From Candidatus Terasakiella magnetica (lineage in GTDB: Bacteria > Pseudomonadota > Alphaproteobacteria > Rhodospirillales > Terasakiellaceae), in the NCBI RefSeq assembly GCF_900093605.1, contig NZ_FLYE01000002.1, forward strand, positions 1 through 64,000: a stretch of DNA of 64,000 bases, in the 5' to 3' direction. Below the pieces are notes generated by a model. The model was not told the DNA's origin. It saw only the letters and a list, made by a program, of their open reading frames with translations, and ran no database searches. This document shows, piece by piece, positions 1 to 64,000 of this stretch. Each line of letters starts with the position of its first letter. The first letter of the stretch is position 1. A program made the position numbers and the translations under genes.

Positions 1-103
1 TGCTATAACCGGACACTGATTATGTTGATAATATCTTTTATTGATGGAAGTTAGCGTGGAAGTTAGATAGGGTTTCTCTGTTCCTTATTAAATACGCAGT
101 GAG

Positions 104-1825
104 ATGATGCGAGCTAGAACTCTTCCTTTTTTGATTATAAGCGCCATTGCTGCTGCGGTTAGTTTGTATTTCATTACATACTCCTATTTTAAGGACGAAG
201 AGTTTTCAAAAATCATGGGGCGCTTATCGCTTTATGAAAATACTTTGGTAAGTGAAATAGAACGGTTTTCGTATTTTCCTTATGTCCTGTCTCAGGATTC
301 TTTTGTTATCAACTCTCTTGAAAATGGGAATTTAAACGGCCTAAATGAGCGTTTAGCGGCCTTTGTTGATAAATCCGGTTTGGCTTATATTTATCTGATG
401 GATAAGAATGGCGTCACCGTTTCTGCATCGAATTATAAATCAAAAAACAGTTTTATTGGCCGGAGTTACAAATTTAGGCCCTATTTCAAACAGGCTATTC
501 AGGGCAGCCGCGGGGAGTTTTACGGTATTGGTGTGACGACCTTTTTGCCGGGGTATTTTATTTCTGCCCCTGTGCGCAAGGTAAATGGGGAAATTATTGG
601 TGTTGTCGCCATTAAAATCGACTTGCGCAAACTGGAAGAAATATGGGCAAGCGCTGGCGAAAATGTGTTGCTCACCAACCGGGACGGGATTGTCTTATTG
701 TCGTCAAATAAGGCTTGGCGCTATCGCTCTTTATTTCCCATTTCCGATAAAAGGCGCATAGAAATACGAGAAGAACGTCAGTTTGCAAATCAACCCCTTA
801 AGTCTTTAAATTGGAGGGTCTGGAACGAAACTGAAGCGGTGGTTGAAGGGCAACATTTTCTGATTGAACAAAAAGAGCTGCAACAACGAGAATGGACCTT
901 GCATTATTTTGCCAGCGATCGCCCGGTTCAAGAAAAAACCTGGTTGGCATTGATCTCTATTATCGTTGTTCTGGTCATCATTTTTTCCTATCTCCAATTG
1001 CGTCGTTCCTTAAAAATTGGTCAGGCCTTACGAGACTCTCAAGCTGATTCAGCTGAATTGCGTGAAGCCAACCTGCGTCTTGCCCATGAGGTAGAAGAGC
1101 GAAAAGCAACCGAAGAAAGACTGAAAAAAACACGTAGTGAACTGTCACGTGCCAGCCGATTAGCCGCTCTTGGTCAGCTTTCTGTTTCTGTCACTCATGA
1201 ACTGGGGCAACCCATTGCTGCCATGCGCAATTATTTGACCGCTGCTGAATTTGCACCCGTGCCACCTGAAGCCAGCTTTTTAGAAAAAATGACCAATTTG
1301 GCTTTGCGAATGGAAAATATCACCAAGCAGCTTAAGTTTTTCGCCCAACCTGGAGAGCTCCGGTTTGAACAAGTGAATATGCATGATGTGATTGCAGGTG
1401 CACAGGAACTCGTCATGCCAAATCTGGGGGCATCTTGTGCGCAATTAAAGAAAGAGTTGGTTGAGAGAGCTGTTTATGTAAGGGGAAATCAACTCCGCTT
1501 AGAACAGGTCCTAACGAATTTAATGCGAAATGCCCTAGATGCAATGGAGGGGACTGATCAGTCCTTTCTTATTATTCGAATGACATGCACCACAGACAAA
1601 GCCATTATTGAAGTGCTTGATACGGGCAGTGGATTAGAAGGTGCAACTTTGGAAAAACTGCAAGAACCTTTCGTAACATCAAAAGCGTCGGGTAAAGGGA
1701 TGGGCCTTGGCCTTTCAATTTCAACTGAGATTGTCAAAGAGCATAATGGCGCGTTAAAAGCACGAAACAGAGACAAAGGCGGGGCGGCTTTTTCCATTGA
1801 ACTCCCTTTAAGTGATGAGGAATAA
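104..1825 (+). CDS. dctB: DctB-like sensor histidine kinase
   Basis: Membrane sensor kinase (573 aa) that probably detects C4-dicarboxylates or a similar TRAP substrate and phosphorylates the regulator encoded 3 bp downstream. A first membrane helix lies at about residues 8-27, a periplasmic double-Cache-like domain follows to about 278, and a second helix spans about 280-299. A coiled-coil linker leads to the H-box SVTHELGQPIAAM (H365), and the ATPase has N-box (LMRNALDAME), G1 (DTGSGL) and G2 (GKGMGLGLS) motifs. The length and the HELGQP motif fit the DctB family. Two ATG codons lie in tandem at 104 and 107, with only a weak ribosome site. The ligand is inferred from the linked dctPQM genes. 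Bases 1-103 hold no gene I can support. Confidence 0.88.
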   Translation: MMRARTLPFLIISAIAAAVSLYFITYSYFKDEEFSKIMGRLSLYENTLVSEIERFSYFPYVLSQDSFVINSLENGNLNGLNERLAAFVDKSGLAYIYLMDKNGVTVSASNYKSKNSFIGRSYKFRPYFKQAIQGSRGEFYGIGVTTFLPGYFISAPVRKVNGEIIGVVAIKIDLRKLEEIWASAGENVLLTNRDGIVLLSSNKAWRYRSLFPISDKRRIEIREERQFANQPLKSLNWRVWNETEAVVEGQHFLIEQKELQQREWTLHYFASDRPVQEKTWLALISIIVVLVIIFSYLQLRRSLKIGQALRDSQADSAELREANLRLAHEVEERKATEERLKKTRSELSRASRLAALGQLSVSVTHELGQPIAAMRNYLTAAEFAPVPPEASFLEKMTNLALRMENITKQLKFFAQPGELRFEQVNMHDVIAGAQELVMPNLGASCAQLKKELVERAVYVRGNQLRLEQVLTNLMRNALDAMEGTDQSFLIIRMTCTTDKAIIEVLDTGSGLEGATLEKLQEPFVTSKASGKGMGLGLSISTEIVKEHNGALKARNRDKGGAAFSIELPLSDEE

Positions 1826-1828
1826 GGC

Positions 1829-3178
1829 ATGAGTACTGATAATAAGCCGACTTTCCGCGTGATTGTGATTGATGATGATAAAGAAATGCGAGAATCCCTC
1901 GTTCACCTGCTAGAAACAACAAGCTGGCAGGTTGATACCTTCACCCGCGCAGACAGCTTTCTGGAACGTATCGATAGTCTCGAGCCTGACGTGATCTTGT
2001 CAGACTATAGAATGCCCGGTATGGACGGCATGGAAATGTTGCGCCAATTAAAGCTCAAAAATGTCCGTGTTCCGGTTGTTCTGATTTCGGCCCATGGGGA
2101 TATCCCCATGGCTGTGGAAGCTATGCAGATTGGGGCTTATACTTTTTTAGAAAAGCCGTTTGATCCGCGCCGATTGCTCAGTGTGTTGAAACATGCTGCT
2201 GAACAACATCGCTTAAATGAAGATGCTGAACGCCTAAAGGCTCGATTGGCACAATTGTCTGGTCTGGACCGCATCCTGATTGGTCAAACAGAGGAAATTA
2301 GCCGCTTGCGCGAAGATATCCTTAATTTTTCCGATGTGGATGCGCCGATCATGCTTCTTGGTGAAACAGGGACCGGAAAAGAAGTCGTTGCGCGTGCCCT
2401 GCATGACCTTAGTAACCATGCCAATGGTCCATTTGTTGTTTTAAACTGCGCAACCATTCCTGCGGAGCGGTTTGAAATCAGCATGTTTGGTGAAGCTGCA
2501 ACAAGCCCGGGTGTGCTGGCAAGTGCAGATGGGGGCACACTTTTCTTGGATGAAATTGGGGCGTGTCCTGCACCTGTGCAAGCAAAACTGTTAAGGGCGA
2601 TTGAGACCCGCGAATATATACCTGTGGGCGGTGAAAAAGCTATTCCGACAAATATGCGCATCCTTTCAGCCACCAATGAAAATTTAGAGGCGGGGGTGGC
2701 AAATGGGGATTTTCGTGCCGATTTGCTTTATCGCTTAAATACGCTTGTGTTGAACCTTCCCACATTGCGCGAACGGCGCTCAGACGTCGTCTTGCTGTTC
2801 TCTCATTTTCTGGCTGAATATGGTGCTGTCTATGAAGTTGGCCCCCCAGAATTAAAACATGAGGATGTATCAGCACTGATGAGCCATGACTGGCCGGGAA
2901 ATGTGCGCGAATTGCGCCATGTTGCAGAACGCCTTTTGCTGGCAGCACGACGCGGACGTGGCAGTGTGGCAGAAGCCATAAAGCCGGACCATGATCACGG
3001 CGATGTTCCCGACACTTTAAGAGAAGCTGTGGCTGCCTTTGAGCGTGAACTGATCGCAAAAGCCATTAAAACCCATCAAGGGAAAATGGACGCCGTGGCA
3101 GAAAGCTTAGGCATTGGACGGCGCACTTTAAACGAAAAAATCGTAAAATTGGGGCTGGATAAAAACGCCTTAATTTAG
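1829..3178 (+). CDS. dctD: DctD-like AAA+ response regulator lacking GAFTGA
   Basis: Partner of the upstream kinase (449 aa). It has an N-terminal receiver with phospho-acceptor D59 (ILSDYRMPG), an AAA+ domain with Walker A GETGTGKE (178-185) and Walker B GGTLFLDEIG (235-244), and a C-terminal Fis-type helix-turn-helix (AVAESLGIGRRTLNEK). The loop that should carry the sigma-54-contacting GAFTGA motif is shortened to MFGEAATSPGV between the two Walker motifs, so canonical sigma-54 activation is doubtful. The arginine-finger region FRADLLYRLN is kept. It is co-transcribed with dctB and sits just upstream of dctP, which it probably regulates. The family is clear; the mode of action is inferred. 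Confidence 0.88.
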   Translation: MSTDNKPTFRVIVIDDDKEMRESLVHLLETTSWQVDTFTRADSFLERIDSLEPDVILSDYRMPGMDGMEMLRQLKLKNVRVPVVLISAHGDIPMAVEAMQIGAYTFLEKPFDPRRLLSVLKHAAEQHRLNEDAERLKARLAQLSGLDRILIGQTEEISRLREDILNFSDVDAPIMLLGETGTGKEVVARALHDLSNHANGPFVVLNCATIPAERFEISMFGEAATSPGVLASADGGTLFLDEIGACPAPVQAKLLRAIETREYIPVGGEKAIPTNMRILSATNENLEAGVANGDFRADLLYRLNTLVLNLPTLRERRSDVVLLFSHFLAEYGAVYEVGPPELKHEDVSALMSHDWPGNVRELRHVAERLLLAARRGRGSVAEAIKPDHDHGDVPDTLREAVAAFERELIAKAIKTHQGKMDAVAESLGIGRRTLNEKIVKLGLDKNALI

Positions 3179-3301
3179 CCTTGCGGATTTCCGCTTGTTC
3201 TTTTTCAACGGGCCTGCGGTTTTCTTCATGAGTCTCCTTCAATGAAATCTGTAACCTTCTTGGTGAGGTTAAATTGAATTTTCATTCTGGGAGTTAAGTT
3301 A

Positions 3302-4306
3302 ATGAAAAAGTTTCTTGGTAAAGCATGTTTGACGGCTATGGCACTCACATTTACAGGGGAGGCCGTTGCGGCAGATTGGAATGTTTCCCTATGGGGTAAA
3401 CGTCGTGCATTTACTGAACATGTTGAAAAACTAGCTGAATTGGTTGAACAGAAAACCAAAGGCGAGTTTAAGCTGAATATTTCTTATGGTGGCCTGTCCA
3501 AAAACAAAGAGAACCTAGACGGCATTTCCATTGGTGCATTTGAAATGGCGCAATTCTGCGCAGGCTATCACCGTGATAAAAACCCGACCATCACTGTTGC
3601 TGAGCTACCATTCCTTGGTGTCTCCAGCCTAGTTGAAGAACGTAAAATTTCTCAAAAATTATATAAGCACCCCGCCGTTATCAAAGATCTTGCACGCTGG
3701 AATGCAACACTTTTGATGCCTTCGCCAATGCCACAATATAATATTGCGGGTATCGGTGATGCACCAAAATCTTTAGACGATTTTAAAGGCCTGTCTGTTC
3801 GTGCCACAGGTGGTATTGGTGCTGCGATGAAGGCCGTTGGGGCCGTTCCAACGTCCATGTCTGCTTCTGAAGTTCGCCAAGCACTCGATGGCGGTGTGAT
3901 TAAAGCTGTTGCCTTTGCCCAACATGCCCATATGGCTTTTGGCACCGTTGAAAAAGCAACATGGTGGACGACAAATTTAAACCCGGGCACGGTAAACTGC
4001 CCAGTTGTTGTCAATACCGATGCCTTGGCTGACCTTAAACCAGCTCATCGTGATGCATTGCTTGGTTCTGTTGATGAAGCACTAGATCACTACATCGATA
4101 ATTACAACAACAAAACCATGAAAAAATGGGGCCCAACCCTAAAAGAACGTGGCATTCAAGAAGTGACCTTTGGTGATGCAGCACTTACAGGCCTGAAAGC
4201 CAAAGTTGCAACCCCGGCTGCACAAAGCTGGATCAAGCAAAACACAGAAAAAGGCCTTCCGGCACAAGAACTCTATGACTTCTTTACCGGTATGATCGGC
4301 AAATAA
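3302..4306 (+). CDS. dctP: TRAP transporter periplasmic substrate-binding protein
   Basis: Extracytoplasmic solute receptor of a TRAP transporter (334 aa). A Sec signal peptide ends near VAA at residues 21-23. The mature protein has the DctP fold signature, including FKGLSVRATGGIGAAMKAVGAVP, the region around the arginine that anchors the carboxylate of the substrate. It binds an organic acid in the periplasm and hands it to DctQ/DctM. The gene stands 123 bp after dctD in the same direction, and I see no clear sigma-54 promoter in that gap. A hairpin terminator follows it, which would give more receptor than permease, as is usual for these operons. The substrate cannot be read from sequence. 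Confidence 0.9.
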   Translation: MKKFLGKACLTAMALTFTGEAVAADWNVSLWGKRRAFTEHVEKLAELVEQKTKGEFKLNISYGGLSKNKENLDGISIGAFEMAQFCAGYHRDKNPTITVAELPFLGVSSLVEERKISQKLYKHPAVIKDLARWNATLLMPSPMPQYNIAGIGDAPKSLDDFKGLSVRATGGIGAAMKAVGAVPTSMSASEVRQALDGGVIKAVAFAQHAHMAFGTVEKATWWTTNLNPGTVNCPVVVNTDALADLKPAHRDALLGSVDEALDHYIDNYNNKTMKKWGPTLKERGIQEVTFGDAALTGLKAKVATPAAQSWIKQNTEKGLPAQELYDFFTGMIGK

Positions 4307-4324
4307 CCTTACCTGCAAAACAAG

Positions 4325-4352
4325 AGGGGTGTCAGCGAGGCACCCCTTTTTT
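4325..4352 (+). terminator. attenuating terminator between dctP and dctQ
   Basis: A 7-bp stem AGGGGTG/CACCCCT with a 9-nt loop is followed by five T. It lies inside the operon, so it is likely a partial terminator that lowers dctQM expression relative to dctP. Confidence 0.75.
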
Positions 4353-4376
4353 GATAATTTAAAAAGGAAGAAAGTC

Positions 4377-5009
4377 ATGGCTGGTAGTGCAAATGTGCTT
4401 ACAGATGACAGCCTGTTAAGCCAACTGGATCAAAAGCTCAATGTCGTTGGGAAGTTTCTTGCCCTGATTAGTGGCCTTGCGGTTTTTTCACTGATGATCT
4501 TGGCGGTTATGTCGGTGGGGGGACGGAATTTTTTCAACCATCCACTCCCTGGCTATGTGGATTGGATTGAACAGGCCATGCCGCTAATTGCCTTTATGGG
4601 AGTGTCTTACGTTCAAAGAAATGGCGGCCACATCCGCATGGATATGGTGGTGAGCCGCCTTAAAGGGCGTTTTCTCTATGCTGCGGAACTTATTACCACT
4701 CTCGCCATTTTAATTGTGATGGTGCTGGTCGTGTGGGGCAGTTGGGAACATTTTCTGCGCAGCTTCGATTTTAGCGCCCCGCTGTGGAGCCGTGACAGCT
4801 CTATGGATATTGCATTGCCTCTCTGGCCTGCAAAGCTCTTAGCCCCTGTGGCCTTTGGTGTTTTATGCCTGCAACTGATTTTACAAGCTTGGGGTTACCT
4901 TTGGGCTTTAATTTCAGGAACCAACAGACCCGTTGGCGTGCCTTTGATTGAAGATGTTGCAACACAAGCCGCCAATGAAGCTGAACATGTCAGCGGACAT
5001 GATACGTAA
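4377..5009 (+). CDS. dctQ: TRAP transporter small permease subunit
   Basis: Small membrane subunit of the TRAP transporter (210 aa) with about four predicted transmembrane helices and a polar tail of about 40 residues. An in-frame upstream ATG exists at 4329, but it overlaps the terminator hairpin. The ATG at 4377 has a good ribosome site (AGGAAG, 6 nt upstream) and is preferred. It pairs with the large subunit, which starts 11 bp downstream, to form the sodium-coupled permease. The 'VDWIEQAMPLIAFMGVSYVQRNGGHIRMD' region (residues about 60-87) matches the DctQ family pattern of an acidic helix followed by a GGHI motif. Confidence 0.88.
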   Translation: MAGSANVLTDDSLLSQLDQKLNVVGKFLALISGLAVFSLMILAVMSVGGRNFFNHPLPGYVDWIEQAMPLIAFMGVSYVQRNGGHIRMDMVVSRLKGRFLYAAELITTLAILIVMVLVVWGSWEHFLRSFDFSAPLWSRDSSMDIALPLWPAKLLAPVAFGVLCLQLILQAWGYLWALISGTNRPVGVPLIEDVATQAANEAEHVSGHDT

Positions 5010-5020
5010 GGAATTGATTA

Positions 5021-6424
5021 ATGGAACCTATTGAAATTGGATTGATCGTTTCCGGCGGTATGCTTGTTCTGGTCATTTTGGGAATGCGCGTGGCATTTGC
5101 TGCGGGTCTGGCGGGTGTTGTTGGCCTGATTTGGATTTTCTGGGCGAAAAAAGGCTATGACCCTGAAGCCTTTATATGGGCTGTTGGGATTGCAGCTAAA
5201 ATTGCCGGACAGGTGCCCCATTCCAAGGTGGCAAATCAGGCGCTTTCGCTTATTCCAACCTTTATTCTCATTGGTTATCTTGCCTATTATGCCGGGCTAA
5301 CCAAGGCCTTGTTTGAGGCTGCTAAACGTTGGATTGCTTGGGTGCCGGGTGGCTTAGCGGTTGCAACTGTCTTTGCCACAGCCGGATTTGCTGCCGTATC
5401 AGGTGCCTCCATTGCAACATCAGCTGTTTTTGCCCGTATCGCCATCCCGGAAATGTTGAAGATTGGTTATGATAAACGCTTTGCAGCCGGTGTGGTTGCC
5501 GCAGGGGGCACACTGGCTTCCTTGATCCCGCCATCTGCCATTTTGGTGATCTATGCGATTATCGTAGAACAGGATGTGGGGAAACTGTTATTAGCCGGCT
5601 TTATTCCCGGTGCGTTTTCTGCCTTAATTTATGGGGGCCTGATCATCGGTATGGCCATGACCATTAAGAATTTTGGCCCACCGGTAAAGGGATATAGCTG
5701 GAAAGATCGTCTGGTTTCCTTGCCACCTGCTTTGCCGATTTTCTTTGTTGTTTTCATCATTATTGTCTTTATCTACAACCCGTTTGGCGGGGATGCTTGG
5801 GGAACGCCAACCGAAGGTGGGGCGTTAGGCGCGTTTGTCGTGTTCTGTATGGCGGCCTATAAGGGGATGCGCTGGGCAGAACTCAAAGATGCTTTGCTGG
5901 AAACCGCAAAACTATCGGTCATGATCTTTACCATCATCTGGGGTGTGCTTATTTATGTGCGCTTCCTTGGGTTTGCAAAACTGCCCAATGCATTTTCTGA
6001 CTGGATTACATCACTGGATTATTCCCCCATGTTGATCCTCATCATGATCCTGCTGGCCTATGCCGTCTTGGGTATGTTTATGGATGCCATTGGCATGTTA
6101 CTTTTAACCCTGCCTGTGGTTTATCCTGCCGTCATGGCGCTCAATGGTGGTGAAGCGGTAAGTGCCGCACAAAGCACCTTTGGCATGAGTGGGGCCATGT
6201 GTGCCGTCTGGTTTGGAATTTTGGTGGTGAAAATGGCAGAGTTCTGTCTCATCACCCCACCCATTGGATTAAACTGCTTTGTCGTTGCCGGTGTGCGTGA
6301 TGACCTAAGTGTTCAAGATGTTTTTAGAGGCGTTACTCCCTTCTTCATCGCGGATGCTATTACCATTGCACTCTTGATCGCATTTCCTGCGATTGTCATC
6401 TGGTTGCCAAGCATGGCAGGATAA
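5021..6424 (+). CDS. dctM: TRAP transporter large permease subunit
   Basis: Large, channel-forming subunit (467 aa) of the TRAP transporter, with about twelve hydrophobic segments and the family signatures SGASIATSAVFARIAIPEM and GGTLASLIPPSA. It imports the substrate bound by DctP using the sodium gradient. It ends the dct operon, and a strong terminator lies 8 bp beyond its stop codon. Length and order dctP-dctQ-dctM are typical. No internal disruption is visible. Confidence 0.92.
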   Translation: MEPIEIGLIVSGGMLVLVILGMRVAFAAGLAGVVGLIWIFWAKKGYDPEAFIWAVGIAAKIAGQVPHSKVANQALSLIPTFILIGYLAYYAGLTKALFEAAKRWIAWVPGGLAVATVFATAGFAAVSGASIATSAVFARIAIPEMLKIGYDKRFAAGVVAAGGTLASLIPPSAILVIYAIIVEQDVGKLLLAGFIPGAFSALIYGGLIIGMAMTIKNFGPPVKGYSWKDRLVSLPPALPIFFVVFIIIVFIYNPFGGDAWGTPTEGGALGAFVVFCMAAYKGMRWAELKDALLETAKLSVMIFTIIWGVLIYVRFLGFAKLPNAFSDWITSLDYSPMLILIMILLAYAVLGMFMDAIGMLLLTLPVVYPAVMALNGGEAVSAAQSTFGMSGAMCAVWFGILVVKMAEFCLITPPIGLNCFVVAGVRDDLSVQDVFRGVTPFFIADAITIALLIAFPAIVIWLPSMAG

Positions 6425-6431
6425 AGTGGAG

Positions 6432-6465
6432 CTGAGGGAGAGGTTTACTCTTCCTCAGTTTTTTT
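6432..6465 (+). terminator. terminator of the dct operon
   Basis: An 11-bp stem (6432-6442 with 6448-6458, one G-T pair) with a GTTTA loop is followed by seven T. Confidence 0.9.
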
Positions 6466-6599
6466 ATGAGAGGAGGCCTCCAATACTTGATGTCATAAAA
6501 CTTCTATCTTTTCGCCATCAAACCTTTATCTGCCTGAAACATTACTGCACGACAAATTGTTTAAATTCGCAATATTGATAACGTACAGTGAAGATAGAG

Positions 6600-7400
6600 A
6601 TGACAAACGATCAAGAAGGTAACCTCGAAATCCGTTTGGCAAAAACAGCCGAAGATATTCTTGCAGCACAACGCCTACGCTATCGTGTCTTTTTTGAAGG
6701 CATGGGAGCTGTTGCGAATGAAGATGTTGCACGTTCCAAACGCGATTTTGACCAGTTCGACGCTTATTGTGACCACTTGCTGGTTATTGACCCTAATAGA
6801 ACGGGTGATCAAGCCATCGTTGGCACTTATCGTCTCTTGCGTCGCAGCGTTGCACAGAAACATCAAGGTTTCTATTCTGCCAATGAGTTCGACCTTTCCT
6901 ATCTTGAAAACTATCCCGGTGAAATCGTTGAATTGGGGCGTTCCTGCGTTGATCCAAACTATCGTGGGAAGGCGGTGATGCAACTGCTATGGCGCGGAAT
7001 TGCAGAATATATAGCTGAGCATAAAATTTCACTCATGTTCGGTTGTGCCAGTTTCCCTGGTACAGACCCGGACTCTATGAAAAGCGCCCTTTCCTATCTG
7101 CATCACTACCACAAAGCACCCTCACAATGGGCACCCAAAGCTATAGAGGGCCGATTTGTGGACCTTAAACTATTGAAGAAAAAGCAAATTGACACCCGCC
7201 AAGCTTTGCGTGAAATGCCACCATTGATCAAAGGTTACTTGCGTGTTGGTGGTGTAATTGGCAAAGGTGGTGTGATTGACCATGAATTCAACACTCTGGA
7301 TGTCTGCCTGTTAGTCGAAACAGGCAATGTAACGGGGCGCTATCGTCGTCACTATTTACAAAGCAATGAATCCTCTTCAACCGAGGTTGCGACTCAATGA
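6600..7400 (+). CDS. olsB: L-ornithine N-acyltransferase (OlsB-like)
   Basis: GNAT-fold acyltransferase (266 aa) of the OlsB/hemolysin-like family. It transfers a 3-hydroxyacyl group from ACP to ornithine, giving lyso-ornithine lipid. Family signatures are LRYRVFFEGMGA near the N terminus, the strand VELGRSCVDPNYRG, and FGCASFPGTDP. The next gene, a PlsC-type acyltransferase, overlaps by 4 bp (ATGA) and supplies the second acylation, so the pair should make ornithine lipid. A GTG at 6588 is in frame, but the ATG at 6600 has the better purine-rich leader. A weak Pho-box-like pair (6490-6496 and 6501-6507, 11 bp apart) lies upstream and may suggest phosphate control. Confidence 0.85.
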   Translation: MTNDQEGNLEIRLAKTAEDILAAQRLRYRVFFEGMGAVANEDVARSKRDFDQFDAYCDHLLVIDPNRTGDQAIVGTYRLLRRSVAQKHQGFYSANEFDLSYLENYPGEIVELGRSCVDPNYRGKAVMQLLWRGIAEYIAEHKISLMFGCASFPGTDPDSMKSALSYLHHYHKAPSQWAPKAIEGRFVDLKLLKKKQIDTRQALREMPPLIKGYLRVGGVIGKGGVIDHEFNTLDVCLLVETGNVTGRYRRHYLQSNESSSTEVATQ

Positions 7401-8224
7401 TGTCTCTTCTGAGAGGTTCGCTGCGGACTATTCTTTTCCTAATCTGGACAGCTCTATTGCTGGTGCCTTATCTGTTGGTGTTTCCCTTGGGCTGGCGCTT
7501 TAGACGTGGATTTGTCAGCCTATGGCACAAAGGGGTCTGCGCACTTCTCTTTATTAAAATTCATCAACAGGGTCTTCCCGTAAAAGACCAACGTGTTTTA
7601 TTGGCTGGAAACCATCTTTCTTATTTGGATATCCCCATCATAGCTTCCTGTTTAGATGTAACCTTTGTTGCCAAATCAGATGTGGCAAGCTGGCCCCTTT
7701 TTGGGTTTCTTGCACGGATTTCCCAAACGGCATTTATTGATCGCAAGCCTTCCATGGCGCGCCTTCAGAAAAATGAGTTGAAGGAACGTTTGATCAAAGG
7801 GGAACGCATTTTGATCTTTCCCGAAGGGACGAGTACAAACGGTAAAAACGTTAAGCCCTTTAAAACGTCACTGTTTGAAATTGCGATGGATGAAGAGATA
7901 CGTGAACACTGTATGGTGCAGCCCATCACGATCAGCCCAAGCGCTAATAAAGACGGTTCTGCCTTAAGCAGTGAACAAAGGGATCAATATGCTTGGTATG
8001 GGGATATGACACTTCTGCCGCATCTTTGGAAAGTTTTTTGTCAAAAGGCAATGAATGTAGATGTTATCTTTCATGCACCCCTCTTGGCCAGTGAGTTTCC
8101 CGACCGTAAGCTTTTGGCTAACTGGGCTGAATGTCGTTCAAGAGCTGGATTAGAGAAAGTTTCTAACCCTATGAAGCAGTCCTCGTTCACAACTGACGAG
8201 ACAACACAGGCCTATCTTTCATAG
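7397..8224 (+). CDS. olsA: 1-acyl-glycerol-3-phosphate / lyso-ornithine-lipid acyltransferase
   Basis: PlsC-family O-acyltransferase (275 aa) with an N-terminal membrane helix (about 9-30), the catalytic NHLSYLD motif (HX4D) and the FPEGTS acceptor motif. Translationally coupled to olsB by an ATGA overlap, it most likely completes ornithine lipid by acylating the 3-hydroxy group. It may also act on lysophosphatidate. I see no gene in 8225-8479 downstream. Confidence 0.85.
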   Translation: MMSLLRGSLRTILFLIWTALLLVPYLLVFPLGWRFRRGFVSLWHKGVCALLFIKIHQQGLPVKDQRVLLAGNHLSYLDIPIIASCLDVTFVAKSDVASWPLFGFLARISQTAFIDRKPSMARLQKNELKERLIKGERILIFPEGTSTNGKNVKPFKTSLFEIAMDEEIREHCMVQPITISPSANKDGSALSSEQRDQYAWYGDMTLLPHLWKVFCQKAMNVDVIFHAPLLASEFPDRKLLANWAECRSRAGLEKVSNPMKQSSFTTDETTQAYLS

Positions 8225-8479
8225 TCAGAGATTAAATTGCACCCGTTATTATTGGTTTAACAGAGGCCTGCTCCGTTATCGTTTCACTTAGAAAAGCAAG
8301 ATAACGGCTTAATAGTCGTGTACTTCCTATAAGGATGGGCCTCTTTTGGAATCGACCATCGGAAATAGAATACACCGTGTCGTGACTGTGTAAGGTATGT
8401 AGGATTATGCATAACATATGTCTCACCTTGGTGTCCCACCAACAGAGTTACATGTCTAAAGCATTGATATAAAAGGAAG

Positions 8480-8556
8480 TGGTAGGGCAGACAGGACTCG
8501 AACCTGTGACCAGACCGTTATGAGCGGTCGGCTCTAACCAACTGAGCTACTGCCCC
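8480..8556 (-). tRNA. tRNA with CAU anticodon (Met elongator or Ile2)
   Basis: The reverse strand folds as a cloverleaf with encoded CCA. The acceptor is GGGGCAG/CTGCCCT (first pair G-U), the D arm GCTC..GAGC, the anticodon stem GACCG/CGGTC with loop CTCATAA, and the T arm contains GGTTCGAGTCC. The anticodon CAT is either methionine or, if C34 is lysidinylated by TilS, isoleucine reading AUA. Sequence alone does not separate these here. Confidence 0.93.
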
Positions 8557-8620
8557 ACACCAAAGAGAAGTGGCGTGAATTTACTGGAAACTCACGCCAC
8601 GTCAAGTCTATAGATTTGGA

Positions 8621-10678
8621 TTAATAATCCAAGAAGCTGCGCAGTTTACGTGAGCGGCTTGGGTGTTTGAGTTTACGCAAGGCTTTGGCTTCAATCTGAC
8701 GAATACGTTCACGTGTTACGGAGAACTGTTGGCCGACTTCTTCCAAAGTGTGGTCTGTGTTCATGCCGATCCCAAAACGCATGCGCAGGACACGTTCTTC
8801 ACGTGGTGTCAGGGAGGACAGCACACGTGTTGTGGTGTTGCGCAGGTTGGACTGAATGGCCGCATCCAAAGGCTGAACCGCGTTTTTATCTTCGATGAAA
8901 TCACCCAAGTGACTATCTTCTTCGTCACCAATTGGGGTTTCAAGAGAAATTGGCTCTTTCGCAATTTTAAGGACCTTGCGGACCTTTTCTTGCGGCATAG
9001 AGAGCTTTTCAGCCAGTTCTTCTGGTGTGGGCTCGCGACCGATCTCATGCAACATCTGACGGCTTGTACGCACCAGCTTGTTGATGGTTTCGATCATATG
9101 CACCGGAATACGGATCGTGCGGGCCTGATCGGCGATAGAGCGCGTAATGGCCTGGCGAATCCACCATGTGGCATAGGTCGAGAATTTATAACCGCGACGA
9201 TATTCAAACTTATCAACCGCCTTCATCAGGCCGATGTTACCTTCCTGAATAAGGTCAAGGAACTGTAGGCCACGGTTGGTGTATTTTTTCGCAATGGAAA
9301 TTACCAAACGCAGGTTGGCCTCGATCATTTCTTTTTTCGCACGGTTTGCTTCGCGTTCACCTTTTTGAACGGTGGAAACAATACGGCGATATTCTGCAAT
9401 CGGCAGGCCGACTTCTGTAGCGACTTCTGTAATACGGTTGCGCAGTTTTACAATTTCGTCATGGTGACGCTCAGCAAAACGCTGCCAGCCTTTGGCCGGA
9501 AGTGCTGAGACACGCTCAAGCCAGTTGGGGTCGAGCTCGTGACCATAATATTGTTTAAGGAAATCAGCACGAGAGACGCGACAGCCCGTTGCCAAGCGCA
9601 ACATACGGCCTTCGCAGTTCATCAAGGCTTTGTTCAACCCATAAAGGTGATCCATCAACTCTTCGATACGACCATTGTTGAGGTGAACTTCTTCCATAAG
9701 CACAACAAGTTCATGGCGCAGTTTTTCAATGCGGCGCTCAATCGTTGCGGAAACTTTTTCGCCCTTACCCAATGTGGCAAGGCGCTGCTCCTGTGACTTA
9801 TGCATTTTGTCATAAGTCTTGGCGATTTTCTCAAAGGTTTCAATCACTTGTGGCAGAAGCTGTTCTTCCATAGCTGCCAAAGAGACATTGTTCTCTTCTG
9901 CGCTATCATCACTGGATTCAGTTGTGGCTTCACCTTCAGTACCTTCAGTTGTTTCTTCGAGGTTCTCTTCCCCTTCAGAACCAGCATCCACACCTTCAGG
10001 GGCTTCAATCTCTGCATCGTCTTCATCATCATCGGATGCATTGTCTATATCGGCACTTAAGGTGCTTTCATCAACTTCTTCTTCCACTTCTTTGGCGGCA
10101 GCTTCAACTTCTTCTGTGTTGGGGCCACCACCGTATGTGGTTTCCAGATCGATAATATCGCGCAGTAAAATATCGCCATTGATCAAGGCATCATGCCATT
10201 CAACGATGGAGCGAATGGTAATCGGGCTTTCGCAGATGCCGCCGATCATCATTTCACGGCCGGCCTCAATACGTTTGGCAATGGAAATTTCGCCTTCGCG
10301 TGAGAGTAGCTCAACACTACCCATTTCGCGCAGGTACATACGTACAGGGTCATCTGTGCGTCCGGTATCATTTTCATCAATGTTACCAGCGGCTTTTTCT
10401 TCTGTAGCATTGTCGTTGCTATCATCGTCGGATTCTTCATTCTCAACGACGTTGATACCCATTTCTGACAAGGCAGACATGGTGTCTTCAATCTGTTCTG
10501 AAGACATTTTGTCCGGCGGTAGAGCCGTATTTAATTCATCATATGTAATGAAGCCGCGCTCTTTGCCTTTGGCGAGCATTTTTTTAACGGCAGCACCAAG
10601 GGAATCAAGAAGTGGGCCGTCACCGCCTTCTTCTTGTTTGGTTTTTGCTTCGGTTGTATTTGCAGCTTTCGCAGACAT
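8621..10678 (-). CDS. rpoD: RNA polymerase primary sigma factor RpoD (sigma-70)
   Basis: Housekeeping sigma factor (685 aa). Region 1.1 is at the N terminus. Region 1.2 ([23 protein letters not shown]) follows, then a long acidic non-conserved segment, then region 2 ([41 protein letters not shown], given here only as a region name), region 3 and region 4 ([27 protein letters not shown], likewise). The ATG at 10678 has GGGGA 6-7 nt upstream. A TTG four codons earlier is less likely. It lies just downstream of dnaG, as in the classical macromolecular-synthesis operon. The segments before and after region 1.2 are unusually rich in Asp, Glu and Ser. Confidence 0.97.
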
Positions 10679-10710
10679 GCGATTCCCCAATGAAACTCTA
10701 AAAATCTTTT

Positions 10711-10765
10711 TCGCGCACTGTCCTTAACTAAAGAAAGGACAGACTCCTTTAGTTAATATGCGCGA
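10711..10765 (-). promoter_or_regulatory. long imperfect palindrome between dnaG and rpoD
   Basis: Two nested inverted repeats are present. The outer arms are TCGCGCA (10711-10717) and TGCGCGA (10759-10765); the inner arms are the perfect 10-bp TTAACTAAAG (10724-10733) and CTTTAGTTAA (10747-10756). There is no T-run, so it is not an obvious terminator. It could be an mRNA processing or stability hairpin, or an operator for a separate rpoD promoter. Confidence 0.6.
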
Positions 10766-10782
10766 CAAATATGTAAAGACCG

Positions 10783-12681
10783 TTAATCAAACAAATCTTG
10801 TTCATCATTTTTGTAAGAATATCCACTTGCCTCATCTTCATCGGCGTCAATAATCCCCATCAGCTTTTGGTGAGCCTGAAATTGACTCAGAGCCTGAGGG
10901 GTCATTTCTTCCTTAAGGCGGCGTTTCAATTCTTTGAACTCCGCAGCGAGGTCCCGTTCCATCATATAGAGCTTGAACGTATGTTCCCAACCACGTAGCA
11001 CATCTTCAATTGGGCGATCAGGATGCAAAAAAGTCTCATGCCCAATAAACTTCCCGCCGTTTGGGGCGTGAAATTGGCTAAGCAGAGATTTTAGCGGGCC
11101 TGAAAACCCATTTTTTTCGAGGTGACTTTGAAGCGCGCGCGAATCAAGGCCTAAATCCCCATCGACGGTCTTTAAAACTTCCTGACGAAGTTTGTCAAGC
11201 GACTCGGAGGTGAAAATCAACAAGCCAAGCCGCTCTCCAACCTCGTCAATCAGTTCTGGATGTAAGATCACGGCGGCGATAAGCAAGGTCTCGCGCCATT
11301 TTTCAGCATTAATTTTTGTATTTAAACTGCTTTTGGCTTCCAAATGAGTGTGATGATTTTTTTTCTCATTTTTCCAATCACGGCGCGGCTGGAAGGGTTT
11401 TGTCTCTTTTTTAGCGCGGATTTCTTTCCACATACGGTCTTTTAAGGCCGATAAAAAGTGATGTTTTACCGATTCGTCTTCAATTTGAAAGGCATGTTTT
11501 TTTAAACTGTCTTCCAACAGGGCGCGATCTTCAGCCGTTTCAAAATTCTTGCCTTCACTTTCCATGCGCCAAAGAAGTTCTGATAAAGGAATGGCTTCAT
11601 CCAGCACCGTCTGCATGGCGGCTGCGCCTTCTTCTTTAATCAGGCTGTCGGGGTCTTCACCTGCGGGTAGATGGACGAAATGGAGAGAATATCCGGGTTT
11701 AAGGTGGGGCAGGGCGCGCTCAGCCCCGCGTGCAGAGGCACGTTGACCCGCCGCATCGCCATCAAAGCATAGCAGCGGTGTTTTACACATTTTCCACAAA
11801 AGCTGGATTTGTTCTTCCGTTAAGGCCGTGCCAAGCGGCGCAACCGCATTGCAAAAGCCGCCTTGGGCAAGGCCGATCACATCCATATAGCCTTCGGTGA
11901 CAATGATCTGATCACGCTTATAGGCTTCTTCGCGCGCTTGGGCGAGGCCGTAAAGGATCGTGCCTTTATGAAATAGCGGTGTTTCTGGTGAGTTGAGATA
12001 TTTCGGTTTGCCATCACCGAGAATTCGCCCCCCAAAGGCAATGACCTTGCCGCGCCGATCGGTGATGGGAAACATCACACGTTCACGAAAACGCTCATAA
12101 GGTTTTCGATTGGGATCATCAGGTTGAATGAGCAGACCCGCTTCAATCATTAAATGATCTTCAATGCCGTCACGTTTAAGTGCGGCTTTAAGCCCGCCTT
12201 GAATGTTGGGTGAATAACCAAGGCGAAAACGCTTGATAATCTCTTCACTTAGGCCGCGCTCACGCAGGTAAGAAAGACCGATTTGCCCCTCAGGCATGCG
12301 AAGTACACGCTCATAATACGCGCAGGCCGCTTCCATCACATCATAAAGCGTGTTGCGTTTTTCAATGCGTTCGCGCTGTTGCGGGGTGTCTTGGGGGACT
12401 TCCATACCAGCTTGTACAGCCAAGCGTTCAACCGCTTCGGGGAAGTTGAGCCCTTCGGTATTCATGACGAAATCCAGCGCACTACCATGGGCACCACAGC
12501 CAAAGCAGTGATAGAAACCTTTATCGTCATTTACGGTAAAGGACGGCGTTTTTTCGTTATGAAAGGGGCAAAGGCCGGAATGTTCTCGCCCCTTTTTGAT
12601 AAGCTTTACCCGTTTGCCGACAATCTCTGAAACAGAGGTTCGGTTTCTTAATTCATCAACAAATCCGGGAGGTATAGCCAT
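10783..12681 (-). CDS. dnaG: DNA primase DnaG
   Basis: Replicative primase (632 aa) that makes RNA primers at the fork with the DnaB helicase. The N-terminal zinc ribbon has C38, H41, C59 and C62 (CPFHNEK..CFGCGAHG). The RNA-polymerase core and TOPRIM domain follow, with the CFDGDAAGQRA motif, and a helicase-binding C-terminal domain completes it. Length is normal. It is transcribed toward rpoD, 104 bp away, probably in one operon. The ATG at 12681 gives the standard family N terminus. Confidence 0.96.
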   Translation of the reverse strand: MAIPPGFVDELRNRTSVSEIVGKRVKLIKKGREHSGLCPFHNEKTPSFTVNDDKGFYHCFGCGAHGSALDFVMNTEGLNFPEAVERLAVQAGMEVPQDTPQQRERIEKRNTLYDVMEAACAYYERVLRMPEGQIGLSYLRERGLSEEIIKRFRLGYSPNIQGGLKAALKRDGIEDHLMIEAGLLIQPDDPNRKPYERFRERVMFPITDRRGKVIAFGGRILGDGKPKYLNSPETPLFHKGTILYGLAQAREEAYKRDQIIVTEGYMDVIGLAQGGFCNAVAPLGTALTEEQIQLLWKMCKTPLLCFDGDAAGQRASARGAERALPHLKPGYSLHFVHLPAGEDPDSLIKEEGAAAMQTVLDEAIPLSELLWRMESEGKNFETAEDRALLEDSLKKHAFQIEDESVKHHFLSALKDRMWKEIRAKKETKPFQPRRDWKNEKKNHHTHLEAKSSLNTKINAEKWRETLLIAAVILHPELIDEVGERLGLLIFTSESLDKLRQEVLKTVDGDLGLDSRALQSHLEKNGFSGPLKSLLSQFHAPNGGKFIGHETFLHPDRPIEDVLRGWEHTFKLYMMERDLAAEFKELKRRLKEEMTPQALSQFQAHQKLMGIIDADEDEASGYSYKNDEQDLFD

Positions 12682-12724
12682 TTATTTACTTGCCATCTTC
12701 ACATAAAAGCAAAGACCTGTAGAA

Positions 12725-12760
12725 ATGAGGTCCCCGCACACAGGTTGGGCGAGGACGACA
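12725..12760. repeat. intergenic palindromic repeat, single arm
   Basis: It contains GAGGTCCCC and GAGGACGACA separated by 15 nt and resembles one arm of the palindrome at 14938-14996. It looks like the dispersed alphaproteobacterial intergenic repeat with a GTCATCCTCG..CGGGGA type core. Confidence 0.6.
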
Positions 12761-12767
12761 TTACATA

Positions 12768-13223
12768 TTAAACCAGACGTGCCTTGATAATAGCACTGGC
12801 CTTGCCGAAATCCATTTGGCCGGCATAACGATCTCGCAGTGCTTTCATGGTGGGGCCCATGTCTTTTAGGCCCGTTGCGCCAAGTTCCGTAATCAGGGCT
12901 TCAACCACTTCACCGATTTCTTCCTCGCTCATTTGTTTGGGGAGGAATTCTTCGATGATGGTGATTTCTGAGGCTTCCTGTTCAGCCAGCTCTAAGCGAC
13001 CACCATTTTCATACATGGTAATACTGTCACGGCGTTGTTTCACCATGGACTGTAACAAAGAGAGAATCTCTTCATCAGAAATGCCATCAGGCTTATCTTG
13101 GGTGCGCGCCGCAATGTCACGGTCTTTCAAAGCCGCCATAATCAGGCGAAGTGTCGATACTTTATGGCTGTTTTTAGCCACCATTGCCTCTTTTAAGGCG
13201 GATTTAATCTGCTCGCGAAGCAT
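12768..13223 (-). CDS. GatB/YqeY domain protein
   Basis: Small YqeY-family protein (151 aa), an all-helical domain similar to the tRNA-binding tail of the amidotransferase subunit GatB. Its exact function is unknown, though many family members are encoded next to dnaG/rpoD as here. Visible signatures are MLREQIKSALKEAMVAK at the start, FLPKQMSEEEI in the middle and a C-terminal MDFGKASAIIKARL. The ATG at 13223 is chosen over an in-frame start 63 bp upstream because family members begin at this point. It is divergent from carA; the 238-bp gap should hold both promoters. Confidence 0.88.
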   Translation of the reverse strand: MLREQIKSALKEAMVAKNSHKVSTLRLIMAALKDRDIAARTQDKPDGISDEEILSLLQSMVKQRRDSITMYENGGRLELAEQEASEITIIEEFLPKQMSEEEIGEVVEALITELGATGLKDMGPTMKALRDRYAGQMDFGKASAIIKARLV

Positions 13224-13461
13224 AATTTTGACATCAGTTGTTTTTAGGGAAGCAAGAAACTTATACCAAATGGAACCAAAAAGCAATAAATTACTGTTTT
13301 GTAACGCCTTGAAATATAAGGAAAAATTTTATTTTAGACTCCCTCTTGACGAAGGGTTAAGATTTCTTTATCAACGCGCCAATTTGCCTGAACGCACTAG
13401 CGTGAATTTAAGCAAATAGACTTTTTATATATAGCTCTTTGTAGATGAAGGACACGTCGAT

Positions 13462-14652
13462 ATGTCGCAGACACAAGCACCGGTCGCGCCCATGCCGCCC
13501 AAAGCCCGTCCCAAAAACGCCAATGCCGCATTGGTTCTGACGGATGGAACTGTTTTTTGGGGGAAGGGAGTCGGTGTTGAAGGTGTCGCCATTGGCGAAG
13601 TATGCTTCAACACATCCATTACTGGTTATCAGGAAATAATGACAGACCCGTCTTATGCCGGGCAGATCATTACCTTTACATTCCCCCATATCGGGAATAC
13701 AGGCACAAACGCAGAAGATATTGAAACTGCCAAGCCCGCAGCTCGCGGGTGCATTTTGCGCGCCGATATTACAGAGCCTGCCAACTGGCGTGCAGCTGAA
13801 CATTTCGATGCTTGGATGAAAGCCTCCAACCTTGTGGGAATTTCCGGTATTGATACACGTAAGCTGACCCGTTACATCCGTGATAACGGGGCACCGGGCG
13901 GTACGGTCATTCACCTGCCAAAAGGTCAGGATATTGATCTGGATGCGCTTAACACCATGTCAAACTCCTTCCCCGGCCTTGAGGGTATGGATCTGGCAAA
14001 AGACGTCATGTGTGAGGCCCCTTATGAATGGGATGAGGCCGCTTGGACCATGGGTGAAGGCTATGCCACACAGGCGGACCCTAAATACCATGTGGTCGCG
14101 GTTGATTTTGGTGCCAAACGCAACATCCTGCGCTGTTTGGCGGCAAGCGGGTGTCGCGTAACTGTAGTGCCGGGTAAAACCTCAGCTGAAGAAATTCTAG
14201 CTTATAACCCTGATGGGGTGTTCCTTTCTAACGGTCCGGGTGATCCGGCTGCAACTGGTGAATATGCCGTGCCGATGATCCAGAAAGTCATGGAAAGCGG
14301 CAAGCCGATGTTTGGGATTTGCCTTGGTCACCAGATGACGTGCTTGGCACTGGGGGCGAAAACCTTCAAGATGCATTTGGGCCATCGTGGTGGTAACCAT
14401 CCGGTGAAGGATTTGGAAACAAGCAAGGTTGAAATCACCTCTCAAAACCATGGTTTTGTGGTGGATGAAGACACATTGCCTGCCAATGCCAAAATCACGC
14501 ACCGTTCACTCTTTGATAAAACGATTGAAGGTATTGCACTTGAAGACAAGCCAGTCTTTTCTGTGCAGCACCATCCTGAAGCCTCACCGGGGCCGCAGGA
14601 TAGCCACTATCTGTTTGATCGTTTCGTTGAGTTGATGGCGAAGGCAAAATAA
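13462..14652 (+). CDS. carA: Carbamoyl-phosphate synthase small subunit CarA
   Basis: Glutaminase subunit (396 aa) that hydrolyses glutamine and channels ammonia to CarB for arginine and pyrimidine synthesis. The class I amidotransferase triad is visible: C287 in GICLGHQ, and H371 and E373 in HHPEASPG. The N-terminal CPSase small-chain domain carries ALVLTDGTVFWG and ISGIDTRKLTRYIR. A ribosome site AGGA lies about 9 nt before the ATG. CarB follows after one small gene. Confidence 0.96.
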   Translation: MSQTQAPVAPMPPKARPKNANAALVLTDGTVFWGKGVGVEGVAIGEVCFNTSITGYQEIMTDPSYAGQIITFTFPHIGNTGTNAEDIETAKPAARGCILRADITEPANWRAAEHFDAWMKASNLVGISGIDTRKLTRYIRDNGAPGGTVIHLPKGQDIDLDALNTMSNSFPGLEGMDLAKDVMCEAPYEWDEAAWTMGEGYATQADPKYHVVAVDFGAKRNILRCLAASGCRVTVVPGKTSAEEILAYNPDGVFLSNGPGDPAATGEYAVPMIQKVMESGKPMFGICLGHQMTCLALGAKTFKMHLGHRGGNHPVKDLETSKVEITSQNHGFVVDEDTLPANAKITHRSLFDKTIEGIALEDKPVFSVQHHPEASPGPQDSHYLFDRFVELMAKAK

Positions 14653-14656
14653 GATT

Positions 14657-14929
14657 ATGTCTCTTTCCCAAGATGCGAACAAACTGCTTAATGCCATGGC
14701 TGAAGATGATCAGCTCCCGGGCGGGGCGTTTCGCGATGTGGAAGGGATTTGTGAAGAATTTAGGGTGAGCTTTGAAACTCAGGATGAGCTTGCCAAATGG
14801 ATTGAAGAACTTGCCCAAGCTGGCGCAGTTATTTTAGAAGATCATGAATTGCACGTGTCCCCGACACCGCCCTTCATGGCCTCCATCACATTGCACGGGC
14901 TGGATATGGCAGGCTATTTGAGCCGATAG
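14657..14929 (+). CDS. Small conserved-looking protein between carA and carB
   Basis: A 90-residue acidic, soluble protein that I do not recognise. It starts 4 bp after carA, with AAGG from the carA 3' end as a ribosome site, and is therefore probably co-transcribed and coupled. No signal peptide or membrane helix is visible. The gap to carB holds a palindromic repeat. A role in carbamoyl-phosphate synthesis is suggested only by position. Confidence 0.7.
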   Translation: MSLSQDANKLLNAMAEDDQLPGGAFRDVEGICEEFRVSFETQDELAKWIEELAQAGAVILEDHELHVSPTPPFMASITLHGLDMAGYLSR

Positions 14930-14937
14930 GAAATACC

Positions 14938-14996
14938 GTCATCCTCGTGTAAACGGGGATCAGGTGGAATGAGGTCCCCACATTCGTGAGGACGAC
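14938..14996. repeat. intergenic palindromic repeat, full copy
   Basis: The left arm GTCATCCTCG...GGGGATC (14938-14961) is mirrored by GAGGTCCCC...GAGGACGAC (14971-14995). It sits inside the carA-carB operon and would form a stable mRNA hairpin. One arm recurs at 12725-12760. Confidence 0.7.
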
Positions 14997-15023
14997 AAAT
15001 TTGATAGGACGATAAGGTTAGTC

Positions 15024-18000
15024 ATGCCAAAACGTACAGATATTAAATCAATTATGATTATTGGTGCCGGCCCGATTGTAATCGGTCAGGCTTGTGAATT
15101 TGATTATTCAGGGGCTCAAGCTTGTAAGGCGCTACGTGAGGAAGGCTATCGTGTCATTCTGGTAAACTCCAATCCTGCAACGATTATGACTGATCCGAGC
15201 ATGGCGGATGCGACCTATATTGAACCGATCACACCGGATGTTGTGGCTAAAATCCTTGAAAAAGAAAAGCCAGACGCCTTGTTGCCAACAATGGGTGGTC
15301 AGACAGCGCTGAACACAGCTTTGGCTCTTTATGAAAATGGCACATTAGAACGCCTTGGTATCGAGATGATCGGTGCAACGGCTGATGCCATTGATAAGGC
15401 AGAAAACCGGGAGCGTTTCCGCGAAGCCATGACCAAAATCGGTCTTGAGAATGCGCGCTCATATGTGTGTCACACACGTGCTGAGGCAAATGTTGCGCTT
15501 GAGGCCATGGGCTTCCCGGTTATCATCCGTCCATCCTTTACATTGGGTGGCACAGGCGGTGGTGTTGCCTATAACAAAGAAGAGTTTGAGCAAATCGTCG
15601 CTTCCGGTCTGGCTGCGTCTCCAACTTCAGAGGTTCTGGTTGAAGAATCGCTTCTGGGCTGGAAAGAATATGAGATGGAAGTTGTCCGCGACAAAAAAGA
15701 CAACTGTATCATCATCTGTTCTATTGAGAACGTAGACCCGATGGGCGTGCATACAGGTGATTCTATCACGGTTGCACCCGCAATGACGCTGACTGATAAA
15801 GAATATCAGATCATGCGTAATGCCTCTTTGGCCGTGTTGCGTGAAATTGGTGTGGATACGGGCGGATCAAACGTACAGTTTACCGTAAACCCAAAAGATG
15901 GTCGTGTGATCGTTATTGAGATGAACCCACGTGTGTCGCGTTCTTCTGCATTGGCGTCTAAAGCAACGGGTTTCCCGATTGCAAAGATCGCAGCCAAGCT
16001 GGCGGTGGGCTACACGCTGGATGAGCTTGATAACGATATTACGGGCTGCACGCCTGCATCGTTTGAGCCTTCAATCGATTATGTCGTGACAAAAATTCCA
16101 CGTTTCACTTTTGAGAAATTTGCCGGCACGGATGATACGCTTTCAACAGCGATGAAATCTGTGGGCGAGGCCATGGCAATCGGTCGTACTTTCCAAGAAT
16201 CGCTGCAAAAAGGTTTGCGCTCTATGGAAACAGGCCTGACGGGCCTAAATGAGATCGAGATTGAAGGCGCAGATGGCCCTGATGGCAAGATGGCTGTAAT
16301 CAAAGAGCTCGGCAAGCCAACGTCTGAGCGCTTGTTGGTGATTGCACAGGCTTTCCGCCATGGCCTAAGCGTAGATGAAGTTAAGGCTGCAAGTAAGTAT
16401 GAGCCATGGTTCCTCAATCAAATCAAAGGCATTGTGGATGCGGAGCAAGAGCTGATTGAAAAAGGCCTGCCCGGTGAAGCCGATGACTTACAACGTATCA
16501 AGAAAATGGGTTTCTCTGATGAGCGCATTTCCGAGCTGACAGGCAAGGACCTTGAAGTTGTTTCTTATCGCCGTCACGTGCTGAATATTCACCCGACTTA
16601 TAAGCGTGTGGATACTTGTGCTGCAGAATTCCCGTCTAAAACATCTTACATGTATTCAGCTTATGAAGGCGATGGCATTACGGTTCCAGAATGTGAATCT
16701 GAGCCTTCTGATCGTGAAAAAGTTGTGATCCTTGGCGGTGGCCCAAACCGTATCGGTCAGGGTATTGAGTTTGATTATTGCTGTGTTCATGCCTCATACG
16801 CCTTGAAAGAAGCGGGTTATGAAACCATCATGGTCAACTGTAACCCTGAAACGGTTTCAACGGATTATGACACCTCAGACCGTTTGTATTTTGAGCCCCT
16901 GACACAAGAAGATGTGATCGAGCTCATCCGTGTTGAACAAAGTAACGGTAAAGTAAAAGGTGTGATCGTACAATATGGCGGTCAGACACCATTGAAGCTG
17001 GCCCATGCTCTGGAAAAAGCGGGTATTCCAATTTTGGGAACCTCTGTTGATGCCATTGATTTGGCAGAAGACCGTGAGCGTTTCCAACAGCTTTTAGCCG
17101 AGCTTGGTCTTAAGCAGCCTTCAAACGGCTTGGCCCGTACGGAAGAAGAAGCTTTTGCGGTTGCTGAAAGCATTGGCTTCCCGCTTGTCATTCGTCCCTC
17201 ATATGTTTTGGGTGGTCGCGCCATGGAAATCGTTCATTCCATGGATCGCTTGAAGCGTTATATGAAAGAGGCGGTTCAGGTTTCTGGTGACAGCCCTGTT
17301 CTTCTTGATAGCTTCTTGCAAGATGCCATTGAGATTGATGTGGATGCGGTTGGTGATGTGGACGGCAATGTCTATATCGCGGGTATCATGCAACATATTG
17401 AGGAAGCCGGTATTCACTCTGGTGACTCCGCTTGTTCTTTGCCACCTTATTCCCTAAGCGAGAAAATCATCGATCAATTGACGGATCAGGCGGTTTCTTT
17501 GGCAAAAGCCTTGAAGGTTGTCGGTTTGATGAACGTTCAGTTCGCTGTCAAAGATGATGTGATCTATATTATTGAGGTGAACCCACGGGCATCACGTACA
17601 GTGCCGTTTGTGGCAAAAGCAACAGGCATTCCAGTTGCAAAAGTTGGTGCACGTGTGATGGCGGGTGAGAAGCTGGCAGACTTTGGTTTGAAAGGCCGTA
17701 TGCCAGAGCTGGACCATGTTGCGGTGAAAGAAGCCGTCTTCCCATTTGCCCGATTCCCTGGCGTTGATGTCCTGTTGGGCCCAGAAATGAAGTCCACGGG
17801 CGAAGTTATGGGTTTGGATAAAGATTTCCCAACCGCCTTCTTAAAAGCACAAATGGGCGCGGGTTCACACTTGCCAACACAAGGTTGTGCGTTTGTTTCT
17901 GTGAAAGAGCGCGATAAAGACAAGATTGTGCCCATTGCGCAGAAACTTGTGGATATGGGCTTTAGCATTTTGGCAACAAGCGGTACCTCTAAGTTATTGG

Positions 18001-18284
18001 AAGAAAAAGGTATTTCTTCTAAGCCTGTGAATAAAGTGATTGAAGGTCGCCCCCATTGTGTGGATGCGATTTTGAACGATGAAGTTCAACTGGTCATTAA
18101 TACAACGGAAGGTCTACAAGCGATTGAGGATAGTTATTCTATCCGTCGCGAGACCCTGACACAGGGTGTTCCGTACTACACGACAATGGCGGGGGCGACG
18201 GCAGCAGCTGATGCAATTGCAGCTTTGCGTGCAGAAACGCTTGAAGTTGGATCGCTTCAGTCGTATTTTAAATCATCCTTCTAA
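15024..18284 (+). CDS. carB: Carbamoyl-phosphate synthase large subunit CarB
   Basis: Synthetase subunit (1086 aa) that makes carbamoyl phosphate from bicarbonate, ammonia from CarA and two ATP. It shows the internal duplication of the family: two ATP-grasp halves, each opening with a glycine-rich motif ([19 protein letters not shown] near residue 12; [19 protein letters not shown] near residue 570). An oligomerisation domain lies between them and an MGS-like allosteric domain at the C terminus. Full length with no breaks. It is separated from carA by a 90-residue gene and a repeat. Confidence 0.97.
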
Positions 18285-18308
18285 TACAGAAGGAAGTGAA
18301 TTAATCGT

Positions 18309-18346
18309 CACGCCCTCACTTGATGTGGGGGCGTGTCGTATTTTTT
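18309..18346 (+). terminator. probable terminator after carB
   Basis: The stem CACGCCC/GGGCGTG is followed, five bases later, by a T6 run. It lies before the greA ribosome site, so greA may need its own promoter or read-through. Confidence 0.55.
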
Positions 18347-18370
18347 ATTGTTCGTTTTTTGGAAAAAGTT

Positions 18371-18844
18371 ATGGATCGTATCCCTATGACGGCTGAGGGT
18401 TGTGCTCAGCTAGAAGAAGAGTTGAAGAATCTGAAATCTGTTGAGCGCCCAAATGTGATTGCGGCGATTGCAGAGGCACGTGAGCATGGCGACCTTTCAG
18501 AGAATGCTGAATATCATGCCGCGCGTGAAAAACAGGGTTTCATTGAAGGCCGCATTAAAGAGCTGGAAGCTGTGATTAGTGTGGCTGAGGTGATTGACCC
18601 CAAGGCACTGTCTGGTGATGTGGTGCGTTTTGGCGCAACGCTTTTGGTTGTTGATGAAGACACTGATGAAGAGACTGAATATCAGATTGTTGGTCAGTAT
18701 GAAGCCAGCCTTGAAGAAGGTAAAATTTCCGTCGGCTCACCGCTTGCACGTGGTTTGATTGGCAAGACACTGGGTGACAGCGTTGAAGTGCGCACCCCAG
18801 CTGGAAGTAAGTCTTATGAGATTTTAGAAGTCGAATATAAGTGA
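18371..18844 (+). CDS. greA: Transcription elongation factor GreA
   Basis: GreA (157 aa) stimulates transcript cleavage by backtracked RNA polymerase through its secondary channel. The N-terminal coiled coil begins [10 protein letters not shown] and holds the acidic tip around [18 protein letters not shown]. The C-terminal FKBP-like domain holds [14 protein letters not shown]. The ATG at 18371 gives the usual family length; in-frame starts further upstream lie in the carB terminator region. Confidence 0.96.
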
Positions 18845-18922
18845 TGTATCTCTGATACATATATCCTCAGTCATGAGGATGATAAGCACAAAAAAACCGC
18901 CTCATGATAGGGCGGTTTTTTT
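18844..18922. terminator. triple hairpin ending in a bidirectional terminator
   Basis: Three hairpins follow the greA stop: ATGTATC-tct-GATACAT (18844-18860), ATCCTCA-gtca-TGAGGAT (18863-18880), and AAAACCGCC/GGCGGTTTT (18893-18919) with a T-run on either strand. The last can serve both greA and the convergent lrp gene. Confidence 0.85.
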
Positions 18923-18925
18923 GTT

Positions 18926-19423
18926 TTATTCTTCATCCTCATCGGGCACATCAACCTTGATGGGCACGCCGGGGGTGGTTTTGGCACTGCGAATGGTCAT
19001 GGAGGATTTAACATGGGCCACATTGGGTGCCGCTGTCAGATTTTTAGTGAGAAACTGTTGGTAAGAATCCCAATCTTTTTCAACAATTTTCAGCAGGAAA
19101 TCCGTTTCACCAGCCAGCATATGACATTCACGTACCTCAGGCCATGAACCAACCAGCTCTTCAAAGGCGTTCAGGTCTGCTTCTGCCTGACTGTTTAGAC
19201 CAACATGGGCAAAAACCGTTACGTTAAAGCCAAGGGCAGAAGGGTCAAGCTCAGCATGGTATCCACGCACAAAACCTGCTTCTTCCAAGGCGCGCACCCG
19301 GCGTAAACACGGAGGAGCCGAAATACCAGCACGACGCGCAAGTTCCACATTTGTCATGCGACCATCATCTTGCAGGTCAGCAAGGATGCGGCGGTCGATT
19401 CGGTCAAGTTTGACCTTTTGCAT
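18926..19423 (-). CDS. Lrp/AsnC family transcriptional regulator
   Basis: Leucine-responsive-type regulator (165 aa) with an N-terminal helix-turn-helix (MTNVELARRAGISAPPCLRRVRAL region) and a C-terminal RAM domain for amino-acid binding and oligomer formation. The acidic tail DVPDEDEE is unusual but short. The ATG at 19423 matches the family start (KLDRIDRRIL); upstream in-frame starts are in AT-rich non-coding sequence. It is convergent with greA. Its target genes are unknown. Confidence 0.92.
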   Translation of the reverse strand: MQKVKLDRIDRRILADLQDDGRMTNVELARRAGISAPPCLRRVRALEEAGFVRGYHAELDPSALGFNVTVFAHVGLNSQAEADLNAFEELVGSWPEVRECHMLAGETDFLLKIVEKDWDSYQQFLTKNLTAAPNVAHVKSSMTIRSAKTTPGVPIKVDVPDEDEE

Positions 19424-19719
19424 AATAATTCTACTCCAAAAATTCCCTGTTTGACGCAATGATATTACAATGTTGTGCCTCTTAAGCCAAGAGAAGCTTA
19501 TCAATTTTTTGAAATAAAGTTTCGCTTTTTGTTGTTTATCTTAAAAGATAGAAAATAAAAGTAATTGAGTTATGAGTGTTTAGCGCGTTGTTTAGAAAAT
19601 TCATTCCGTTTCTGTAATTACCTATGATGCAGTTTTGAGTGATTTTAATCAAACAAGCTATGGCCTTGATAAATAAAAGACGTTAGAGTTCACATACTTA
19701 CAGATATTCATTTCCGTTC

Positions 19720-19747
19720 TTGCAAACAGGGGGGAAGGGAGTATAGT
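19720..19747 (+). promoter_or_regulatory. sigma-70 promoter of the peroxiredoxin gene
   Basis: TTGCAA (19720-19725), a 16-bp spacer and TATAGT (19742-19747), 42 bp before the ATG. The rest of the 366-bp gap from the Lrp gene is AT-rich, with no gene I can support. Confidence 0.65.
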
Positions 19748-19789
19748 CTGTAGCTAGTTTTGAATTATTCTAATCTAAAGGAAGAAATA

Positions 19790-20395
19790 ATGTCTCAAGT
19801 TCTCGTGGGCCAAGAAGCACCAGACTTCACTGCACCAGCTGTAATGGGTGATAACTCTATCGAAGGTGAGTTTAACCTGAAATCTTACCTGGACGGCTCT
19901 TACGGCGTACTGTTCTTCTATCCGTTGGACTTCACATTCGTATGTCCTTCTGAAATCATCGCTTTTGACCACCGTGTAAAAGCATTTGAAGAGCGCGGCG
20001 CTAAAGTAATCGCTTGTTCTATCGATTCGCACTTCACACACTTGGCATGGAAAAACACACCGGTAAATGAAGGTGGTTTGGGTCAAGTTCAGTTCCCGAT
20101 GGTTGCTGATATTACTAAAGACATCGTTACTGATTATGGTGTGAAAACGGGTCCTGGTATTGCCTTCCGCGGTACATTCATCATCGACAAAAATGGTCTT
20201 GTTCGCCACCAGTTGGTAAACGACCTACCATTGGGCCGTAACGTTGATGAAACATTGCGTACACTTGACGCTTTGATGTTCCATGAAGAGCATGGCGAAG
20301 TTTGTCCAGCAGGCTGGAACAAAGGCGATTCTGGCATGACAGCTACTCCAGACGGTGTTGCTGCTTACCTGTCTGAAAATGCTGAAGAACTTTAA
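19790..20395 (+). CDS. 2-Cys peroxiredoxin (AhpC/Prx1 type)
   Basis: Thiol peroxidase (201 aa) that reduces hydrogen peroxide and organic peroxides. The peroxidatic cysteine C52 lies in DFTFVCPSEI, and the resolving cysteine C172 in EVCPAGW identifies a typical 2-Cys enzyme. The thioredoxin reductase encoded next is a natural part of its recycling path. A strong ribosome site (AAAGGAAG) and a promoter precede the ATG at 19790, and codon choice looks biased as in highly expressed genes. An in-frame start 30 bp upstream is less likely. Confidence 0.94.
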   Translation: MSQVLVGQEAPDFTAPAVMGDNSIEGEFNLKSYLDGSYGVLFFYPLDFTFVCPSEIIAFDHRVKAFEERGAKVIACSIDSHFTHLAWKNTPVNEGGLGQVQFPMVADITKDIVTDYGVKTGPGIAFRGTFIIDKNGLVRHQLVNDLPLGRNVDETLRTLDALMFHEEHGEVCPAGWNKGDSGMTATPDGVAAYLSENAEEL

Positions 20396-20423
20396 GACTG
20401 TTAAGTCTTTAAGAATAAAGGGA

Positions 20424-20450
20424 AAAGGGAGGCTTCGGCTTCCCTTTTTT
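20424..20450 (+). terminator. terminator after the peroxiredoxin gene
   Basis: Stem AAAGGGA/TCCCTTT closed by GGC-TTCG-GCT (UUCG tetraloop), followed by a T-run. Confidence 0.9.
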
Positions 20451-20536
20451 CTTAACAGCTTGCACGATGGTGTCGAGCTGCCTAGATTATGCGCCCAAAG
20501 AAATTTCTCCCCATATAAAAGATAAGGATGTCTTCA

Positions 20537-21484
20537 ATGTCCGAACAGCACCATTCAAAAGTCCTCATTCTGGGTTCCGGCCCTGCTGGTTATACGACTG
20601 CAATTTATGCAGCGCGTGCAAACCTGAAACCAATTTTGGTGAAAGGCCTGCAACCGGGTGGACAGCTGACCATTACAACGGATGTTGAAAACTATCCCGG
20701 TTTTGCTGACCCGGTTCAGGGCCCTTGGTTGATGGACCAGTTCCATGCTCAAGCTGAAAATGTCGGCACAACCATGTTTGATGACACCATTATTGAGGCT
20801 GACCTTTCATCGCGCCCCTTTAAGCTGACAGGGGACTCCGGTACTGTTTATACGGGTGATACACTTGTAATCTGTACAGGCGCTTCTGCGCGTTGGTTAG
20901 GCCTTGATTCAGAACAGAAATACCAAGGTTTTGGTGTGTCAGCTTGTGCCACATGTGATGGTTTCTTCTATCGTGATAAAGAAGTTGCTGTTGTGGGTGG
21001 CGGTAATACAGCGGTTGAAGAAGCGCTCTATCTGACCAATTTTGCTTCAAAAGTTTATCTCATTCACCGTCGTGATGAGCTGCGCTCTGAAAAAATCCTG
21101 CAAGACCGTCTTCTCAAGCATGAGAAAGTCGAAATGGTCTGGGATAGTGTTGTTGATGAGATCGTTGGTGCTGATGACCCATTTGGTGTCACAGGTGTTA
21201 AGGTCAAAAACGTAAAAACCGATGAGACAAAAGTCATTCCGGTTCACGGCACTTTCATTGCCATTGGTCATGATCCAAACACAGGCTTGTTTAAAGGCCA
21301 GCTAGACATGGATGATGAAAACTACATCATCACCAAATCAGATAGCACACAGACCAGCATTCCCGGTGTTTATGCCGCAGGGGATGTACAAGATAAGACG
21401 TATCAGCAAGCGGTCACAGCAGCGGGTACGGGCTGTATGGCGGCATTGGAAGCCGAGCGTTTTATCGGTGAGAACGAAGGTTGA
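20537..21484 (+). CDS. trxB: Thioredoxin-disulfide reductase
   Basis: FAD/NADPH flavoprotein (315 aa) that reduces thioredoxin. The FAD motif is GSGPAGYT near residue 13, the redox-active pair is C137/C140 (ACATCDG), the NADPH motif is VVGGGNTAVEEA, and a C-terminal FAD motif is VYAAGDVQD. ATG codons lie at 20528 and 20537; AAGGA sits correctly for the second. With the upstream peroxiredoxin it forms a redox-defence pair, though a terminator separates them. Confidence 0.95.
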   Translation: MSEQHHSKVLILGSGPAGYTTAIYAARANLKPILVKGLQPGGQLTITTDVENYPGFADPVQGPWLMDQFHAQAENVGTTMFDDTIIEADLSSRPFKLTGDSGTVYTGDTLVICTGASARWLGLDSEQKYQGFGVSACATCDGFFYRDKEVAVVGGGNTAVEEALYLTNFASKVYLIHRRDELRSEKILQDRLLKHEKVEMVWDSVVDEIVGADDPFGVTGVKVKNVKTDETKVIPVHGTFIAIGHDPNTGLFKGQLDMDDENYIITKSDSTQTSIPGVYAAGDVQDKTYQQAVTAAGTGCMAALEAERFIGENEG

Positions 21485-21518
21485 TCTTCAGTTTTTGAAG
21501 TGAAGCGTTAATTCTTAA

Positions 21519-21551
21519 GGCGAAAGGGCATTTTTCCCTTTCGCCTTTTTT
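21519..21551 (+). terminator. terminator after trxB
   Basis: Perfect 10-bp stem GGCGAAAGGG/CCCTTTCGCC followed by six T. Confidence 0.93.
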
Positions 21552-21603
21552 ATCTATGCGCTATATGCATACCATCTATGCGCTGGATGAATGGAAAATA
21601 AAA

Positions 21604-22491
21604 ATGCATTGGGATAAATTACGTGTGTTTCATGCTGTGGCAGAAGCGGGAAGCTTCACACATGCAGGGGAAAACCTCAATTTAAGCCAATCGGCCGTGA
21701 GCCGCCAAATCAGCGCCTTAGAAGATAGCTTACAGGTCAGCCTGTTTCACCGTCATGCCCGTGGCCTGATCCTGACGGAACAGGGCGAAATGCTCTATAA
21801 AACCGCCCATGATGTATTTGCCAAACTGGCCATGGTTGAAAGCCAGCTTGTTGAAAGTAAGGAAAAGCCCCAAGGTACGCTCAAGATCACCACGACGGTT
21901 GCTTTTGGCTCAACATGGTTAACGCCAAAACTGCGTGAGTTCCTCGAGCTTTATCCTGAAATTGAAGTGAGTGTGGTTCTAACCGATACCGAGCTTGACC
22001 TTTCCATGCGCGAAGCTGACGTTGCCATTCGCATGAGCCCGCCCAAACAGCCTGACCTGATCCAGCGTCATTTATGGAGCATGCCGTATCATATTTATGG
22101 GGCGCCAGAGTATTTGAAGAAATATGGCATGCCAACAAATGCACAGGATTTGGATAATCACCGTATTATTGTTTATGGGGATGATGTCAAACAACCAGTA
22201 CAAGGCTTAAACTGGCTGCTTTCAGCAGGGCGCAGTGATGGCACCAAACGTACAGCTGCTTTGCGGGTTAATAACGTTTATGGCATTTATCGCGCAGTAC
22301 AAAGTGGAATCGGTCTTGGTGCTTTGCCCGAATATATGAGCCGGGAAGTGGGCAATCTTGTGGAGATTCTCCCAGAAATGCGGGGTCCGGTGATTGATAC
22401 CTATTTTGTTTACCCTGAGGAGTTGAGAAACTCGAAAAGAATTACTCTTTTTAGAGACTTTATAGTCCGCAAAATGGGACAGGCCCTTTAA
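21604..22491 (+). CDS. LysR family transcriptional regulator
   Basis: LysR-type regulator (295 aa). The N-terminal winged helix-turn-helix (HAVAEAGSFTHAGENLNLSQ) is followed by a periplasmic-binding-protein-like effector domain. The start at 21604 gives MHWDKLRVF, the normal family beginning; an in-frame ATG at 21556 would overlap the region just past the trxB terminator. The effector is unknown. It follows trxB in the same direction and may have its own promoter. Confidence 0.9.
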   Translation: MHWDKLRVFHAVAEAGSFTHAGENLNLSQSAVSRQISALEDSLQVSLFHRHARGLILTEQGEMLYKTAHDVFAKLAMVESQLVESKEKPQGTLKITTTVAFGSTWLTPKLREFLELYPEIEVSVVLTDTELDLSMREADVAIRMSPPKQPDLIQRHLWSMPYHIYGAPEYLKKYGMPTNAQDLDNHRIIVYGDDVKQPVQGLNWLLSAGRSDGTKRTAALRVNNVYGIYRAVQSGIGLGALPEYMSREVGNLVEILPEMRGPVIDTYFVYPEELRNSKRITLFRDFIVRKMGQAL

Positions 22492-22621
22492 TCTAAAATT
22501 GACTAGAGAGACAATAATCGGCTGAAAGCTGTTGTTTTCTCACCGGTATGCAAAAAACGCATGTCTGCTTTGAGAAAATAATAATGGTCATTGTTGTTTG
22601 GAAATTATACAAAGGCTTTAT

Positions 22622-22765
22622 CGCTTTGTTGCGTTGCAGCAAAGCATCTTCCCCTCAGGGTTTCCCTGAGTGTGAGGGTCCCCTCTAAGGGTTGACCCTA
22701 CGTCTCCCAGACGTGAAGCCTCCCTGTTAAAACTTGCCGGATCCTTTTGGATCCGGTTTTTTTTT
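22622..22765 (+). ncRNA. putative small RNA, copy 1 of a tandem pair
   Basis: Four successive hairpins end in a strong intrinsic terminator: CTCAGGG/CCCTGAG (22654-22670), GAGGGTC..GACCCT (22674-22699), ACGTCT-CCC-AGACGT (22700-22714) and CCGGATCC/GGATCCGG plus T9 (22737-22765). A C-rich single-stranded stretch GCCTCCCTG lies between the last two, and the third loop also exposes CTCCC, both complementary to ribosome-binding sites. Layout and anti-Shine-Dalgarno motif resemble the alphaproteobacterial CcsR/cuckoo RNAs. The 5' end is a guess. Confidence 0.7.
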
Positions 22766-22904
22766 GGTCTTTTGGCGTAATTCTTTAGTATAAGATTGTT
22801 TTATATCAATATGTTATATGCATGTCATGCGTCTAGTGCATGGTGGGGTTGTGAAAAAAAGACTAGATAAAATTTTATAAAAATAATATACATAATTCAT
22901 CAAA

Positions 22905-23041
22905 TGCTGCAGCGCAGTATTTAACGAGTTTCCGAGGGTCTTTCCTCGGTTCCTGAGGGCCATCTTTTTGGTCCTACGTCTCCCAGACGTAAAGCCTCCC
23001 TGTTATAAACTTGCCGGATCATTCGTGATCCGGCTATTTTT
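22905..23041 (+). ncRNA. putative small RNA, copy 2 of a tandem pair
   Basis: Paralogue of the preceding element. It keeps the third hairpin ACGTCT-CCC-AGACGT (22976-22990), the GCCTCCCTG linker and a terminator GCCGGATC/GATCCGGC plus T7. The first two hairpins differ in bases but stay paired: CCGAGG/CCTCGG (22932-22949) and AGGGCC/GGTCCT (22956-22975). Such paired changes argue for selection on RNA structure. Its terminator overlaps the 3' end of the convergent aminotransferase gene. Confidence 0.7.
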
Positions 23042-23885
23042 TTGCCCAGTCGAAATAAAGCTCGCGCAAATGCATGGTGATTTCCCCAATCGCAAACTCC
23101 TGATTCTCTAATTTGGTAAGTGGGCCGACTTTAAAATAATTACCCGTCCCAAATATCTCATCGGCTTCAAACAGCTCGTCAAACTCAATCGCTTTTTCAA
23201 TCACATCTAAGCCATCATGTTTGGCAAGCTTGATAACGCGCTGGCGCGTGATGCCATTGAGGAAAGTTCCGTTGGCTTGTGGCGTAAAAATTCGTCCATC
23301 TTTCACATAGAAGAGATTGGTATAGGCAAATTCAGCAACATTGCCCACAGGATCAAGAACAACCGCAGTATCAAAGCCCTTTTCGTTGGCTTCAGCAACG
23401 CATCGCCCCACATTTGGGTAAAGGCAGGAGGCTTTGGCATCTGTTGGCGCCATGTCGCGCGCAGGGCGACGAAAACTTGATTTGCATGCACTAAACCCAT
23501 TGGGTTGGGGAAGGGGGGCTTCAAATACAGACAGGACAAAACGTGTGCTGGCTGGGTCTGGTGTGATAAACCCCGTTTCGCCATAAAACATGGGACAGAC
23601 ATAAAGCTCACTGCCTGAGGGGAATTTTGTCACACCCTCCCAGGAAAGATCAGCAATTTCTAAGGCGCTTAACATGGGAGCCATGCCAAGGATACGTGCA
23701 GAATTAATCGCACGTTGGCAATGTAAGTCGAGATCAGGGATCACCCCGTCAAAGGCCCGCGCGCCATCAAATACAGTTGAAGAGAGCCAGACCCCATGGG
23801 TTCGTGGCCCCATAATATGTGGGTTTCCCTTTGTCCATGCGCCATCAAAGTAGGTCCATGTGAGCCCACTGCCAATGTTTCCCAT
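23034..23885 (-). CDS. Class IV aminotransferase (branched-chain type)
   Basis: PLP-dependent fold-type IV aminotransferase (283 aa), most like branched-chain amino acid aminotransferases. It transfers amino groups between branched-chain amino acids and 2-oxoglutarate. Signatures are the N-terminal FDGAWTKGNPHIMGPRTHG, the catalytic-lysine region ASCLYPNVGRCV, where K is just ahead, and the phosphate-binding NGITRQRVIKLA. A D-amino-acid or aminodeoxychorismate role cannot be excluded. It is convergent with the small-RNA pair. Confidence 0.85.
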   Translation of the reverse strand: MGNIGSGLTWTYFDGAWTKGNPHIMGPRTHGVWLSSTVFDGARAFDGVIPDLDLHCQRAINSARILGMAPMLSALEIADLSWEGVTKFPSGSELYVCPMFYGETGFITPDPASTRFVLSVFEAPLPQPNGFSACKSSFRRPARDMAPTDAKASCLYPNVGRCVAEANEKGFDTAVVLDPVGNVAEFAYTNLFYVKDGRIFTPQANGTFLNGITRQRVIKLAKHDGLDVIEKAIEFDELFEADEIFGTGNYFKVGPLTKLENQEFAIGEITMHLRELYFDWAKK

Positions 23886-23912
23886 TATATGCTCCCTGTT
23901 TTATATGCTTCT

Positions 23913-24089
23913 TTATTTATGTTGGGGGCGCATTGGGGTTTTTGAAGGGGTTTTTATGGCTTTGCGTTTTTTAAGGCGATTAAAGATGAGCTGATCCATC
24001 AGCAGTCTTTGCTGAAAAGGGCGCTGTGGAACAGGTGCAAGCAGATGCTTTGCAATAGGTCCATTGAAACGCAATTCTAATGAGGTCAT
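23913..24089 (-). CDS. Small basic hypothetical protein
   Basis: A 58-residue ORF with a very good ribosome site (AAGGAAAAGAA directly before the ATG at 24089). It starts MTSLELRFNGP and has a Lys/Arg/Pro-rich C-terminal third. It precedes the aminotransferase gene on the same strand with a 27-bp gap, so it may be its leader gene. No family recognised. It could be a chance ORF, but the ribosome site and spacing speak for translation. Confidence 0.5.
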   Translation of the reverse strand: MTSLELRFNGPIAKHLLAPVPQRPFQQRLLMDQLIFNRLKKRKAIKTPSKTPMRPQHK

Positions 24090-24159
24090 TTCTTTTCCTT
24101 TTTTAGGGCTTAGGAAAATAGACCTAGTATGGATTTTTCAAATGTAAAGGGCTGATGGC

Positions 24160-24792
24160 TTATTGAGAGGCCCAAATGATGCGATGAATCCAGACAATCT
24201 CGTCCATTTCAAAGAAACGGTCTTCATAATCTGGGTTTAAAGATTGTAGCTCGATCTTGCGCGCAGAGCGTCGGCGAAGCTGTTTTGCCATGACTTCGCC
24301 CTCAATGGTTTTTACAACTACACGATCGCCTCGGCGGATATTGGCATTGGGAGAGACCAACACAAGGTCCCCATCACGATAAACCGGCTCCATACTCGCC
24401 CCGGTGATTTCAAGTGCATAGGCATTGGAATCGGGCACATCGGGAAAGGGGATTTCATCCCAGCTTCCCCCGGTTGGATAACCTGCATCATCAAAGAAAC
24501 CTTGAGATCCCGCTTGGGCAAGACCAATAAGGGGAACGTTGCGAATCACCCCGCGTGCGCCTTCACCTTGAACATAATTGATAAATTCATTCAGGTTAGA
24601 GCCCGTGGCTTCTAAAACTTTTGCGATGCTTTCCGTGCTGGGCCAGCGGGCTTTGCCCTCGCGGGTTACACGTTTGCTTTTATTAAATGTGGTCGGGTCC
24701 AATCCGGCCTTTTTAGCAAGGCCAGAAGCGGATAAACCATATTCCTGAGCAAGGCGATCAAGCGCGCGCCATATATCTGCATGTTTTAACAT
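24160..24792 (-). CDS. S24 family (LexA/CI-like) transcriptional repressor
   Basis: Repressor (210 aa) with an N-terminal helix-turn-helix (YGLSASGLAKKAGLDPTTFNK) and a C-terminal S24 peptidase domain with the nucleophile serine in GASMEPVYRDGD and the general-base lysine in VMAKQL. A possible self-cleavage AG lies in GLAQAGSQG. Proteins of this design lose activity when RecA filaments trigger self-cleavage. It is divergent from the first gene of the phage cluster and the shared gap carries repeated boxes, so it is probably the repressor of that cluster. A purely host role is possible. Confidence 0.88.
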   Translation of the reverse strand: MLKHADIWRALDRLAQEYGLSASGLAKKAGLDPTTFNKSKRVTREGKARWPSTESIAKVLEATGSNLNEFINYVQGEGARGVIRNVPLIGLAQAGSQGFFDDAGYPTGGSWDEIPFPDVPDSNAYALEITGASMEPVYRDGDLVLVSPNANIRRGDRVVVKTIEGEVMAKQLRRRSARKIELQSLNPDYEDRFFEMDEIVWIHRIIWASQ

Positions 24793-24880
24793 GGGAGCAT
24801 TATCCTAGATGTAGGATGGGAATGCTATAGGAATTTATTGAAAACTTTAAGTTGACATGGGAATGTTTTGCTGTAAATAA
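24791..24880 (+). promoter_or_regulatory. divergent control region: promoter with putative repressor boxes
   Basis: A near-consensus promoter toward the phage genes, TTGACA (24852-24857) with TAAATA after 16 bp (24874-24879), overlaps the box ATGGGAATG (24857-24865). The same 9-mer occurs at 24816-24824 and a variant ATGGGAGCA at 24791, at the repressor's start codon. The boxes may be operators for the S24 repressor. Confidence 0.55.
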
Positions 24881-24941
24881 ATGTTCCTGTTGTGTTCTTA
24901 TTTTAAATGCACCAGATAGTTTCAAGAAAGAAGGATTTGAT

Positions 24942-25310
24942 ATGTCAACCACGAGAAGAATTGTATTGCCCCCCACCCATGATGTTGAAACCGTTCCTTT
25001 TGCAGACGGGGAAGAAGCTTGGTTCTGGTTTTCGCGCTGCCAGTTGATGCGCCATGATGGGGCGCGTTTTGTTGCTGGCATGGTGGAAACACCGCGCCCC
25101 TGTGACCCTGATGATGTTTATCGTGCGGTCATGGATATTTATCGCCAACGTCTTATTGAAAACCCGCATTTGCAGGTTTTGGGCAGTTATGGCGAAAAAC
25201 TAACCCCACCGGATCAATATGCCCGTGAAGAAAAGCGCGATGTCCCTTTATGGGAAGAAGCACTGGGCCAACTGGCTGACGCCTTGCGCAAGAAAGGGAT
25301 AGTGAGATGA
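24942..25310 (+). CDS. Phage-cluster hypothetical protein
   Basis: First gene of the phage-like cluster (122 aa), soluble, with no recognised domain. The ATG at 24942 has AAGAAGGA as ribosome site, 71 bp from the -35 box of the divergent promoter. It overlaps the next gene by 4 bp (ATGA). Residues such as EEAWFWFSRCQLMRHDGARF in the middle look conserved in style but I cannot assign a family. Confidence 0.75.
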   Translation: MSTTRRIVLPPTHDVETVPFADGEEAWFWFSRCQLMRHDGARFVAGMVETPRPCDPDDVYRAVMDIYRQRLIENPHLQVLGSYGEKLTPPDQYAREEKRDVPLWEEALGQLADALRKKGIVR

Positions 25311-25705
25311 GCCGGGCCTTAATTGTATATAGTGATAATACGGGTGTCTGGTGGTTGCGTTTTTTGCGCGCTGGGTTTCGCCATTGTTTTATCATTTTGG
25401 AAACCGACCGGGGAACCATCTGGGTGGACCCGTTAAGTAATAACTTAACCTTGAAAATTCTGGAAGGTTATGAGCTGGCAGGCCTGATCCGTTGGTATCG
25501 CGATATGGGCATGCATGTTCAGTCGGTTTGCCTCGATGATAATAAGGTGAAGAGTTTTCCATGGGCACCTATGACATGTGTGGAAGTGGTTAAGCGTCTT
25601 GTGGGTATTCGCAATCCTTTCATTATCACGCCCTATCAGCTTTATTTATCTATAAAAGGAACAAAAAGTGAAAATATAGGAAAAAATATATTGACATTAG
25701 GGTGA
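25307..25705 (+). CDS. Phage-cluster protein, possible permuted papain-like fold
   Basis: A 132-residue protein translationally coupled to the preceding gene. A histidine in RAGFRHCFI and a later cysteine in TCVEVVKRLVGI, followed by ITPYQLYLSI, recall the permuted NlpC/P60-like small proteins common at the start of alphaproteobacterial phage head operons. The fold call is an inference from motif spacing. The gene 3' end contains TTGACA of the next promoter. Confidence 0.65.
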   Translation: MSRALIVYSDNTGVWWLRFLRAGFRHCFIILETDRGTIWVDPLSNNLTLKILEGYELAGLIRWYRDMGMHVQSVCLDDNKVKSFPWAPMTCVEVVKRLVGIRNPFIITPYQLYLSIKGTKSENIGKNILTLG

Positions 25706-25719
25706 GAGGCTGCTACATA
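25691..25719 (+). promoter_or_regulatory. strong sigma-70 promoter ahead of the head genes
   Basis: TTGACA (25691-25696), exactly 17 bp, then TGC-TACATA (extended -10; 25714-25719). The start point would lie just in front of the 26-bp repeat at 25723. Confidence 0.8.
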
Positions 25720-25722
25720 TAG

Positions 25723-25748
25723 CCTCAGTCAACAGGAGAAGTGTGACC
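25723..25748 (+). repeat. 26-bp direct repeat, copy 1
   Basis: Identical to 33481-33506 over 26 bp, starting CCTCAGTC and ending GTGTGACC. It sits at the expected start of the transcript from the promoter at 25691, directly before a terminator. Confidence 0.9.
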
Positions 25749-25782
25749 AAAGCCCTTTGAGGAAACTCAAGAGGGCTTTTTT
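25749..25782 (+). terminator. leader terminator before the portal operon
   Basis: AAGCCCT-TTGAG / CTCAA-G-AGGGCTT with a GAAA tetraloop and a T6 run. It would end transcription about 60 nt after the promoter at 25691, which gives either a short RNA or an antitermination-controlled leader. Confidence 0.88.
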
Positions 25783-25832
25783 ATTGGGCGAATTCTGCCC
25801 GCATATCTTTGAAAATTTAAGAGGAGAGTCTC

Positions 25833-26042
25833 ATGGGAGGAATGTTTTCTAGCCCGGAACCACCTGCGCCCTTGCCAGAACCACCTGCACCGCCTGATCC
25901 GGCTGAAGCAGAACGTGAAGAACGACTGAAAAATATGGAACGTCGTCGTCGTGGTCGCCAAGGCACCGTCCAAACTTCGTGGCGCGGTCTGGAACAAAGC
26001 GATCAAGCCCCGCAAACGGGCAAGCAGTTATTAGGAGATTAA
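25833..26042 (+). CDS. Small proline-rich phage protein preceding the portal
   Basis: A 69-residue protein: proline-rich N-terminal third (SSPEPPAPLPEPPAPP), then a basic stretch (MERRRRGRQGT), ending in a QLLGD tail. Proteins of this pattern are common next to head genes of alphaproteobacterial phages; the function is not known. A strong ribosome site (GAGGAGA) precedes it, and the portal start codon follows its stop by 1 bp. Confidence 0.75.
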   Translation: MGGMFSSPEPPAPLPEPPAPPDPAEAEREERLKNMERRRRGRQGTVQTSWRGLEQSDQAPQTGKQLLGD

Positions 26043-26043
26043 T

Positions 26044-27650
26044 ATGAGCGAACTCACACCGAAAGATGTGCTGGAACGCTATCAAAAAGCAAAGAAAGAC
26101 GCGGTGTCTGGGAAGGTCACTGGCAGGAATGCTATGATTATGCCTTACCCCATCGAAGTGGCTTTTTTAGTGGGGGCACCGCTGGTGAAAAACGCGCAGA
26201 TAAGCTGTTTGATGGCACTGCACCAGATGCGGTGGACCAGCTTGCCGCCAGCATGTTGGCCCATCTCACCCCGCCATGGGCGCGCTGGTTTGGCCTAACG
26301 GCTGGCCCAGATGTGGAAGAAGGCGAAATCGAAAGTCTTAATCAAGACCTTGATAAAGCCTCAGCTATGTTACAAACCCATTTTGAGCGCTCCAACTTTT
26401 CAATTGAAATGCATCAATGTTTCCTTGATTTGGTCACGGTTGGTAGTGCGTGTTTATTGTTTGAAGAAGCCCCACCAGGTGAGGCATCTGCCTTTCGTTT
26501 TACAGCCGTTCCCTTATCCCAAGTGATGATGGAAGAAGGCGTAAACGGTATGTTGAGCGATACCTTTAGGCGTAGTGAAATGAGCCTTGATCATTTACGT
26601 GCGCGTTTTGCTGAAAGCAAATTGCCACATGATATGGTTGCGCGGGCTGAAAAAAATAAGGATGAGCTTTTCAGCGTTGTTGAAGCCGTCATCGAAAATG
26701 GCCCACGCTTTGAATATATGGCTGTTTTAGAACATGGTCATGGGGGCTTGGGTGAACCAACCTTGTTGCGCCGTGGTGTGTTTAGCCATTCTCCCTTTAT
26801 TGGGTTTCGCTGGCTTAAAGCACCGGGGGAAAGTTATGGTCGCTCCCCTGTGATGAAGGCATTGCCGGATATCAAGACAGCCAATAAAGTTGTTGAGCTG
26901 GCGTTGAAAAATGCCTCTATTGCAGTGACGGGGATTTGGCAGGCTGATGATGACGGGGTGTTAAACCCGGCAACCATCAAGCTTGTGCCGGGAACAATTA
27001 TTCCTAAGGCCGTGGGCTCAGCAGGGCTCACACCTTTGCAAAGCCCGGGAAGTTTCGATCTGTCACAAGTGGTGCTGGAAGAATTGCGCAAACGTATCCG
27101 CCATGCCTTATTAGCTGATAAGTTAGGCGCAACTGAATCCAAGCAAATGACAGCCACTGAAGTGCTGGAACGCTCTGCTGAAATGGCGCGTATTTTAGGT
27201 GCGACCTATGGGCGTTTACAGGCTGAATTGCTCACCCCACTTGTGGTGCGGGCCTTGGCGGTCCTTAATCGCCGTGGTGAGATCAATGGCCTGCGCATTG
27301 ATGGGCGCTATATCGACCTTCAATATAAATCTCCATTGGCACGTCAACAGACTCGCAAAGAAGCCCAAGACATTCTGGCATGGATCCAATCCTTAAACAG
27401 TTTGGGGCCAGAAGCCATGGGGTTGATTGACCCGCTAAAGGCCGCACGTTTTCTTGCCAAGGCCTATGGTGTGCCCGGTGAGATTTTAAGAAGTGAAGAA
27501 GACATGCAACAGGCTGGCCAAGGTCAACTGCCCGGTATGCCTGCCAATATGGATATGGGGCAAATTGGCGAGATGGCGCAAGAGCTCATGCAAAACCCTG
27601 AACAAATGCAAGAAATGATGAAGGAGTTAAATAATGTCCAACAGCAGTGA
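26044..27650 (+). CDS. Portal (head-to-tail connector) protein, frame interrupted
   Basis: T7-type connector that forms the dodecameric portal at the capsid vertex through which DNA is packaged. The start at 26044 reads MSELTPKDVLERYQK. Continuous homology-like sequence (GVWEGHWQECYDYALPHR, FFSGGTAGEKRADKLFDG) then appears in the -1 frame from about 26103 and runs to 27650. One extra A in the A5 run at 26084-26088 would join the two halves smoothly as ERYQKSKERRGVWEGHW. So the gene is frameshifted by mutation or assembly error, or read by -1 slippage. From a start at 26232 the protein would lack its first 60 or so residues. The rest is full length. Confidence 0.8.
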
Positions 27651-27906
27651 CCCGGGATGGGGCTGGTTTGAAAAAGCCATGAGTGAGGAGATCACAGGGG
27701 AGGCGGGGGAAGATGTGCCTGCACGTTTTGCCCGATGTTTTTCCGGTGTGGATGGGGAGGCAGCACTTTCTCATCTAGCTGAAATGACCTTGGCACGCCC
27801 GCTTGGGGCAAATGCCCATAACGGGATTTTGCGCCATCTTGAAGGCCAGCGTTATCTGGTGTCCTACATCATGGGTTTGGTGCGCCAAGGCCGTGAAGGT
27901 AAATAA
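27634..27906 (+). CDS. Bbp19-like phage protein
   Basis: A 90-residue protein overlapping the end of the portal gene, with its own ribosome site (AGGAG). The motif LARPLGANAHNGILRHLEGQRYLV matches the pattern of small Bbp19-like proteins encoded between portal and scaffold in short-tailed phages. Function in head assembly is presumed from position. The assignment is from memory of the family pattern. Confidence 0.7.
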   Translation: MSNSSDPGWGWFEKAMSEEITGEAGEDVPARFARCFSGVDGEAALSHLAEMTLARPLGANAHNGILRHLEGQRYLVSYIMGLVRQGREGK

Positions 27907-27925
27907 ATAGAACAAAAGGTGAATT

Positions 27926-28600
27926 ATGAATAAAGAAATTGAAATGGAAGTTAAACAATCCTGTGACTGCCCGTCTTATCTGCCCAAGAAATTCTGGGAT
28001 GAGCAAAAGGGGGAAGCCCGCCTTGAACCGATGGCACGTTCTTATCGTGAGATGGAGCGCAAAGTCGGGGCAGGCTTGCATAAACAGGCACCAAACCATC
28101 ATTCTGAATATTGTGTGGAATGTAAGAGCGATCTGTTTGGTGCAAATGAGCAGGTCAATATGCGTATGCATCAGGCAGGCTTTTCAAATGAGCAAGTTCA
28201 GCTTGTTTATGACCTTGCCCATGAAGCCCTAGAGCCAATGGTTGCTGAGATTTTTGCCCATGTGCATGGTCAGTATCAGGTAGATCGTCTGTGTGACAAA
28301 TTTGGCGGGGAAGACCGCTGGATGGAAACCGCACGTCAGTTGCAAACATGGGGCAAACAAAAATTTGGCCCCGATGCGCTGGAGGCTATGTCGAGTAGTT
28401 ATGACGGGGTGATGAGCCTGTATGACATGATGACAAAACAAGAAGGCGAACCTGAAATGGGCCGCTTGCATGACCATCAAGGCATGCGCAGTGAAGAAGA
28501 TGTGCGCAAATTGATGCGTGATCCAAAATACTGGCGCGATCGTGACCCCGCAACGGTTGAACGTGTGTGCCAAGGTTTCAAATCCCTCTATCCCGGTTAA
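27926..28600 (+). CDS. Capsid assembly scaffolding protein
   Basis: Putative internal scaffold (224 aa): charged, helical, rich in Glu/Met/Gln, with a basic C-terminal segment DPKYWRDRDPATVERVCQGF ending LYPG, the capsid-binding tail pattern typical of podoviral scaffolds. Position between portal and major capsid protein fits. The N-terminal part has a CxC (SCDC) and a CVEC pair that could bind metal, which is not usual for scaffolds. A CTCTCTCGAG-type hairpin follows at 28617-28646. Confidence 0.7.
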   Translation: MNKEIEMEVKQSCDCPSYLPKKFWDEQKGEARLEPMARSYREMERKVGAGLHKQAPNHHSEYCVECKSDLFGANEQVNMRMHQAGFSNEQVQLVYDLAHEALEPMVAEIFAHVHGQYQVDRLCDKFGGEDRWMETARQLQTWGKQKFGPDALEAMSSSYDGVMSLYDMMTKQEGEPEMGRLHDHQGMRSEEDVRKLMRDPKYWRDRDPATVERVCQGFKSLYPG

Positions 28601-28666
28601 TAAGGAAGACCAAGTGCCTCTCTCGAGATCGCTCGGGGGAGGTCCTTTTAAAAAAGGAGAAATAAA

Positions 28667-28846
28667 ATGAACGGACGCGAACTGGAAGTCGTCTTTAGCG
28701 GGGTTTACACCTTGCCAGATATTTATCGTGAAACATTGTCTAAAGCCATGTCGTGGGAGGCCATTTGTTATTTGCTTAACGGGCTGTCCATTGATTTGGA
28801 AGGTCTGGTGAGTTTAGATGAAATGGAGGCTGACGGTGTGGGCTAA
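28667..28846 (+). CDS. Small phage-cluster protein
   Basis: A 59-residue ORF with an excellent ribosome site (AAAAAGGAGAAATAAA before the ATG), acidic C terminus, no recognised domain. It follows the scaffold gene and a GC-rich hairpin, and ends 18 bp before the glutathione S-transferase gene. Confidence 0.6.
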   Translation: MNGRELEVVFSGVYTLPDIYRETLSKAMSWEAICYLLNGLSIDLEGLVSLDEMEADGVG

Positions 28847-28864
28847 GCGGGCTATAGTAAGGTG

Positions 28865-29503
28865 ATGACAGGACCTGTTTTATATAGTTTTCGCCGCTGC
28901 CCCTATGCCATGCGCGCACGCTTGGCGATTTATGCCAGTGGCGTGAGTGTTGAGCTGCGTGAAGTGGTTCTGCGCGATAAGCCTGCCCAAATGCTACAAG
29001 CCTCACCAAAGGGCACGGTACCTGTGTTGGTGTTGCCCGATGGGCAGGTGATTGAGGAAAGTCTTGAGATCATGCAATGGGCCTTGGCGCAAAATGACCC
29101 TGAGGGATGGCTTAAAGGCGATGAAGGTGAAGTGCTGGGCTTGATTACACGCAATGATCAGGAGTTTAAAAGTTATCTTGATCGCTATAAATATTCAGCC
29201 GGTTATGAGGATATGGACCCGATTGAACAACGCAATCGGGCCCTGCCTATCTTGCAGGATTTAAACCAGCGTTTAGATGCAACAGCTTACTTGTGCGGTG
29301 AGGCCCCAAGCCTTGCAGACTACGCCATTTTCCCCTTCATCCGCCAATTTGCCCATGTTGATTTGGACTGGTTTTGTACGACAGAGTTTAACGCCCTACA
29401 AAACTGGTTTGAGACGCTCAAAAACGGGGTTTTGTTCAAAGCGATTATGAAGAAATATCCGCAATGGAAAGCGGGTGATGAAAAACTGATTTTTAGAAAA
29501 TAA
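28865..29503 (+). CDS. Glutathione S-transferase
   Basis: GST-family protein (212 aa). The N-terminal thioredoxin-like domain has SFRRCPYAMRARLAIYASG and the cis-proline/glutathione-binding PKGTVPVLVLPDG with ES near residue 64. A helical C-terminal domain follows. It likely conjugates or reduces small molecules with glutathione. It lies inside the phage structural cluster as cargo and has no known role in virions. The ATG at 28865 (AAGG upstream) is preferred to a GTG 3 bp earlier. It is convergent with the next operon. Confidence 0.88.
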   Translation: MTGPVLYSFRRCPYAMRARLAIYASGVSVELREVVLRDKPAQMLQASPKGTVPVLVLPDGQVIEESLEIMQWALAQNDPEGWLKGDEGEVLGLITRNDQEFKSYLDRYKYSAGYEDMDPIEQRNRALPILQDLNQRLDATAYLCGEAPSLADYAIFPFIRQFAHVDLDWFCTTEFNALQNWFETLKNGVLFKAIMKKYPQWKAGDEKLIFRK

Positions 29504-29510
29504 GTGGAAA

Positions 29511-30170
29511 TTAATCAATAAAACCACTTTCTCTGTGAAGTCGTTTTAAGCGCTGTTCGATTTCATTTTCTCGTATTCTTAGACTGTTTAGATACTCGGT
29601 TTCTTCTGGTGAGAACTTAGGCGGTTCTTGTGGGTGGGGAATAAAACACTTTGCTTTGTGCCTGTTAGGGCATCGGTATAGAGCGCTTTCATAAAAGGAC
29701 TGAGCGACAGAGAGCCAATGGCGATGTTTTTTCTGATTAGCAGGAAAGAAAAGGCCAGATTTATAATGGCTCGCGATTTCACGGGCCTGTACAGAAAGAG
29801 TGTAAAATGAGTCGTTCTGTATGTTTAGAATTTTATGTATAGCCATATTTTCTTGAGATCGAGCGACCATAAGCTCTTTTGGAGATGCCGCAGAATATTG
29901 AGAGATATTTGCAGAATATAAGAGAAAAAAAGGGTTCTGATTCGTCTTGAGTAATTTCTTATATAACGCTTCAACTTCGTTGAGTTTACAGGGCTTCTTA
30001 GGGCAATTTATCTCGTTCATAATCTTGACAAGAAGCTTGGTCGTTTCTGTGGTTTGCGGGGCAAGAGTGACCTCGTCCTTACTCCCAAGGGAGGGGGCGG
30101 CGAGAGCTGTGGAGACGCTCGTAAATAGATAGAGAGCAATGAAAATGAAAGAAGGCATTCTCTTATGCAT
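29511..30170 (-). CDS. Exported hypothetical protein, last gene of inverted operon
   Basis: A 219-residue protein with a Sec signal peptide (MHKRMPSFIFIALYLFTSVS..ALAAP). Mature region helical, with SFYESALYRCPNRHKAKC near the middle. It starts 5 bp after the preceding gene's stop, so the four genes from 32314 down to 29511 form one operon on the minus strand against the phage genes. Function unknown; loosely similar in pattern to the next two genes. Confidence 0.7.
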   Translation of the reverse strand: MHKRMPSFIFIALYLFTSVSTALAAPSLGSKDEVTLAPQTTETTKLLVKIMNEINCPKKPCKLNEVEALYKKLLKTNQNPFFLLYSANISQYSAASPKELMVARSQENMAIHKILNIQNDSFYTLSVQAREIASHYKSGLFFPANQKKHRHWLSVAQSFYESALYRCPNRHKAKCFIPHPQEPPKFSPEETEYLNSLRIRENEIEQRLKRLHRESGFID

Positions 30171-30175
30171 TGGCT

Positions 30176-30871
30176 TTACTCGTCTCCTGTTAATTCTGCC
30201 AAATAACGATCCCTTTGGCAGATATGCGTATTTGAAGTCTGCAGTTTTTCAATTTCTCGTAAAAGCTGTGAGATGGCTCTAATTGGCTCTTTTATTGAAG
30301 AGAGGGTGTTTTTTGCCTTTAAGATATCGCACTTAGTACCGCGCCCCAGCAGATAAGAGAGGGATAAGAAATATTTCGTGCGATCATTTGCGGATGAGTT
30401 TGTACCAAAGGCCTTTGTCGCGATTGTTATTTCTTCTGAATCCGAAGAGAAAAGCCAGTTTTGTTCATGACGCCTGATGTCGTTGGTCTCGTGGTTTTTC
30501 GGTGTTTCCTTTTGAGTGCCATGAACGCACAGAAGCGGATAAAGTATGTTTGCAGGAAAACTCTTATAGTCCTTTGGCAATAAGATAAATGAGCGATGGA
30601 GCAGTCTTATTGCTTCCTGAAAATCAGGAATGTTTCTTTTATTTTGAAGTTCAAGAAAGCCATGAGTGTATTTGTCCATGGCAGCTTGATCCTTTGTGTT
30701 GGCCTGAAAGCTCAACAAAGGGTGGTCTGAAAAAGGCGCAAGTTTGGCACATAACAGTTCATTGCTCATAGCGTTCACAGGTTCTCTTAAATGATTGGAG
30801 AAATTATCATCCGGGTATGAGCTGCAGCTGCAAAGTGTTGCGACTGTCAAAGCAATGGTTAATTTTCTCAT
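30176..30871 (-). CDS. Putative lipoprotein, third gene of inverted operon
   Basis: A 231-residue protein starting MRKLTIALTV, with a possible lipobox ending in LCSC, so probably membrane anchored. AGGAAACGCC is the ribosome site before the ATG at 30871; an in-frame start 30 bp upstream is weaker. A segment FLSLSYLLGRGTKCDILKAK resembles GVSHLLGHGEVCNFTLAK in the upstream gene, so the two are likely paralogues with a Sel1-like helical repeat and a conserved cysteine. Function unknown. Confidence 0.7.
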   Translation of the reverse strand: MRKLTIALTVATLCSCSSYPDDNFSNHLREPVNAMSNELLCAKLAPFSDHPLLSFQANTKDQAAMDKYTHGFLELQNKRNIPDFQEAIRLLHRSFILLPKDYKSFPANILYPLLCVHGTQKETPKNHETNDIRRHEQNWLFSSDSEEITIATKAFGTNSSANDRTKYFLSLSYLLGRGTKCDILKAKNTLSSIKEPIRAISQLLREIEKLQTSNTHICQRDRYLAELTGDE

Positions 30872-30885
30872 GGCGTTTCCTATCT

Positions 30886-31536
30886 CTATTGCATGAGCCA
30901 TCGTTTAAAGAGAATTTCTCGCGCACATGTCGTTTTAGGTGATAGGTCCGAAATCAAATCAAGGCTTCGATGAGCGCTGTCTAATCTCTTGGCAGAAAGC
31001 TCAAGGTGTTTTTTAGCAAGGGTAAAGTTGCAAACTTCTCCATGGCCTAAAAGGTGAGATACTCCGCGATAATATGACTTTATATGATCTGGAATCTTCG
31101 CAGTGTAAATAAAGTGATTGGCATGTGAAATCTCTTCTGCAAAACTACTTGTTGCCCAAGCTTTATAAGCATCTTGTACGGTTTTGATTTGAGTTTCTGA
31201 TGAGAAATTTGGCTGTTTTTTTTGGGGGCAGAGGAAGGGTAAAAGAAAAAGGGCTGGATATTTTTTCAGCTCATGGTCGAACTGGTTAAAGTTCTGCATA
31301 AGGCCTTTAAAGCCGCCAAGTATATCGGGTTCATCTGTGGCTCCGATTAAAGATAAAAAGTTTTTATTGAATTTAAGATACGCGTTTTTTTGTTCTTTTG
31401 TGAAATCAGAAGGATGAATACCCATCGTTTGTTGTGAGGATAAACGAAGGCTCTCGCATGTGCTTTTGAGTAAGGAAGCATGTGCTGGAAAGCTGATCAT
31501 AATGCTCAGCGCTATGAAGAATGTGGATTTGATCAT
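30886..31536 (-). CDS. Exported hypothetical protein, second gene of inverted operon
   Basis: A 216-residue protein with a signal peptide (MIKSTFFIALSIMISFPAHAS). The mature part is helical and contains GVSHLLGHGEVCNFTLAKKH, a Sel1-like half repeat shared with the downstream lipoprotein. Several cysteines (C27, one in VCNF, one in TTCA) could form disulfides in the periplasm. Function unknown. Confidence 0.7.
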   Translation of the reverse strand: MIKSTFFIALSIMISFPAHASLLKSTCESLRLSSQQTMGIHPSDFTKEQKNAYLKFNKNFLSLIGATDEPDILGGFKGLMQNFNQFDHELKKYPALFLLPFLCPQKKQPNFSSETQIKTVQDAYKAWATSSFAEEISHANHFIYTAKIPDHIKSYYRGVSHLLGHGEVCNFTLAKKHLELSAKRLDSAHRSLDLISDLSPKTTCAREILFKRWLMQ

Positions 31537-31558
31537 TTAGGGGCCTATTTTAGCACTT

Positions 31559-32314
31559 TTAGTTAAAACGACAGGCTTGGTTGAGATGGTAGGTTAATAA
31601 ACTGTCTTGATGACGGTGTTCCTCTTTTTGTTTGTGCACCTCTCTTCGAAGATAGCTTGCTTCTTCAGCAGACAGGTCTTCAACATATTCAGCAAGAGTT
31701 TCTAATCCCCAGACACCTTTGGCTTGAGCTTGAAGAACACTGAGGTCTAAAGCCTGACCACCATCGGAATAAACCGGGTCAATAAGGGCTTGGGCAAAGG
31801 CTCCCGCTCTTGCACAGCCTGCATGTGCAGCCTTGAGAAAATAGTGCAGTGCCTTGTCATTGTCTTTTTTATGATGATGAAACAGGAGGCCCGTATAAAG
31901 CATGGCAACTGGTAGATTTGCATTGGCCCCAAGCTCAAAATTTTTGAGCGCCTGATCATTATTGATCTCATAATTGAGTAAGCCAGCTAGGAATGCAGAT
32001 TGCGGGTTTGAAGATATAAACGGGCCTACAAGCGCTAATGCATTCTGCCTTAGTTTTTGGACTTTTTTAGAATGCCAATTCACGTTGTTTTTTTCCAAGC
32101 CTTGTAACTCAAGGCGCACGAGAAGGTTTGCGGCTTGAGCGCTGTTATGTTCCTCAAGGGCAATTTGAAGATATTTTTTGGCAAGCGGAACATTGCCATA
32201 GGTAAAGATTTGATTTCTTGCAGATTGTAAAAGCCAATCTGTCGAGTTTTCGCGCATGTCCTGTGGAAAACTGCAGGCATTCATCAACAACAGAAGGAAT
32301 ATCATTTTCTTCAT
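31559..32314 (-). CDS. Sel1-repeat lipoprotein, first gene of inverted operon
   Basis: A 251-residue probable lipoprotein (MKKMIFLLLLMNACS, lipobox LMNAC). It contains at least two Sel1/TPR-like helical repeats (AMLYTGLLFHHHKKDNDKAL; ALHYFLKAAHAGCARAG), a fold used for protein-protein contacts. GGAGAG lies before the ATG at 32314. It opens a four-gene operon of exported proteins inside the phage cluster. A lysogenic-conversion or inhibitor/immunity role is possible but unproven. Confidence 0.75.
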   Translation of the reverse strand: MKKMIFLLLLMNACSFPQDMRENSTDWLLQSARNQIFTYGNVPLAKKYLQIALEEHNSAQAANLLVRLELQGLEKNNVNWHSKKVQKLRQNALALVGPFISSNPQSAFLAGLLNYEINNDQALKNFELGANANLPVAMLYTGLLFHHHKKDNDKALHYFLKAAHAGCARAGAFAQALIDPVYSDGGQALDLSVLQAQAKGVWGLETLAEYVEDLSAEEASYLRREVHKQKEEHRHQDSLLTYHLNQACRFN

Positions 32315-32376
32315 CAACACTCTCCTTTGACCGTCTTATGGAAGGAGGAGGGAAACTTTTTGAAAGGATAGCAAAA

Positions 32377-33399
32377 ATGGCTAGCAAAAACGAAAATAGG
32401 AAAACAGAGAACATTAAAAATCTAATGAAGCAGATAAGAAATAATAATACACTCAAACCGCCAAAAGACTGGACTGAGGCTGAACTTAAGGAGGCGATGA
32501 AGGAGCGGGAGAAGGTTTCTGGGCCTGACGTGCGTGATATGATGCTGCGTGAGCGTGAATGGTTTGATCATTATTATGGCAACACGCCCGTAGAGTTTGA
32601 TGAAACCGGTAAGATGGTTCAGCCCAAGCCCGTGCGTCGTGTGCCTACTCAACCAGTACCAATCCGCACAGCAGATGGAAAGGAGATCGATGCTGCGATT
32701 GAGGAGATCATCGCACGTTTGCCACAAAGTGACGGCGATGAGGGTGATGTACGTATCAGCCCGATTGAAGGCGGGGTTGACTTGCCCATCCATCCACCAA
32801 AGTCTGGCCTGCCAGAACAGCCGGGTATTCAGCCTGTACCGGGTATGCCTGATATGAAGAAACCAATCCCGGGTGATGATAATCCAACCCACACAATTTT
32901 GCCCATTAAAGAGGAAGGCGAAATTATTAAGGGGATACAATCCGGTCTTAATTTCTTATCAGGTAAGAAAAACAACACGCCACTGCCAAATGTGTCCAAA
33001 ACCGTAAAACTGAAAGAAGATGGTGTTATTGGGCCAAAGACGTCGTTTGGTCTCAAGAAAGCCTTGGTGGATAATGGCACAAATAAAGTGTCAGAAGCCA
33101 TTGCCCTTGGTCAGTTTAAAGAAACCGTGAAAAAAGCCAAAAAGCAGGGGCCGCAAAATCTTGCAGGTGAATTGGGCGCGACATTTAAGCCGTTGCTTGG
33201 CACACAAAAACCCCCCAAAGAAGGCTTCCAGCCAGAAGGGCTTGCTTTGCAAGATACTCTAAATGACCTTGGTGCCAACTTAAAAGATGACGGTATTGTC
33301 GGGCCCAAGACCGAAGAAGCCTTTGGGCAAATCGTTAAAGCCAAGGATGAAGACGAGATTATGGATAAGTTCGGCTTCAATTTAGGCTTTGATTTCTAG
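32377..33399 (+). CDS. Phage-cluster protein with peptidoglycan-binding-like repeats
   Basis: A 340-residue protein. The N-terminal half is charged, the middle proline-rich. The C-terminal half holds two peptidoglycan-binding-type repeats, recognisable by KEDGVIGPKTSFGLKKAL and KDDGIVGPKTEEAFGQI. It may be a virion or injection protein that touches the cell wall, and could stand in for the missing large internal virion proteins. The ATG at 32377 with AAAGGA is preferred; longer in-frame starts have no ribosome site and overlap the divergent operon. Confidence 0.7.
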   Translation: MASKNENRKTENIKNLMKQIRNNNTLKPPKDWTEAELKEAMKEREKVSGPDVRDMMLREREWFDHYYGNTPVEFDETGKMVQPKPVRRVPTQPVPIRTADGKEIDAAIEEIIARLPQSDGDEGDVRISPIEGGVDLPIHPPKSGLPEQPGIQPVPGMPDMKKPIPGDDNPTHTILPIKEEGEIIKGIQSGLNFLSGKKNNTPLPNVSKTVKLKEDGVIGPKTSFGLKKALVDNGTNKVSEAIALGQFKETVKKAKKQGPQNLAGELGATFKPLLGTQKPPKEGFQPEGLALQDTLNDLGANLKDDGIVGPKTEEAFGQIVKAKDEDEIMDKFGFNLGFDF

Positions 33400-33480
33400 G
33401 GTTTAACCAAGTTAAGCCAAAAAAATACAAGAAATATGAATTTAGGCACTGACTTTGTTCTCTAAATGTTCTAACTTCAT

Positions 33481-33506
33481 CCTCAGTCAACAGGAGAAGT
33501 GTGACC
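33481..33506 (+). repeat. 26-bp direct repeat, copy 2
   Basis: Identical to 25723-25748. A weaker promoter-like pair (TGACTT and TAACTT 16 bp apart) precedes it at the same distance. It is followed by a 250-nt leader without a supported gene, with a small hairpin GTGAAG/CTTCAC near 33570, before the capsid gene. Confidence 0.88.
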
Positions 33507-33757
33507 GGAGTGTTCTTCGCTCTCTCTCTGGCTGTTGAAACTTTTGCTTTAGACCTCATTCGTGAAGGAACTTCACGCCTTTTGGGGCTAAGCGATCAAT
33601 CCTTTACATATTCTGCCTGACGGATAACCGGATGTTCTTTGCACTGCACATCTTGGCCCGCTGGCCTTTGCCTGAGCGTTTGGCGGACTGTCGTCCATAA
33701 CCAAGCCTGTTTCGGGTTCTTTTCTCTCTGACAATTTAACTAAATAGGAGTGATGTA

Positions 33758-34582
33758 ATGTCTACATCAATCGAACAGTCGTTTATTGGCCATTACGTGG
33801 CCGAAGTACACCTTCAGTACCAGCAAATGGGCTCAAAACTGCGCAATACAGTGCGCACCAAAGATAGTGTGGAAGGCGCGACAACCACTTTCCAGAAAAT
33901 CGGTAAAGGCACGGCTTCCACAAAAGGCCGACATGGTAAAGTGCCGATCATGAATATTGATCACGAACCTGTGGAATGTAAGCTTTATGATTACTATGCG
34001 GGTGACTGGATTGATAAGTTTGATGAAATCAAGACCAACATCAATGAAATGCAAGTGGTCAGTAAAGCTGGTGCCTATGCCTTGGGCCGCAAAACTGATG
34101 AGCTTGTGATTAACGAGCTGGATAAATCCACCAACTTTGCGGGCGCTGGCACAGACGGTTTGACCAAGACCAAAGTGTTGGAAGCTTTTGAAATGATGGG
34201 TGAAGCCGATGTGCCTGATGATGGCGATCGTTATGCCATCGTGGGCTGGAAACAATGGTCTGATCTCTTGCAAATTGATGAGTTCACCAAAGCCGATTAT
34301 GTCGGTGAAGAAGACCTGCCATGGAAGGGCACGCAAGCCAAAAAATGGTTGGGTACGCTTTGGATGCCACATTCAAGCCTAACGAAAACAGGTGATGTGC
34401 GTTATTGCTACTGGTATCACAAAACAGCCATTGGTCATGCGGTGGGTCACGATATCAAGTCTGATGTGTCGTGGCATGGCGATCGTGCTGCGCACTTCGT
34501 TAACAACATGATGAGCCAAGGTTCAAGCCTGATTGACCCATCCGGCGTTGTCTCGCTTCGTTGTTTGGAAGCTGCGGCATAA
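33758..34582 (+). CDS. Phage major capsid protein
   Basis: Main shell protein (274 aa) of the T7-like/alphaproteobacterial podovirus type. Diagnostic stretches are TVRTKDSVEGATTTFQKIGKG near the N terminus and, later, DRYAIVGWKQWSDLL and ADYVGEEDLPWKGTQAKKWLG. Length is short but normal for this subgroup. It has a strong ribosome site (AGGAGTGATGTA) and a terminator behind it, as expected for an abundant product, and its own leader with the 26-bp repeat. Confidence 0.88.
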   Translation: MSTSIEQSFIGHYVAEVHLQYQQMGSKLRNTVRTKDSVEGATTTFQKIGKGTASTKGRHGKVPIMNIDHEPVECKLYDYYAGDWIDKFDEIKTNINEMQVVSKAGAYALGRKTDELVINELDKSTNFAGAGTDGLTKTKVLEAFEMMGEADVPDDGDRYAIVGWKQWSDLLQIDEFTKADYVGEEDLPWKGTQAKKWLGTLWMPHSSLTKTGDVRYCYWYHKTAIGHAVGHDIKSDVSWHGDRAAHFVNNMMSQGSSLIDPSGVVSLRCLEAAA

Positions 34583-34620
34583 GCTCGCATAACCTTCTTT
34601 TAAATCACTGAACTGTTATG

Positions 34621-34653
34621 GCCCCGGCAGGTTGTTCTGTCGGGGCTTTTTTT
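34621..34653 (+). terminator. terminator after the capsid gene
   Basis: GCCCCGGCAG/CTGTCGGGGC (one mismatch) with a 6-nt loop and T7. Confidence 0.9.
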
Positions 34654-34675
34654 ATATGTAAAAAGGACTTCGATT

Positions 34676-34945
34676 ATGGCTTTTGAATCTAAAAACTTGA
34701 GCGTTCTGGCTTATTCAAACGGCTTTACCCTATGGCATTACGCAACGGTGGATGTTGCTGCGGATGTGGATACAAGCGGTTATTTTAATGAGGCCGCTGA
34801 TATGTTGCGCACCGGTGACATGGTGATGGCAAATGTTGATACGGACGGCACGCCTGCTGCGGGTATCTTCCTTGTATCATCCAGCACAGGATCGGCTGTT
34901 GATCTGGCTGATATCACTGCTGTGGGTGCGGTTAATACCGACTAG
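34676..34945 (+). CDS. Small capsid-associated phage protein
   Basis: An 89-residue beta-rich protein (NLSVLAYSNGFTLWHYATVD; GYFNEAADMLRTGDMVMANV). Small proteins of this pattern follow the capsid gene in many alphaproteobacterial phages and are thought to be head decoration or stabilisation proteins. Function inferred from position and pattern. Confidence 0.75.
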   Translation: MAFESKNLSVLAYSNGFTLWHYATVDVAADVDTSGYFNEAADMLRTGDMVMANVDTDGTPAAGIFLVSSSTGSAVDLADITAVGAVNTD

Positions 34946-35008
34946 CTGTTCTTGTGGGGCTTTGGACAGAAGGTTTGAAGCCCCGCAAATCTATCGGAAG
35001 GGCTGAGG

Positions 35009-35572
35009 TCAGACGCGAAATTCGAGGTCTTCTTCTTCGTCATCAAGGTTGTCAAAGCTAAAGAGCTGAGGTGCTTTTTCGATCACCACATTGAGGATTT
35101 CTTCTACTTTTCTTTGGTCATCAAGGGCGGCTTGATCCACCTTGCCTTGAAGACGTTCGTTATCAAGGGTCTTTTTCATACGGTGTAAGTCTTGAAGCTC
35201 GCGGATAAACACATCGCGTGAGCCAATCGGCAGGTTCTTTTCAGCGATATAACGCAAGAATTTAAGCGAAGCATGGATTGCCAAGGTTAATTGGCGTGCA
35301 CTTAATTCATCAAGTTGGTCTTGAAGGTCCGGGTTATCGCTGGGTTTATCGTCTGTTGTTAAACGGCGCTGGATAATTTCATTGAAGCTCTCGCATTCAA
35401 TAACGAGGTCGCGAAACTCAAGGTAGGTGCCAAAGCCTTCACCTGTTAAGGAAGCTTCAGCATGACGTGCCCATCCATTCAGTTCTTCAGTTTTCTCTTT
35501 AAGAGAACCAATGAACTGGGTGATCTGCTCACGCTGCTTGTTCTTGTTACTATGGTTGCTATCAACCAACAT
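35009..35572 (-). CDS. Hypothetical coiled-coil protein in opposite orientation
   Basis: A 187-residue acidic, largely helical protein with no signal peptide, ending in a DDEEEDLEF tail. The ATG at 35572 has GGAG as ribosome site. It is inverted relative to the phage genes around it, so it is probably cargo with its own promoter in the 220-bp AT-rich gap to 35810. That gap contains no other gene I can support. No family recognised. Confidence 0.65.
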   Translation of the reverse strand: MLVDSNHSNKNKQREQITQFIGSLKEKTEELNGWARHAEASLTGEGFGTYLEFRDLVIECESFNEIIQRRLTTDDKPSDNPDLQDQLDELSARQLTLAIHASLKFLRYIAEKNLPIGSRDVFIRELQDLHRMKKTLDNERLQGKVDQAALDDQRKVEEILNVVIEKAPQLFSFDNLDDEEEDLEFRV

Positions 35573-35809
35573 TGAGGCTCCGTACACCAGATAAATGCAT
35601 GGTTAACTTAAAATATGCATTTTCATTTCTAGAGAATCATACCTTGACCTTATGGGCAAGTAGCTTTTCATAAAAAAATCATTCTCATTTAAAAACAAGA
35701 CTTTGATGCCCTTGTGGCGCGCATTTCATTTGCGTCATTCGCCTCTATTATAAAACACATTGGTCTTGTTAAAAATACGTAAATACACCTATTAAATGGA
35801 GGGATATTC

Positions 35810-36379
35810 ATGTCCTTAACCAAAATTGGATTATGTTCGCGCGCCCTTTTGAAAATTGGCGCCAATACCATATCCTCCTTTGATGATGGCTCTGCTGAAT
35901 CAGAGGTGGCACAAAACCTATATCCAGGGGTGAGAGATAGCCTGCTGTCTTCTTATCCCTGGAGCTTTGCAACAGCCCAGATCCGTCTGGCAAGACTGAC
36001 AGCGACACCGATTGCAGACTTTTCCTATGCTTATCAATTACCCGCTGATTTCTTGCGCGCCCTTTCTGTGGGGACGGGTGATCAGGGGCGCGGGGTGACA
36101 TACCGTATTCAGGAAAAACGCTTGCATACGGATATGGATGATGTGGTGCTGACTTATATTTTCAGGCCCGAACCAACAGAATTCCCACCTTATTTCACTC
36201 AAGGCCTGATCACGCATTTAGCTGCTGAATTTTGCCTGCCCTTAACGGAAAGCGCCTCGCGGGGTGAAGCCTTTATGCGCATTGGGGAAAAAGAGCTGCA
36301 AAAAGCGCGCAATATCGATGCGCAACAACAGACACCGCAAACCATTTCCCTAGATGGCTTGGTGGGAGTGAGATACTGA
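35810..36379 (+). CDS. Tail tubular protein A (gp11-like)
   Basis: Ring-forming tail adaptor (189 aa) that joins portal and nozzle in T7-like tails. Signatures are MSLTKIGLCSRALLKIGANTI and VRDSLLSSYPWSFATAQI, common to podoviral adaptor proteins. It overlaps the next gene by 1 bp, the usual A-B order. Confidence 0.9.
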   Translation: MSLTKIGLCSRALLKIGANTISSFDDGSAESEVAQNLYPGVRDSLLSSYPWSFATAQIRLARLTATPIADFSYAYQLPADFLRALSVGTGDQGRGVTYRIQEKRLHTDMDDVVLTYIFRPEPTEFPPYFTQGLITHLAAEFCLPLTESASRGEAFMRIGEKELQKARNIDAQQQTPQTISLDGLVGVRY

Positions 36380-38295
36380 TGGCACGCACACGCATAGCAA
36401 AAAACAGTTTTTCAGGCGGTGAAATTTCACCTTACCTGATTGGACGGGGTGATTTAAAAGCCTATGAAAACGGTATGGCAAGCATGCGCAACCTGATCAT
36501 TTATTCAACGGGGGGCTTGCGTAGGCGCGCAGGCCTGCGCCATGTGGATACGGCGTTAGGTCCTTCACGTCTGGTCGCTTTTGAATTTAATATCGAACAG
36601 GCCTATCTGCTGGTTTTCAGTGATTTAAAAATGCAGGTTTACCGCGATGGGGTGAAAGAGATCGAGATCGATACGCCTTGGAGTGAAAGCCAGTTGCCTT
36701 TGCTTGTCTGGACACAAAGTGCGGATACTTTATTGGTGGTCCATCCTGATATTGAGCCACAAAAAATCACCCGAACATCTCATACGGATTGGACGATTGT
36801 ACCGTGGAGCTTTTATGAGGATGATGAAACGGGGCGGCGGTATGCACCTTTTTACAAATTCAGCGTAGATGATGTAACGCTTCAAGCCAGTGCGACCACA
36901 GGCACGGTTACCTTAACAGCCAGTGCGGATGTATTTGTGGATGATCATATCAACACACGTATGCGCCTTGCCAAAAAAGAAGTGGAAATTACGGCTGTCA
37001 CCTCACCTACTCAAGCAACGGCCATGGTGAAGGAAAAAGACGGGCTGGTTGATATTGAGGCTACAAAAGATTGGGAAGAACAGTCGTTTTCCAAAGTTCA
37101 TGGCTGGCCTGTCAGCGTTGTCTTTCATCAAGACCGTTTGGTCATTGGCGGCACGCGTGATTTACCCAACCGCTTATGGATGTCTAAATCCTCTGATCTG
37201 TTTAACTTTGATCTGGGGGAAGGGCTGGATGATGAAGCCATTGAGTTTGCGATTTTGTCAGATCAGGTCAATGCTATTCGCTCGCTCTTTTCATCGCGTC
37301 ATTTGCAGATTTTTACCTCAGGTGCAGAATGGATGGTCTCAGGTGATCCTTTAACGCCGGAAACCATCCAGCTTAAACGCCAAACCCGTGTGGGCACCCC
37401 AATTGATCGTTATGTCCCGCCGCGCAATGTGGATGGGGCGACTTTGTTTGTTAGTCGTGATGGTCAAGACCTGCGCGAGTTTATGTTTGCCGATATGGAA
37501 CAGGCTTATCAATCAAATGATCTGGCCATGTTGAGCAAGCATATTATGAATGAGCCCCAAGACCAAGATTACGATAGTTATCGTCGCCAGTTCTATATGG
37601 TTATGGGTGATGGCACCATGGGGGCTTTAAGTGTTTATCGCGCTGAAAAAATATCGGCATGGTCGGTGTTTGAAACCCAAGGGAGCTTTAAAAATATCTG
37701 TGTGGTTGCTCAGGATGCTTATGTTTTGGTTGAAAGAAACGGGCAAGACTACATTGAAGTCTTTGATGATCGTCTTTCAACAGATGGAGCCCTTTATGGT
37801 GAAGATGAAGACGGCTCCCTCATTTGGTCCGGTCTTGATCATATTGAGGGGCAAAATGTAAAGGTTATTGCTGATGGTGCGGTGGCGCAAGACCAGCAAG
37901 TCACAAATGGGCAGCTGATTTTAAACCGTGAGGCCAATGCATTAGAAGCAGGCCTTGCCTATACCCATGTGTTAGAACCTTTGCCGCCCTCGCCCCAAAC
38001 AACGGGCAATGCGGCACAAGGCGGGCGTATCCGTTTGGTTTCTTTAACCTTTCGTCTCAAAGAAACCATGGCTTTTAAACTGGATGTGGGGCGCGGGCCA
38101 AAAGACGTGCCGTTTAAACGGTTTGGGGCCAGTGGGGTGCTTGATAGTGCGCCACAATCTTTTACCGGTGATATTACGGTGAGGGCCTTGGGCTGGCGTC
38201 GCAATGGTACAGAAAGCCTTTGGCGCATCGAGCAAGATACGCCACTTCCTTTTAGCGTGATGTCGGTTTTAGTAGAACTAACCGCCAACGCTTAA
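36379..38295 (+). CDS. Tail tubular protein B (gp12-like nozzle)
   Basis: Tail nozzle protein (638 aa). Diagnostic regions are KNSFSGGEISPYLIGRGDLKAYENG at the start (positions 5-30) and HQDRLVIGGTRDLPNRLWMSKSSD in the middle, typical of T7-like nozzle proteins. It forms the hexameric tail tip through which DNA leaves. Intact. GGGAG in the end of the tail A gene serves as ribosome site. Confidence 0.92.
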   Translation: MARTRIAKNSFSGGEISPYLIGRGDLKAYENGMASMRNLIIYSTGGLRRRAGLRHVDTALGPSRLVAFEFNIEQAYLLVFSDLKMQVYRDGVKEIEIDTPWSESQLPLLVWTQSADTLLVVHPDIEPQKITRTSHTDWTIVPWSFYEDDETGRRYAPFYKFSVDDVTLQASATTGTVTLTASADVFVDDHINTRMRLAKKEVEITAVTSPTQATAMVKEKDGLVDIEATKDWEEQSFSKVHGWPVSVVFHQDRLVIGGTRDLPNRLWMSKSSDLFNFDLGEGLDDEAIEFAILSDQVNAIRSLFSSRHLQIFTSGAEWMVSGDPLTPETIQLKRQTRVGTPIDRYVPPRNVDGATLFVSRDGQDLREFMFADMEQAYQSNDLAMLSKHIMNEPQDQDYDSYRRQFYMVMGDGTMGALSVYRAEKISAWSVFETQGSFKNICVVAQDAYVLVERNGQDYIEVFDDRLSTDGALYGEDEDGSLIWSGLDHIEGQNVKVIADGAVAQDQQVTNGQLILNREANALEAGLAYTHVLEPLPPSPQTTGNAAQGGRIRLVSLTFRLKETMAFKLDVGRGPKDVPFKRFGASGVLDSAPQSFTGDITVRALGWRRNGTESLWRIEQDTPLPFSVMSVLVELTANA

Positions 38296-38331
38296 TTTAA
38301 AGACAGATAATTTAGAAAAAGGAGAAACACG

Positions 38332-39174
38332 ATGAGTGAAAACATCGTGATTGGAGACGTACGCCCGCGCATTCAAGCGTTGGGTGACGGTGTCCAATCT
38401 GAATTTATTTATCCCTTTCCCATTTTTAAGGAAACGGATTTAGAGGTCTATCTGGATGAGACTTTGCAATCAGCAGGGTTTAGCATTTCAGGAGTGGGCC
38501 AAAGTGAAGGAGGAAGTGTTGTTTTTGATCTTCCTCCTGCCAATAATGTGGTGGTGACTTTACGGCGCTATCTGGTGATTGAACGCACCAGCGATTTTGC
38601 TGAAGGCGGGGCATTTCACGCTTCTGTCATTAATAAGGAGCTTGATTATCTCACGGCTGTTTCACAGCAAAATGCAGAAGATTTGCAACGCGCTGTGATG
38701 CTGAACCCAACCGATGGGGATGCGGCACTGGTGCTGCCTTCAAAGGTTGATCGTGCTGATGGCACTTTGGCATTTGATGGTGATGGTCTTCCTATTGTTG
38801 GCCCCGGTGTGGCTGAGATCACTTCAGCCCAAACTAATGCGCAGGCTGCAACGCAAGCAGCCATTGATGCAATGGCAGCGCAAGTCGCAGCAGAAGCTGC
38901 GCGTGATGAAGCCCAGACTTTTGATCCTAATGACTATCGCGCAGTTATTGACCTCATTGAAACGGCTGATGTGGCAGATGGGGCGATTACTCAAGACAAG
39001 ATTGATCCCAATGTCTCACTTGGCGGGCCTACGCTGAATGAGATGTATGACAACGCCGATACCATCACAATAGACACAACAATCCCAGCAGGACGAAATG
39101 CTTTTATGGCGGGTCCTGTCACGATTGCCAATGGTGTTACTGTGACGGTTAACGGCACATTTACGGTGGTGTAA
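38332..39174 (+). CDS. Tail fibre protein with T7-like N-terminal domain
   Basis: A 280-residue fibre. The N-terminal particle-binding domain looks like the T7 gp17 N terminus (YPFPIFKETDLEVYLDE; VVVTLRRYLVIERTSDFAEGGAF). A helical linker rich in Ala and Gln (about 170-200) follows, and a beta-rich end. It binds the tail and probably carries the small proteins encoded next. Short for a complete receptor-binding fibre, so those proteins may complete it. Confidence 0.88.
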   Translation: MSENIVIGDVRPRIQALGDGVQSEFIYPFPIFKETDLEVYLDETLQSAGFSISGVGQSEGGSVVFDLPPANNVVVTLRRYLVIERTSDFAEGGAFHASVINKELDYLTAVSQQNAEDLQRAVMLNPTDGDAALVLPSKVDRADGTLAFDGDGLPIVGPGVAEITSAQTNAQAATQAAIDAMAAQVAAEAARDEAQTFDPNDYRAVIDLIETADVADGAITQDKIDPNVSLGGPTLNEMYDNADTITIDTTIPAGRNAFMAGPVTIANGVTVTVNGTFTVV

Positions 39175-39175
39175 T

Positions 39176-39532
39176 ATGGCAAGTTTATTCAAAGTAGATG
39201 CCTTGCAAAAGGCAGACGGCTCCCCTGTTGATTTAACAGGTCAGAGCGCAGCTAAGGTTCTCTGTCACTACAACCAGATCACTCCGACCATCAAAGGCAG
39301 TGTGAATATCTCCTCAGTTACCGACGAAGGCACGGGCATAACTCGTTATAACTTCACCAACAGCATGGCTTCAGCTAACGAGATGTATCCAGCTTTTGGC
39401 TCAGGTGCTAACGAGTCTAACTTTAGTAGCGACTTTGCTGTGTCAAACGTGCAGGTCAAAACTAAGGATAGCTCCGGCACTTCCCAAGACCAGCATCGGC
39501 ACTCATTCCTATGTGCAGGAGACCTAGCATGA
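39176..39532 (+). CDS. Tail fibre-associated paralogue 1
   Basis: A 118-residue beta-rich protein, first of three tandem paralogues. Shared pattern: an N-terminal VDALQKADGS-like strand, a central VNISSVTDEGTGITRYNF, and a C terminus ending GDLA. Probably part of the distal fibre or receptor-binding tip. It starts 2 bp after the fibre gene and overlaps the next gene by 4 bp (ATGA). Confidence 0.7.
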   Translation: MASLFKVDALQKADGSPVDLTGQSAAKVLCHYNQITPTIKGSVNISSVTDEGTGITRYNFTNSMASANEMYPAFGSGANESNFSSDFAVSNVQVKTKDSSGTSQDQHRHSFLCAGDLA

Positions 39533-39900
39533 CCTTAAAAACAAATCGAATTGAAAAGGTTGATGGCTCAGCAGGTGTTGATACGGACTACCTATCCAAT
39601 GACATGGTGTCTGGTGTGGCTAAAGCTTGGGCGCATTACGATCAATCTGGTGCGAATACTATCGTGCAGTCTTTCAACGTTAGTTCGATGGTGGATAATG
39701 GTACAGGTAATGCCTCGCTTTACTACACTAGCCCCTTAGCACAAAGCGACAATGTTGGAACGTCTTCTTGTACGGGACGCACTCATATGTACTGTAGCGC
39801 AGCTCGTTATGATTACATGCGTTTTTACGTGATGAATAACTCACACGCCTATGCAGATACAAATTCATGCATGGGGATGATTCATGGAGATTTAGCATGA
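39529..39900 (+). CDS. Tail fibre-associated paralogue 2
   Basis: A 123-residue protein with FNVSSMVDNGTGNASLYYTS in the same place as in its neighbours and the same GDLA end. It is translationally coupled on both sides by ATGA overlaps; the in-frame ATG 18 bp upstream lies inside the preceding gene and lacks a ribosome site. Five cysteines, mostly in the C-terminal half, are unusual for a virion protein. Confidence 0.7.
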   Translation: MTLKTNRIEKVDGSAGVDTDYLSNDMVSGVAKAWAHYDQSGANTIVQSFNVSSMVDNGTGNASLYYTSPLAQSDNVGTSSCTGRTHMYCSAARYDYMRFYVMNNSHAYADTNSCMGMIHGDLA

Positions 39901-40280
39901 GCAATTTAATCGTAACGAATGTCAATGGCGAAGTTGTTTACGACCCCTCTAGTGACCTTGGACGAGCTAAGGGCTATAGCGTTATAGACGGGCGAGATAC
40001 CTTTGCCTTACTCGATAGCTACAATGTAAGCTCAATTGTTGATAACGGAGTTTCGCTTTACACGACGAACCTGACTAACGCGATGGCGAATATTCACTAT
40101 CCCATCACGATCACAGGTGATTGGCCGACCTCTATGTACGCAGCAGCAGGAAGTGTCACAAGTGCTGGAGGCAATACTGTATCAACTACCTCATTTCAGT
40201 GTCGTTGGGTTGAGGTTAGTAACGGTGCCACTTACGATATTAACCGAGCAACTTCTGTTGTTGATGGAGCTTTAGCATGA
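39897..40280 (+). CDS. Tail fibre-associated paralogue 3
   Basis: A 127-residue protein with SYNVSSIVDNGVSLYTTNLT in the conserved position and a DGALA end. Coupled to both neighbours by ATGA overlaps. The three copies have diverged strongly, which suggests diversification of receptor contact. Confidence 0.7.
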   Translation: MSNLIVTNVNGEVVYDPSSDLGRAKGYSVIDGRDTFALLDSYNVSSIVDNGVSLYTTNLTNAMANIHYPITITGDWPTSMYAAAGSVTSAGGNTVSTTSFQCRWVEVSNGATYDINRATSVVDGALA

Positions 40281-40738
40281 CCGAGTTGGCTGAGCTTCCT
40301 TTATGGCAGCGCATCGAGCTGGCAAAGGCGCAACTTGAACCCGTTCAGTCCGACTATCGTGTTGTTTTTGACGCTGATATTGACCAACCTTCAAGTGTTC
40401 TTGTGCCTGACCCTAACTGGATGGCGATGGCCCTGCATGGAGGTGTTTTACCGCCCGTGAGTGTTTATCATGAGTTGGAACATGACGAAGAGGGCAAAAT
40501 CACCAACGCTCATATCCTTCATGAGACAGCTCCCCTTGGACCTATGAGTGAGGAAGAGGCTATTGAATATCTGGTGAAAAAAGATACGCCAGAACATGTT
40601 TGGAAAGCTGTGAAAAATGGCAATTCCATCAAGCTTGTAATTTGTAAAAAAGATCAACTACCTGCATCGCGTGAATGGCGCAATGCATGGAAAAATAATC
40701 AGGAGAAAGTAAATGACGATTACCTATATTCAAACTGA
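40277..40738 (+). CDS. Phage tail-region hypothetical protein
   Basis: A 153-residue acidic protein ending in DQLPASREWRNAWKNN, a motif often found in small proteins encoded beside podoviral fibres. It overlaps the next gene by 26 bp. It may be a fibre chaperone or accessory; this is inferred from position. Confidence 0.65.
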   Translation: MTELAELPLWQRIELAKAQLEPVQSDYRVVFDADIDQPSSVLVPDPNWMAMALHGGVLPPVSVYHELEHDEEGKITNAHILHETAPLGPMSEEEAIEYLVKKDTPEHVWKAVKNGNSIKLVICKKDQLPASREWRNAWKNNQEKVNDDYLYSN

Positions 40739-41069
40739 ACAAGGCCAAGTCCAAGCCGATGAGGTGACCAAACCAGATCAGCGCACCTTTCGTGAGGCAT
40801 GGCAGCTTAACGGGGCTGTGATTGAGGTCGATATGGAAAAAGCCCGCACCATTTGGCGCGATAAAATCCGCCAAGCTCGCATGCCTGAGCTGGACCGTCT
40901 TGATGCACAATATATGAAAGCGCTGGAAGCTGGTGATGGGACTTTGCAACAATCTATTGCCACGCAAAAACAGGCTTTGCGCGATGCTACGGCTGATCCG
41001 GCGATTGAAAGTGCAACCACACCGCAAGAACTTGAGGCCATTCAGCCCGCAGGTTTAAGTGTAAGCTGA
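40713..41069 (+). CDS. Phage tail-region protein, tail-assembly type
   Basis: A 118-residue protein: N-terminal strand region, then PDQRTFREAWQLNGAVIEVD and a helical EKARTIWRDKIRQAR segment, a pattern common in small phage tail-assembly proteins. Its FREAW motif echoes the REWRNAW of the previous gene, suggesting the pair derives from one split family. Function not known. Confidence 0.65.
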   Translation: MTITYIQTEQGQVQADEVTKPDQRTFREAWQLNGAVIEVDMEKARTIWRDKIRQARMPELDRLDAQYMKALEAGDGTLQQSIATQKQALRDATADPAIESATTPQELEAIQPAGLSVS

Positions 41070-41147
41070 TTTTCAACTCCTTTTATCTGAAGTTTATGGC
41101 TGTTTTCATGTTGTGAAAGCGGCTTTTTTTATGTTCGGGAGAAGAGA

Positions 41148-41495
41148 TTGGAAGAACAGAAACCTCTTGCGCAAAGGAGACGGCGGGCCAAGAAGGTCAA
41201 GTCGGTCGATGAGGTACAATCCTTATTGGCTGGCTTGCTTCCCAGCCTGATCCAAAGCGCAACTATCAGCTATGAAGCCTTTTCAAAAGCAGAAATTCCT
41301 GTTGATGCAAAAGGCTTTGCGGCTCATCACGCGGCCTGTAAGTCTGCTCTGTCCCATGTGGAATTGCTCACCAAACTTGCGAGGTGGGCGGAAAAAACCG
41401 AAGAAAGCGCCCCGCCAAGCCTGAGTGAAGATGACGAAATCGCGGGGCTCTTGGCAGGTGCGCGTGCGGCCTTGCAGGAGTTGGATAGTTCTTAA
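41148..41495 (+). CDS. Putative terminase small subunit
   Basis: A 115-residue helical, basic-then-acidic protein directly ahead of the large terminase, where the DNA-recognition subunit is expected. The sequence itself does not show a clear known domain. The start is a TTG with a good ribosome site (GGGAGAAGAGA); no better ATG is in frame. A terminator follows. Confidence 0.55.
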   Translation: MEEQKPLAQRRRRAKKVKSVDEVQSLLAGLLPSLIQSATISYEAFSKAEIPVDAKGFAAHHAACKSALSHVELLTKLARWAEKTEESAPPSLSEDDEIAGLLAGARAALQELDSS

Positions 41496-41521
41496 ACTCA
41501 GTGATGAAGAAGTCAGGGAAT

Positions 41522-41547
41522 GCCCCGTACATTGTGCGGGGCTTTTT
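41522..41547 (+). terminator. terminator between the terminase genes
   Basis: 9-bp stem GCCCCGTAC/GTGCGGGGC with an ATT loop and T5. Confidence 0.9.
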
Positions 41548-41584
41548 CCATGTCTAACCGCCAATTTATAAGGAGGAAAAAATA

Positions 41585-43084
41585 ATGAAAAAACGTGTGG
41601 CTTTTCCCGAGTTTGTCATGCTGTGGGATCAGCTTCAGGGATTGTCCATGCCTCAACATCATTTAAAGATTTGTCGCTGGCTGGATGAGGCCTGGACAAC
41701 GGGACGTCGTGAACTTTTGCTGATGGCATTTCGCAACAGTGGAAAAAGCACATTGGTCGGCCTGTTTTGTGCGTGGCTGCTATATCAGGATGCGGATCGA
41801 CGCATCATGGTGATGGCGGCTGATTTTGCCTTGGCAAAAAAGATGGTGCGCAATGTTAAACGCATTATTGAACGCCATCCCCTGACCAAACCTTTAAAAC
41901 CCAAGAGAAAGGAGCAATGGGCTTCTGACCAGTTTACGGTTAATCGCCCTTCTGAATTGCGTGACCCTTCCATGTTGGCAAAAGGTATTGGGGCTAATAT
42001 TACAGGCTCGCGCGCTGATGTGGTGATCTGTGATGATGTAGAGGTTCCCAACACCTGTGATAGTGCGCCCAAACGAATTGATCTGCGCGCACGTTTGCAG
42101 GAAATTGATTATGTCTTGGTCCCCGGTGGCTTGCAGCTTTATGTGGGCACACCTCACACCTATTACACCATTTATACGGATAAAAAACATGGTGAAGGAG
42201 GGGAGGATGAGCCTTTCCTTTTAGGGTTTGAACGTTTCAAACTGCCCTTGCTTGATGATAACGGCAATAGCCAATGGGCTGAGCGTTTCCCCGATAGCAA
42301 TATTGAGTCTATTCGACGCAGAACTGGTAAAAACAAGTTTGAAAGCCAGATGATGCTGCGTCCGGTCAATATTTCAGAAAGCCGCTTGGACCCGGACCTT
42401 ATGCAGCTTTATAAAAGCGAGCTTGATTATAATGAGCATAACCAGATGGCCTCACTTTCATTAGAGGGTCATAAGCTTATATCGTCCAGTTGCTGGTGGG
42501 ATCCGTCCTTTGGTTCGCCCCATAAGGGGGATGCCAGTGTGATTGCCGCAGTTTATAGCGATGATGAAGGAGGCTATTGGCTGCATGGGCTGCGTTATAT
42601 GACCCATGACCCAAAGAAGTTGAAAGAGGCTGATGAAGCCACCCAGCTTTGCCGCCAAGTGGTGGCCTTTGTGAAAGAGTTTTATCTGCCTTCGGTCTGT
42701 TTGGAAACAAATGGGGTGGGGAAGTTCCTCCCCGGTTTGTTGCGAAGAGAGCTGGAAAAAGAAGGGGTGTCTTGTGCGGTGATTGAAAAACATTCACGCA
42801 CCAACAAGGCCGAACGCATTTTATCAGCTTTTGATGTGGTCTTGGCCTCACGGGCCTTAAAGGTGCATCGCAATGTCTGGAGAACATCCTTTCCCACAGA
42901 AATGCGTGAATGGGTGCCCAGTGTGTCGGCAAAAGATGATGCCTTGGATGCGGTGGCGGGCTGTTTACTTTCAGAACCCGTGCGCCTGCCTAGAACACCT
43001 GTCCATATATTGGATGGTAAAAAGATCAAACAATGGGGCGGATATGGCAGTGCCCATACAGCTCAGAGTGATTTTGATGTCTAA
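41585..43084 (+). CDS. Terminase large subunit
   Basis: Packaging motor (499 aa). The N-terminal ATPase has a Walker A-like FRNSGKST and Walker B ADVVICDDVEV. The C-terminal RNase H-like nuclease has acidic residues in SSCWWDPSFGSPHKGDAS and AKDDALDAVAGC. It cuts and pumps DNA into the head through the portal. Intact, with a strong ribosome site (AGGAGG). Confidence 0.93.
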   Translation: MKKRVAFPEFVMLWDQLQGLSMPQHHLKICRWLDEAWTTGRRELLLMAFRNSGKSTLVGLFCAWLLYQDADRRIMVMAADFALAKKMVRNVKRIIERHPLTKPLKPKRKEQWASDQFTVNRPSELRDPSMLAKGIGANITGSRADVVICDDVEVPNTCDSAPKRIDLRARLQEIDYVLVPGGLQLYVGTPHTYYTIYTDKKHGEGGEDEPFLLGFERFKLPLLDDNGNSQWAERFPDSNIESIRRRTGKNKFESQMMLRPVNISESRLDPDLMQLYKSELDYNEHNQMASLSLEGHKLISSSCWWDPSFGSPHKGDASVIAAVYSDDEGGYWLHGLRYMTHDPKKLKEADEATQLCRQVVAFVKEFYLPSVCLETNGVGKFLPGLLRRELEKEGVSCAVIEKHSRTNKAERILSAFDVVLASRALKVHRNVWRTSFPTEMREWVPSVSAKDDALDAVAGCLLSEPVRLPRTPVHILDGKKIKQWGGYGSAHTAQSDFDV

Positions 43085-43155
43085 AAAAATCCTTGCGAGT
43101 GGTCATACCAATTCCCATATTTGTTTTAGATGTAAGTGAAAAGATGGAGGATGTT

Positions 43156-43458
43156 ATGAAACGTATATTAAGCGGTCTTTTGACGCTGATCACCGTAATG
43201 TCCTTCGCCTTTCCTGTAGCTGCGCAAAACCTGTGCGGTGAGCGCGTGGACATTATTGATACATTGAAAGAACGCTATCGTGAAGTTCCGGTCTCTATGG
43301 GATTGGCGGGGAACGGTGGTGTTGTTGAAATTTTTGCCTCCAATAAAGGCAGTTGGACCATTTTGGTTACACGCCCAACGGGGGTGGCTTGTGTAGTCTC
43401 TGCTGGTGAAGCTTGGGAAAGCATCAAAGGTATGGGGGATAACGACCAAGGTGTCTAA
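43156..43458 (+). CDS. Exported small protein in phage lysis region
   Basis: A 100-residue protein with a signal peptide (MKRILSGLLTLITVMSFAFPVAAQ) and a mature domain of about 76 residues with two cysteines (LCGERVDII; GVACVVSAGEAW) likely to form a disulfide. The GLAGNGGVVEIFASNKGSWTI region is a pattern I associate with small alphaproteobacterial periplasmic proteins. A role in lysis is possible given its place between terminase and holin-like gene. GGAGG decides the start at 43156. Confidence 0.72.
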   Translation: MKRILSGLLTLITVMSFAFPVAAQNLCGERVDIIDTLKERYREVPVSMGLAGNGGVVEIFASNKGSWTILVTRPTGVACVVSAGEAWESIKGMGDNDQGV

Positions 43459-43509
43459 GTAAAAGAGGGTTTCTTGGAACCAAGAGCTCTTTAAATAAAA
43501 TAACGAATT

Positions 43510-43551
43510 GAAAACGCTTCTGCATTTGGTGCAGGGGCGTTTTCTTTTTTT
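43510..43551 (+). terminator. terminator before the lysis membrane-protein gene
   Basis: GAAAACGC/GCGTTTTC with an inner TCTGCA/TGCAG-type stem and T7. Confidence 0.92.
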
Positions 43552-43564
43552 CAGGAGAAAGTAA

Positions 43565-43657
43565 ATGAAAGCGAGCTGGAGTATCGACCTTATCTGGTGG
43601 ATTATAGCTATAATGCTAAGTATATTGAAAATTAACAATAAAATTAAATTTGTATGA
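43565..43657 (+). pseudogene. N-terminal fragment of split lysis membrane protein
   Basis: An ORF with a strong ribosome site (CAGGAGAAAGTAA) starts MKASWSIDLIWWI and then runs into island sequence, stopping at 43657 after 30 codons. If bases 43603-54653 are removed at the repeated CTGGTGGAT, the frame continues in the ORF at 54676-54924. The restored protein has one hydrophobic N-terminal helix and a cytoplasmic coiled coil of about 110 residues in all, as in small holin-like or holin-associated proteins next to endolysin genes. Confidence 0.8.
43594..43602 (+). repeat. attL core
   Basis: CTGGTGGAT, identical to 54645-54653. It encodes part of IWWI in the split gene. Confidence 0.75.
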
Positions 43658-43662
43658 CTACA

Positions 43663-43823
43663 ATATAGCTACAAAAACTGTATATTTTGTCACTCATATC
43701 CTATATAATTACAGTTTAGGTGTTAATCTATTGAGTAATAGTTATTTTCCTTAAGAGCAGATAGCTACAAAATTTACTCCTGCTTTTAGCGTTAAAAGCA
43801 ATAGCTACAAATAAGCTACAAAC
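43663..43823 (+). repeat. cluster of integrase arm-type sites, left end
   Basis: Four copies of AGCTACAAA between the left boundary and the integrase gene (near 43668, 43768, 43802 and 43812). The same motif recurs twice inside the right end near 54569-54590. The distribution is that expected of recombinase arm-binding sites. Confidence 0.6.
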
Positions 43824-43830
43824 TCTTTAC

Positions 43831-45303
43831 ATGAGGATTGATGGCATGAGCATGAAAAAAAATGGTGAAGTTACAGGAGTAGTGGAAAACGATCCGAATG
43901 GGTATGCGGTTATTTTCAAAAGAGAGGAAAAGCTTAGCAGTAATTATTACTATGAGATAAAACTTCATGGTCATAAGCCAATCGCTCGCAGCTGTAAAAC
44001 AGATCAGAAATCAAAAGCATTTAATATCGCAAACAGAGAATATTACGAGATATTAAATCGTTTGGAAAATGAGCAAAATTTAGTAATCCCGACTACAGAA
44101 AAACTCGTAGATTTATTCGATGAACATTTGAAAAGTCGAGTTGTTGAAAAACAATTATCTGATCAAAATTACAAGGCTAAATATTATCGTTTACTTTATA
44201 TTCGGAAGTTCTTCGGCAAAACAGCGCTCGATAAATTGCGAACGGTGGATATTGAAAAATTCATAAATTATCTACACACTTCTCACAAAGAAATTGGTTA
44301 TGAAGACAAAAGTGGCAAGCGTTATACGACTATTAGATACGTAAACAAGAAAGGCAAAAAAGTTACCTCTAAACGACCAATTAGACCTTTAAGCCCCACA
44401 ACAATAAAATTTATTTTGGGAACCTTAGATCAGCTGTTTGATTATGCTATTCGAAACTCATACGTGAATAAAAGGGATGTTCCCGAATTTGACTATAAGT
44501 CTGAAATTATCGCACGCGTTCCGTTTACTCGAAAAGAAATTGAAGTTATCGAAAAGCATTTGGATACTTGGATTGCCAACAGTCGTGATCGAAATACCAG
44601 CATCTCTCGTGAGGTGTTTGCTGCTTACGTAATGCTTTTACGTTATTCGGGAATTCGTGTAGGTGAAGCACGATATCTTAAATGGAGGCATTACCAACCA
44701 AAGTTAGACAAAGAGAATTACCTTTTGGAAGTGGCATTGCATATTCCAAAATCGAAAGTCAAAAAAGCTAAAGGGCGAACCGTTTCTATTCACCCAGATG
44801 TTCATAAGTATATGGCAAAGCTTCAAAAAGTTCATGCTCGTATACTTGGAAGAGAGCCTCATGAAGATGATTATTTATGGATTAGTTGGCGTAAGAAGCA
44901 CGTATATTCCTATAAACAACAATTCAAAAAATATCTTGAATTTATCGATGTAACTCATAGTGAAGAAATCGAAAATGAAGATCCAATTCCGTATACGATC
45001 TATTGCTTACGTCACTCTTATGCAACGCATTTAATTGAAGACGGCGGTGATAGTTATTTTATCGCTAAGAATATGGGAACTTCACAACGAATGCTTATTG
45101 AACATTATGATAAGAGTGAAGCAGTTCGTCATGGAGAAAAAATTCATGGATCAAATGCCGAAACTCAAAAAGCGAAAAAGAAACAGGATAATATTGATAA
45201 TAATGTTATCGCGCCTCTTCCCTCATTTAGCGATATGAAAATTAAAGATGTTGAAGGTGAATTGTTTTTCGTTAGCGAAGAAAAGCGTTTATTAATTGAA
45301 TAG
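43831..45303 (+). CDS. Tyrosine recombinase (island integrase)
   Basis: Site-specific recombinase (490 aa) that should integrate and excise the island. An N-terminal arm-binding-like region is followed by a core-binding domain and the catalytic domain. Active-site residues are visible: R in YSGIRVGEARYL, H-x-x-R in LRHSYATHL, a later H-like position in KNMGTSQ, and tyrosine in LIEHYDKSE. A second in-frame ATG at 43846 has GAGG upstream and may be the real start. It lies 230 bp from attL, transcribed inward. Confidence 0.92.
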   Translation: MRIDGMSMKKNGEVTGVVENDPNGYAVIFKREEKLSSNYYYEIKLHGHKPIARSCKTDQKSKAFNIANREYYEILNRLENEQNLVIPTTEKLVDLFDEHLKSRVVEKQLSDQNYKAKYYRLLYIRKFFGKTALDKLRTVDIEKFINYLHTSHKEIGYEDKSGKRYTTIRYVNKKGKKVTSKRPIRPLSPTTIKFILGTLDQLFDYAIRNSYVNKRDVPEFDYKSEIIARVPFTRKEIEVIEKHLDTWIANSRDRNTSISREVFAAYVMLLRYSGIRVGEARYLKWRHYQPKLDKENYLLEVALHIPKSKVKKAKGRTVSIHPDVHKYMAKLQKVHARILGREPHEDDYLWISWRKKHVYSYKQQFKKYLEFIDVTHSEEIENEDPIPYTIYCLRHSYATHLIEDGGDSYFIAKNMGTSQRMLIEHYDKSEAVRHGEKIHGSNAETQKAKKKQDNIDNNVIAPLPSFSDMKIKDVEGELFFVSEEKRLLIE

Positions 45304-45345
45304 TATTATCGGGTATGACCGGCCTTAAGGCGTGTGTGCGGCGTG

Positions 45346-45606
45346 TTAAAATAGATCTGTGCGCTTATATAGTCCCGCATAGTCAAGCTCGTTGCACACA
45401 ACGTCATATTCTCGTTCGCTGTCACAGATAATCATCAATTTCCAAAAATCGGCATTGGATGAAAATCGCATTGTGATTGTTTGATCTTCATTCGAATATA
45501 AATCTGTGCTGTTTATTGTTTCTGTTCCGAACGCGTGTTTCATACGTGCGATAATCGCTGAATAATCAATGTCGTGATCTCGGTTATTAAATTCCAAAGT
45601 CTTCAT
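45346..45606 (-). CDS. Island hypothetical protein
   Basis: An 86-residue acidic protein with no recognised domain; GGGAGA lies ahead of the ATG at 45606. It is convergent with the integrase gene. It is small enough to be an excision or regulatory factor, but it shows no helix-turn-helix. Confidence 0.6.
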   Translation of the reverse strand: MKTLEFNNRDHDIDYSAIIARMKHAFGTETINSTDLYSNEDQTITMRFSSNADFWKLMIICDSEREYDVVCNELDYAGLYKRTDLF

Positions 45607-45766
45607 TAAAATCTCTCCCATGGAGAAATTATAAAGTCAGAAATTGATCAGGTGTAGGAACGGATGACTATAGTGGTCGTTTAACACAGATACTTAACAC
45701 CTTTCATTCCTTTTCCTTTGAACCAATGAAGTTACACTAACGGTTGGAATTGAAATGGAGTTAGAT

Positions 45767-46183
45767 ATGACAAAACTTAAATCACTGAATTTCGTAGAAC
45801 CACAAGCACCAGCTAAATCAAACCCGTTTGATAATGCAAAACGCAATTTAGTCACGAACTTAAATCGCCAGCTTGCAGCTGCCAATGCCATGGTAAAAGG
45901 TGAGACATATACGGAAGCAAGAAGCGAATATGTCGAAGGTTCCGATGGACAACGCACTAAACAAGAAATCCAAAAGCCTATCCGCAAATGGTATTGGCGT
46001 GATTACGATGGCAAGGTGCGTTTTAGCTTACGTGTTCGCAATAAAGCCGTAGAAATCGAAAAAGGCAAAACCGACATTTTGATTGGTGAAGACAAACAAC
46101 TTCCAAATGCCATCACATTGCTCATAGAAGCAGTTAGCGCTGGTGAATTAGATACACAAATCAAAAACCACATAGCGAAATAA
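45767..46183 (+). CDS. DUF6641-like protein
   Basis: A 138-residue protein whose layout matches my memory of DUF6641: an N-terminal LKSLNFVEPQ, a basic helical part (AKRNLVTNLNRQLAAANAM), the aromatic KPIRKWYWRDYDGKVRF and a KGKTDILIGE strand. The family is found on integrative elements; its function is unknown. GGAG six nt before 45767 decides the start. Confidence 0.65.
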   Translation: MTKLKSLNFVEPQAPAKSNPFDNAKRNLVTNLNRQLAAANAMVKGETYTEARSEYVEGSDGQRTKQEIQKPIRKWYWRDYDGKVRFSLRVRNKAVEIEKGKTDILIGEDKQLPNAITLLIEAVSAGELDTQIKNHIAK

Positions 46184-46908
46184 CCACATATATAACTTAC
46201 AGCTTGGTATTAACTGAGCTGTTTCTATGAATATTTAAGTGAGTTATAAATTGTCCTGCTTTCAGCACGACAACGCTTATTGAAAGTCGAACTTCATTTC
46301 ATTCCGTTCTTTTTTCAATAAGCAATTTATTTGAAAAGATTAAGTAAGAAGAAAACATCTCATTTATATGAATTAATATTATCAAGATGTTAGATTTTAT
46401 TACCCCCCCCCCTGTAACAGCTAAAATACAATTACAGAGGGGAAATAAACACATTATCTGAGTGTTGAGTGTTTTCGAAACAGGGGTAATTAACAGCAAG
46501 CAGTCCGTGTGTTTCTTGCCATCCCCTAATCCCCAAGCTTACGCTTTCGGACGGTGTCATCAAGGTGCAGATCGAATTACACAAAGATGCTGAGCTACAG
46601 CAGTAATCAACCACCAGCTCTTCTTTTCAAACAAACCATGTTAGCGAAGATGCTGTCATCTTCCAAAGCTTGCGGGCATTTTTATTTTACTTGGCTTCGT
46701 GCAATTGCGGGTAAACAATCGGTCCCTTCCAAGGCGCTTGCGTTAAGCTTATATCCAGATAATTTATATATCCTCTCCGGTCTAAGTCCCGGGGACAGTG
46801 TGAGTGAGAACGCTATAATTTTATTTATGCTAACGGCTTTGCAGCTTCGTCTATGAGCATAATTTAACTATAAACATTATAACAATTCAGCACTCACAAA
46901 TGCAAAAT
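46184..46908. other. 725-bp stretch without a convincing gene
   Basis: It begins AT-rich. A C9 run (about 46404) opens a hairpin of CCCCTGTAA with TTACAGAGGGG (to about 46442). The later half (46500-46855) is less AT-rich and contains repeated AGCTTGCG/CGCTTGCG-like words. A 100-codon frame at 46554-46856 starts with a poor ribosome site and has unnatural composition, so I do not call it. This could be a non-coding RNA or a decayed gene. Confidence 0.5.
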
Positions 46909-47757
46909 TCAAATGTCGTGCGTGTTGTTTTCGAGTTGATTTTTCAGCTTAAATTTCTCACTAATTCTTAATAAATAGAGATCAAACCTTCTTAAGTTTT
47001 CAGGAGTAACTTCTCCATATACCTCTTGGCAAAGCTGAGTAACAATCCGCACAACATCTACGACTTTCTTTGCGCTTTGTAGGTTATCAGATTTATCAAC
47101 AGGAAATAGCCCAATATATTTTAGCGTTCTGATCATATGTAAATCAGGTTTAACCGATAAACCACAATCGGTAAGGAAGTGACATACAGTTATTGGACCC
47201 CATAGAAACCCAAACTCTTTAGAAAAGTTTCTTACTATTTTCATAAAACCATCGCTTGCGATGAAGGCAGCAACATCATCTCTCATCACAAGCTCTGGAA
47301 AGGGGTTCGCTCCGTGTTTGTCATGCCTTTTCTTGAAGCAAATACCTGCATTGAAAATCGCCAAAAATCTATGCTTTGCAATTGTCGGATTAGACGCATA
47401 TTCCTTCGCTTTATCACCTGCAAATATGAAATTCTTCTTATTAGAATATGACCCTACTCGCTTTTCTTTATCGACACGGATAATTTCATAAGGACTATTG
47501 TCGGGTGTCATATCCTTCCAAATACCTTCAAAACGACCACTATTCTTCTCAACAATTTTTTCGCCTTGCTTTAGCTTTGCAGACGAACGAATTGGTTTCT
47601 GCCAAAAGTTTAGCCAAATCTGTTCCGTAGTCGAAGTATCGCAAGGAAACAGAGTGGTTTGCAATTGATCATCTGTTTTCATGCAGTCTGGAAATTCCGC
47701 ACGAAGTTTATCGTGCAATCTCACATATTCTTTCGCGGCTTTGGCTAAATCGGTCAT
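46909..47757 (-). CDS. HhH-GPD / OGG-like DNA glycosylase-fold protein
   Basis: A 282-residue protein. The region GFLWGPITVCHFLTDCGLSV (183-202) followed by KPDLHMIRTLKYIGL (203-217) has the shape of a helix-hairpin-helix plus catalytic-aspartate motif of base-excision glycosylases (D205). The lysine typical of the bifunctional OGG subgroup is not at its usual place, so it may be a monofunctional glycosylase or only a base-binding protein. It is divergent from the unknown/DpdA-like operon, with 119 bp between. Glycosylase-fold assignment is by motif only. Confidence 0.6.
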   Translation of the reverse strand: MTDLAKAAKEYVRLHDKLRAEFPDCMKTDDQLQTTLFPCDTSTTEQIWLNFWQKPIRSSAKLKQGEKIVEKNSGRFEGIWKDMTPDNSPYEIIRVDKEKRVGSYSNKKNFIFAGDKAKEYASNPTIAKHRFLAIFNAGICFKKRHDKHGANPFPELVMRDDVAAFIASDGFMKIVRNFSKEFGFLWGPITVCHFLTDCGLSVKPDLHMIRTLKYIGLFPVDKSDNLQSAKKVVDVVRIVTQLCQEVYGEVTPENLRRFDLYLLRISEKFKLKNQLENNTHDI

Positions 47758-47876
47758 CTATTCCCCCTCCTGTTTTTCTGTATTCAGAAGCATTTATTCA
47801 ATTTTGACAAGAAAATTAAGTTGCTTAAGCAACACTTTTTTTTCATCATCAAAGAAAATCTGGGGAGAAAATCATC

Positions 47877-49220
47877 ATGGCAACAGCTATTTCTGCAATC
47901 ACTAAAGGCGACATACGAGAGCTTGGACAACGGGCAATGGTTGTTCTTCAAAGCAATTCTCAGTTCGAAACCGCCCATATAAACAAACTCTCCGCAGACA
48001 AAGCACTAGCCCTATCTCTCTTCGATGTTACGTCAAATAGTAATATGGTAGAAGCAGATCAAACGCTTACCTCTCTGGGCTTGAATAGTAACAGCGGCAC
48101 ATCGCTCGAATACAAAATAACACGTATCGCATTTCATAGAGCAAACGAGCTATTAAGCAAAAACGACGAAAATCGCCCACTTATATCCAAATACGCAAAG
48201 GTCATTGAAGGTGCGAGAAATCAAAACCTATCGCGTGCAGAATTTGAAAAGAAACTGAGTAATGGGTTTGACCGTGCAGTAACGTTTTTTCGAAAAACAC
48301 TCTATGGTGACGATCTTGATGAAGCTACTAAAGAACAAAAAGCACTCGAACACCTAAGTGCTGATTTTGAAGAAATCGAACTCGATACGAATATCACAGG
48401 TATTGAAGATGGTAGTTATGTCGAACTCGTAGCACGTATTGTAAATGGTAAACCTGTCATATATGGCATACTTCCTAAGAAATCCGATGCTGTTAAAGAC
48501 ACAATCATTTCGAGTTGGGAAAAAGCACAGCCTAAACCACGTAAGACAGATGCAATTTTTCAAGAAGCTGGTGCATTGGCAAGCGTCTTGGTCGCTGATG
48601 GCGAAGCAACTCATGCGCTCATCGACACAAAAGCAGGCATTACGTTTGAAGCAATTTCAGCTCGTGCATTTGCCACTATTCAATCTGTTAAAACCGAAGC
48701 TGGTTTTGATAAACAAAAGCTGAGTTTCAATGGCGATGATCTGGTTGCCATTAGCAAAGATTTACAACACGTCTTTCGCAAGGAAGCTATTGAATTAAGC
48801 GTTAAAGGCAAAATACTCTTTGCCAAACCCATAGATAAAGACATTAGAGAAATCGTCGTATCAAACAAAATGCCGCAACATGGCGAGGTTGATCAAGACG
48901 TCGTTGTTTTCAAAATTGAAAAATCCTCTGCAATTAAAAACAGCGTTTGGCATACAGGAAAAGAACACAAAGCTAATTTGAGCAAAGAGCAGATTGATCA
49001 TCTATCAAAGCTGAAAATCAAAAACGCCTCTATTGATGTTATCGAAGGTAAACCAATCAAGCTTGATAAAGATACAGTTCGTATCGTTAAACGCGCTGTA
49101 AAGGAACTAAACAAGCTTGGCGACAAAAACATAACCTTTACAGTTTCAGATCAATGCCTGTCATTCAACACACAAAAAGATGATGTTTCATACGCAGTCT
49201 TAATTGCAATAAAGGCATAA
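47877..49220 (+). CDS. Unknown protein coupled to the DpdA-like gene
   Basis: A 447-residue soluble protein that I do not recognise. The N-terminal 170 residues are helical; the rest alternates strands and helices. Two stretches (SFNGDDLVAISKDLQHVF and DTVRIVKRAVKELNKLGDKN followed by a strand pair) loosely recall sliding-clamp subdomains, but this is weak. It ends 3 bp before the transglycosylase-like gene, so the two are almost surely translated together. GGGGAG precedes the ATG. Confidence 0.7.
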   Translation: MATAISAITKGDIRELGQRAMVVLQSNSQFETAHINKLSADKALALSLFDVTSNSNMVEADQTLTSLGLNSNSGTSLEYKITRIAFHRANELLSKNDENRPLISKYAKVIEGARNQNLSRAEFEKKLSNGFDRAVTFFRKTLYGDDLDEATKEQKALEHLSADFEEIELDTNITGIEDGSYVELVARIVNGKPVIYGILPKKSDAVKDTIISSWEKAQPKPRKTDAIFQEAGALASVLVADGEATHALIDTKAGITFEAISARAFATIQSVKTEAGFDKQKLSFNGDDLVAISKDLQHVFRKEAIELSVKGKILFAKPIDKDIREIVVSNKMPQHGEVDQDVVVFKIEKSSAIKNSVWHTGKEHKANLSKEQIDHLSKLKIKNASIDVIEGKPIKLDKDTVRIVKRAVKELNKLGDKNITFTVSDQCLSFNTQKDDVSYAVLIAIKA

Positions 49221-49223
49221 GCA

Positions 49224-50681
49224 ATGCGTTATGATGACAGACGAATACACAGCTACTTGCCTTCACTTCAACCGCAATGGATTGAAGCTGTGCAAAAGCA
49301 TGTTCTTGATTTCCGAAAAAAGGTTCCTTACGGCACTTTCAAATCAACGAAAGAATTTAACTGGTATAGCGAGCTTAACGATGCCCGCTTTACCCATCCA
49401 TACGCGCTGTTTTCCGCAGGGCATGCGGAACTTGATTTAGATAAAGCCCGAAACAAATCACCTATGCTGTTTAATCGGGATCGCCATAATACGTTTCTTC
49501 TAACAGATAGTGGTGGATATCAAATCGGATCAAAAGCATGGAAACTCAAAGAGCTTGATACACCCGAGCAGTTTTCCTTTGAGCCTTTAATCAAAAAACG
49601 CGAACAGGTCTTGCGTTGGCAGGAAGCCGTAGCTGATCTTGCCGTCGTGCTTGAAGTGCCTGCTTGGATGGATGGCATAAGTTACGACAATGCGTTGCGC
49701 TTGACACAAGATAATCTCAAATACTATGCGGAAAATGCAACAGGCGAAGTTCCGTTCCTAAACGTTTTGCATGGCAGCACGTTTGAAGAAGTAGTGCATT
49801 GGTTTGAAGAAACGAAATGGTTTAACGATCAGGGACATGGTGTTGGATGGTGTTTTCCGGGGCTTATGAGCGGAAACTTTTATCTCGCCCTGCAGATGAT
49901 TTTATATATGCACAGCAGAAAACATTATCCGAAGTTCTTGCATTTCCTAGGAAATGGCACAGCACAGACAACAGCGATGCTTTATACGTTGAAAAAAGTA
50001 ATTCGCAGAACTTACCCAGAAAGAAATTGCGTTGTTAATATCACCCAAGATGCGTCTTCTGAATTCCAAATATCAGGTATGCGCGGGGAAGTATATGAAC
50101 GCATCAAAGGTCGTGAAGATAATCGCGCCTCCTATTCACCTTATATAATCAAGAAAGATAAGTTTGAGAGTAAAGACTTAAACTTCATCCGTCATGATCA
50201 ACATTACCCGAACGTCGATGGACCGGTATTATCAAAGCCAAAAGGCGTTGTGTTTGGCGACATAATCGCACCGAAGAAAGTTCGCCCGAAAAGCTACAAG
50301 GGAGAAAGTAAATATAACAAAGATGGCTTGAGCGATTTGATTTTGATCGCACATAATGTGTGGACAAAACTAAATGCGATTGAAGAAACGCAGGATATGG
50401 AGCGAACACTAAGACGCTTGCATTATGCTGCGGCACGAGTAGAGACAAAGGAATTTGCCGGGGAATTAAAGCGGATTATGAAACGACGTAGCAGTCATAC
50501 AATGGGCGAAGATTTAGTCGCCGTTACCGTCGGCTTGTGGAAACTGTTTTATGATAACTATGAAGACACGATGACATTTGATGAACGAATGGAAATTCTC
50601 GATACTTTCCAAGAACAAGCAATCCATCTGTTCGGCAAAGTCCCCAAAAATTATTTACCGGAAGCTCCGACAGAAATTTAG
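49224..50681 (+). CDS. DpdA/TGT-like DNA transglycosylase
   Basis: A 485-residue protein with the tRNA-guanine-transglycosylase barrel pattern: TDSGGYQ (94-100, as TDSGGFQ in TGT), FLNVLHGST (178-186, substrate loop), a GVGWCFPGLMSG glycine pair, FLGNGT (241-246), and NITQDASSEF, where D276 is the likely nucleophile. The CxCxxC...H zinc site of tRNA-modifying TGT is absent, which fits DpdA-type enzymes that put 7-deazaguanines such as preQ0 into DNA. No preQ0 synthesis genes lie here; the host would supply it. The C-terminal third (after 330) is not recognised. Confidence 0.72.
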   Translation: MRYDDRRIHSYLPSLQPQWIEAVQKHVLDFRKKVPYGTFKSTKEFNWYSELNDARFTHPYALFSAGHAELDLDKARNKSPMLFNRDRHNTFLLTDSGGYQIGSKAWKLKELDTPEQFSFEPLIKKREQVLRWQEAVADLAVVLEVPAWMDGISYDNALRLTQDNLKYYAENATGEVPFLNVLHGSTFEEVVHWFEETKWFNDQGHGVGWCFPGLMSGNFYLALQMILYMHSRKHYPKFLHFLGNGTAQTTAMLYTLKKVIRRTYPERNCVVNITQDASSEFQISGMRGEVYERIKGREDNRASYSPYIIKKDKFESKDLNFIRHDQHYPNVDGPVLSKPKGVVFGDIIAPKKVRPKSYKGESKYNKDGLSDLILIAHNVWTKLNAIEETQDMERTLRRLHYAAARVETKEFAGELKRIMKRRSSHTMGEDLVAVTVGLWKLFYDNYEDTMTFDERMEILDTFQEQAIHLFGKVPKNYLPEAPTEI

Positions 50682-51244
50682 ATCACCTCGACAGCTTCAC
50701 GCATCATCTCGTCGTTAACATCAATATAACGTTGTGTCGTCGTCAGGTGCTGATGCCCCGCAAGCGTCATAATCACCTTCGGGCTAATACCGCTATGTGC
50801 AAGCTTGGTGATAAACGATCGACGACCGCTATGGCTCGTTGCTCCATCAATACCAGCATCACCGTATAGTTTGCCAAAGAGCTGACAAAGCGTGTTGGGA
50901 GAAAATGGTGTGTTTCTTTGAGTGAGAAGAAACGGTCTATCTGCATTGATCACTGACAGCGTTTTCAAATAGCTTTTGATTTCACGCTTAAGCTTATCGC
51001 TAACGAATGCAACGCGGGCTTTATTCCCTTTTGTATAAGCAGCTTTAAGCTGGATTTGATCTTTGACGTTTAACTCACTGCCAAACACATCAGAAATTTT
51101 CAACGCTGCAATTTCTCCCACACGTAACCCCGCGTAATAAGACAGCATAATCGCGACACGGTTACGTGCAGGATGCTTTCCCGCATCAACAACAGCTAAC
51201 AAACGCCTCATTTCTGTTGGGGATATAACCTTTGCCTGTTTCAT
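50678..51244 (-). CDS. Catalytic-domain-only tyrosine recombinase
   Basis: A 188-residue XerC/D-like protein without the usual N-terminal core-binding domain. Catalytic residues: R in YAGLRVGEIAAL, H-x-x-R in TSHSGRRSF, H in LAGHQHL, Y in TQRYIDV. It overlaps the end of the DpdA-like gene tail to tail by 4 bp. The start at 51244 has GAGGT. It may work with the full integrase, act in excision, or be a remnant of another element. Confidence 0.85.
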   Translation of the reverse strand: MKQAKVISPTEMRRLLAVVDAGKHPARNRVAIMLSYYAGLRVGEIAALKISDVFGSELNVKDQIQLKAAYTKGNKARVAFVSDKLKREIKSYLKTLSVINADRPFLLTQRNTPFSPNTLCQLFGKLYGDAGIDGATSHSGRRSFITKLAHSGISPKVIMTLAGHQHLTTTQRYIDVNDEMMREAVEVI

Positions 51245-51505
51245 CACATACCTCATTAAAAGTTGCACATTTAAGATAAAATTATGCTTCCGTTGAGGTT
51301 CATCCACAAGGGCTCATTGAATGTCAGCATTTCTGCGGGATTGAGCCTATGCTTAACAAAATGTGCATTTTATTAGGTATTCTTTATTTCTGCTAAAGTA
51401 CGAATTCCAGACATAAACACAGAGGTACGACATAGGCAGCTTTTAGCCATATACGGATGTTTTGAGGGCTGATGTGTTATTTACGATTAAGCTAATTATT
51501 AAACC

Positions 51506-51868
51506 TCAAATTATTTTCGATATTAAATCTATAAGCTTATTAGTAGAAACGGGTTTGGGGACAAAAGCTTCAAACCCCGACAAAACTAATTGTTGTCCTT
51601 CACGTTCATTACAATGGGATGAGACTACGATTACAGGAATTTCGTTTGTCCTTGGGTCGTTCTTCAACACTTTATTCACCTCAACACCACTCATACCAGG
51701 CAATTTGTAATCCAAGATTATCAATTCAGGTCTGTGTTGAAAGGCTAACTCAAGAGCCTCCTCACCGGTTGAAGTATTGATCGTTTCATGACCAACCGAT
51801 GAAACAAGATCATTTAATAACTTCATGCACATAGGACTGTCTTCAACAATTAAGATAGTTTTTCCCAT
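51506..51868 (-). CDS. Single-domain response regulator (CheY/DivK-like)
   Basis: A 120-residue receiver: acidic pocket ILIVEDS, phospho-acceptor D in LIILDYKLPGM, conserved S in VVSSH and K in FVPKPVS. No output domain, so it acts by protein contact. No kinase lies on the island, so it must plug into host signalling. Bases 51245-51505 show no gene I can support. Confidence 0.88.
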   Translation of the reverse strand: MGKTILIVEDSPMCMKLLNDLVSSVGHETINTSTGEEALELAFQHRPELIILDYKLPGMSGVEVNKVLKNDPRTNEIPVIVVSSHCNEREGQQLVLSGFEAFVPKPVSTNKLIDLISKII

Positions 51869-51910
51869 AGTCCATCCTATAAAAAAATCAGATTAACCTG
51901 AATTATATAC

Positions 51911-53005
51911 TCAACTTACCTCGAGGCTTTCCTTACGGAAAACACGAGAAAATGCACCAATCATATCTTTGGAAAGCTTTTTGGTCAGCAGTACCCCAAG
52001 CACGACCAATGTGCTGATCGCAATCCAAGTGGGGATCAACTCTGTATCCCCTGACATTTGAACCAAGACGTCATACCCCATTTTCTGGGCTACATAATCA
52101 GTCGCCAACCCTGCAAGTATGCTGGTGACAATGATACCAGAAAGATACAGACCTAAAGCCGCATTCCCCATTTCTTTGCGGACAATGCCCATAGTAGCGA
52201 CATTTGTAGCTGGACCTGCAAGCATGAAGACCATTGCCGCTCCCGGCGACACACCAGCCAAGATAAGGCTAACAGCCACAGGGGTTGATGCTGTGGCGCA
52301 GATATACATTGGAATACCAATGATAACCATAATAACCATACCCATGATACCCGTCGCGTATTCGGCAAAGGCCATTGGCGGGACCCAGGTCATAACGGCG
52401 GTGGCAAGAACAAGGCCAAACACAAGCCAGCCAGCTATGTCGTCAAATATGTCTCCAAATGCATAGTGTAGTCCGTTCAGGGTATTTTGGCTGAACGAAG
52501 GTTTTGTAACCTCTACTGGTTTTTCATCACCACCTGAGCAGCCACATGATGAACCACCGCAGGAACTGGTTGTGGCGGCCTCTTTGACTGCTTCTTTTTG
52601 TTCTGCGGGTAGAAATGCCATTAACAAGCCTGTTGTAATAGCACTAAAAAGAGCGGCAATAGGACGGGCGACAGCCATAAACGGGCCAAACATCCCATAA
52701 GAAATAGCTACGCTATCAACGCCTGTTTCTGGTGTTGATACTAAGAACGATGTTGTCGCTTCTCTTGAAGCCCCGGCACGTCGCATACCAATAACAACGG
52801 GCAAGACGCCGCAGGAACAAATTGGAAGCGGAGCGCCTACAACAGCCCCCATGATGACGGGTTTTAATCCCTTACCGCTGAGCAGTCGAGCAAGACCGTC
52901 TTGTGGCACCCACGCTTTGATAAGGCCTGCAAGAAACAATCCTAACACCAGCCAAGGAGCAGCATCTAAGCCAAGGGTATAAAGGTTTTCAATAAAAGCG
53001 TTCAT
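51911..53005 (-). CDS. Permease of the SO_0444 Cu/Zn efflux type
   Basis: Membrane protein (364 aa) with about eight to ten helices in two homologous halves. Motifs are GAPLPICSCGVLPV (metal-binding cysteines) and FLVSTPETGVDS. A central cytoplasmic loop has SSCGGSSCGCSGG, a probable metal-binding stretch. The family exports heavy metals. The ATG at 53005 has a perfect AGGAGG. It is controlled by the divergent MerR gene through a classic 19-bp-spacer promoter. Confidence 0.85.
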   Translation of the reverse strand: MNAFIENLYTLGLDAAPWLVLGLFLAGLIKAWVPQDGLARLLSGKGLKPVIMGAVVGAPLPICSCGVLPVVIGMRRAGASREATTSFLVSTPETGVDSVAISYGMFGPFMAVARPIAALFSAITTGLLMAFLPAEQKEAVKEAATTSSCGGSSCGCSGGDEKPVEVTKPSFSQNTLNGLHYAFGDIFDDIAGWLVFGLVLATAVMTWVPPMAFAEYATGIMGMVIMVIIGIPMYICATASTPVAVSLILAGVSPGAAMVFMLAGPATNVATMGIVRKEMGNAALGLYLSGIIVTSILAGLATDYVAQKMGYDVLVQMSGDTELIPTWIAISTLVVLGVLLTKKLSKDMIGAFSRVFRKESLEVS

Positions 53006-53058
53006 CGCCACCTCCTAAAACAGGGTCGATAATTTTGTTCTTGGATAATCTGGCAACT

Positions 53059-53089
53059 ATTCTAATATCTACAGTGACTGTAGCTTCAA
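53059..53089 (-). promoter_or_regulatory. MerR-type promoter of the permease gene
   Basis: On the minus strand: TTGAAG, a 19-bp spacer and TAGAAT. The spacer holds the dyad CTACAGT-C-ACTGTAG (53069-53083). The over-long spacer with a central dyad is the hallmark of metal-responsive MerR operators. Confidence 0.88.
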
Positions 53090-53101
53090 GAGGTTTTTTT
53101 T

Positions 53102-53509
53102 ATGGGTGTTTCATACACAATTGGGAAGGTCGCAAAAGCGACGGGGTGTAAGGTCCCAACGATTAGATATTACGAAGAGATAGGTATTTTGGCACCTGCC
53201 GAACGCACAGCAGGAAACCAGAGGGTCTTTAGTCAAAAGCACCTTGATCGTCTTCTGTTTATCCGTCATGCCCGAGACTTAGGATTTTCACTTGAGGCGA
53301 TCCGCCAATTACTGAGGCTTTCAGATGATCCCGACCAATCATGTGAGGCCGCCGATGCCATTGCCAGAGAACAGTTGGGTGAAGTGGATAAAAGAATATC
53401 TAAGCTCAAGGCCCTAAAGAAAGAACTCCAGCATATGATTACCCAATGCAAAGGTGGTCGGATCAGTGATTGTAGAATTATTGAGGTTATCAGCACCCAT
53501 CAGAGTTGA
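53102..53509 (+). CDS. MerR family metal-responsive regulator (CadR/ZntR-like)
   Basis: A 135-residue activator. The winged helix begins YTIGKVAKATGCKVPTIRYYEE, a dimer helix follows, and the C-terminal cysteines C78 region (QSCEAAD), QCKGG and SDCRI are placed as in cadmium/lead/zinc sensors. It should sit on the dyad at 53069-53083 and turn on the divergent permease when metal binds. Confidence 0.9.
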   Translation: MGVSYTIGKVAKATGCKVPTIRYYEEIGILAPAERTAGNQRVFSQKHLDRLLFIRHARDLGFSLEAIRQLLRLSDDPDQSCEAADAIAREQLGEVDKRISKLKALKKELQHMITQCKGGRISDCRIIEVISTHQS

Positions 53510-53632
53510 TGCCATACCACATAGTTGGCTGCTTTGGGTCAAACCCAGTCTTCTTATAGCAAGATATTTTTAGTCCGCTTCTATTTGGGAAGCAGAAATG
53601 GCATTGCTAAATAGCTATAGGAGGATTTAGCA

Positions 53633-53917
53633 ATGCGTGCATATGAACTTGCGAAAAATAGACAAAAAAGAAAAAAACATCTCCGCCAAGAAGCTGATCA
53701 AAATGCAGCCCTATGGCGTTTGATGTATGCCGATTTTGATTACATAAATCGGAACCAATCCCATCTTCTTTCAGAAATCGAAGCAAAAATAGCTGAGCTT
53801 GAGCGATTGAAAGATGAATTCATGCTTGAAATTGAAAAAGCAGAATTAGATTTTCAAACAAAGCAACATATCAAAGATATGGCACAAAAACGCATTAAGA
53901 AAATAATGCGAAATTAA
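53633..53917 (+). CDS. Small basic coiled-coil protein
   Basis: A 94-residue, strongly helical, lysine-rich protein (heptad-like LLSEIEAKIAELERLKDEF in the middle). Good ribosome site AGGAGG. No family recognised. Cargo of the island's right part. Confidence 0.65.
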   Translation: MRAYELAKNRQKRKKHLRQEADQNAALWRLMYADFDYINRNQSHLLSEIEAKIAELERLKDEFMLEIEKAELDFQTKQHIKDMAQKRIKKIMRN

Positions 53918-54062
53918 TTTCGGCAGCTTTTGCGAATCATAAAGCGAATTAACATTCTCCACTCATTCTTAGACATTTTATTCAATTCATAAATCTTCAT
54001 ATCGATCTCCTTACAATCGTTTAGCACTAAATATATTTAGCAACGAAACAGGAGAAACATTG

Positions 54063-54371
54063 ATGCAAATCGTCAAAGAAATTTATGAATTTACCCGCGC
54101 AAACAATTTAGCAGACAACGAAAGCGATTTTTCGCTTAAGTGGCTGAATAAATCTGCACGCTATTACAATATGCTGAAATTAACGGGACGTGATGCGAGT
54201 TTTGATGCATTGATACGTCTATCTACAAACCTACAGCTTCGAAAAACGGCATATAAACAGAGCCGAATTAAAGAAATGCAGGATATTGGAAACAGTATCG
54301 AAGCATTTGATCAAAAGCTCCACAACGTCATCAAAGCACGAACAATTGCAGAGGCTGTTTTCTTAAGTTGA
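54063..54371 (+). CDS. DUF6626-like small protein
   Basis: A 102-residue protein. The segment ESDFSLKWLNKSARYYNMLKLTGRDASFDALIRLS recalls DUF6626, small helix-turn-helix-like proteins on mobile elements that may bind DNA; the family call is from memory. AGGAG before the ATG at 54063. Bases 54372-54644 hold the right-end recombinase sites but no gene. Confidence 0.6.
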   Translation: MQIVKEIYEFTRANNLADNESDFSLKWLNKSARYYNMLKLTGRDASFDALIRLSTNLQLRKTAYKQSRIKEMQDIGNSIEAFDQKLHNVIKARTIAEAVFLS

Positions 54372-54564
54372 AATTTCAACTTTTCATTTTCTGGAATTTG
54401 ACCGAATTTACGGTCGTATTTTTCTTATCCTTGAATAGATGCGGAGCTATAATATAATACGAATAGTGACTGAATCTTCATACCTCCAGGTGTTGGATTT
54501 TATTGATTTGATGGATTGAACAAGTAAATCCATGACGTTTAACGTTAATCAAAGCAGATATGGT

Positions 54565-54653
54565 GCGTTAGCTACAAAATGGCTACAAAATTATAATAAT
54601 TTAATTACACCTATAGAATCAATTAGATAGAATAAATGCGTAAACTGGTGGAT
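54565..54653 (+). repeat. island right end: arm sites and attR core
   Basis: Two GCTACAAAA words lie 11 bp apart (54570-54590 region), as in the left end, followed at 54645-54653 by the core CTGGTGGAT. Confidence 0.7.
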
Positions 54654-54675
54654 CACGGCCTTTGAACTGCCCGCT

Positions 54676-54924
54676 ATGGCGAGCTTGTTCTGGATGATTT
54701 GGCGCAACCGCCATGACTTTGAAGATGATGTCTCACAATTGCGCGAGAATATGGATGCAGCCTTTGCCAATACGCGCGAAAGCCTATCGGCCTATAAGCT
54801 GGAAGTGGCAAAAAGCTATGCCTCTATTGCTTATATGAAAGATGTAGAGCGTCGCTTAACCGGGCATCTCGTGCGCATAGAAAATAAGTTGGATCAAACA
54901 GGAAGGAGAAAATCAGATGGCTAA
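54676..54924 (+). CDS. C-terminal part of split lysis membrane protein
   Basis: An 82-codon frame, open back to the island edge at 54654. It holds the second half of the hydrophobic helix (MASLFWMIW) and a coiled coil with VSQLRENMDAAF and VERRLTGHLVRIENKLD. No ribosome site precedes the internal ATG at 54676, so it is probably not expressed while the island is in place. It overlaps the endolysin gene by 8 bp. Confidence 0.75.
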   Translation: MASLFWMIWRNRHDFEDDVSQLRENMDAAFANTRESLSAYKLEVAKSYASIAYMKDVERRLTGHLVRIENKLDQTGRRKSDG

Positions 54925-55357
54925 TTGCCGATATTCAAAATGTCCCGAAGATGCGATTGATACAATGGCACGTACCCTTTACGGGGAAGCGCGGGGTGAA
55001 AAAGTTCGCGGGCTGGAAGCGATTGCCTGTGTGATTATCAACCGTGTGGAAAAGGCCCTTGAAAAGGGCGGCTACTGGTGGGGCAGTGATGTTGAAAATG
55101 TCTGTTTGCGCCCGTGGCAGTTTTCTTGCTGGAACCCGAATGACCCAAATCGTGAGAAAGTTCTGGTGGTGCAGAAAAGCAATAAAATCTTTGCAACGTG
55201 CCTGCGTGTGGCGCGTCGTGCCCTTTATGGCGGGGTAAAAGACCCCACAGGTGGCGCAACCCATTATCATCGCCATGGTCTGTTACCAGCATGGGCGGGT
55301 AAGCAAATTCCTTGTGCAGAAGTGGGTAACCATGTGTTTTACAAGGATATTCCATGA
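54917..55357 (+). CDS. SleB-type cell wall hydrolase (endolysin)
   Basis: A 146-residue hydrolase. The catalytic glutamate region is ARTLYGEARGEKVRGLEAIACVIINRV and the late motif DPTGGATHYH is also typical of SleB/CwlJ enzymes. It has no signal peptide, which fits an endolysin released by the neighbouring membrane protein. AAGGAG lies ahead of the ATG. Bases 55358-55562 contain no gene I can support beyond a short GTG frame. Confidence 0.88.
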   Translation: MANCRYSKCPEDAIDTMARTLYGEARGEKVRGLEAIACVIINRVEKALEKGGYWWGSDVENVCLRPWQFSCWNPNDPNREKVLVVQKSNKIFATCLRVARRALYGGVKDPTGGATHYHRHGLLPAWAGKQIPCAEVGNHVFYKDIP

Positions 55358-55562
55358 AGCTGAGGATTGTTTAGCGTGTGAAAGATAAGGTGAAAGGCAA
55401 TGTGGAAAAAGCGGGATGAGAGAAAAAACGTATTTCCATATTGCTTAAAAGGGGCTGATTGGGTAATGTGCGCGAACTTTTTGATAAAGACGATGCACGT
55501 TTGTCGCTGCTCCGTTATATTGAACGCTTATGCGCGAAAACGTTAATTCATAAGGATAGATG

Positions 55563-55985
55563 ATGAGTGTAGATTGGACGCCGGAACGAATTGAGATTTT
55601 AACTCAGCTCTGGAGTGAAGGTATTGCAACAAGTGAAATTGGTCGTCGCCTAGACGTCACGAAAAACGCTGTTGTGGGTAAAGTTCACCGTCTTGGTTTG
55701 CCAAAACGCCAATCTCCAATTCAGCGCAAACCCGCCAAGAAAAAGAAGGCTCCTGAGCCAGAAGTGATCACAATGGACAAATTGCGCCCGGGCATGTGTG
55801 CCTGGCCCATTGGTGATCCGGGCATGCCGGGTTTTCATTTCTGTGGGGGGAAATCTACAGAAGGTAAGCCTTATTGCGAACCCCATTGTGAACAGGCTTA
55901 TGTGCGTAACGTTAAAGAAGACAAAAATGCCAAGAAAGCGGCCGCTGCGGCAGCCGCTGCAAAAGCAAAGGCAAAAGCAAAATAA
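55563..55985 (+). CDS. gcrA: GcrA cell cycle regulator
   Basis: GcrA-type regulator (140 aa) that binds sigma-70 holoenzyme at methylated GANTC promoters in alphaproteobacteria. The N-terminal DNA-binding motif WTPERIEILTQLWSEG..TSEIGRRL is followed by KNAVVGKVHRLGLPKR. A central part has MCAWPIGDPGMPGFHFCG, and a C-terminal Ala/Lys tail ends the protein. ATGs lie at 55560 and 55563; AAGGA is better spaced for the second. It stands just past the phage lysis gene; phage-borne GcrA copies are known, so its origin is open. Confidence 0.92.
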   Translation: MSVDWTPERIEILTQLWSEGIATSEIGRRLDVTKNAVVGKVHRLGLPKRQSPIQRKPAKKKKAPEPEVITMDKLRPGMCAWPIGDPGMPGFHFCGGKSTEGKPYCEPHCEQAYVRNVKEDKNAKKAAAAAAAAKAKAKAK

Positions 55986-56008
55986 CGCCTTTTCGCATGT
56001 TGAATTTG

Positions 56009-56041
56009 AAAACGCTTTGGTTTTTTCCAAGGCGTTTTTTT
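56009..56041. terminator. bidirectional terminator between gcrA and transporter gene
   Basis: AAAACGCTTTGG/CCAAGGCGTTTT with a T6 loop and T-runs usable on both strands. Confidence 0.88.
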
Positions 56042-56906
56042 ATGCCTGTCTGTTGGCCTTTAAACTGGCAAAGGCATGTAAGGCCAGTGTGGTGATAACG
56101 ATTGTGCCGCCAATGAGAGCGTTGATTGAGGGCACTTCTTGCAAGACCAGCCAGACCCAGATGGGGCCGATAATGGTTTCCAGTAACATAAGGAGGCTGA
56201 CTTCGGGCGAAGGGATACGTTTGGCCCCAAGACCGAGTAACACAAAGGCAATGGCATTAAGCCCGCCCATGGTGATGAGGGTCACGGTGGCTTGCATGTT
56301 GATCATCAGGCTCGGCGCAAAATAAAGCGCAGGAATGGCGATGATCAAGCCGCCCCATGCAAAAATAGTGGGGACGCTGATTTGTTTTTCACTACGGATC
56401 ACGGTCATATTTGCCGCTGTTACAAACGCGCAGGCCAAGGCAAAAAGTTTACCCGATAGACCTGCGCCATCAAGATCATCCATAAAGACAATGAGGATGC
56501 CGATGATGGCACAGCCCATGGCAACCCATGTGCGCAAGGCAATGCGCTCTTTTAAAAAGACCATACTGAGCAGGGCGGCAAAAAGTGACATGGTGCTTAA
56601 AATCACCAAGGTATTGGCAACCGTTGTATGGGTGATGGACAACACAAAGGTTAAGGTACCGATGGCGGATAAAATAATTGCCAGCCATTCTTTAAAGGTA
56701 GTTGGGGTTAAGATGCCAAGGGCCTTGGATTTATGCATCACGATTTGTGATGAGATCAGCCCGATTGCAATGAAAAGCCCACGCCAGAAAACGGTGGTCC
56801 AGTCATCTGTACCCACAAGGCGCACAAGCAAACCATCCGGTGTTAAGGCCAATGCCCCTAAAGAGGCAAAGATCAGCCCTTGAATATGGTCGGGTCGTTG
56901 TTGCAT
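56040..56906 (-). CDS. EamA family (DMT) transporter
   Basis: Inner-membrane protein (288 aa) with about ten helices in two EamA repeats (ASLGALALTPDGLLVRLVG in the first; LNAIAFVLLGLGAKRIPSPEVSLL in the second). Members export metabolites such as amino acids; the substrate is unknown. It is divergent from the NUDIX gene and convergent with gcrA. Confidence 0.9.
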   Translation of the reverse strand: MQQRPDHIQGLIFASLGALALTPDGLLVRLVGTDDWTTVFWRGLFIAIGLISSQIVMHKSKALGILTPTTFKEWLAIILSAIGTLTFVLSITHTTVANTLVILSTMSLFAALLSMVFLKERIALRTWVAMGCAIIGILIVFMDDLDGAGLSGKLFALACAFVTAANMTVIRSEKQISVPTIFAWGGLIIAIPALYFAPSLMINMQATVTLITMGGLNAIAFVLLGLGAKRIPSPEVSLLMLLETIIGPIWVWLVLQEVPSINALIGGTIVITTLALHAFASLKANRQA

Positions 56907-56946
56907 GGTAGTGGCCTTGAAACTGTTTTATTAAAGGGGCACTTCG

Positions 56947-57786
56947 ATGGGCTTCATAGATCATATTCATGCCTGTAACAATCACGATCTGGAAAAGTTT
57001 GTGGGTTTTTATGGGCAAGATGACACGCAGATCGGCTGGGTGCGCAAAGACCATCTGGTCCATCTTGATGGTTTTAGCGATGTTTTGAAGCTGAAGGGCA
57101 GTGGGGCCTATCTAATAGAGCAGGGTGATTTGACCTCTGCTCTGGCCCGTGTGAGCCGAGCCCTTTATGACAAAGGTCTATTGGAACATTGGCGCGATGA
57201 ACCTTATGAAGTGAAGCAAGGTTTTGCTGATGACCCGTTGTTTTTGATGGAACGCTGTGCTACGCCTTTTTTCGGTATTCGCGCTTTTGGAGTACATATC
57301 AACGGGTTTGTCAAAAGCAAAGACACGATCAAGATGTGGATCGCCAAACGCGCGGGTGATCGCGCTATATGCCCGGGCATGTGGGATAATATGGTTGCAG
57401 GTGGTCAGCCTGCAGGATTATCCCTTAAAGATAATATCATCAAAGAATGCGCAGAAGAGGCCAATATCCCTTTTGAGCTGGCAGACAAAGCCCAGCCTGT
57501 CGGCACCATCAGTTACATGATGGAAACCGATGGCGGGATCAAGCCGGATGTGATGTTCTGTTATGACCTTGAGGTGCCAGAAGATTTTGTACCTGAAAAT
57601 ACAGACGGTGAAGTGGAAAGCTTCACCTTAATGGATGTGCAAGAGGTGGCTGAGATTGTGAGAAATACATTTGATTTCAAATTCAATTGTAATCTCGTGA
57701 TTATCGATTTCCTCATCCGCCACGGCATCCTTTGTCCTGATGATTGTGCTGATTATGAAGAACTAGTGAGAGGCTTGCGCCGATGA
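56947..57786 (+). CDS. NUDIX hydrolase with DUF4743 N-terminal domain
   Basis: A 279-residue protein: an N-terminal DUF4743-like domain (GFIDHIHACNNHDLEKFVGFY) and a C-terminal NUDIX domain. The NUDIX box GGQPAGLSLKDNIIKECAEEANIP, described here by its ends, keeps the EE pair, but the first glutamate is Leu and the arginine is Lys. Relatives include plant and yeast proteins acting on thiamine-diphosphate analogues. The altered box may change metal use. It overlaps the next gene by 4 bp. Confidence 0.85.
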   Translation: MGFIDHIHACNNHDLEKFVGFYGQDDTQIGWVRKDHLVHLDGFSDVLKLKGSGAYLIEQGDLTSALARVSRALYDKGLLEHWRDEPYEVKQGFADDPLFLMERCATPFFGIRAFGVHINGFVKSKDTIKMWIAKRAGDRAICPGMWDNMVAGGQPAGLSLKDNIIKECAEEANIPFELADKAQPVGTISYMMETDGGIKPDVMFCYDLEVPEDFVPENTDGEVESFTLMDVQEVAEIVRNTFDFKFNCNLVIIDFLIRHGILCPDDCADYEELVRGLRR

Positions 57787-58313
57787 AATGGATATTGGTC
57801 TTGATGTGCAGCTTGTTCTCATTTTCCGCACAAGCAAGTTATGAAGTGATCCCGTTAAACTATGGTTTCAATGAAGTCGATCTGGATGGTGATGGGAAAA
57901 AGGAAACCGTTATTAAAACATGGCGAGAGAACTTTAATGCGCACAGATATAGCTCCTATCTGTTTATCGGGGAGGAGCTTGTTGAAACAGGGAAGGGTAA
58001 AACTCGTCAGCCTAATATCATAACCTATATATCACCAGAACAGCATCTTCATCGTGACATGATGAGGTCATCAAGAAATGCTGATTGCATCACCATGGAT
58101 TATGTTCTCGTCAAAGGAAGGCGGGGTATTGAACTCGTTCGTGTATGGATACCGTTTGGCAGTAAGAAAGCACAGTTCCATTACTTTAAACTAAAACGCA
58201 ATGAGGAAGGCATTCCCGGTGACCCGCATCGTTATTGGGCGGCCTATAAAAACAAAACGTCGTTATATGAACATTGCGATGTCCATAAAGCCTTAAAACA
58301 TGAAGGCCTTTAG
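57783..58313 (+). CDS. Exported hypothetical protein with a calcium-loop-like motif
   Basis: A 176-residue protein with a signal peptide (MKWILVLMCSLFSFSAQAS). Just after it comes EVDLDGDGKKE, a DxDxDG loop as in EF-hand/FG-GAP proteins, so it may bind calcium. Coupled by ATGA to the NUDIX gene. Function unknown. Confidence 0.72.
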   Translation: MKWILVLMCSLFSFSAQASYEVIPLNYGFNEVDLDGDGKKETVIKTWRENFNAHRYSSYLFIGEELVETGKGKTRQPNIITYISPEQHLHRDMMRSSRNADCITMDYVLVKGRRGIELVRVWIPFGSKKAQFHYFKLKRNEEGIPGDPHRYWAAYKNKTSLYEHCDVHKALKHEGL

Positions 58314-58325
58314 TTAAAACCAGTT

Positions 58326-59150
58326 TTACCTCAGCCGCTCTAAAACATCCTCAACGCAAGCACCGCTTTCACGCAGGGAGCGAAGGGTGAGGGATTTGTC
58401 TCGTTTGGCAAAACGTTTGCCATCTTCACCAACCATCAAACCATGATGGTGATACTCTGGGACATCAAGTTTGAGTAAGTCCTGTAAAAGGCGATGGATG
58501 TGGGTTGCATGAAACAGGTCTTGCCCGCGGGTGATGAGATTGATGCCTTGTATATGGTCATCCACGCACACAGAAATATGATAGCTGGTCGGGGTGTCTT
58601 TGCGTGCCAGCACAACATCACCAAAAACCTCAGGTGTGGCCTGTTGTTCGCCTTTGTCGTGATCAAACCATGTGAGCGGGCCTGCATGAGTGATGGCTTT
58701 GTCCATATCAAGGCGCAGGGCAAAGCTTTTGCCTTGGGCAATCAGATTACTGCGGTGTTGGACGGAGAGATTTTTACAAGTGCCGGGGTATAGCACGCCG
58801 TCTGGGCCATGGGGGGCATGACCGGCGCGTTCAATTTCAGCCTGAATTTCTTTTCGGGTACAAAAACAGGGATAAAGCAGTCCCATATCGTCCAGCTTGT
58901 TGAGGGCTTGGGCATAGTCTTTCATATGTTCAGACTGTACGCGCACGGGTGTTTCCCAGCTTAGGCCAAGCCAGGCGAGGTCTTCATAGATTGCCTCAAT
59001 ATAGTCCGGGCGACAGCGCCCCTGATCGATATCTTCGATGCGAAGTAAAAAACGCTCGCCTTTTTCAGCGCAGAAAAGGGCGCTAAAGGCATGACCAAGG
59101 TGGAGGTAACCTGTCGGGCTTGGGGCAAATCTGGTGATAATCAACGACAT
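58326..59150 (-). CDS. gluQ: Glutamyl-Q tRNA(Asp) synthetase
   Basis: Truncated glutamyl-tRNA synthetase paralogue (274 aa) that attaches glutamate to queuosine-34 of tRNA-Asp. The HIGH-like motif is FAPSPTGYLHLGHAFSALF and the KMSKS-like motif is GKRFAKRDKSLTLR; the anticodon-binding domain is lacking, as usual. Its presence implies that the host makes or salvages queuosine, hence preQ0, which bears on the DpdA-like gene of the island. Confidence 0.93.
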   Translation of the reverse strand: MSLIITRFAPSPTGYLHLGHAFSALFCAEKGERFLLRIEDIDQGRCRPDYIEAIYEDLAWLGLSWETPVRVQSEHMKDYAQALNKLDDMGLLYPCFCTRKEIQAEIERAGHAPHGPDGVLYPGTCKNLSVQHRSNLIAQGKSFALRLDMDKAITHAGPLTWFDHDKGEQQATPEVFGDVVLARKDTPTSYHISVCVDDHIQGINLITRGQDLFHATHIHRLLQDLLKLDVPEYHHHGLMVGEDGKRFAKRDKSLTLRSLRESGACVEDVLERLR

Positions 59151-59179
59151 GAGAACTTTTTATCACAGATGTAACTTCT

Positions 59180-59207
59180 TTGTCATAGGGCTTTGCTAGT
59201 GTATGAT
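59180..59207 (+). promoter_or_regulatory. promoter of the HNH nuclease gene
   Basis: TTGTCA (59180-59185), 16 bp, TATGAT (59202-59207). An upstream in-frame ATG at 59203 falls in the -10 box, so it cannot be the start. Confidence 0.75.
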
Positions 59208-59232
59208 AAATAAAGATATGAGGTTAAGCGCG

Positions 59233-59796
59233 ATGCAAGTTGCACAGGCATATTATCCGGCTCTGGTCCTCAATGCTGACTTTCGTCCATTGAGCTACTT
59301 CCCTCTGTCCCTCTGGTCATGGCAAGAAGCGATTAGAAACGTCTTTATCGGGCGGGTTCGTGTTGTCTCGCAATATGATACGGTTGTGCATTCCCCATCT
59401 TGTGAGATGAGGTTACCCAGCGTTCTTGTGCTTAAAGAATATGCCAAACCTCCACCCGGTGTTGCCTTTACACGGTTTAACTTGTTTTTGCGCGATATGT
59501 TTTCCTGCCAATATTGCGGCATACAGCTGCCCGCCCATGATCTTACCTTTGATCATGTACGGCCAAGGTGTCGTGGCGGGCGAACCCATTGGGAAAATAT
59601 CGTCACGGCGTGCCGTCCCTGTAACGCGCAAAAAGGACAACTCAGTATTGCTGAGGCGCAAATGGAGCTGATGACACGACCCTATCAACCCAGTGCTTAT
59701 GAGCTTCGCGAGCATGGGCGTTTTTTTCCGCCAAACCATCTTCATGAAAGCTGGCGTGATTTCCTTTATTGGGACTCTGAGCTCGACGAGTTCTAG
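59233..59796 (+). CDS. HNH endonuclease
   Basis: A 187-residue host-type HNH protein. The N-terminal YPALVLNADFRPLSYFPLS region is typical of a widespread alphaproteobacterial family. The HNH domain has FSCQYCG, LTFDHVRPRCRGG and NIVTACRPCNAQKG, with four zinc cysteines. Exact role unknown. The start at 59233 follows from the promoter position and GAGG upstream. Confidence 0.9.
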   Translation: MQVAQAYYPALVLNADFRPLSYFPLSLWSWQEAIRNVFIGRVRVVSQYDTVVHSPSCEMRLPSVLVLKEYAKPPPGVAFTRFNLFLRDMFSCQYCGIQLPAHDLTFDHVRPRCRGGRTHWENIVTACRPCNAQKGQLSIAEAQMELMTRPYQPSAYELREHGRFFPPNHLHESWRDFLYWDSELDEF

Positions 59797-59809
59797 AGAC
59801 GTTTCCCCC

Positions 59810-60322
59810 CTAGTGATGACGCATCTCATCTTCATGGTGGCGCCGTTCAGGCAGCATGATCTCTTTTTTACGCCTTCGTTCAGGCCCTTTAAAGGCACGG
59901 CAATCGGTAAAGGGGCGCGGGTGTGTAACCATGGAACAAATCCGACGATAAAGAGTATATCCGGTGTCGGGTTTTGCTAAAAATTCAGTAACACCTGCAT
60001 CGCGCGCGGCCTTAACGGTTGGGATATCAGAAGCCCCTGTGCACATTAAGATGTTTGAATGTTGATAACGCTCAAAGGATGCATTGCGGATTGATTTCAC
60101 CAAATCAAGGGTCTCGCAGTTTTTTAATTTATATTCGGTGATGATCAGATTGGGCTGTTTTAATTTTAAAAACTCCATGACCTCATCATCATTGAAGGCA
60201 TAGTAAAATTCTCTCACACCAAAAGTACTAAGAATGGTCTGAATGAGGTTAGCTGCAAAGCGATCCCTTTCAACCACAAGAACAGAAAGGTTTTTCAGTC
60301 CCAAGCTTTCTAAAGTAGGCAT
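59810..60322 (-). CDS. Receiver-domain protein with Glu in place of phospho-Asp
   Basis: A 170-residue protein with one CheY-like domain (LSVLVVERDRFAANLIQTIL) and a basic tail rich in Arg and His (GPERRRKKEIMLPERRHH). The residue after LIIT that should be the phospho-acceptor Asp is E63 (ITEYKLK); the acidic pocket D20 and K in FLAKPDT remain. It may be a constitutively 'on' or phosphorylation-independent receiver. GGGAGG precedes the ATG at 60322. It forms a group with the next two genes. Confidence 0.82.
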   Translation of the reverse strand: MPTLESLGLKNLSVLVVERDRFAANLIQTILSTFGVREFYYAFNDDEVMEFLKLKQPNLIITEYKLKNCETLDLVKSIRNASFERYQHSNILMCTGASDIPTVKAARDAGVTEFLAKPDTGYTLYRRICSMVTHPRPFTDCRAFKGPERRRKKEIMLPERRHHEDEMRHH

Positions 60323-60393
60323 TTTGAATATCCCTCCCCTGAGATTTAAATTATGTTCCCTTAAAAGACTGAGTGCGAACTGAAGTTTCAAAG

Positions 60394-60933
60394 CTAATGG
60401 TGTTTGTTATTTAAAAGTCCATTGAGTTTTTCTTGCGATACAATATTTGGGTCTTGTTTTGGAGTTGGTGGGACAAAGCTTTCTGCTTTACCTTGAATAA
60501 CATCGGTGAGGTTTTTAAGAAGTCCTTTACCTTGAGGGCCACCTGAGCCCGTCACTTTATTTGTCGTTATAAAATCAAGCGCAGAGATAAAGGCATGGAG
60601 TGTTTTGACTTGAGACGTATTAACCGTCCCCTGTTTTTCACAGTTTTGAATAAATTTCTCACAATGATTACCGACCAAGCTGATCAAAGGATAGTTAAAG
60701 CTCGTTCCCAAAACCCGCATGTCATAGATGGGCTCAAGAAGTTGGGATAATTCCTCACAAGATGGGTCTTCTACTTGTTTTGTCAGTTTATCCAGCTTTT
60801 GCAGGAACTGCTCTATAGAATGGGTACATACTTTTAAAAAAACATCCGAATGGGCATGAACGTTTTTATCAGCTTGTTCAATTACGGTTGTATCAACACG
60901 ATCAGGACCGGAATATTCCACAATATCGCGCAA
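60394..60933 (-). CDS. Helical hypothetical protein, start uncertain
   Basis: A 179-residue (or longer) helical protein, possibly an HPt-like or scaffolding partner of the adjacent receiver protein. No recognised motif. The only in-frame standard start is a TTG at 60933 without a ribosome site. The same frame stays open further upstream (reading through KTFSPTEDPPLRD) into the preceding small gene, so translation may start at a rare codon such as ATT or be coupled to that gene. Confidence 0.6.
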   Translation of the reverse strand: MRDIVEYSGPDRVDTTVIEQADKNVHAHSDVFLKVCTHSIEQFLQKLDKLTKQVEDPSCEELSQLLEPIYDMRVLGTSFNYPLISLVGNHCEKFIQNCEKQGTVNTSQVKTLHAFISALDFITTNKVTGSGGPQGKGLLKNLTDVIQGKAESFVPPTPKQDPNIVSQEKLNGLLNNKHH

Positions 60934-60971
60934 GGGCGGGTCTTCAGTCGGGCTGAACGTTTTAATCGGCT

Positions 60972-61178
60972 CTAACTTGCCTTTACGCGCAGCTTTGATC
61001 CCACCTTCAAGGACCCCGCCTCGGTGGTGTAAAGCTGTAACTCCTTTAGAGGGTCTAAAGAACTTTTAGAAGTGTTTCTTGTGCAGACATCTGACCAGAA
61101 AGCCGATGCTTGTTGCTTGTTCCAAAACCCCTCAAAAGACGTAATACCAGAGCGTTTTATAGTTGCCACAATATACAT
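60972..61178 (-). CDS. Small hypothetical protein
   Basis: A 68-residue basic protein starting MYIVATIKRSGITSFEGFWN; GGGGGA before the ATG at 61178 supports it over an ATG 12 bp upstream. First gene of the three-gene receiver group. No family recognised. Confidence 0.65.
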   Translation of the reverse strand: MYIVATIKRSGITSFEGFWNKQQASAFWSDVCTRNTSKSSLDPLKELQLYTTEAGSLKVGSKLRVKAS

Positions 61179-61340
61179 GGTTTCCCCCATATTTTTTAAT
61201 GGAGATATAGACTCGGCATAATTGGTATTACCAATATTTTAACAATCCATACGAGATGATGCAATGCGTAGAATTACATATGTCTAAATGTATGTATCTG
61301 TTTGTATTGGTTTGTTTGGAAAATTTTGATTTAACAACCG

Positions 61341-61367
61341 CCTCTTCGTTTGGAGAGGCTTTTTTTA
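61341..61367 (+). terminator. terminator upstream of the stray phage-like gene
   Basis: GCCTCT/AGAGGC with an 8-nt loop and T7. It would isolate the next gene from upstream transcription. Confidence 0.8.
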
Positions 61368-61380
61368 TGGAGTAAAGAGA

Positions 61381-61917
61381 ATGGAGCCATTTACTATTTT
61401 TATGATGGTGGCAAATGCGGCAAGAACAATGATAGCTGCACGTCAACAACAAAAGGCCGCACAAAAAGCCGCTCAGCAGGCGGCGGACCAGCATTCAAAA
61501 GAACAATGGGAGGCCTATGAAAAGGCGGAAAAAGAGAGAAAAGACCGCTTGAAGAAGGGGCTTGCGAAAAAACGCGCACGCATGGGGGCTTCTGGCTTTT
61601 CTTCAGCGGATGGATCAGCCTGTGCAATTATTCAAGGTATGCGCACTGATGCTGCTGAGGATACATATGAAGATTTTTCCCAGAAAAAGGAATCGGTCGA
61701 TAATAAAATCTCAAGTTTGCACAGTAATTTGCTGGAGCAATCCGATCAGACAAAACGGGCAATGTTTAGACAGGCGGCTTCAACAGCCGGGACTTTAGCT
61801 GGTGGATTTTTTGATAAAGAAGAAGTCGTTGATGAGAATGGTAATAAAGTAAAGAAAAAGGGAAATTACAGTGATGAGGGACGCCAAATTGGTGAACTGA
61901 TTGGCGGGTTCGTTTAA
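61381..61917 (+). CDS. Phage virion-type protein outside the phage cluster
   Basis: A 178-residue protein: short hydrophobic N terminus (FTIFMMVANAARTMI), long Ala/Gln/Lys coiled coil, then KKRARMGASGFSSADGSACAIIQGM and a glycine-containing end. The layout is that of small internal virion proteins encoded near tail genes in alphaproteobacterial phages. It lies 6 kb past the lysis gene among host genes, between a terminator and the rpsD promoter. It may be a displaced member of the structural cluster, which lacks an obvious internal protein. Confidence 0.6.
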   Translation: MEPFTIFMMVANAARTMIAARQQQKAAQKAAQQAADQHSKEQWEAYEKAEKERKDRLKKGLAKKRARMGASGFSSADGSACAIIQGMRTDAAEDTYEDFSQKKESVDNKISSLHSNLLEQSDQTKRAMFRQAASTAGTLAGGFFDKEEVVDENGNKVKKKGNYSDEGRQIGELIGGFV

Positions 61918-61943
61918 GGCGTTTTGAGAGGTGTAGAATCCCT

Positions 61944-61971
61944 TTGACAAAGGCGCGTAAACCTATATATT
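61944..61971 (+). promoter_or_regulatory. rpsD promoter
   Basis: TTGACA (61944-61949), 16 bp, TATATT (61966-61971), with a leader of about 90 nt before the rpsD start. The leader could take part in S4 autoregulation. Confidence 0.78.
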
Positions 61972-62069
61972 GCGCGCCTTATCACTTCCCGGGAACGTTG
62001 ATTGAAAGATCACGCCGCTTGCGGCCTACCGGGACAAGAAAAAATTGTTTTTAAACAAGGATTTAACCT

Positions 62070-62684
62070 ATGTCTAAGCGTATTAGCGCAAAGTATAAAA
62101 TCGACCGTCGCCTCGGTGTAAACCTCTGGGGCCGCGCCAAATCTCCAATCAACCGTCGCGATTCCCGTCCGGGTCAGCACGGTCAGCGTCGCCGCAAAGT
62201 TTCTGACTTCGGTTTGCAGCTCATGGGTAAGCAGAAGCTGAAAGGCTACTATGCGAACATCTCTGAGAAACAGTTCCGTCGTTACTACAAAGAAGCTGTT
62301 CGTCGCGTTGGTGATACAGGCGAAAACCTGATCGGTCTGTTGGAAACACGCCTTGATGCTGTTGTTTACCGCATGAAATTCGTTCCAACTATGTTTGCTG
62401 CACGTCAGTTCGTAAGCCACGGCCACGTACTGGTGAACGGTAAGAAAGTAACAATTGCTTCTTACCTTGTTAAAGAAGGCGACACAGTTGAAGTTCGCGC
62501 CAAGTCTCGCGAAATCCCAATGGTTTTGGAAGCTGTTTCTTCTGGCGAACGTGATGTTCCTGAATATCACGATGTAGACCACAAGAAAATGGTTGGTAAG
62601 TTTGTACGTGTACCAAAATTGGAAGACGTTCCTTACCCGGTTCAAATGGAACCAAACCTGGTAATCGAATATTACTCACGTTAA
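62070..62684 (+). CDS. rpsD: 30S ribosomal protein S4
   Basis: Primary 16S rRNA-binding protein (204 aa) that nucleates small-subunit assembly. S4 N-terminal region with [20 protein letters not shown] and [18 protein letters not shown], then the S4 RNA-binding domain ([32 protein letters not shown]). As in many alphaproteobacteria it is a single gene away from the main ribosomal operons. Codon use suggests high expression. Confidence 0.97.
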
Positions 62685-62735
62685 CTAGTACAACCAATCC
62701 CCTGCGTTATGCAGGGCATTGGGCTAGATTTAAAA

Positions 62736-62768
62736 AAGTCGTCGCAATCAAGTTGCGGCGGCTTTTTT
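62736..62768 (+). terminator. rpsD terminator
   Basis: 12-bp stem AAGTCGTCGCAA/TTGCGGCGGCTT (two G-T pairs) with T6. Confidence 0.92.
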
Positions 62769-63306
62769 GTTGCCTGCGGCGCTGAGATGAAAATTTAGGA
62801 AACAGTGATTTATACGGTTTTGAAACTGTACTGAAAAAATGCAGAAAACTAGCTTGTGAATTTATGGCTTAATCTTAATTAGCGTGCGGCAGGCTTGTGA
62901 AGAGAGCCTGAGAAACGCTGAAACAGATTGAGCGCGGGCATGGTGCTTATAATGAGTTAGATATATTTATATAATACTAATGCACACTTAGATAATCATA
63001 TTGATTACGATATAATTAATGGATAAAAGCACATATGGTGCTGATAGTGTTATGAACGTTCGAAAGTTGTTTATTTGCAATTAGTTATTATTCTCATATG
63101 TACAACTCTCGTTAATTTTTACGAGACGAAATCGAACGAAGAAGCCGCTCAGTCATCAGGGCGGCTTTTTTTATGGATAAAGCCTGTGTGTTTTCTACGA
63201 GGGCTTACATTTGGGTAATTGTACTTATGCTGTCATACGGATATCATTTAAAAGTGGTTTCGTATAAAAACGCGTTTGTTTGAAAAAAATTAAAAAGGAA
63301 TAAGCA
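62769..63306. other. 538-bp intergenic region with hairpins
   Basis: No gene seen. It contains a hairpin CAGGCT/AGCCTG (about 62890-62911), a hairpin CTCGT/ACGAG (about 63108-63125) and an intrinsic terminator AAGCCGC/GCGGCTT plus T7 (63142-63172). The last two could be the 3' part of a short RNA transcribed rightward. Confidence 0.5.
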
Positions 63307-64000
63307 GTGAGATTTTTTGGGCTTTTTCTATTTTCATTATTCCTTTGTAACAGTGTATTTTCACAAGAAAAGCCAAGTGTAATCCATATCGCATTTGAAG
63401 ATGTCGCTAACCCACCAAGGATTATGAACTCTATTCGGAATTCACATTCAAAATTACCTGGTTTAACGCTTGAACTATTGAGTTTAATTGAGAAAAAATT
63501 AAACGTTGAGTTCGAGTTTACGCGAACACCTTGGGCGCGGTGTAAGGTTTTGCTGAAGTCCAACATTGCGGATGGGATTTTTCACGCAAGCTACAAAAAA
63601 GAACGAGAAAAATTTGGTGTATATCCAAAGCTAAATGGAAGAATTGATGCATCTCGTTCAGTTTTTTTCCGTAACTATGCGGTTTATGTTCGCAGCGACA
63701 GTGAAGCTTATATTGAAGATGGTCAGCTTAAAAACGTAGATGGCACGGTGTCTGCAAAAATTGGATATTCAGTTATTTCTGACTTAGAAAAAAACGGCTT
63801 GGAAGTTGATAGTGTAAAGAAAATTTCCAATGGTTTAGATATGGTCAGTGTTGGAAGGGTTTCAGCTTTTGTGGACTTGGAAGAAATGACCGATGCATAT
63901 ATTGCGCAAAATAATAGCAAATACCCAAATTTGAAAAAAATGAAAATTCCATATAGAACAAAAGCTTATTATTTGATTTTCTCTAAAGAGTTTTATGCAA
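63307..64000 (+). CDS. Periplasmic solute-binding protein, family 3 (partial)
   Basis: Runs off the window; 231 codons visible. GTG start with AAAGGA upstream; signal peptide MRFFGLFLFSLFLCNSVFSQ. The pattern GLTLELLSLIEKKLNVEFEF and TPWARCKVLLKSNIADGIF is that of amino-acid-type binding proteins or free-standing periplasmic sensors without a transporter. Ligand unknown. Confidence 0.8.
   Translation, partial: MRFFGLFLFSLFLCNSVFSQEKPSVIHIAFEDVANPPRIMNSIRNSHSKLPGLTLELLSLIEKKLNVEFEFTRTPWARCKVLLKSNIADGIFHASYKKEREKFGVYPKLNGRIDASRSVFFRNYAVYVRSDSEAYIEDGQLKNVDGTVSAKIGYSVISDLEKNGLEVDSVKKISNGLDMVSVGRVSAFVDLEEMTDAYIAQNNSKYPNLKKMKIPYRTKAYYLIFSKEFYA

Follow-up and report, generated by a model that had tools for sequence, protein, structure and literature searches.

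A DpdA-like transglycosylase and its coupled partner gene in Candidatus Terasakiella magnetica: a probable clamp-assisted module for base exchange in DNA

The first 64,000 nucleotides of contig NZ_FLYE01000002.1 of Candidatus Terasakiella magnetica (the window) hold two coupled genes, one for a distant relative of the enzymes that exchange guanine in DNA and one for its partner protein. The 485-aa DpdA-like transglycosylase is encoded at 49224..50681 on the forward strand, and its start lies 3 bp past the stop codon of the gene for a 447-aa partner protein (47877..49220, forward strand). Divergent from the partner gene is a reverse-strand gene for a 282-aa HhH-GPD glycosylase-like protein (46909..47757), and convergent with the transglycosylase gene is one for a small tyrosine recombinase of 209 aa (50678..51307, reverse strand; PF00589, E 3.3e-28). 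A sequence-only reading had placed the glycosylase-like, partner and transglycosylase ORFs at these coordinates, with the same 3 bp spacing, and had joined all three into one DNA base-modification system; the ORFs and the spacing were recovered as described.

The 485-aa protein is a transglycosylase of the TGT superfamily and is DpdA-like. Searches with the single sequence against Pfam, PHROGs, PADLOC, NCBIfam and the PDB stayed at noise level, and a peptide-pattern search gave no match in viral or genome contigs. The absence of a Pfam match says little, because the control enzymes, phage CAjan DpdA and nt-1 DpdA2, are likewise missed by Pfam at E up to 0.01. An alignment-based search gathered at least 35 genome loci of the family, and the counts below refer to 39 loci, the window included; they leave out L025 and L030 (copies of L012 and L013), the weaker relatives L047-L049 (L047 behaves as a TGT in hhalign), L052 (E 5e-4) and phage Phosso (L056), and they are not independent, L003/L016, L029/L032 and several Magnetospirillum rows being near-identical on the tree. 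The profile of the 39 sequences draws 51 hits from the PDB at E up to 10, 50 of them TGTs (best E 8.5e-4). In hhalign the family reaches 95.8% to TGT, 98.5% to a phage 'TGT domain' protein and 98.0% (E 1.9e-13) to DpdA2, the nearest named DNA transglycosylase by profile. The AlphaFold model (pTM 0.80) was compared with the PDB by Foldseek (best E 2.9e-5) and by VIA (Z 20.1, rmsd 4.1 Å, 311 aligned), and in both the best 50 rows listed are TGTs; a protein of Vibrio phage nt-1 is among the viral fold matches (E 6.2e-9). The TGT fold that had been read from the sequence is thus matched both by the profile (E 8.5e-4) and by the predicted structure (Z 20).

The catalytic residues agree with this assignment. 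The motif TDSGGYQ occupies residues 94-100 and includes D95 (codon 49506-49508), which a profile alignment with 13 tRNA TGTs places on the aspartate of the TGT motif DSGGFQ. The same alignment pairs D276 (codon 50049-50051), previously picked out as a candidate nucleophile, with the 'FDCV' aspartate of TGT, taken here as the nucleophile. Both residues are invariant in the 39-row alignment, as are S96, G97, G98, H240 and G243. The earlier statement that no zinc site exists is right for the cysteine ligands, which are absent, and wrong for the histidine: H377-N378 lies on the TGT 'HN' motif, whose histidine is presumably a zinc ligand. The Cys3-His zinc site of bacterial tRNA TGT is accordingly not found in the window enzyme. 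Residues 465-470 read QAIHLF, a possible clamp-binding motif; only 3 of the 39 members carry any of the patterns tried, and the match is treated as chance.

Within the superfamily, the family stands apart. On a quick tree with long branches, the 39 members form one branch and the 13 TGTs another (supports 99 and 100), and seven DpdA2 sequences form a branch of their own (support 100); the window enzyme itself is on a long branch. The closer kinship to tRNA TGT that would have spoken against a DpdA-like enzyme is therefore not seen, the family clade being apart from tRNA TGT and phage DpdA2 alike. With E values up to 1 allowed, the PADLOC DpdA model recovers none of the 39 members, and 31 of them still lack a Pfam match to TGT. 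The PADLOC model reaches distant DpdAs poorly: CAjan DpdA gives only E 0.0013 and nt-1 DpdA2 no match. Relatives also occur as phage genes, jumbo phages among them. The related units are found in varied contexts, many with the same small tyrosine recombinase family (in view at 19 of the 39 loci by clustering, 20 by profile), and homologues of the window recombinase in L003, L012 and L013 match at E 2.7e-73 to 5.5e-79. Glycosyltransferase-like genes accompany some relatives, their GT-B name resting on Pfam matches below the cut-off (19.0 and 16.1 bits vs 26.4).

A number of relatives are linked to genes for 7-deazaguanine supply. Sixteen of the 39 loci have a preQ0-pathway or YhhQ-type gene in view, the YhhQ-type name depending on a Pfam match below cut-off (25.3 vs 27.2), and no 7-deazaguanine gene is in view at the other 23, window included. 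In jumbo phage PA5oct, QueE is encoded six genes downstream of the transglycosylase gene; in Vibrio phage 2.275.O, genes annotated as QueF, a vitamin (YhhQ-type) transporter, a QueC-like protein and FolE lie downstream; and in the bacterial island L011 the order downstream is QueD-QueE-FolE, with QueC two genes further on. The Terasakiella genome encodes QueC (E 3.5e-58) and one canonical TGT, consistent with the queuosine use that had been inferred for this host from gluQ.

The 447-aa protein had been left as an unknown partner. It is probably, as judged from sequence comparison, a divergent member of a conserved family that the sequence-only reading had missed. The partner family, itself very divergent, is present at 28 of the 39 loci and lies within 100 bp of the transglycosylase gene at 23 of them, so that the conserved linkage on which the earlier proposal depended is borne out in other genomes for these two genes. 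The window copy scores 27.9 against the partner profile, with an hhalign probability of 4.0%, and the maximum among 148 unrelated ORFs is 20.8. This null began as 150 ORFs, from which L003 (45.0) and L021 (27.5) were excluded as partners adjoining the transglycosylase gene; had L021 been kept, the null would nearly match the window copy. The L011 copy (19.3% against the merged partner profile) is likewise lifted only by the comparison with unrelated ORFs, and it is because of this comparison alone that the window and L011 copies are assigned to the family. A scan of 449 neighbourhood ORFs, which overlap the 150 of the null and include copied loci, gave six scores above 23; five of these ORFs adjoin the transglycosylase gene, and the sixth is about 2 kb off, beside an assigned partner. 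Among ORFs of at least 150 aa in the examined flanks of the phage relatives, none is a partner. Searched with tblastn against phages and plasmids, the 447-aa protein gave no match at E up to 1; the pattern search of viral contigs gave none either, and in a sample of 100 relative genomes it was found in its own genome only.

Indications of what the partner may be come from a predicted structure of one relative. The model of the L039 protein (pLDDT 79, pTM 0.64), built from 17 very divergent sequences, has a helical N-terminus and a clamp-like C-terminus. Residues 245-546 match sliding clamps in Foldseek (E 2.1e-7) and in VIA (Z 14.3), and in each search the best 50 rows listed are clamps. The partner sequence profile finds no clamp in the PDB or Pfam. 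In hhalign, the last domains of the merged partner profile and of DnaN come into register, with a probability of 9-16%; the scores against DnaN (a set of 16 rows, one of them a wrong ORF) are 31.6-35.1, compared with 13.9-15.4 for four control families. Single subfamilies score 17.6-21.2; the window copy reaches 23.0, with its alignment out of register. With C-termini alone, the window copy, at 18.0, stays just below the highest null score (18.6), while L036, L038 and L026 score 33-43, L003, L016, L011 and L040 19-23 and L044 14.5. The clamp fold is thus a feature of the model of one partner relative, and for the window's own 447-aa copy it would hold by analogy.

These results bear on the strongest of the alternative explanations, that the enzyme is of the DpdA type and the partner a DNA-binding or targeting protein which resembles a clamp in the model only. 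It draws on the same enzyme evidence from profile, fold and catalytic residues, and it gains from a clamp call made on one model of 17 very divergent sequences, with profiles that find no clamp. The uniform clamp matches in both structure searches (E 2.1e-7, Z 14) argue against it, as does, at low probability, the register of the last domain with that of DnaN. On balance we regard a non-clamp partner as unlikely, but as the alternative most deserving of attention.

The genomic setting suggests a second alternative, in which the genes belong to a DNA camouflage set of the adjoining prophage. Prophage-like structural genes and a terminase-like gene, all named by eye, end at 43084, beside the stretch that contains the module, and jumbo phages carry relatives of the transglycosylase. 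The stretch itself, from about 43.5 to 51.5 kb, has a G+C of 0.33-0.43, against 0.47-0.49 at 40.0-43.5 kb, and related units occur in other contexts, many of them with the same small recombinase family; prophage ownership is accordingly rather improbable. A phage-type tyrosine integrase of 490 aa (43831..45303, forward strand; PF00589, E 5.2e-11) marks the left edge of the low-G+C stretch, and inside it a phage-type protein without an assigned function is encoded at 45755..46183 on the forward strand (phrog_31551, E 1.7e-24; a DUF6641 match of 24.7 bits is below the cut-off of 27). No convincing repeat, as expected of att sites or an invertible promoter, was found in 43000-52500. Five other genomes of the genus were searched for an empty site: one has right-flank pieces of 154 and 62 bp and four have none, and no empty site can be read because the right flank is nearly absent from them. 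Promoter-like sites are rarer than in shuffled sequences (6 vs 10.9) and terminator-like sites commoner (10 vs 4.7); no conclusion is drawn from these counts. No DpdB, DpdC or restriction partner was recognised among the window ORFs scanned (43831-51307), in agreement with the sequence-only reading; seven ORFs were searched with Pfam and PHROGs, five with NCBIfam and four with PADLOC, which matched none of its four, 50678-51307 and 45346-45621 being left out of the PADLOC and NCBIfam scans.

The inclusion of the glycosylase-like gene in the system found no support. In Pfam, the 282-aa protein matches no family at gathering level, nor HhH-GPD in particular; it shares with two homologues elsewhere the motif GWGxITVxHxLTDxGxxxKPDxxxxR, which we take to resemble an HhH-GPD hairpin followed by the catalytic aspartate. 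No family member was found by profile among the ORFs of 80 aa or more in 43 other transglycosylase loci (two copies and three weaker relatives included), and the two homologues sit in other genomic contexts. Neither tblastn against phages and plasmids (E up to 1) nor the pattern search of viral contigs gave a match to the protein, and it was found in the sample of 100 relative genomes in its own genome only. It is therefore taken as a neighbour, and its membership in the system is rejected because it does not recur in the loci scanned. This weighs on a defence explanation, in which the transglycosylase would exchange bases of phage DNA during its replication and the glycosylase-like protein would cut out a modified base in the manner of Brig1. 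Integrase genes in the stretch and the divergent glycosylase-like gene favour such a role, and anti-phage base-excision glycosylases are described (PMC13160076). The missing recurrence of the glycosylase-like family in the loci scanned, the lack of a PADLOC match for the four window proteins scanned and the occurrence of relatives as phage genes leave it slightly less credible than the prophage explanation. Least probable of all is a second RNA-acting TGT that exchanges bases in tRNA or other RNA, possibly against RNA-targeting phage weapons. The TGT fold, the catalytic residues and host QueC would suit it. Against it stand the canonical TGT that the host encodes in any case, the loss of the cysteine zinc ligands, the occurrence of relatives in phages too, near preQ0 and glycosyltransferase-like genes, and the clamp-like form of the modelled partner.

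The explanation that we favour, and consider fairly probable, is that the two coupled genes at 47877-50681 form a mobile, clamp-assisted module for guanine/7-deazaguanine exchange in DNA. In this module, D276 would attack the sugar, and the 485-aa enzyme would remove guanine from DNA and insert a 7-deazaguanine base, in this host probably preQ0 from the host queuosine pathway; some relatives bring their own FolE, QueD, QueE and QueC or a YhhQ-type transporter. The 447-aa partner, as a putative divergent protein of sliding-clamp type, would tether the enzyme to duplex or replicating DNA and, as we propose, thereby replace the tRNA-binding determinants of TGT. The module would move with the small tyrosine recombinase, and its benefit would probably be camouflage of the DNA of the element or the host against restriction. 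A more specific form, in which the transglycosylase of bacterial islands is tethered to a PCNA-like ring from the same operon, serving as a dedicated clamp, is offered tentatively, at somewhat less than an even chance.

The Dpd islands described so far rely on DpdB; a dedicated clamp, should the partner be one, would give a second, structurally different answer to the question of how enzymes of the DpdA type locate DNA and remain bound to it. The model suggests an undescribed way of keeping a base-exchanging enzyme on DNA: no DNA base exchange with a dedicated sliding clamp was seen in the literature searched, and we know of no other modification enzyme with a private sliding clamp, so that this one would be the first if the clamp reading is true. 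Processive base exchange could then be tested in vitro with two proteins. More genomes would also be worth checking for 7-deazaguanine DNA, because Pfam recognises no TGT in 31 of the 39 enzymes and none matches the PADLOC DpdA model.

Among known systems, DpdA2 of the Vibrio phage nt-1 / KVP40 type (Hutinet et al. 2019, PMC6884629) shares with the window family the TGT superfamily and a phage preQ0 neighbourhood, but the window family is a separate branch on the quick tree. With nt-1 DpdA2 as the tblastn query, 70 records were retrieved (the best 40 listed), only 2 of them from Pseudomonas; the 11 PA5oct-like records obtained with the window enzyme are thus not all shared. The bacterial Dpd islands (DpdA-DpdB-DpdC, DpdD-K) are alike in having an island-borne TGT-like DNA transglycosylase and, near some, preQ0 genes (PMC11888242, PMC12839542). 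They differ in that the 39 relatives lack a PADLOC DpdA match at E up to 1 and that the window ORFs scanned include no DpdB, DpdC or restriction gene, a predicted clamp-like partner family appearing instead. Jumbo phage PA5oct, for which a deazaguanine incorporation system was already noted (PMC7824862), carries the same transglycosylase family (28% identity, E 2e-17) with the downstream QueE, but no partner ORF in the flank examined, where a GT-B-like protein and a small c6 protein are encoded downstream instead. BRC systems with TGT resemble the window in a bacterial TGT-like enzyme proposed to mark DNA, and differ in carrying PglZ, DUF6079, STAND NTPase, DUF4007 and HerA (PMC12839542); none of these matched the seven window ORFs in Pfam. 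A precedent for a DNA-modifying enzyme that binds a sliding clamp is the T4 alpha-glucosyltransferase, which co-purifies with the T4 clamp gp45 (PMC13216743), clamp binding not being the main determinant of the share or pattern of alpha-glucosylation. In T4, however, a glucosyltransferase binds the replicative clamp, whereas in the window a putatively clamp-like protein is encoded beside the enzyme it may serve.

The three ORFs described in the sequence-only reading are present in the window as that reading described them: a 282-aa glycosylase-like protein (46909-47757, minus strand) is oriented divergently from a plus-strand pair, separated by 3 bp, that encodes a 447-aa partner (47877-49220) and a 485-aa transglycosylase (49224-50681), the latter gene being single copy in the genome. 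A gene for a 209-aa tyrosine recombinase (50678-51307, minus strand) is convergent with the 3' end of the transglycosylase gene. The G+C content is 0.33-0.43 over ~43.5-51.5 kb versus 0.47-0.49 at 40.0-43.5 kb, where the prophage-like genes stop to the left of the low-G+C stretch. The prophage-like block itself (24160-43084), whose repressor-, connector-, tail- and terminase-like genes were identified by eye on the translated sequence, lies immediately left of this stretch, and a hydrolase-like gene at 54917-55357 may be part of it. A 63-bp stretch at 53536-53598 recurs at 95% identity on another contig of the genome (C44, 29201-29263).

As a single query the 485-aa protein matched no family model above noise. 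In an alignment of 39 relatives, D95, S96, G97, G98, H240, G243 and D276 are invariant, and 50 of the 51 PDB matches of the profile at E up to 10 are TGTs (best E 8.5e-4); 8 of the 39 members reach Pfam TGT with E no higher than 1 (best 6.8e-4). With hhalign the family profile gave 95.8% against TGT, 98.0% against DpdA2, 98.5% against a 'TGT domain' protein of Vibrio phage GR7B, 99.5% against two Bacilli proteins and only 3.1% against CAjan DpdA; the 485-aa protein alone scores lower (TGT 43%, DpdA2 5%, GR7B 93.5%). In the aligned columns D95 falls on the aspartate of the TGT DSGG motif, D276 on that of 'FDCV' and H377-N378 on 'HN', while the TGT cysteines are missing. An AlphaFold model from 33 sequences (pLDDT 74, pTM 0.80) agrees with this assignment, since the best 50 rows of each comparison with the PDB are TGTs (Foldseek E 2.9e-5; VIA Z 20.1, rmsd 4.1 Å over 311 residues); among viral models its matches include the protein of the DpdA2-bearing Vibrio phage nt-1.

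The enzyme had been called DpdA-like, and the profile check against TGT and DpdA did match TGTs and DpdA2, yet the family branches apart from both: in a quick ML tree it forms a single branch (SH-aLRT 99) that is distinct from those of 13 TGTs (support 100) and 7 DpdA2 proteins (support 100), within which the 485-aa protein pairs on a long branch with that of locus L011 (94). A different TGT-superfamily protein occurs in a Bacilli MAG (L048/L049), at loci holding QueC, FolE, QueD and QueE family members; the L048 protein did not match the PADLOC DpdA model, and these proteins are perhaps a further DNA transglycosylase branch.

The 485-aa protein has relatives in 3 of 100 genomes in a sample mostly of the same order and in 3 of 385 in a class sample, own genome counted in each. 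By tblastn it matched 11 records of PA5oct-like Pseudomonas phages (identity ~28%, best E 2e-17), one Azospirillum plasmid and, weakly, Vibrio phage 2.275.O (E 5e-3); scanning a single genome of each species yielded at least 35 transglycosylase loci. One genome (G083) has three different copies (L012, L013, L014), two of which are accompanied by genes for a GT-like protein, QueD and a small recombinase.

At L011, the nearest relative (34% identity in the 100-genome search), the gene order is serine recombinase, partner, transglycosylase, QueD, QueE, FolE, HAD-like, PLP-aminotransferase-like and QueC; the HAD-like, aminotransferase-like and QueE genes were named by eye, the QueE candidate matching only a 4Fe-4S domain model. 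An annotated QueE lies six genes downstream of the transglycosylase in the jumbo phage PA5oct, and downstream annotations in phage 2.275.O are QueF, a YhhQ-type vitamin transporter, a queuosine biosynthesis protein and FolE. Altogether a FolE, QueD, QueE, QueC or YhhQ-type family member is in view at 16 of 39 distinct loci, a glycosyltransferase-like gene at 17 (GT-B by Pfam below cut-off, GT-A-like by eye), a small recombinase at 19 by clustering or 20 by profile, and a conserved small protein at 10. This last protein (114-125 aa; L030 8528-8872, L002 10730-11107) is common to bacteria and jumbo phages near the transglycosylase, and the one member tried had no Pfam match. In Sulfitobacter and Shimia (L044, L040, L045) a compact conserved cassette of YhhQ-type transporter, GT-B-like glycosyltransferase, transglycosylase and partner hints at a glycosylated 7-deazaguanine. 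None of the preQ0-pathway or YhhQ-type, glycosyltransferase-like or small-protein genes is in view at the window's own locus; preQ0 should nevertheless be available, because the host genome encodes QueC (E 3.5e-58) and TGT.

An ORF of ~400-670 aa directly adjoins the transglycosylase gene in many relatives. These ORFs have diverged to an extreme degree, and pairwise comparison links only some. A merged profile built from 15 rows, of which 14 are distinct, connects with two further subfamilies at 93.3% and 76.6%, and gives only 4.0% for the window copy and 19.3% for the L011 copy. The window copy scored 27.9 on this profile and the L011 copy 34.3, with 20 shuffles of each reaching at most 20.8 and 18.9, respectively. 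The null was a set of 150 ORFs (250-750 aa) taken from these neighbourhoods; two high scorers in it adjoin a transglycosylase gene and were set aside, and the other 148 reach at most 20.8. Six of 449 neighbourhood ORFs score above 23; five adjoin a transglycosylase gene and the sixth lies ~2 kb from one, beside the assigned partner. Of the proposed three-gene linkage, the pairing of partner and transglycosylase holds (28 of 39 loci), while the 282-aa gene drops out. The partner lies within 100 bp in 23 loci (22 listed plus L027, where a divergent partner ORF overlaps the transglycosylase start) and 5.7-7.5 kb away in five; none is in view at the phage or phage-like loci L002, L004, L017, L018 and L056.

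The partner from L039, modelled from 17 sequences including the window copy (pLDDT 79, pTM 0.64), is helical towards its N-terminus and rich in beta structure towards its C-terminus, and residues 245-546 resemble sliding clamps (Foldseek best E 2.1e-7; VIA Z 14.3, rmsd 4.0 Å over 230 residues); the best 50 rows of both searches are PCNA, 9-1-1 or beta clamps. Searches of PDB and Pfam with partner-family sequence profiles found no clamp. Against a profile of DnaN, the bacterial beta clamp, the merged profile gave only 9-16%, with the last domain aligned in register on the last domain and scores of 31.6-35.1, where four control families gave 13.9-15.4. In this comparison single subfamilies scored 17.6-21.2, the L011 copy 14.9 and the window copy 23.0 but out of register. 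In a separate test, the C-terminus of the window copy on its own aligned in the expected position, at a score (18.0) within the null (maximum 18.6). The predicted clamp fold is well supported for L039, and we only infer it for the 447-aa copy.

The 282-aa protein had been put forward as a third component. No member of its family was found at the other 43 transglycosylase loci. Of the 397 other genomes in a phylum sample, 2 carry homologues, and the 18.5 kb around both hold no transglycosylase of the window's family. The protein is best seen as a neighbour and may be a glycosylase with an anti-phage or repair role. One homologue (L085; 8849-9781 / 9781-12708) abuts an N6/N4 DNA methylase gene.

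In TGT chemistry an aspartate attacks C1', guanine leaves and a new base enters. By likeness, D276 would most likely attack C1' of deoxyguanosine, guanine would depart and preQ0 would enter, while the partner would keep the enzyme on DNA, a role modelled on the binding of T4 alpha-glucosyltransferase by gp45; that contact is reported not to be decisive for the glucosylation pattern (PMC13216743). The simplest benefit would be to camouflage the DNA of island and host against restriction, and a role in defence against invaders is possible. In the part of the literature covered, no report of this bacterial transglycosylase branch or of its clamp-like partner was found; DNA 7-deazaguanine transglycosylases as such are already known (PMC6884629), and a deazaguanine system was noted earlier in PA5oct (PMC7824862).
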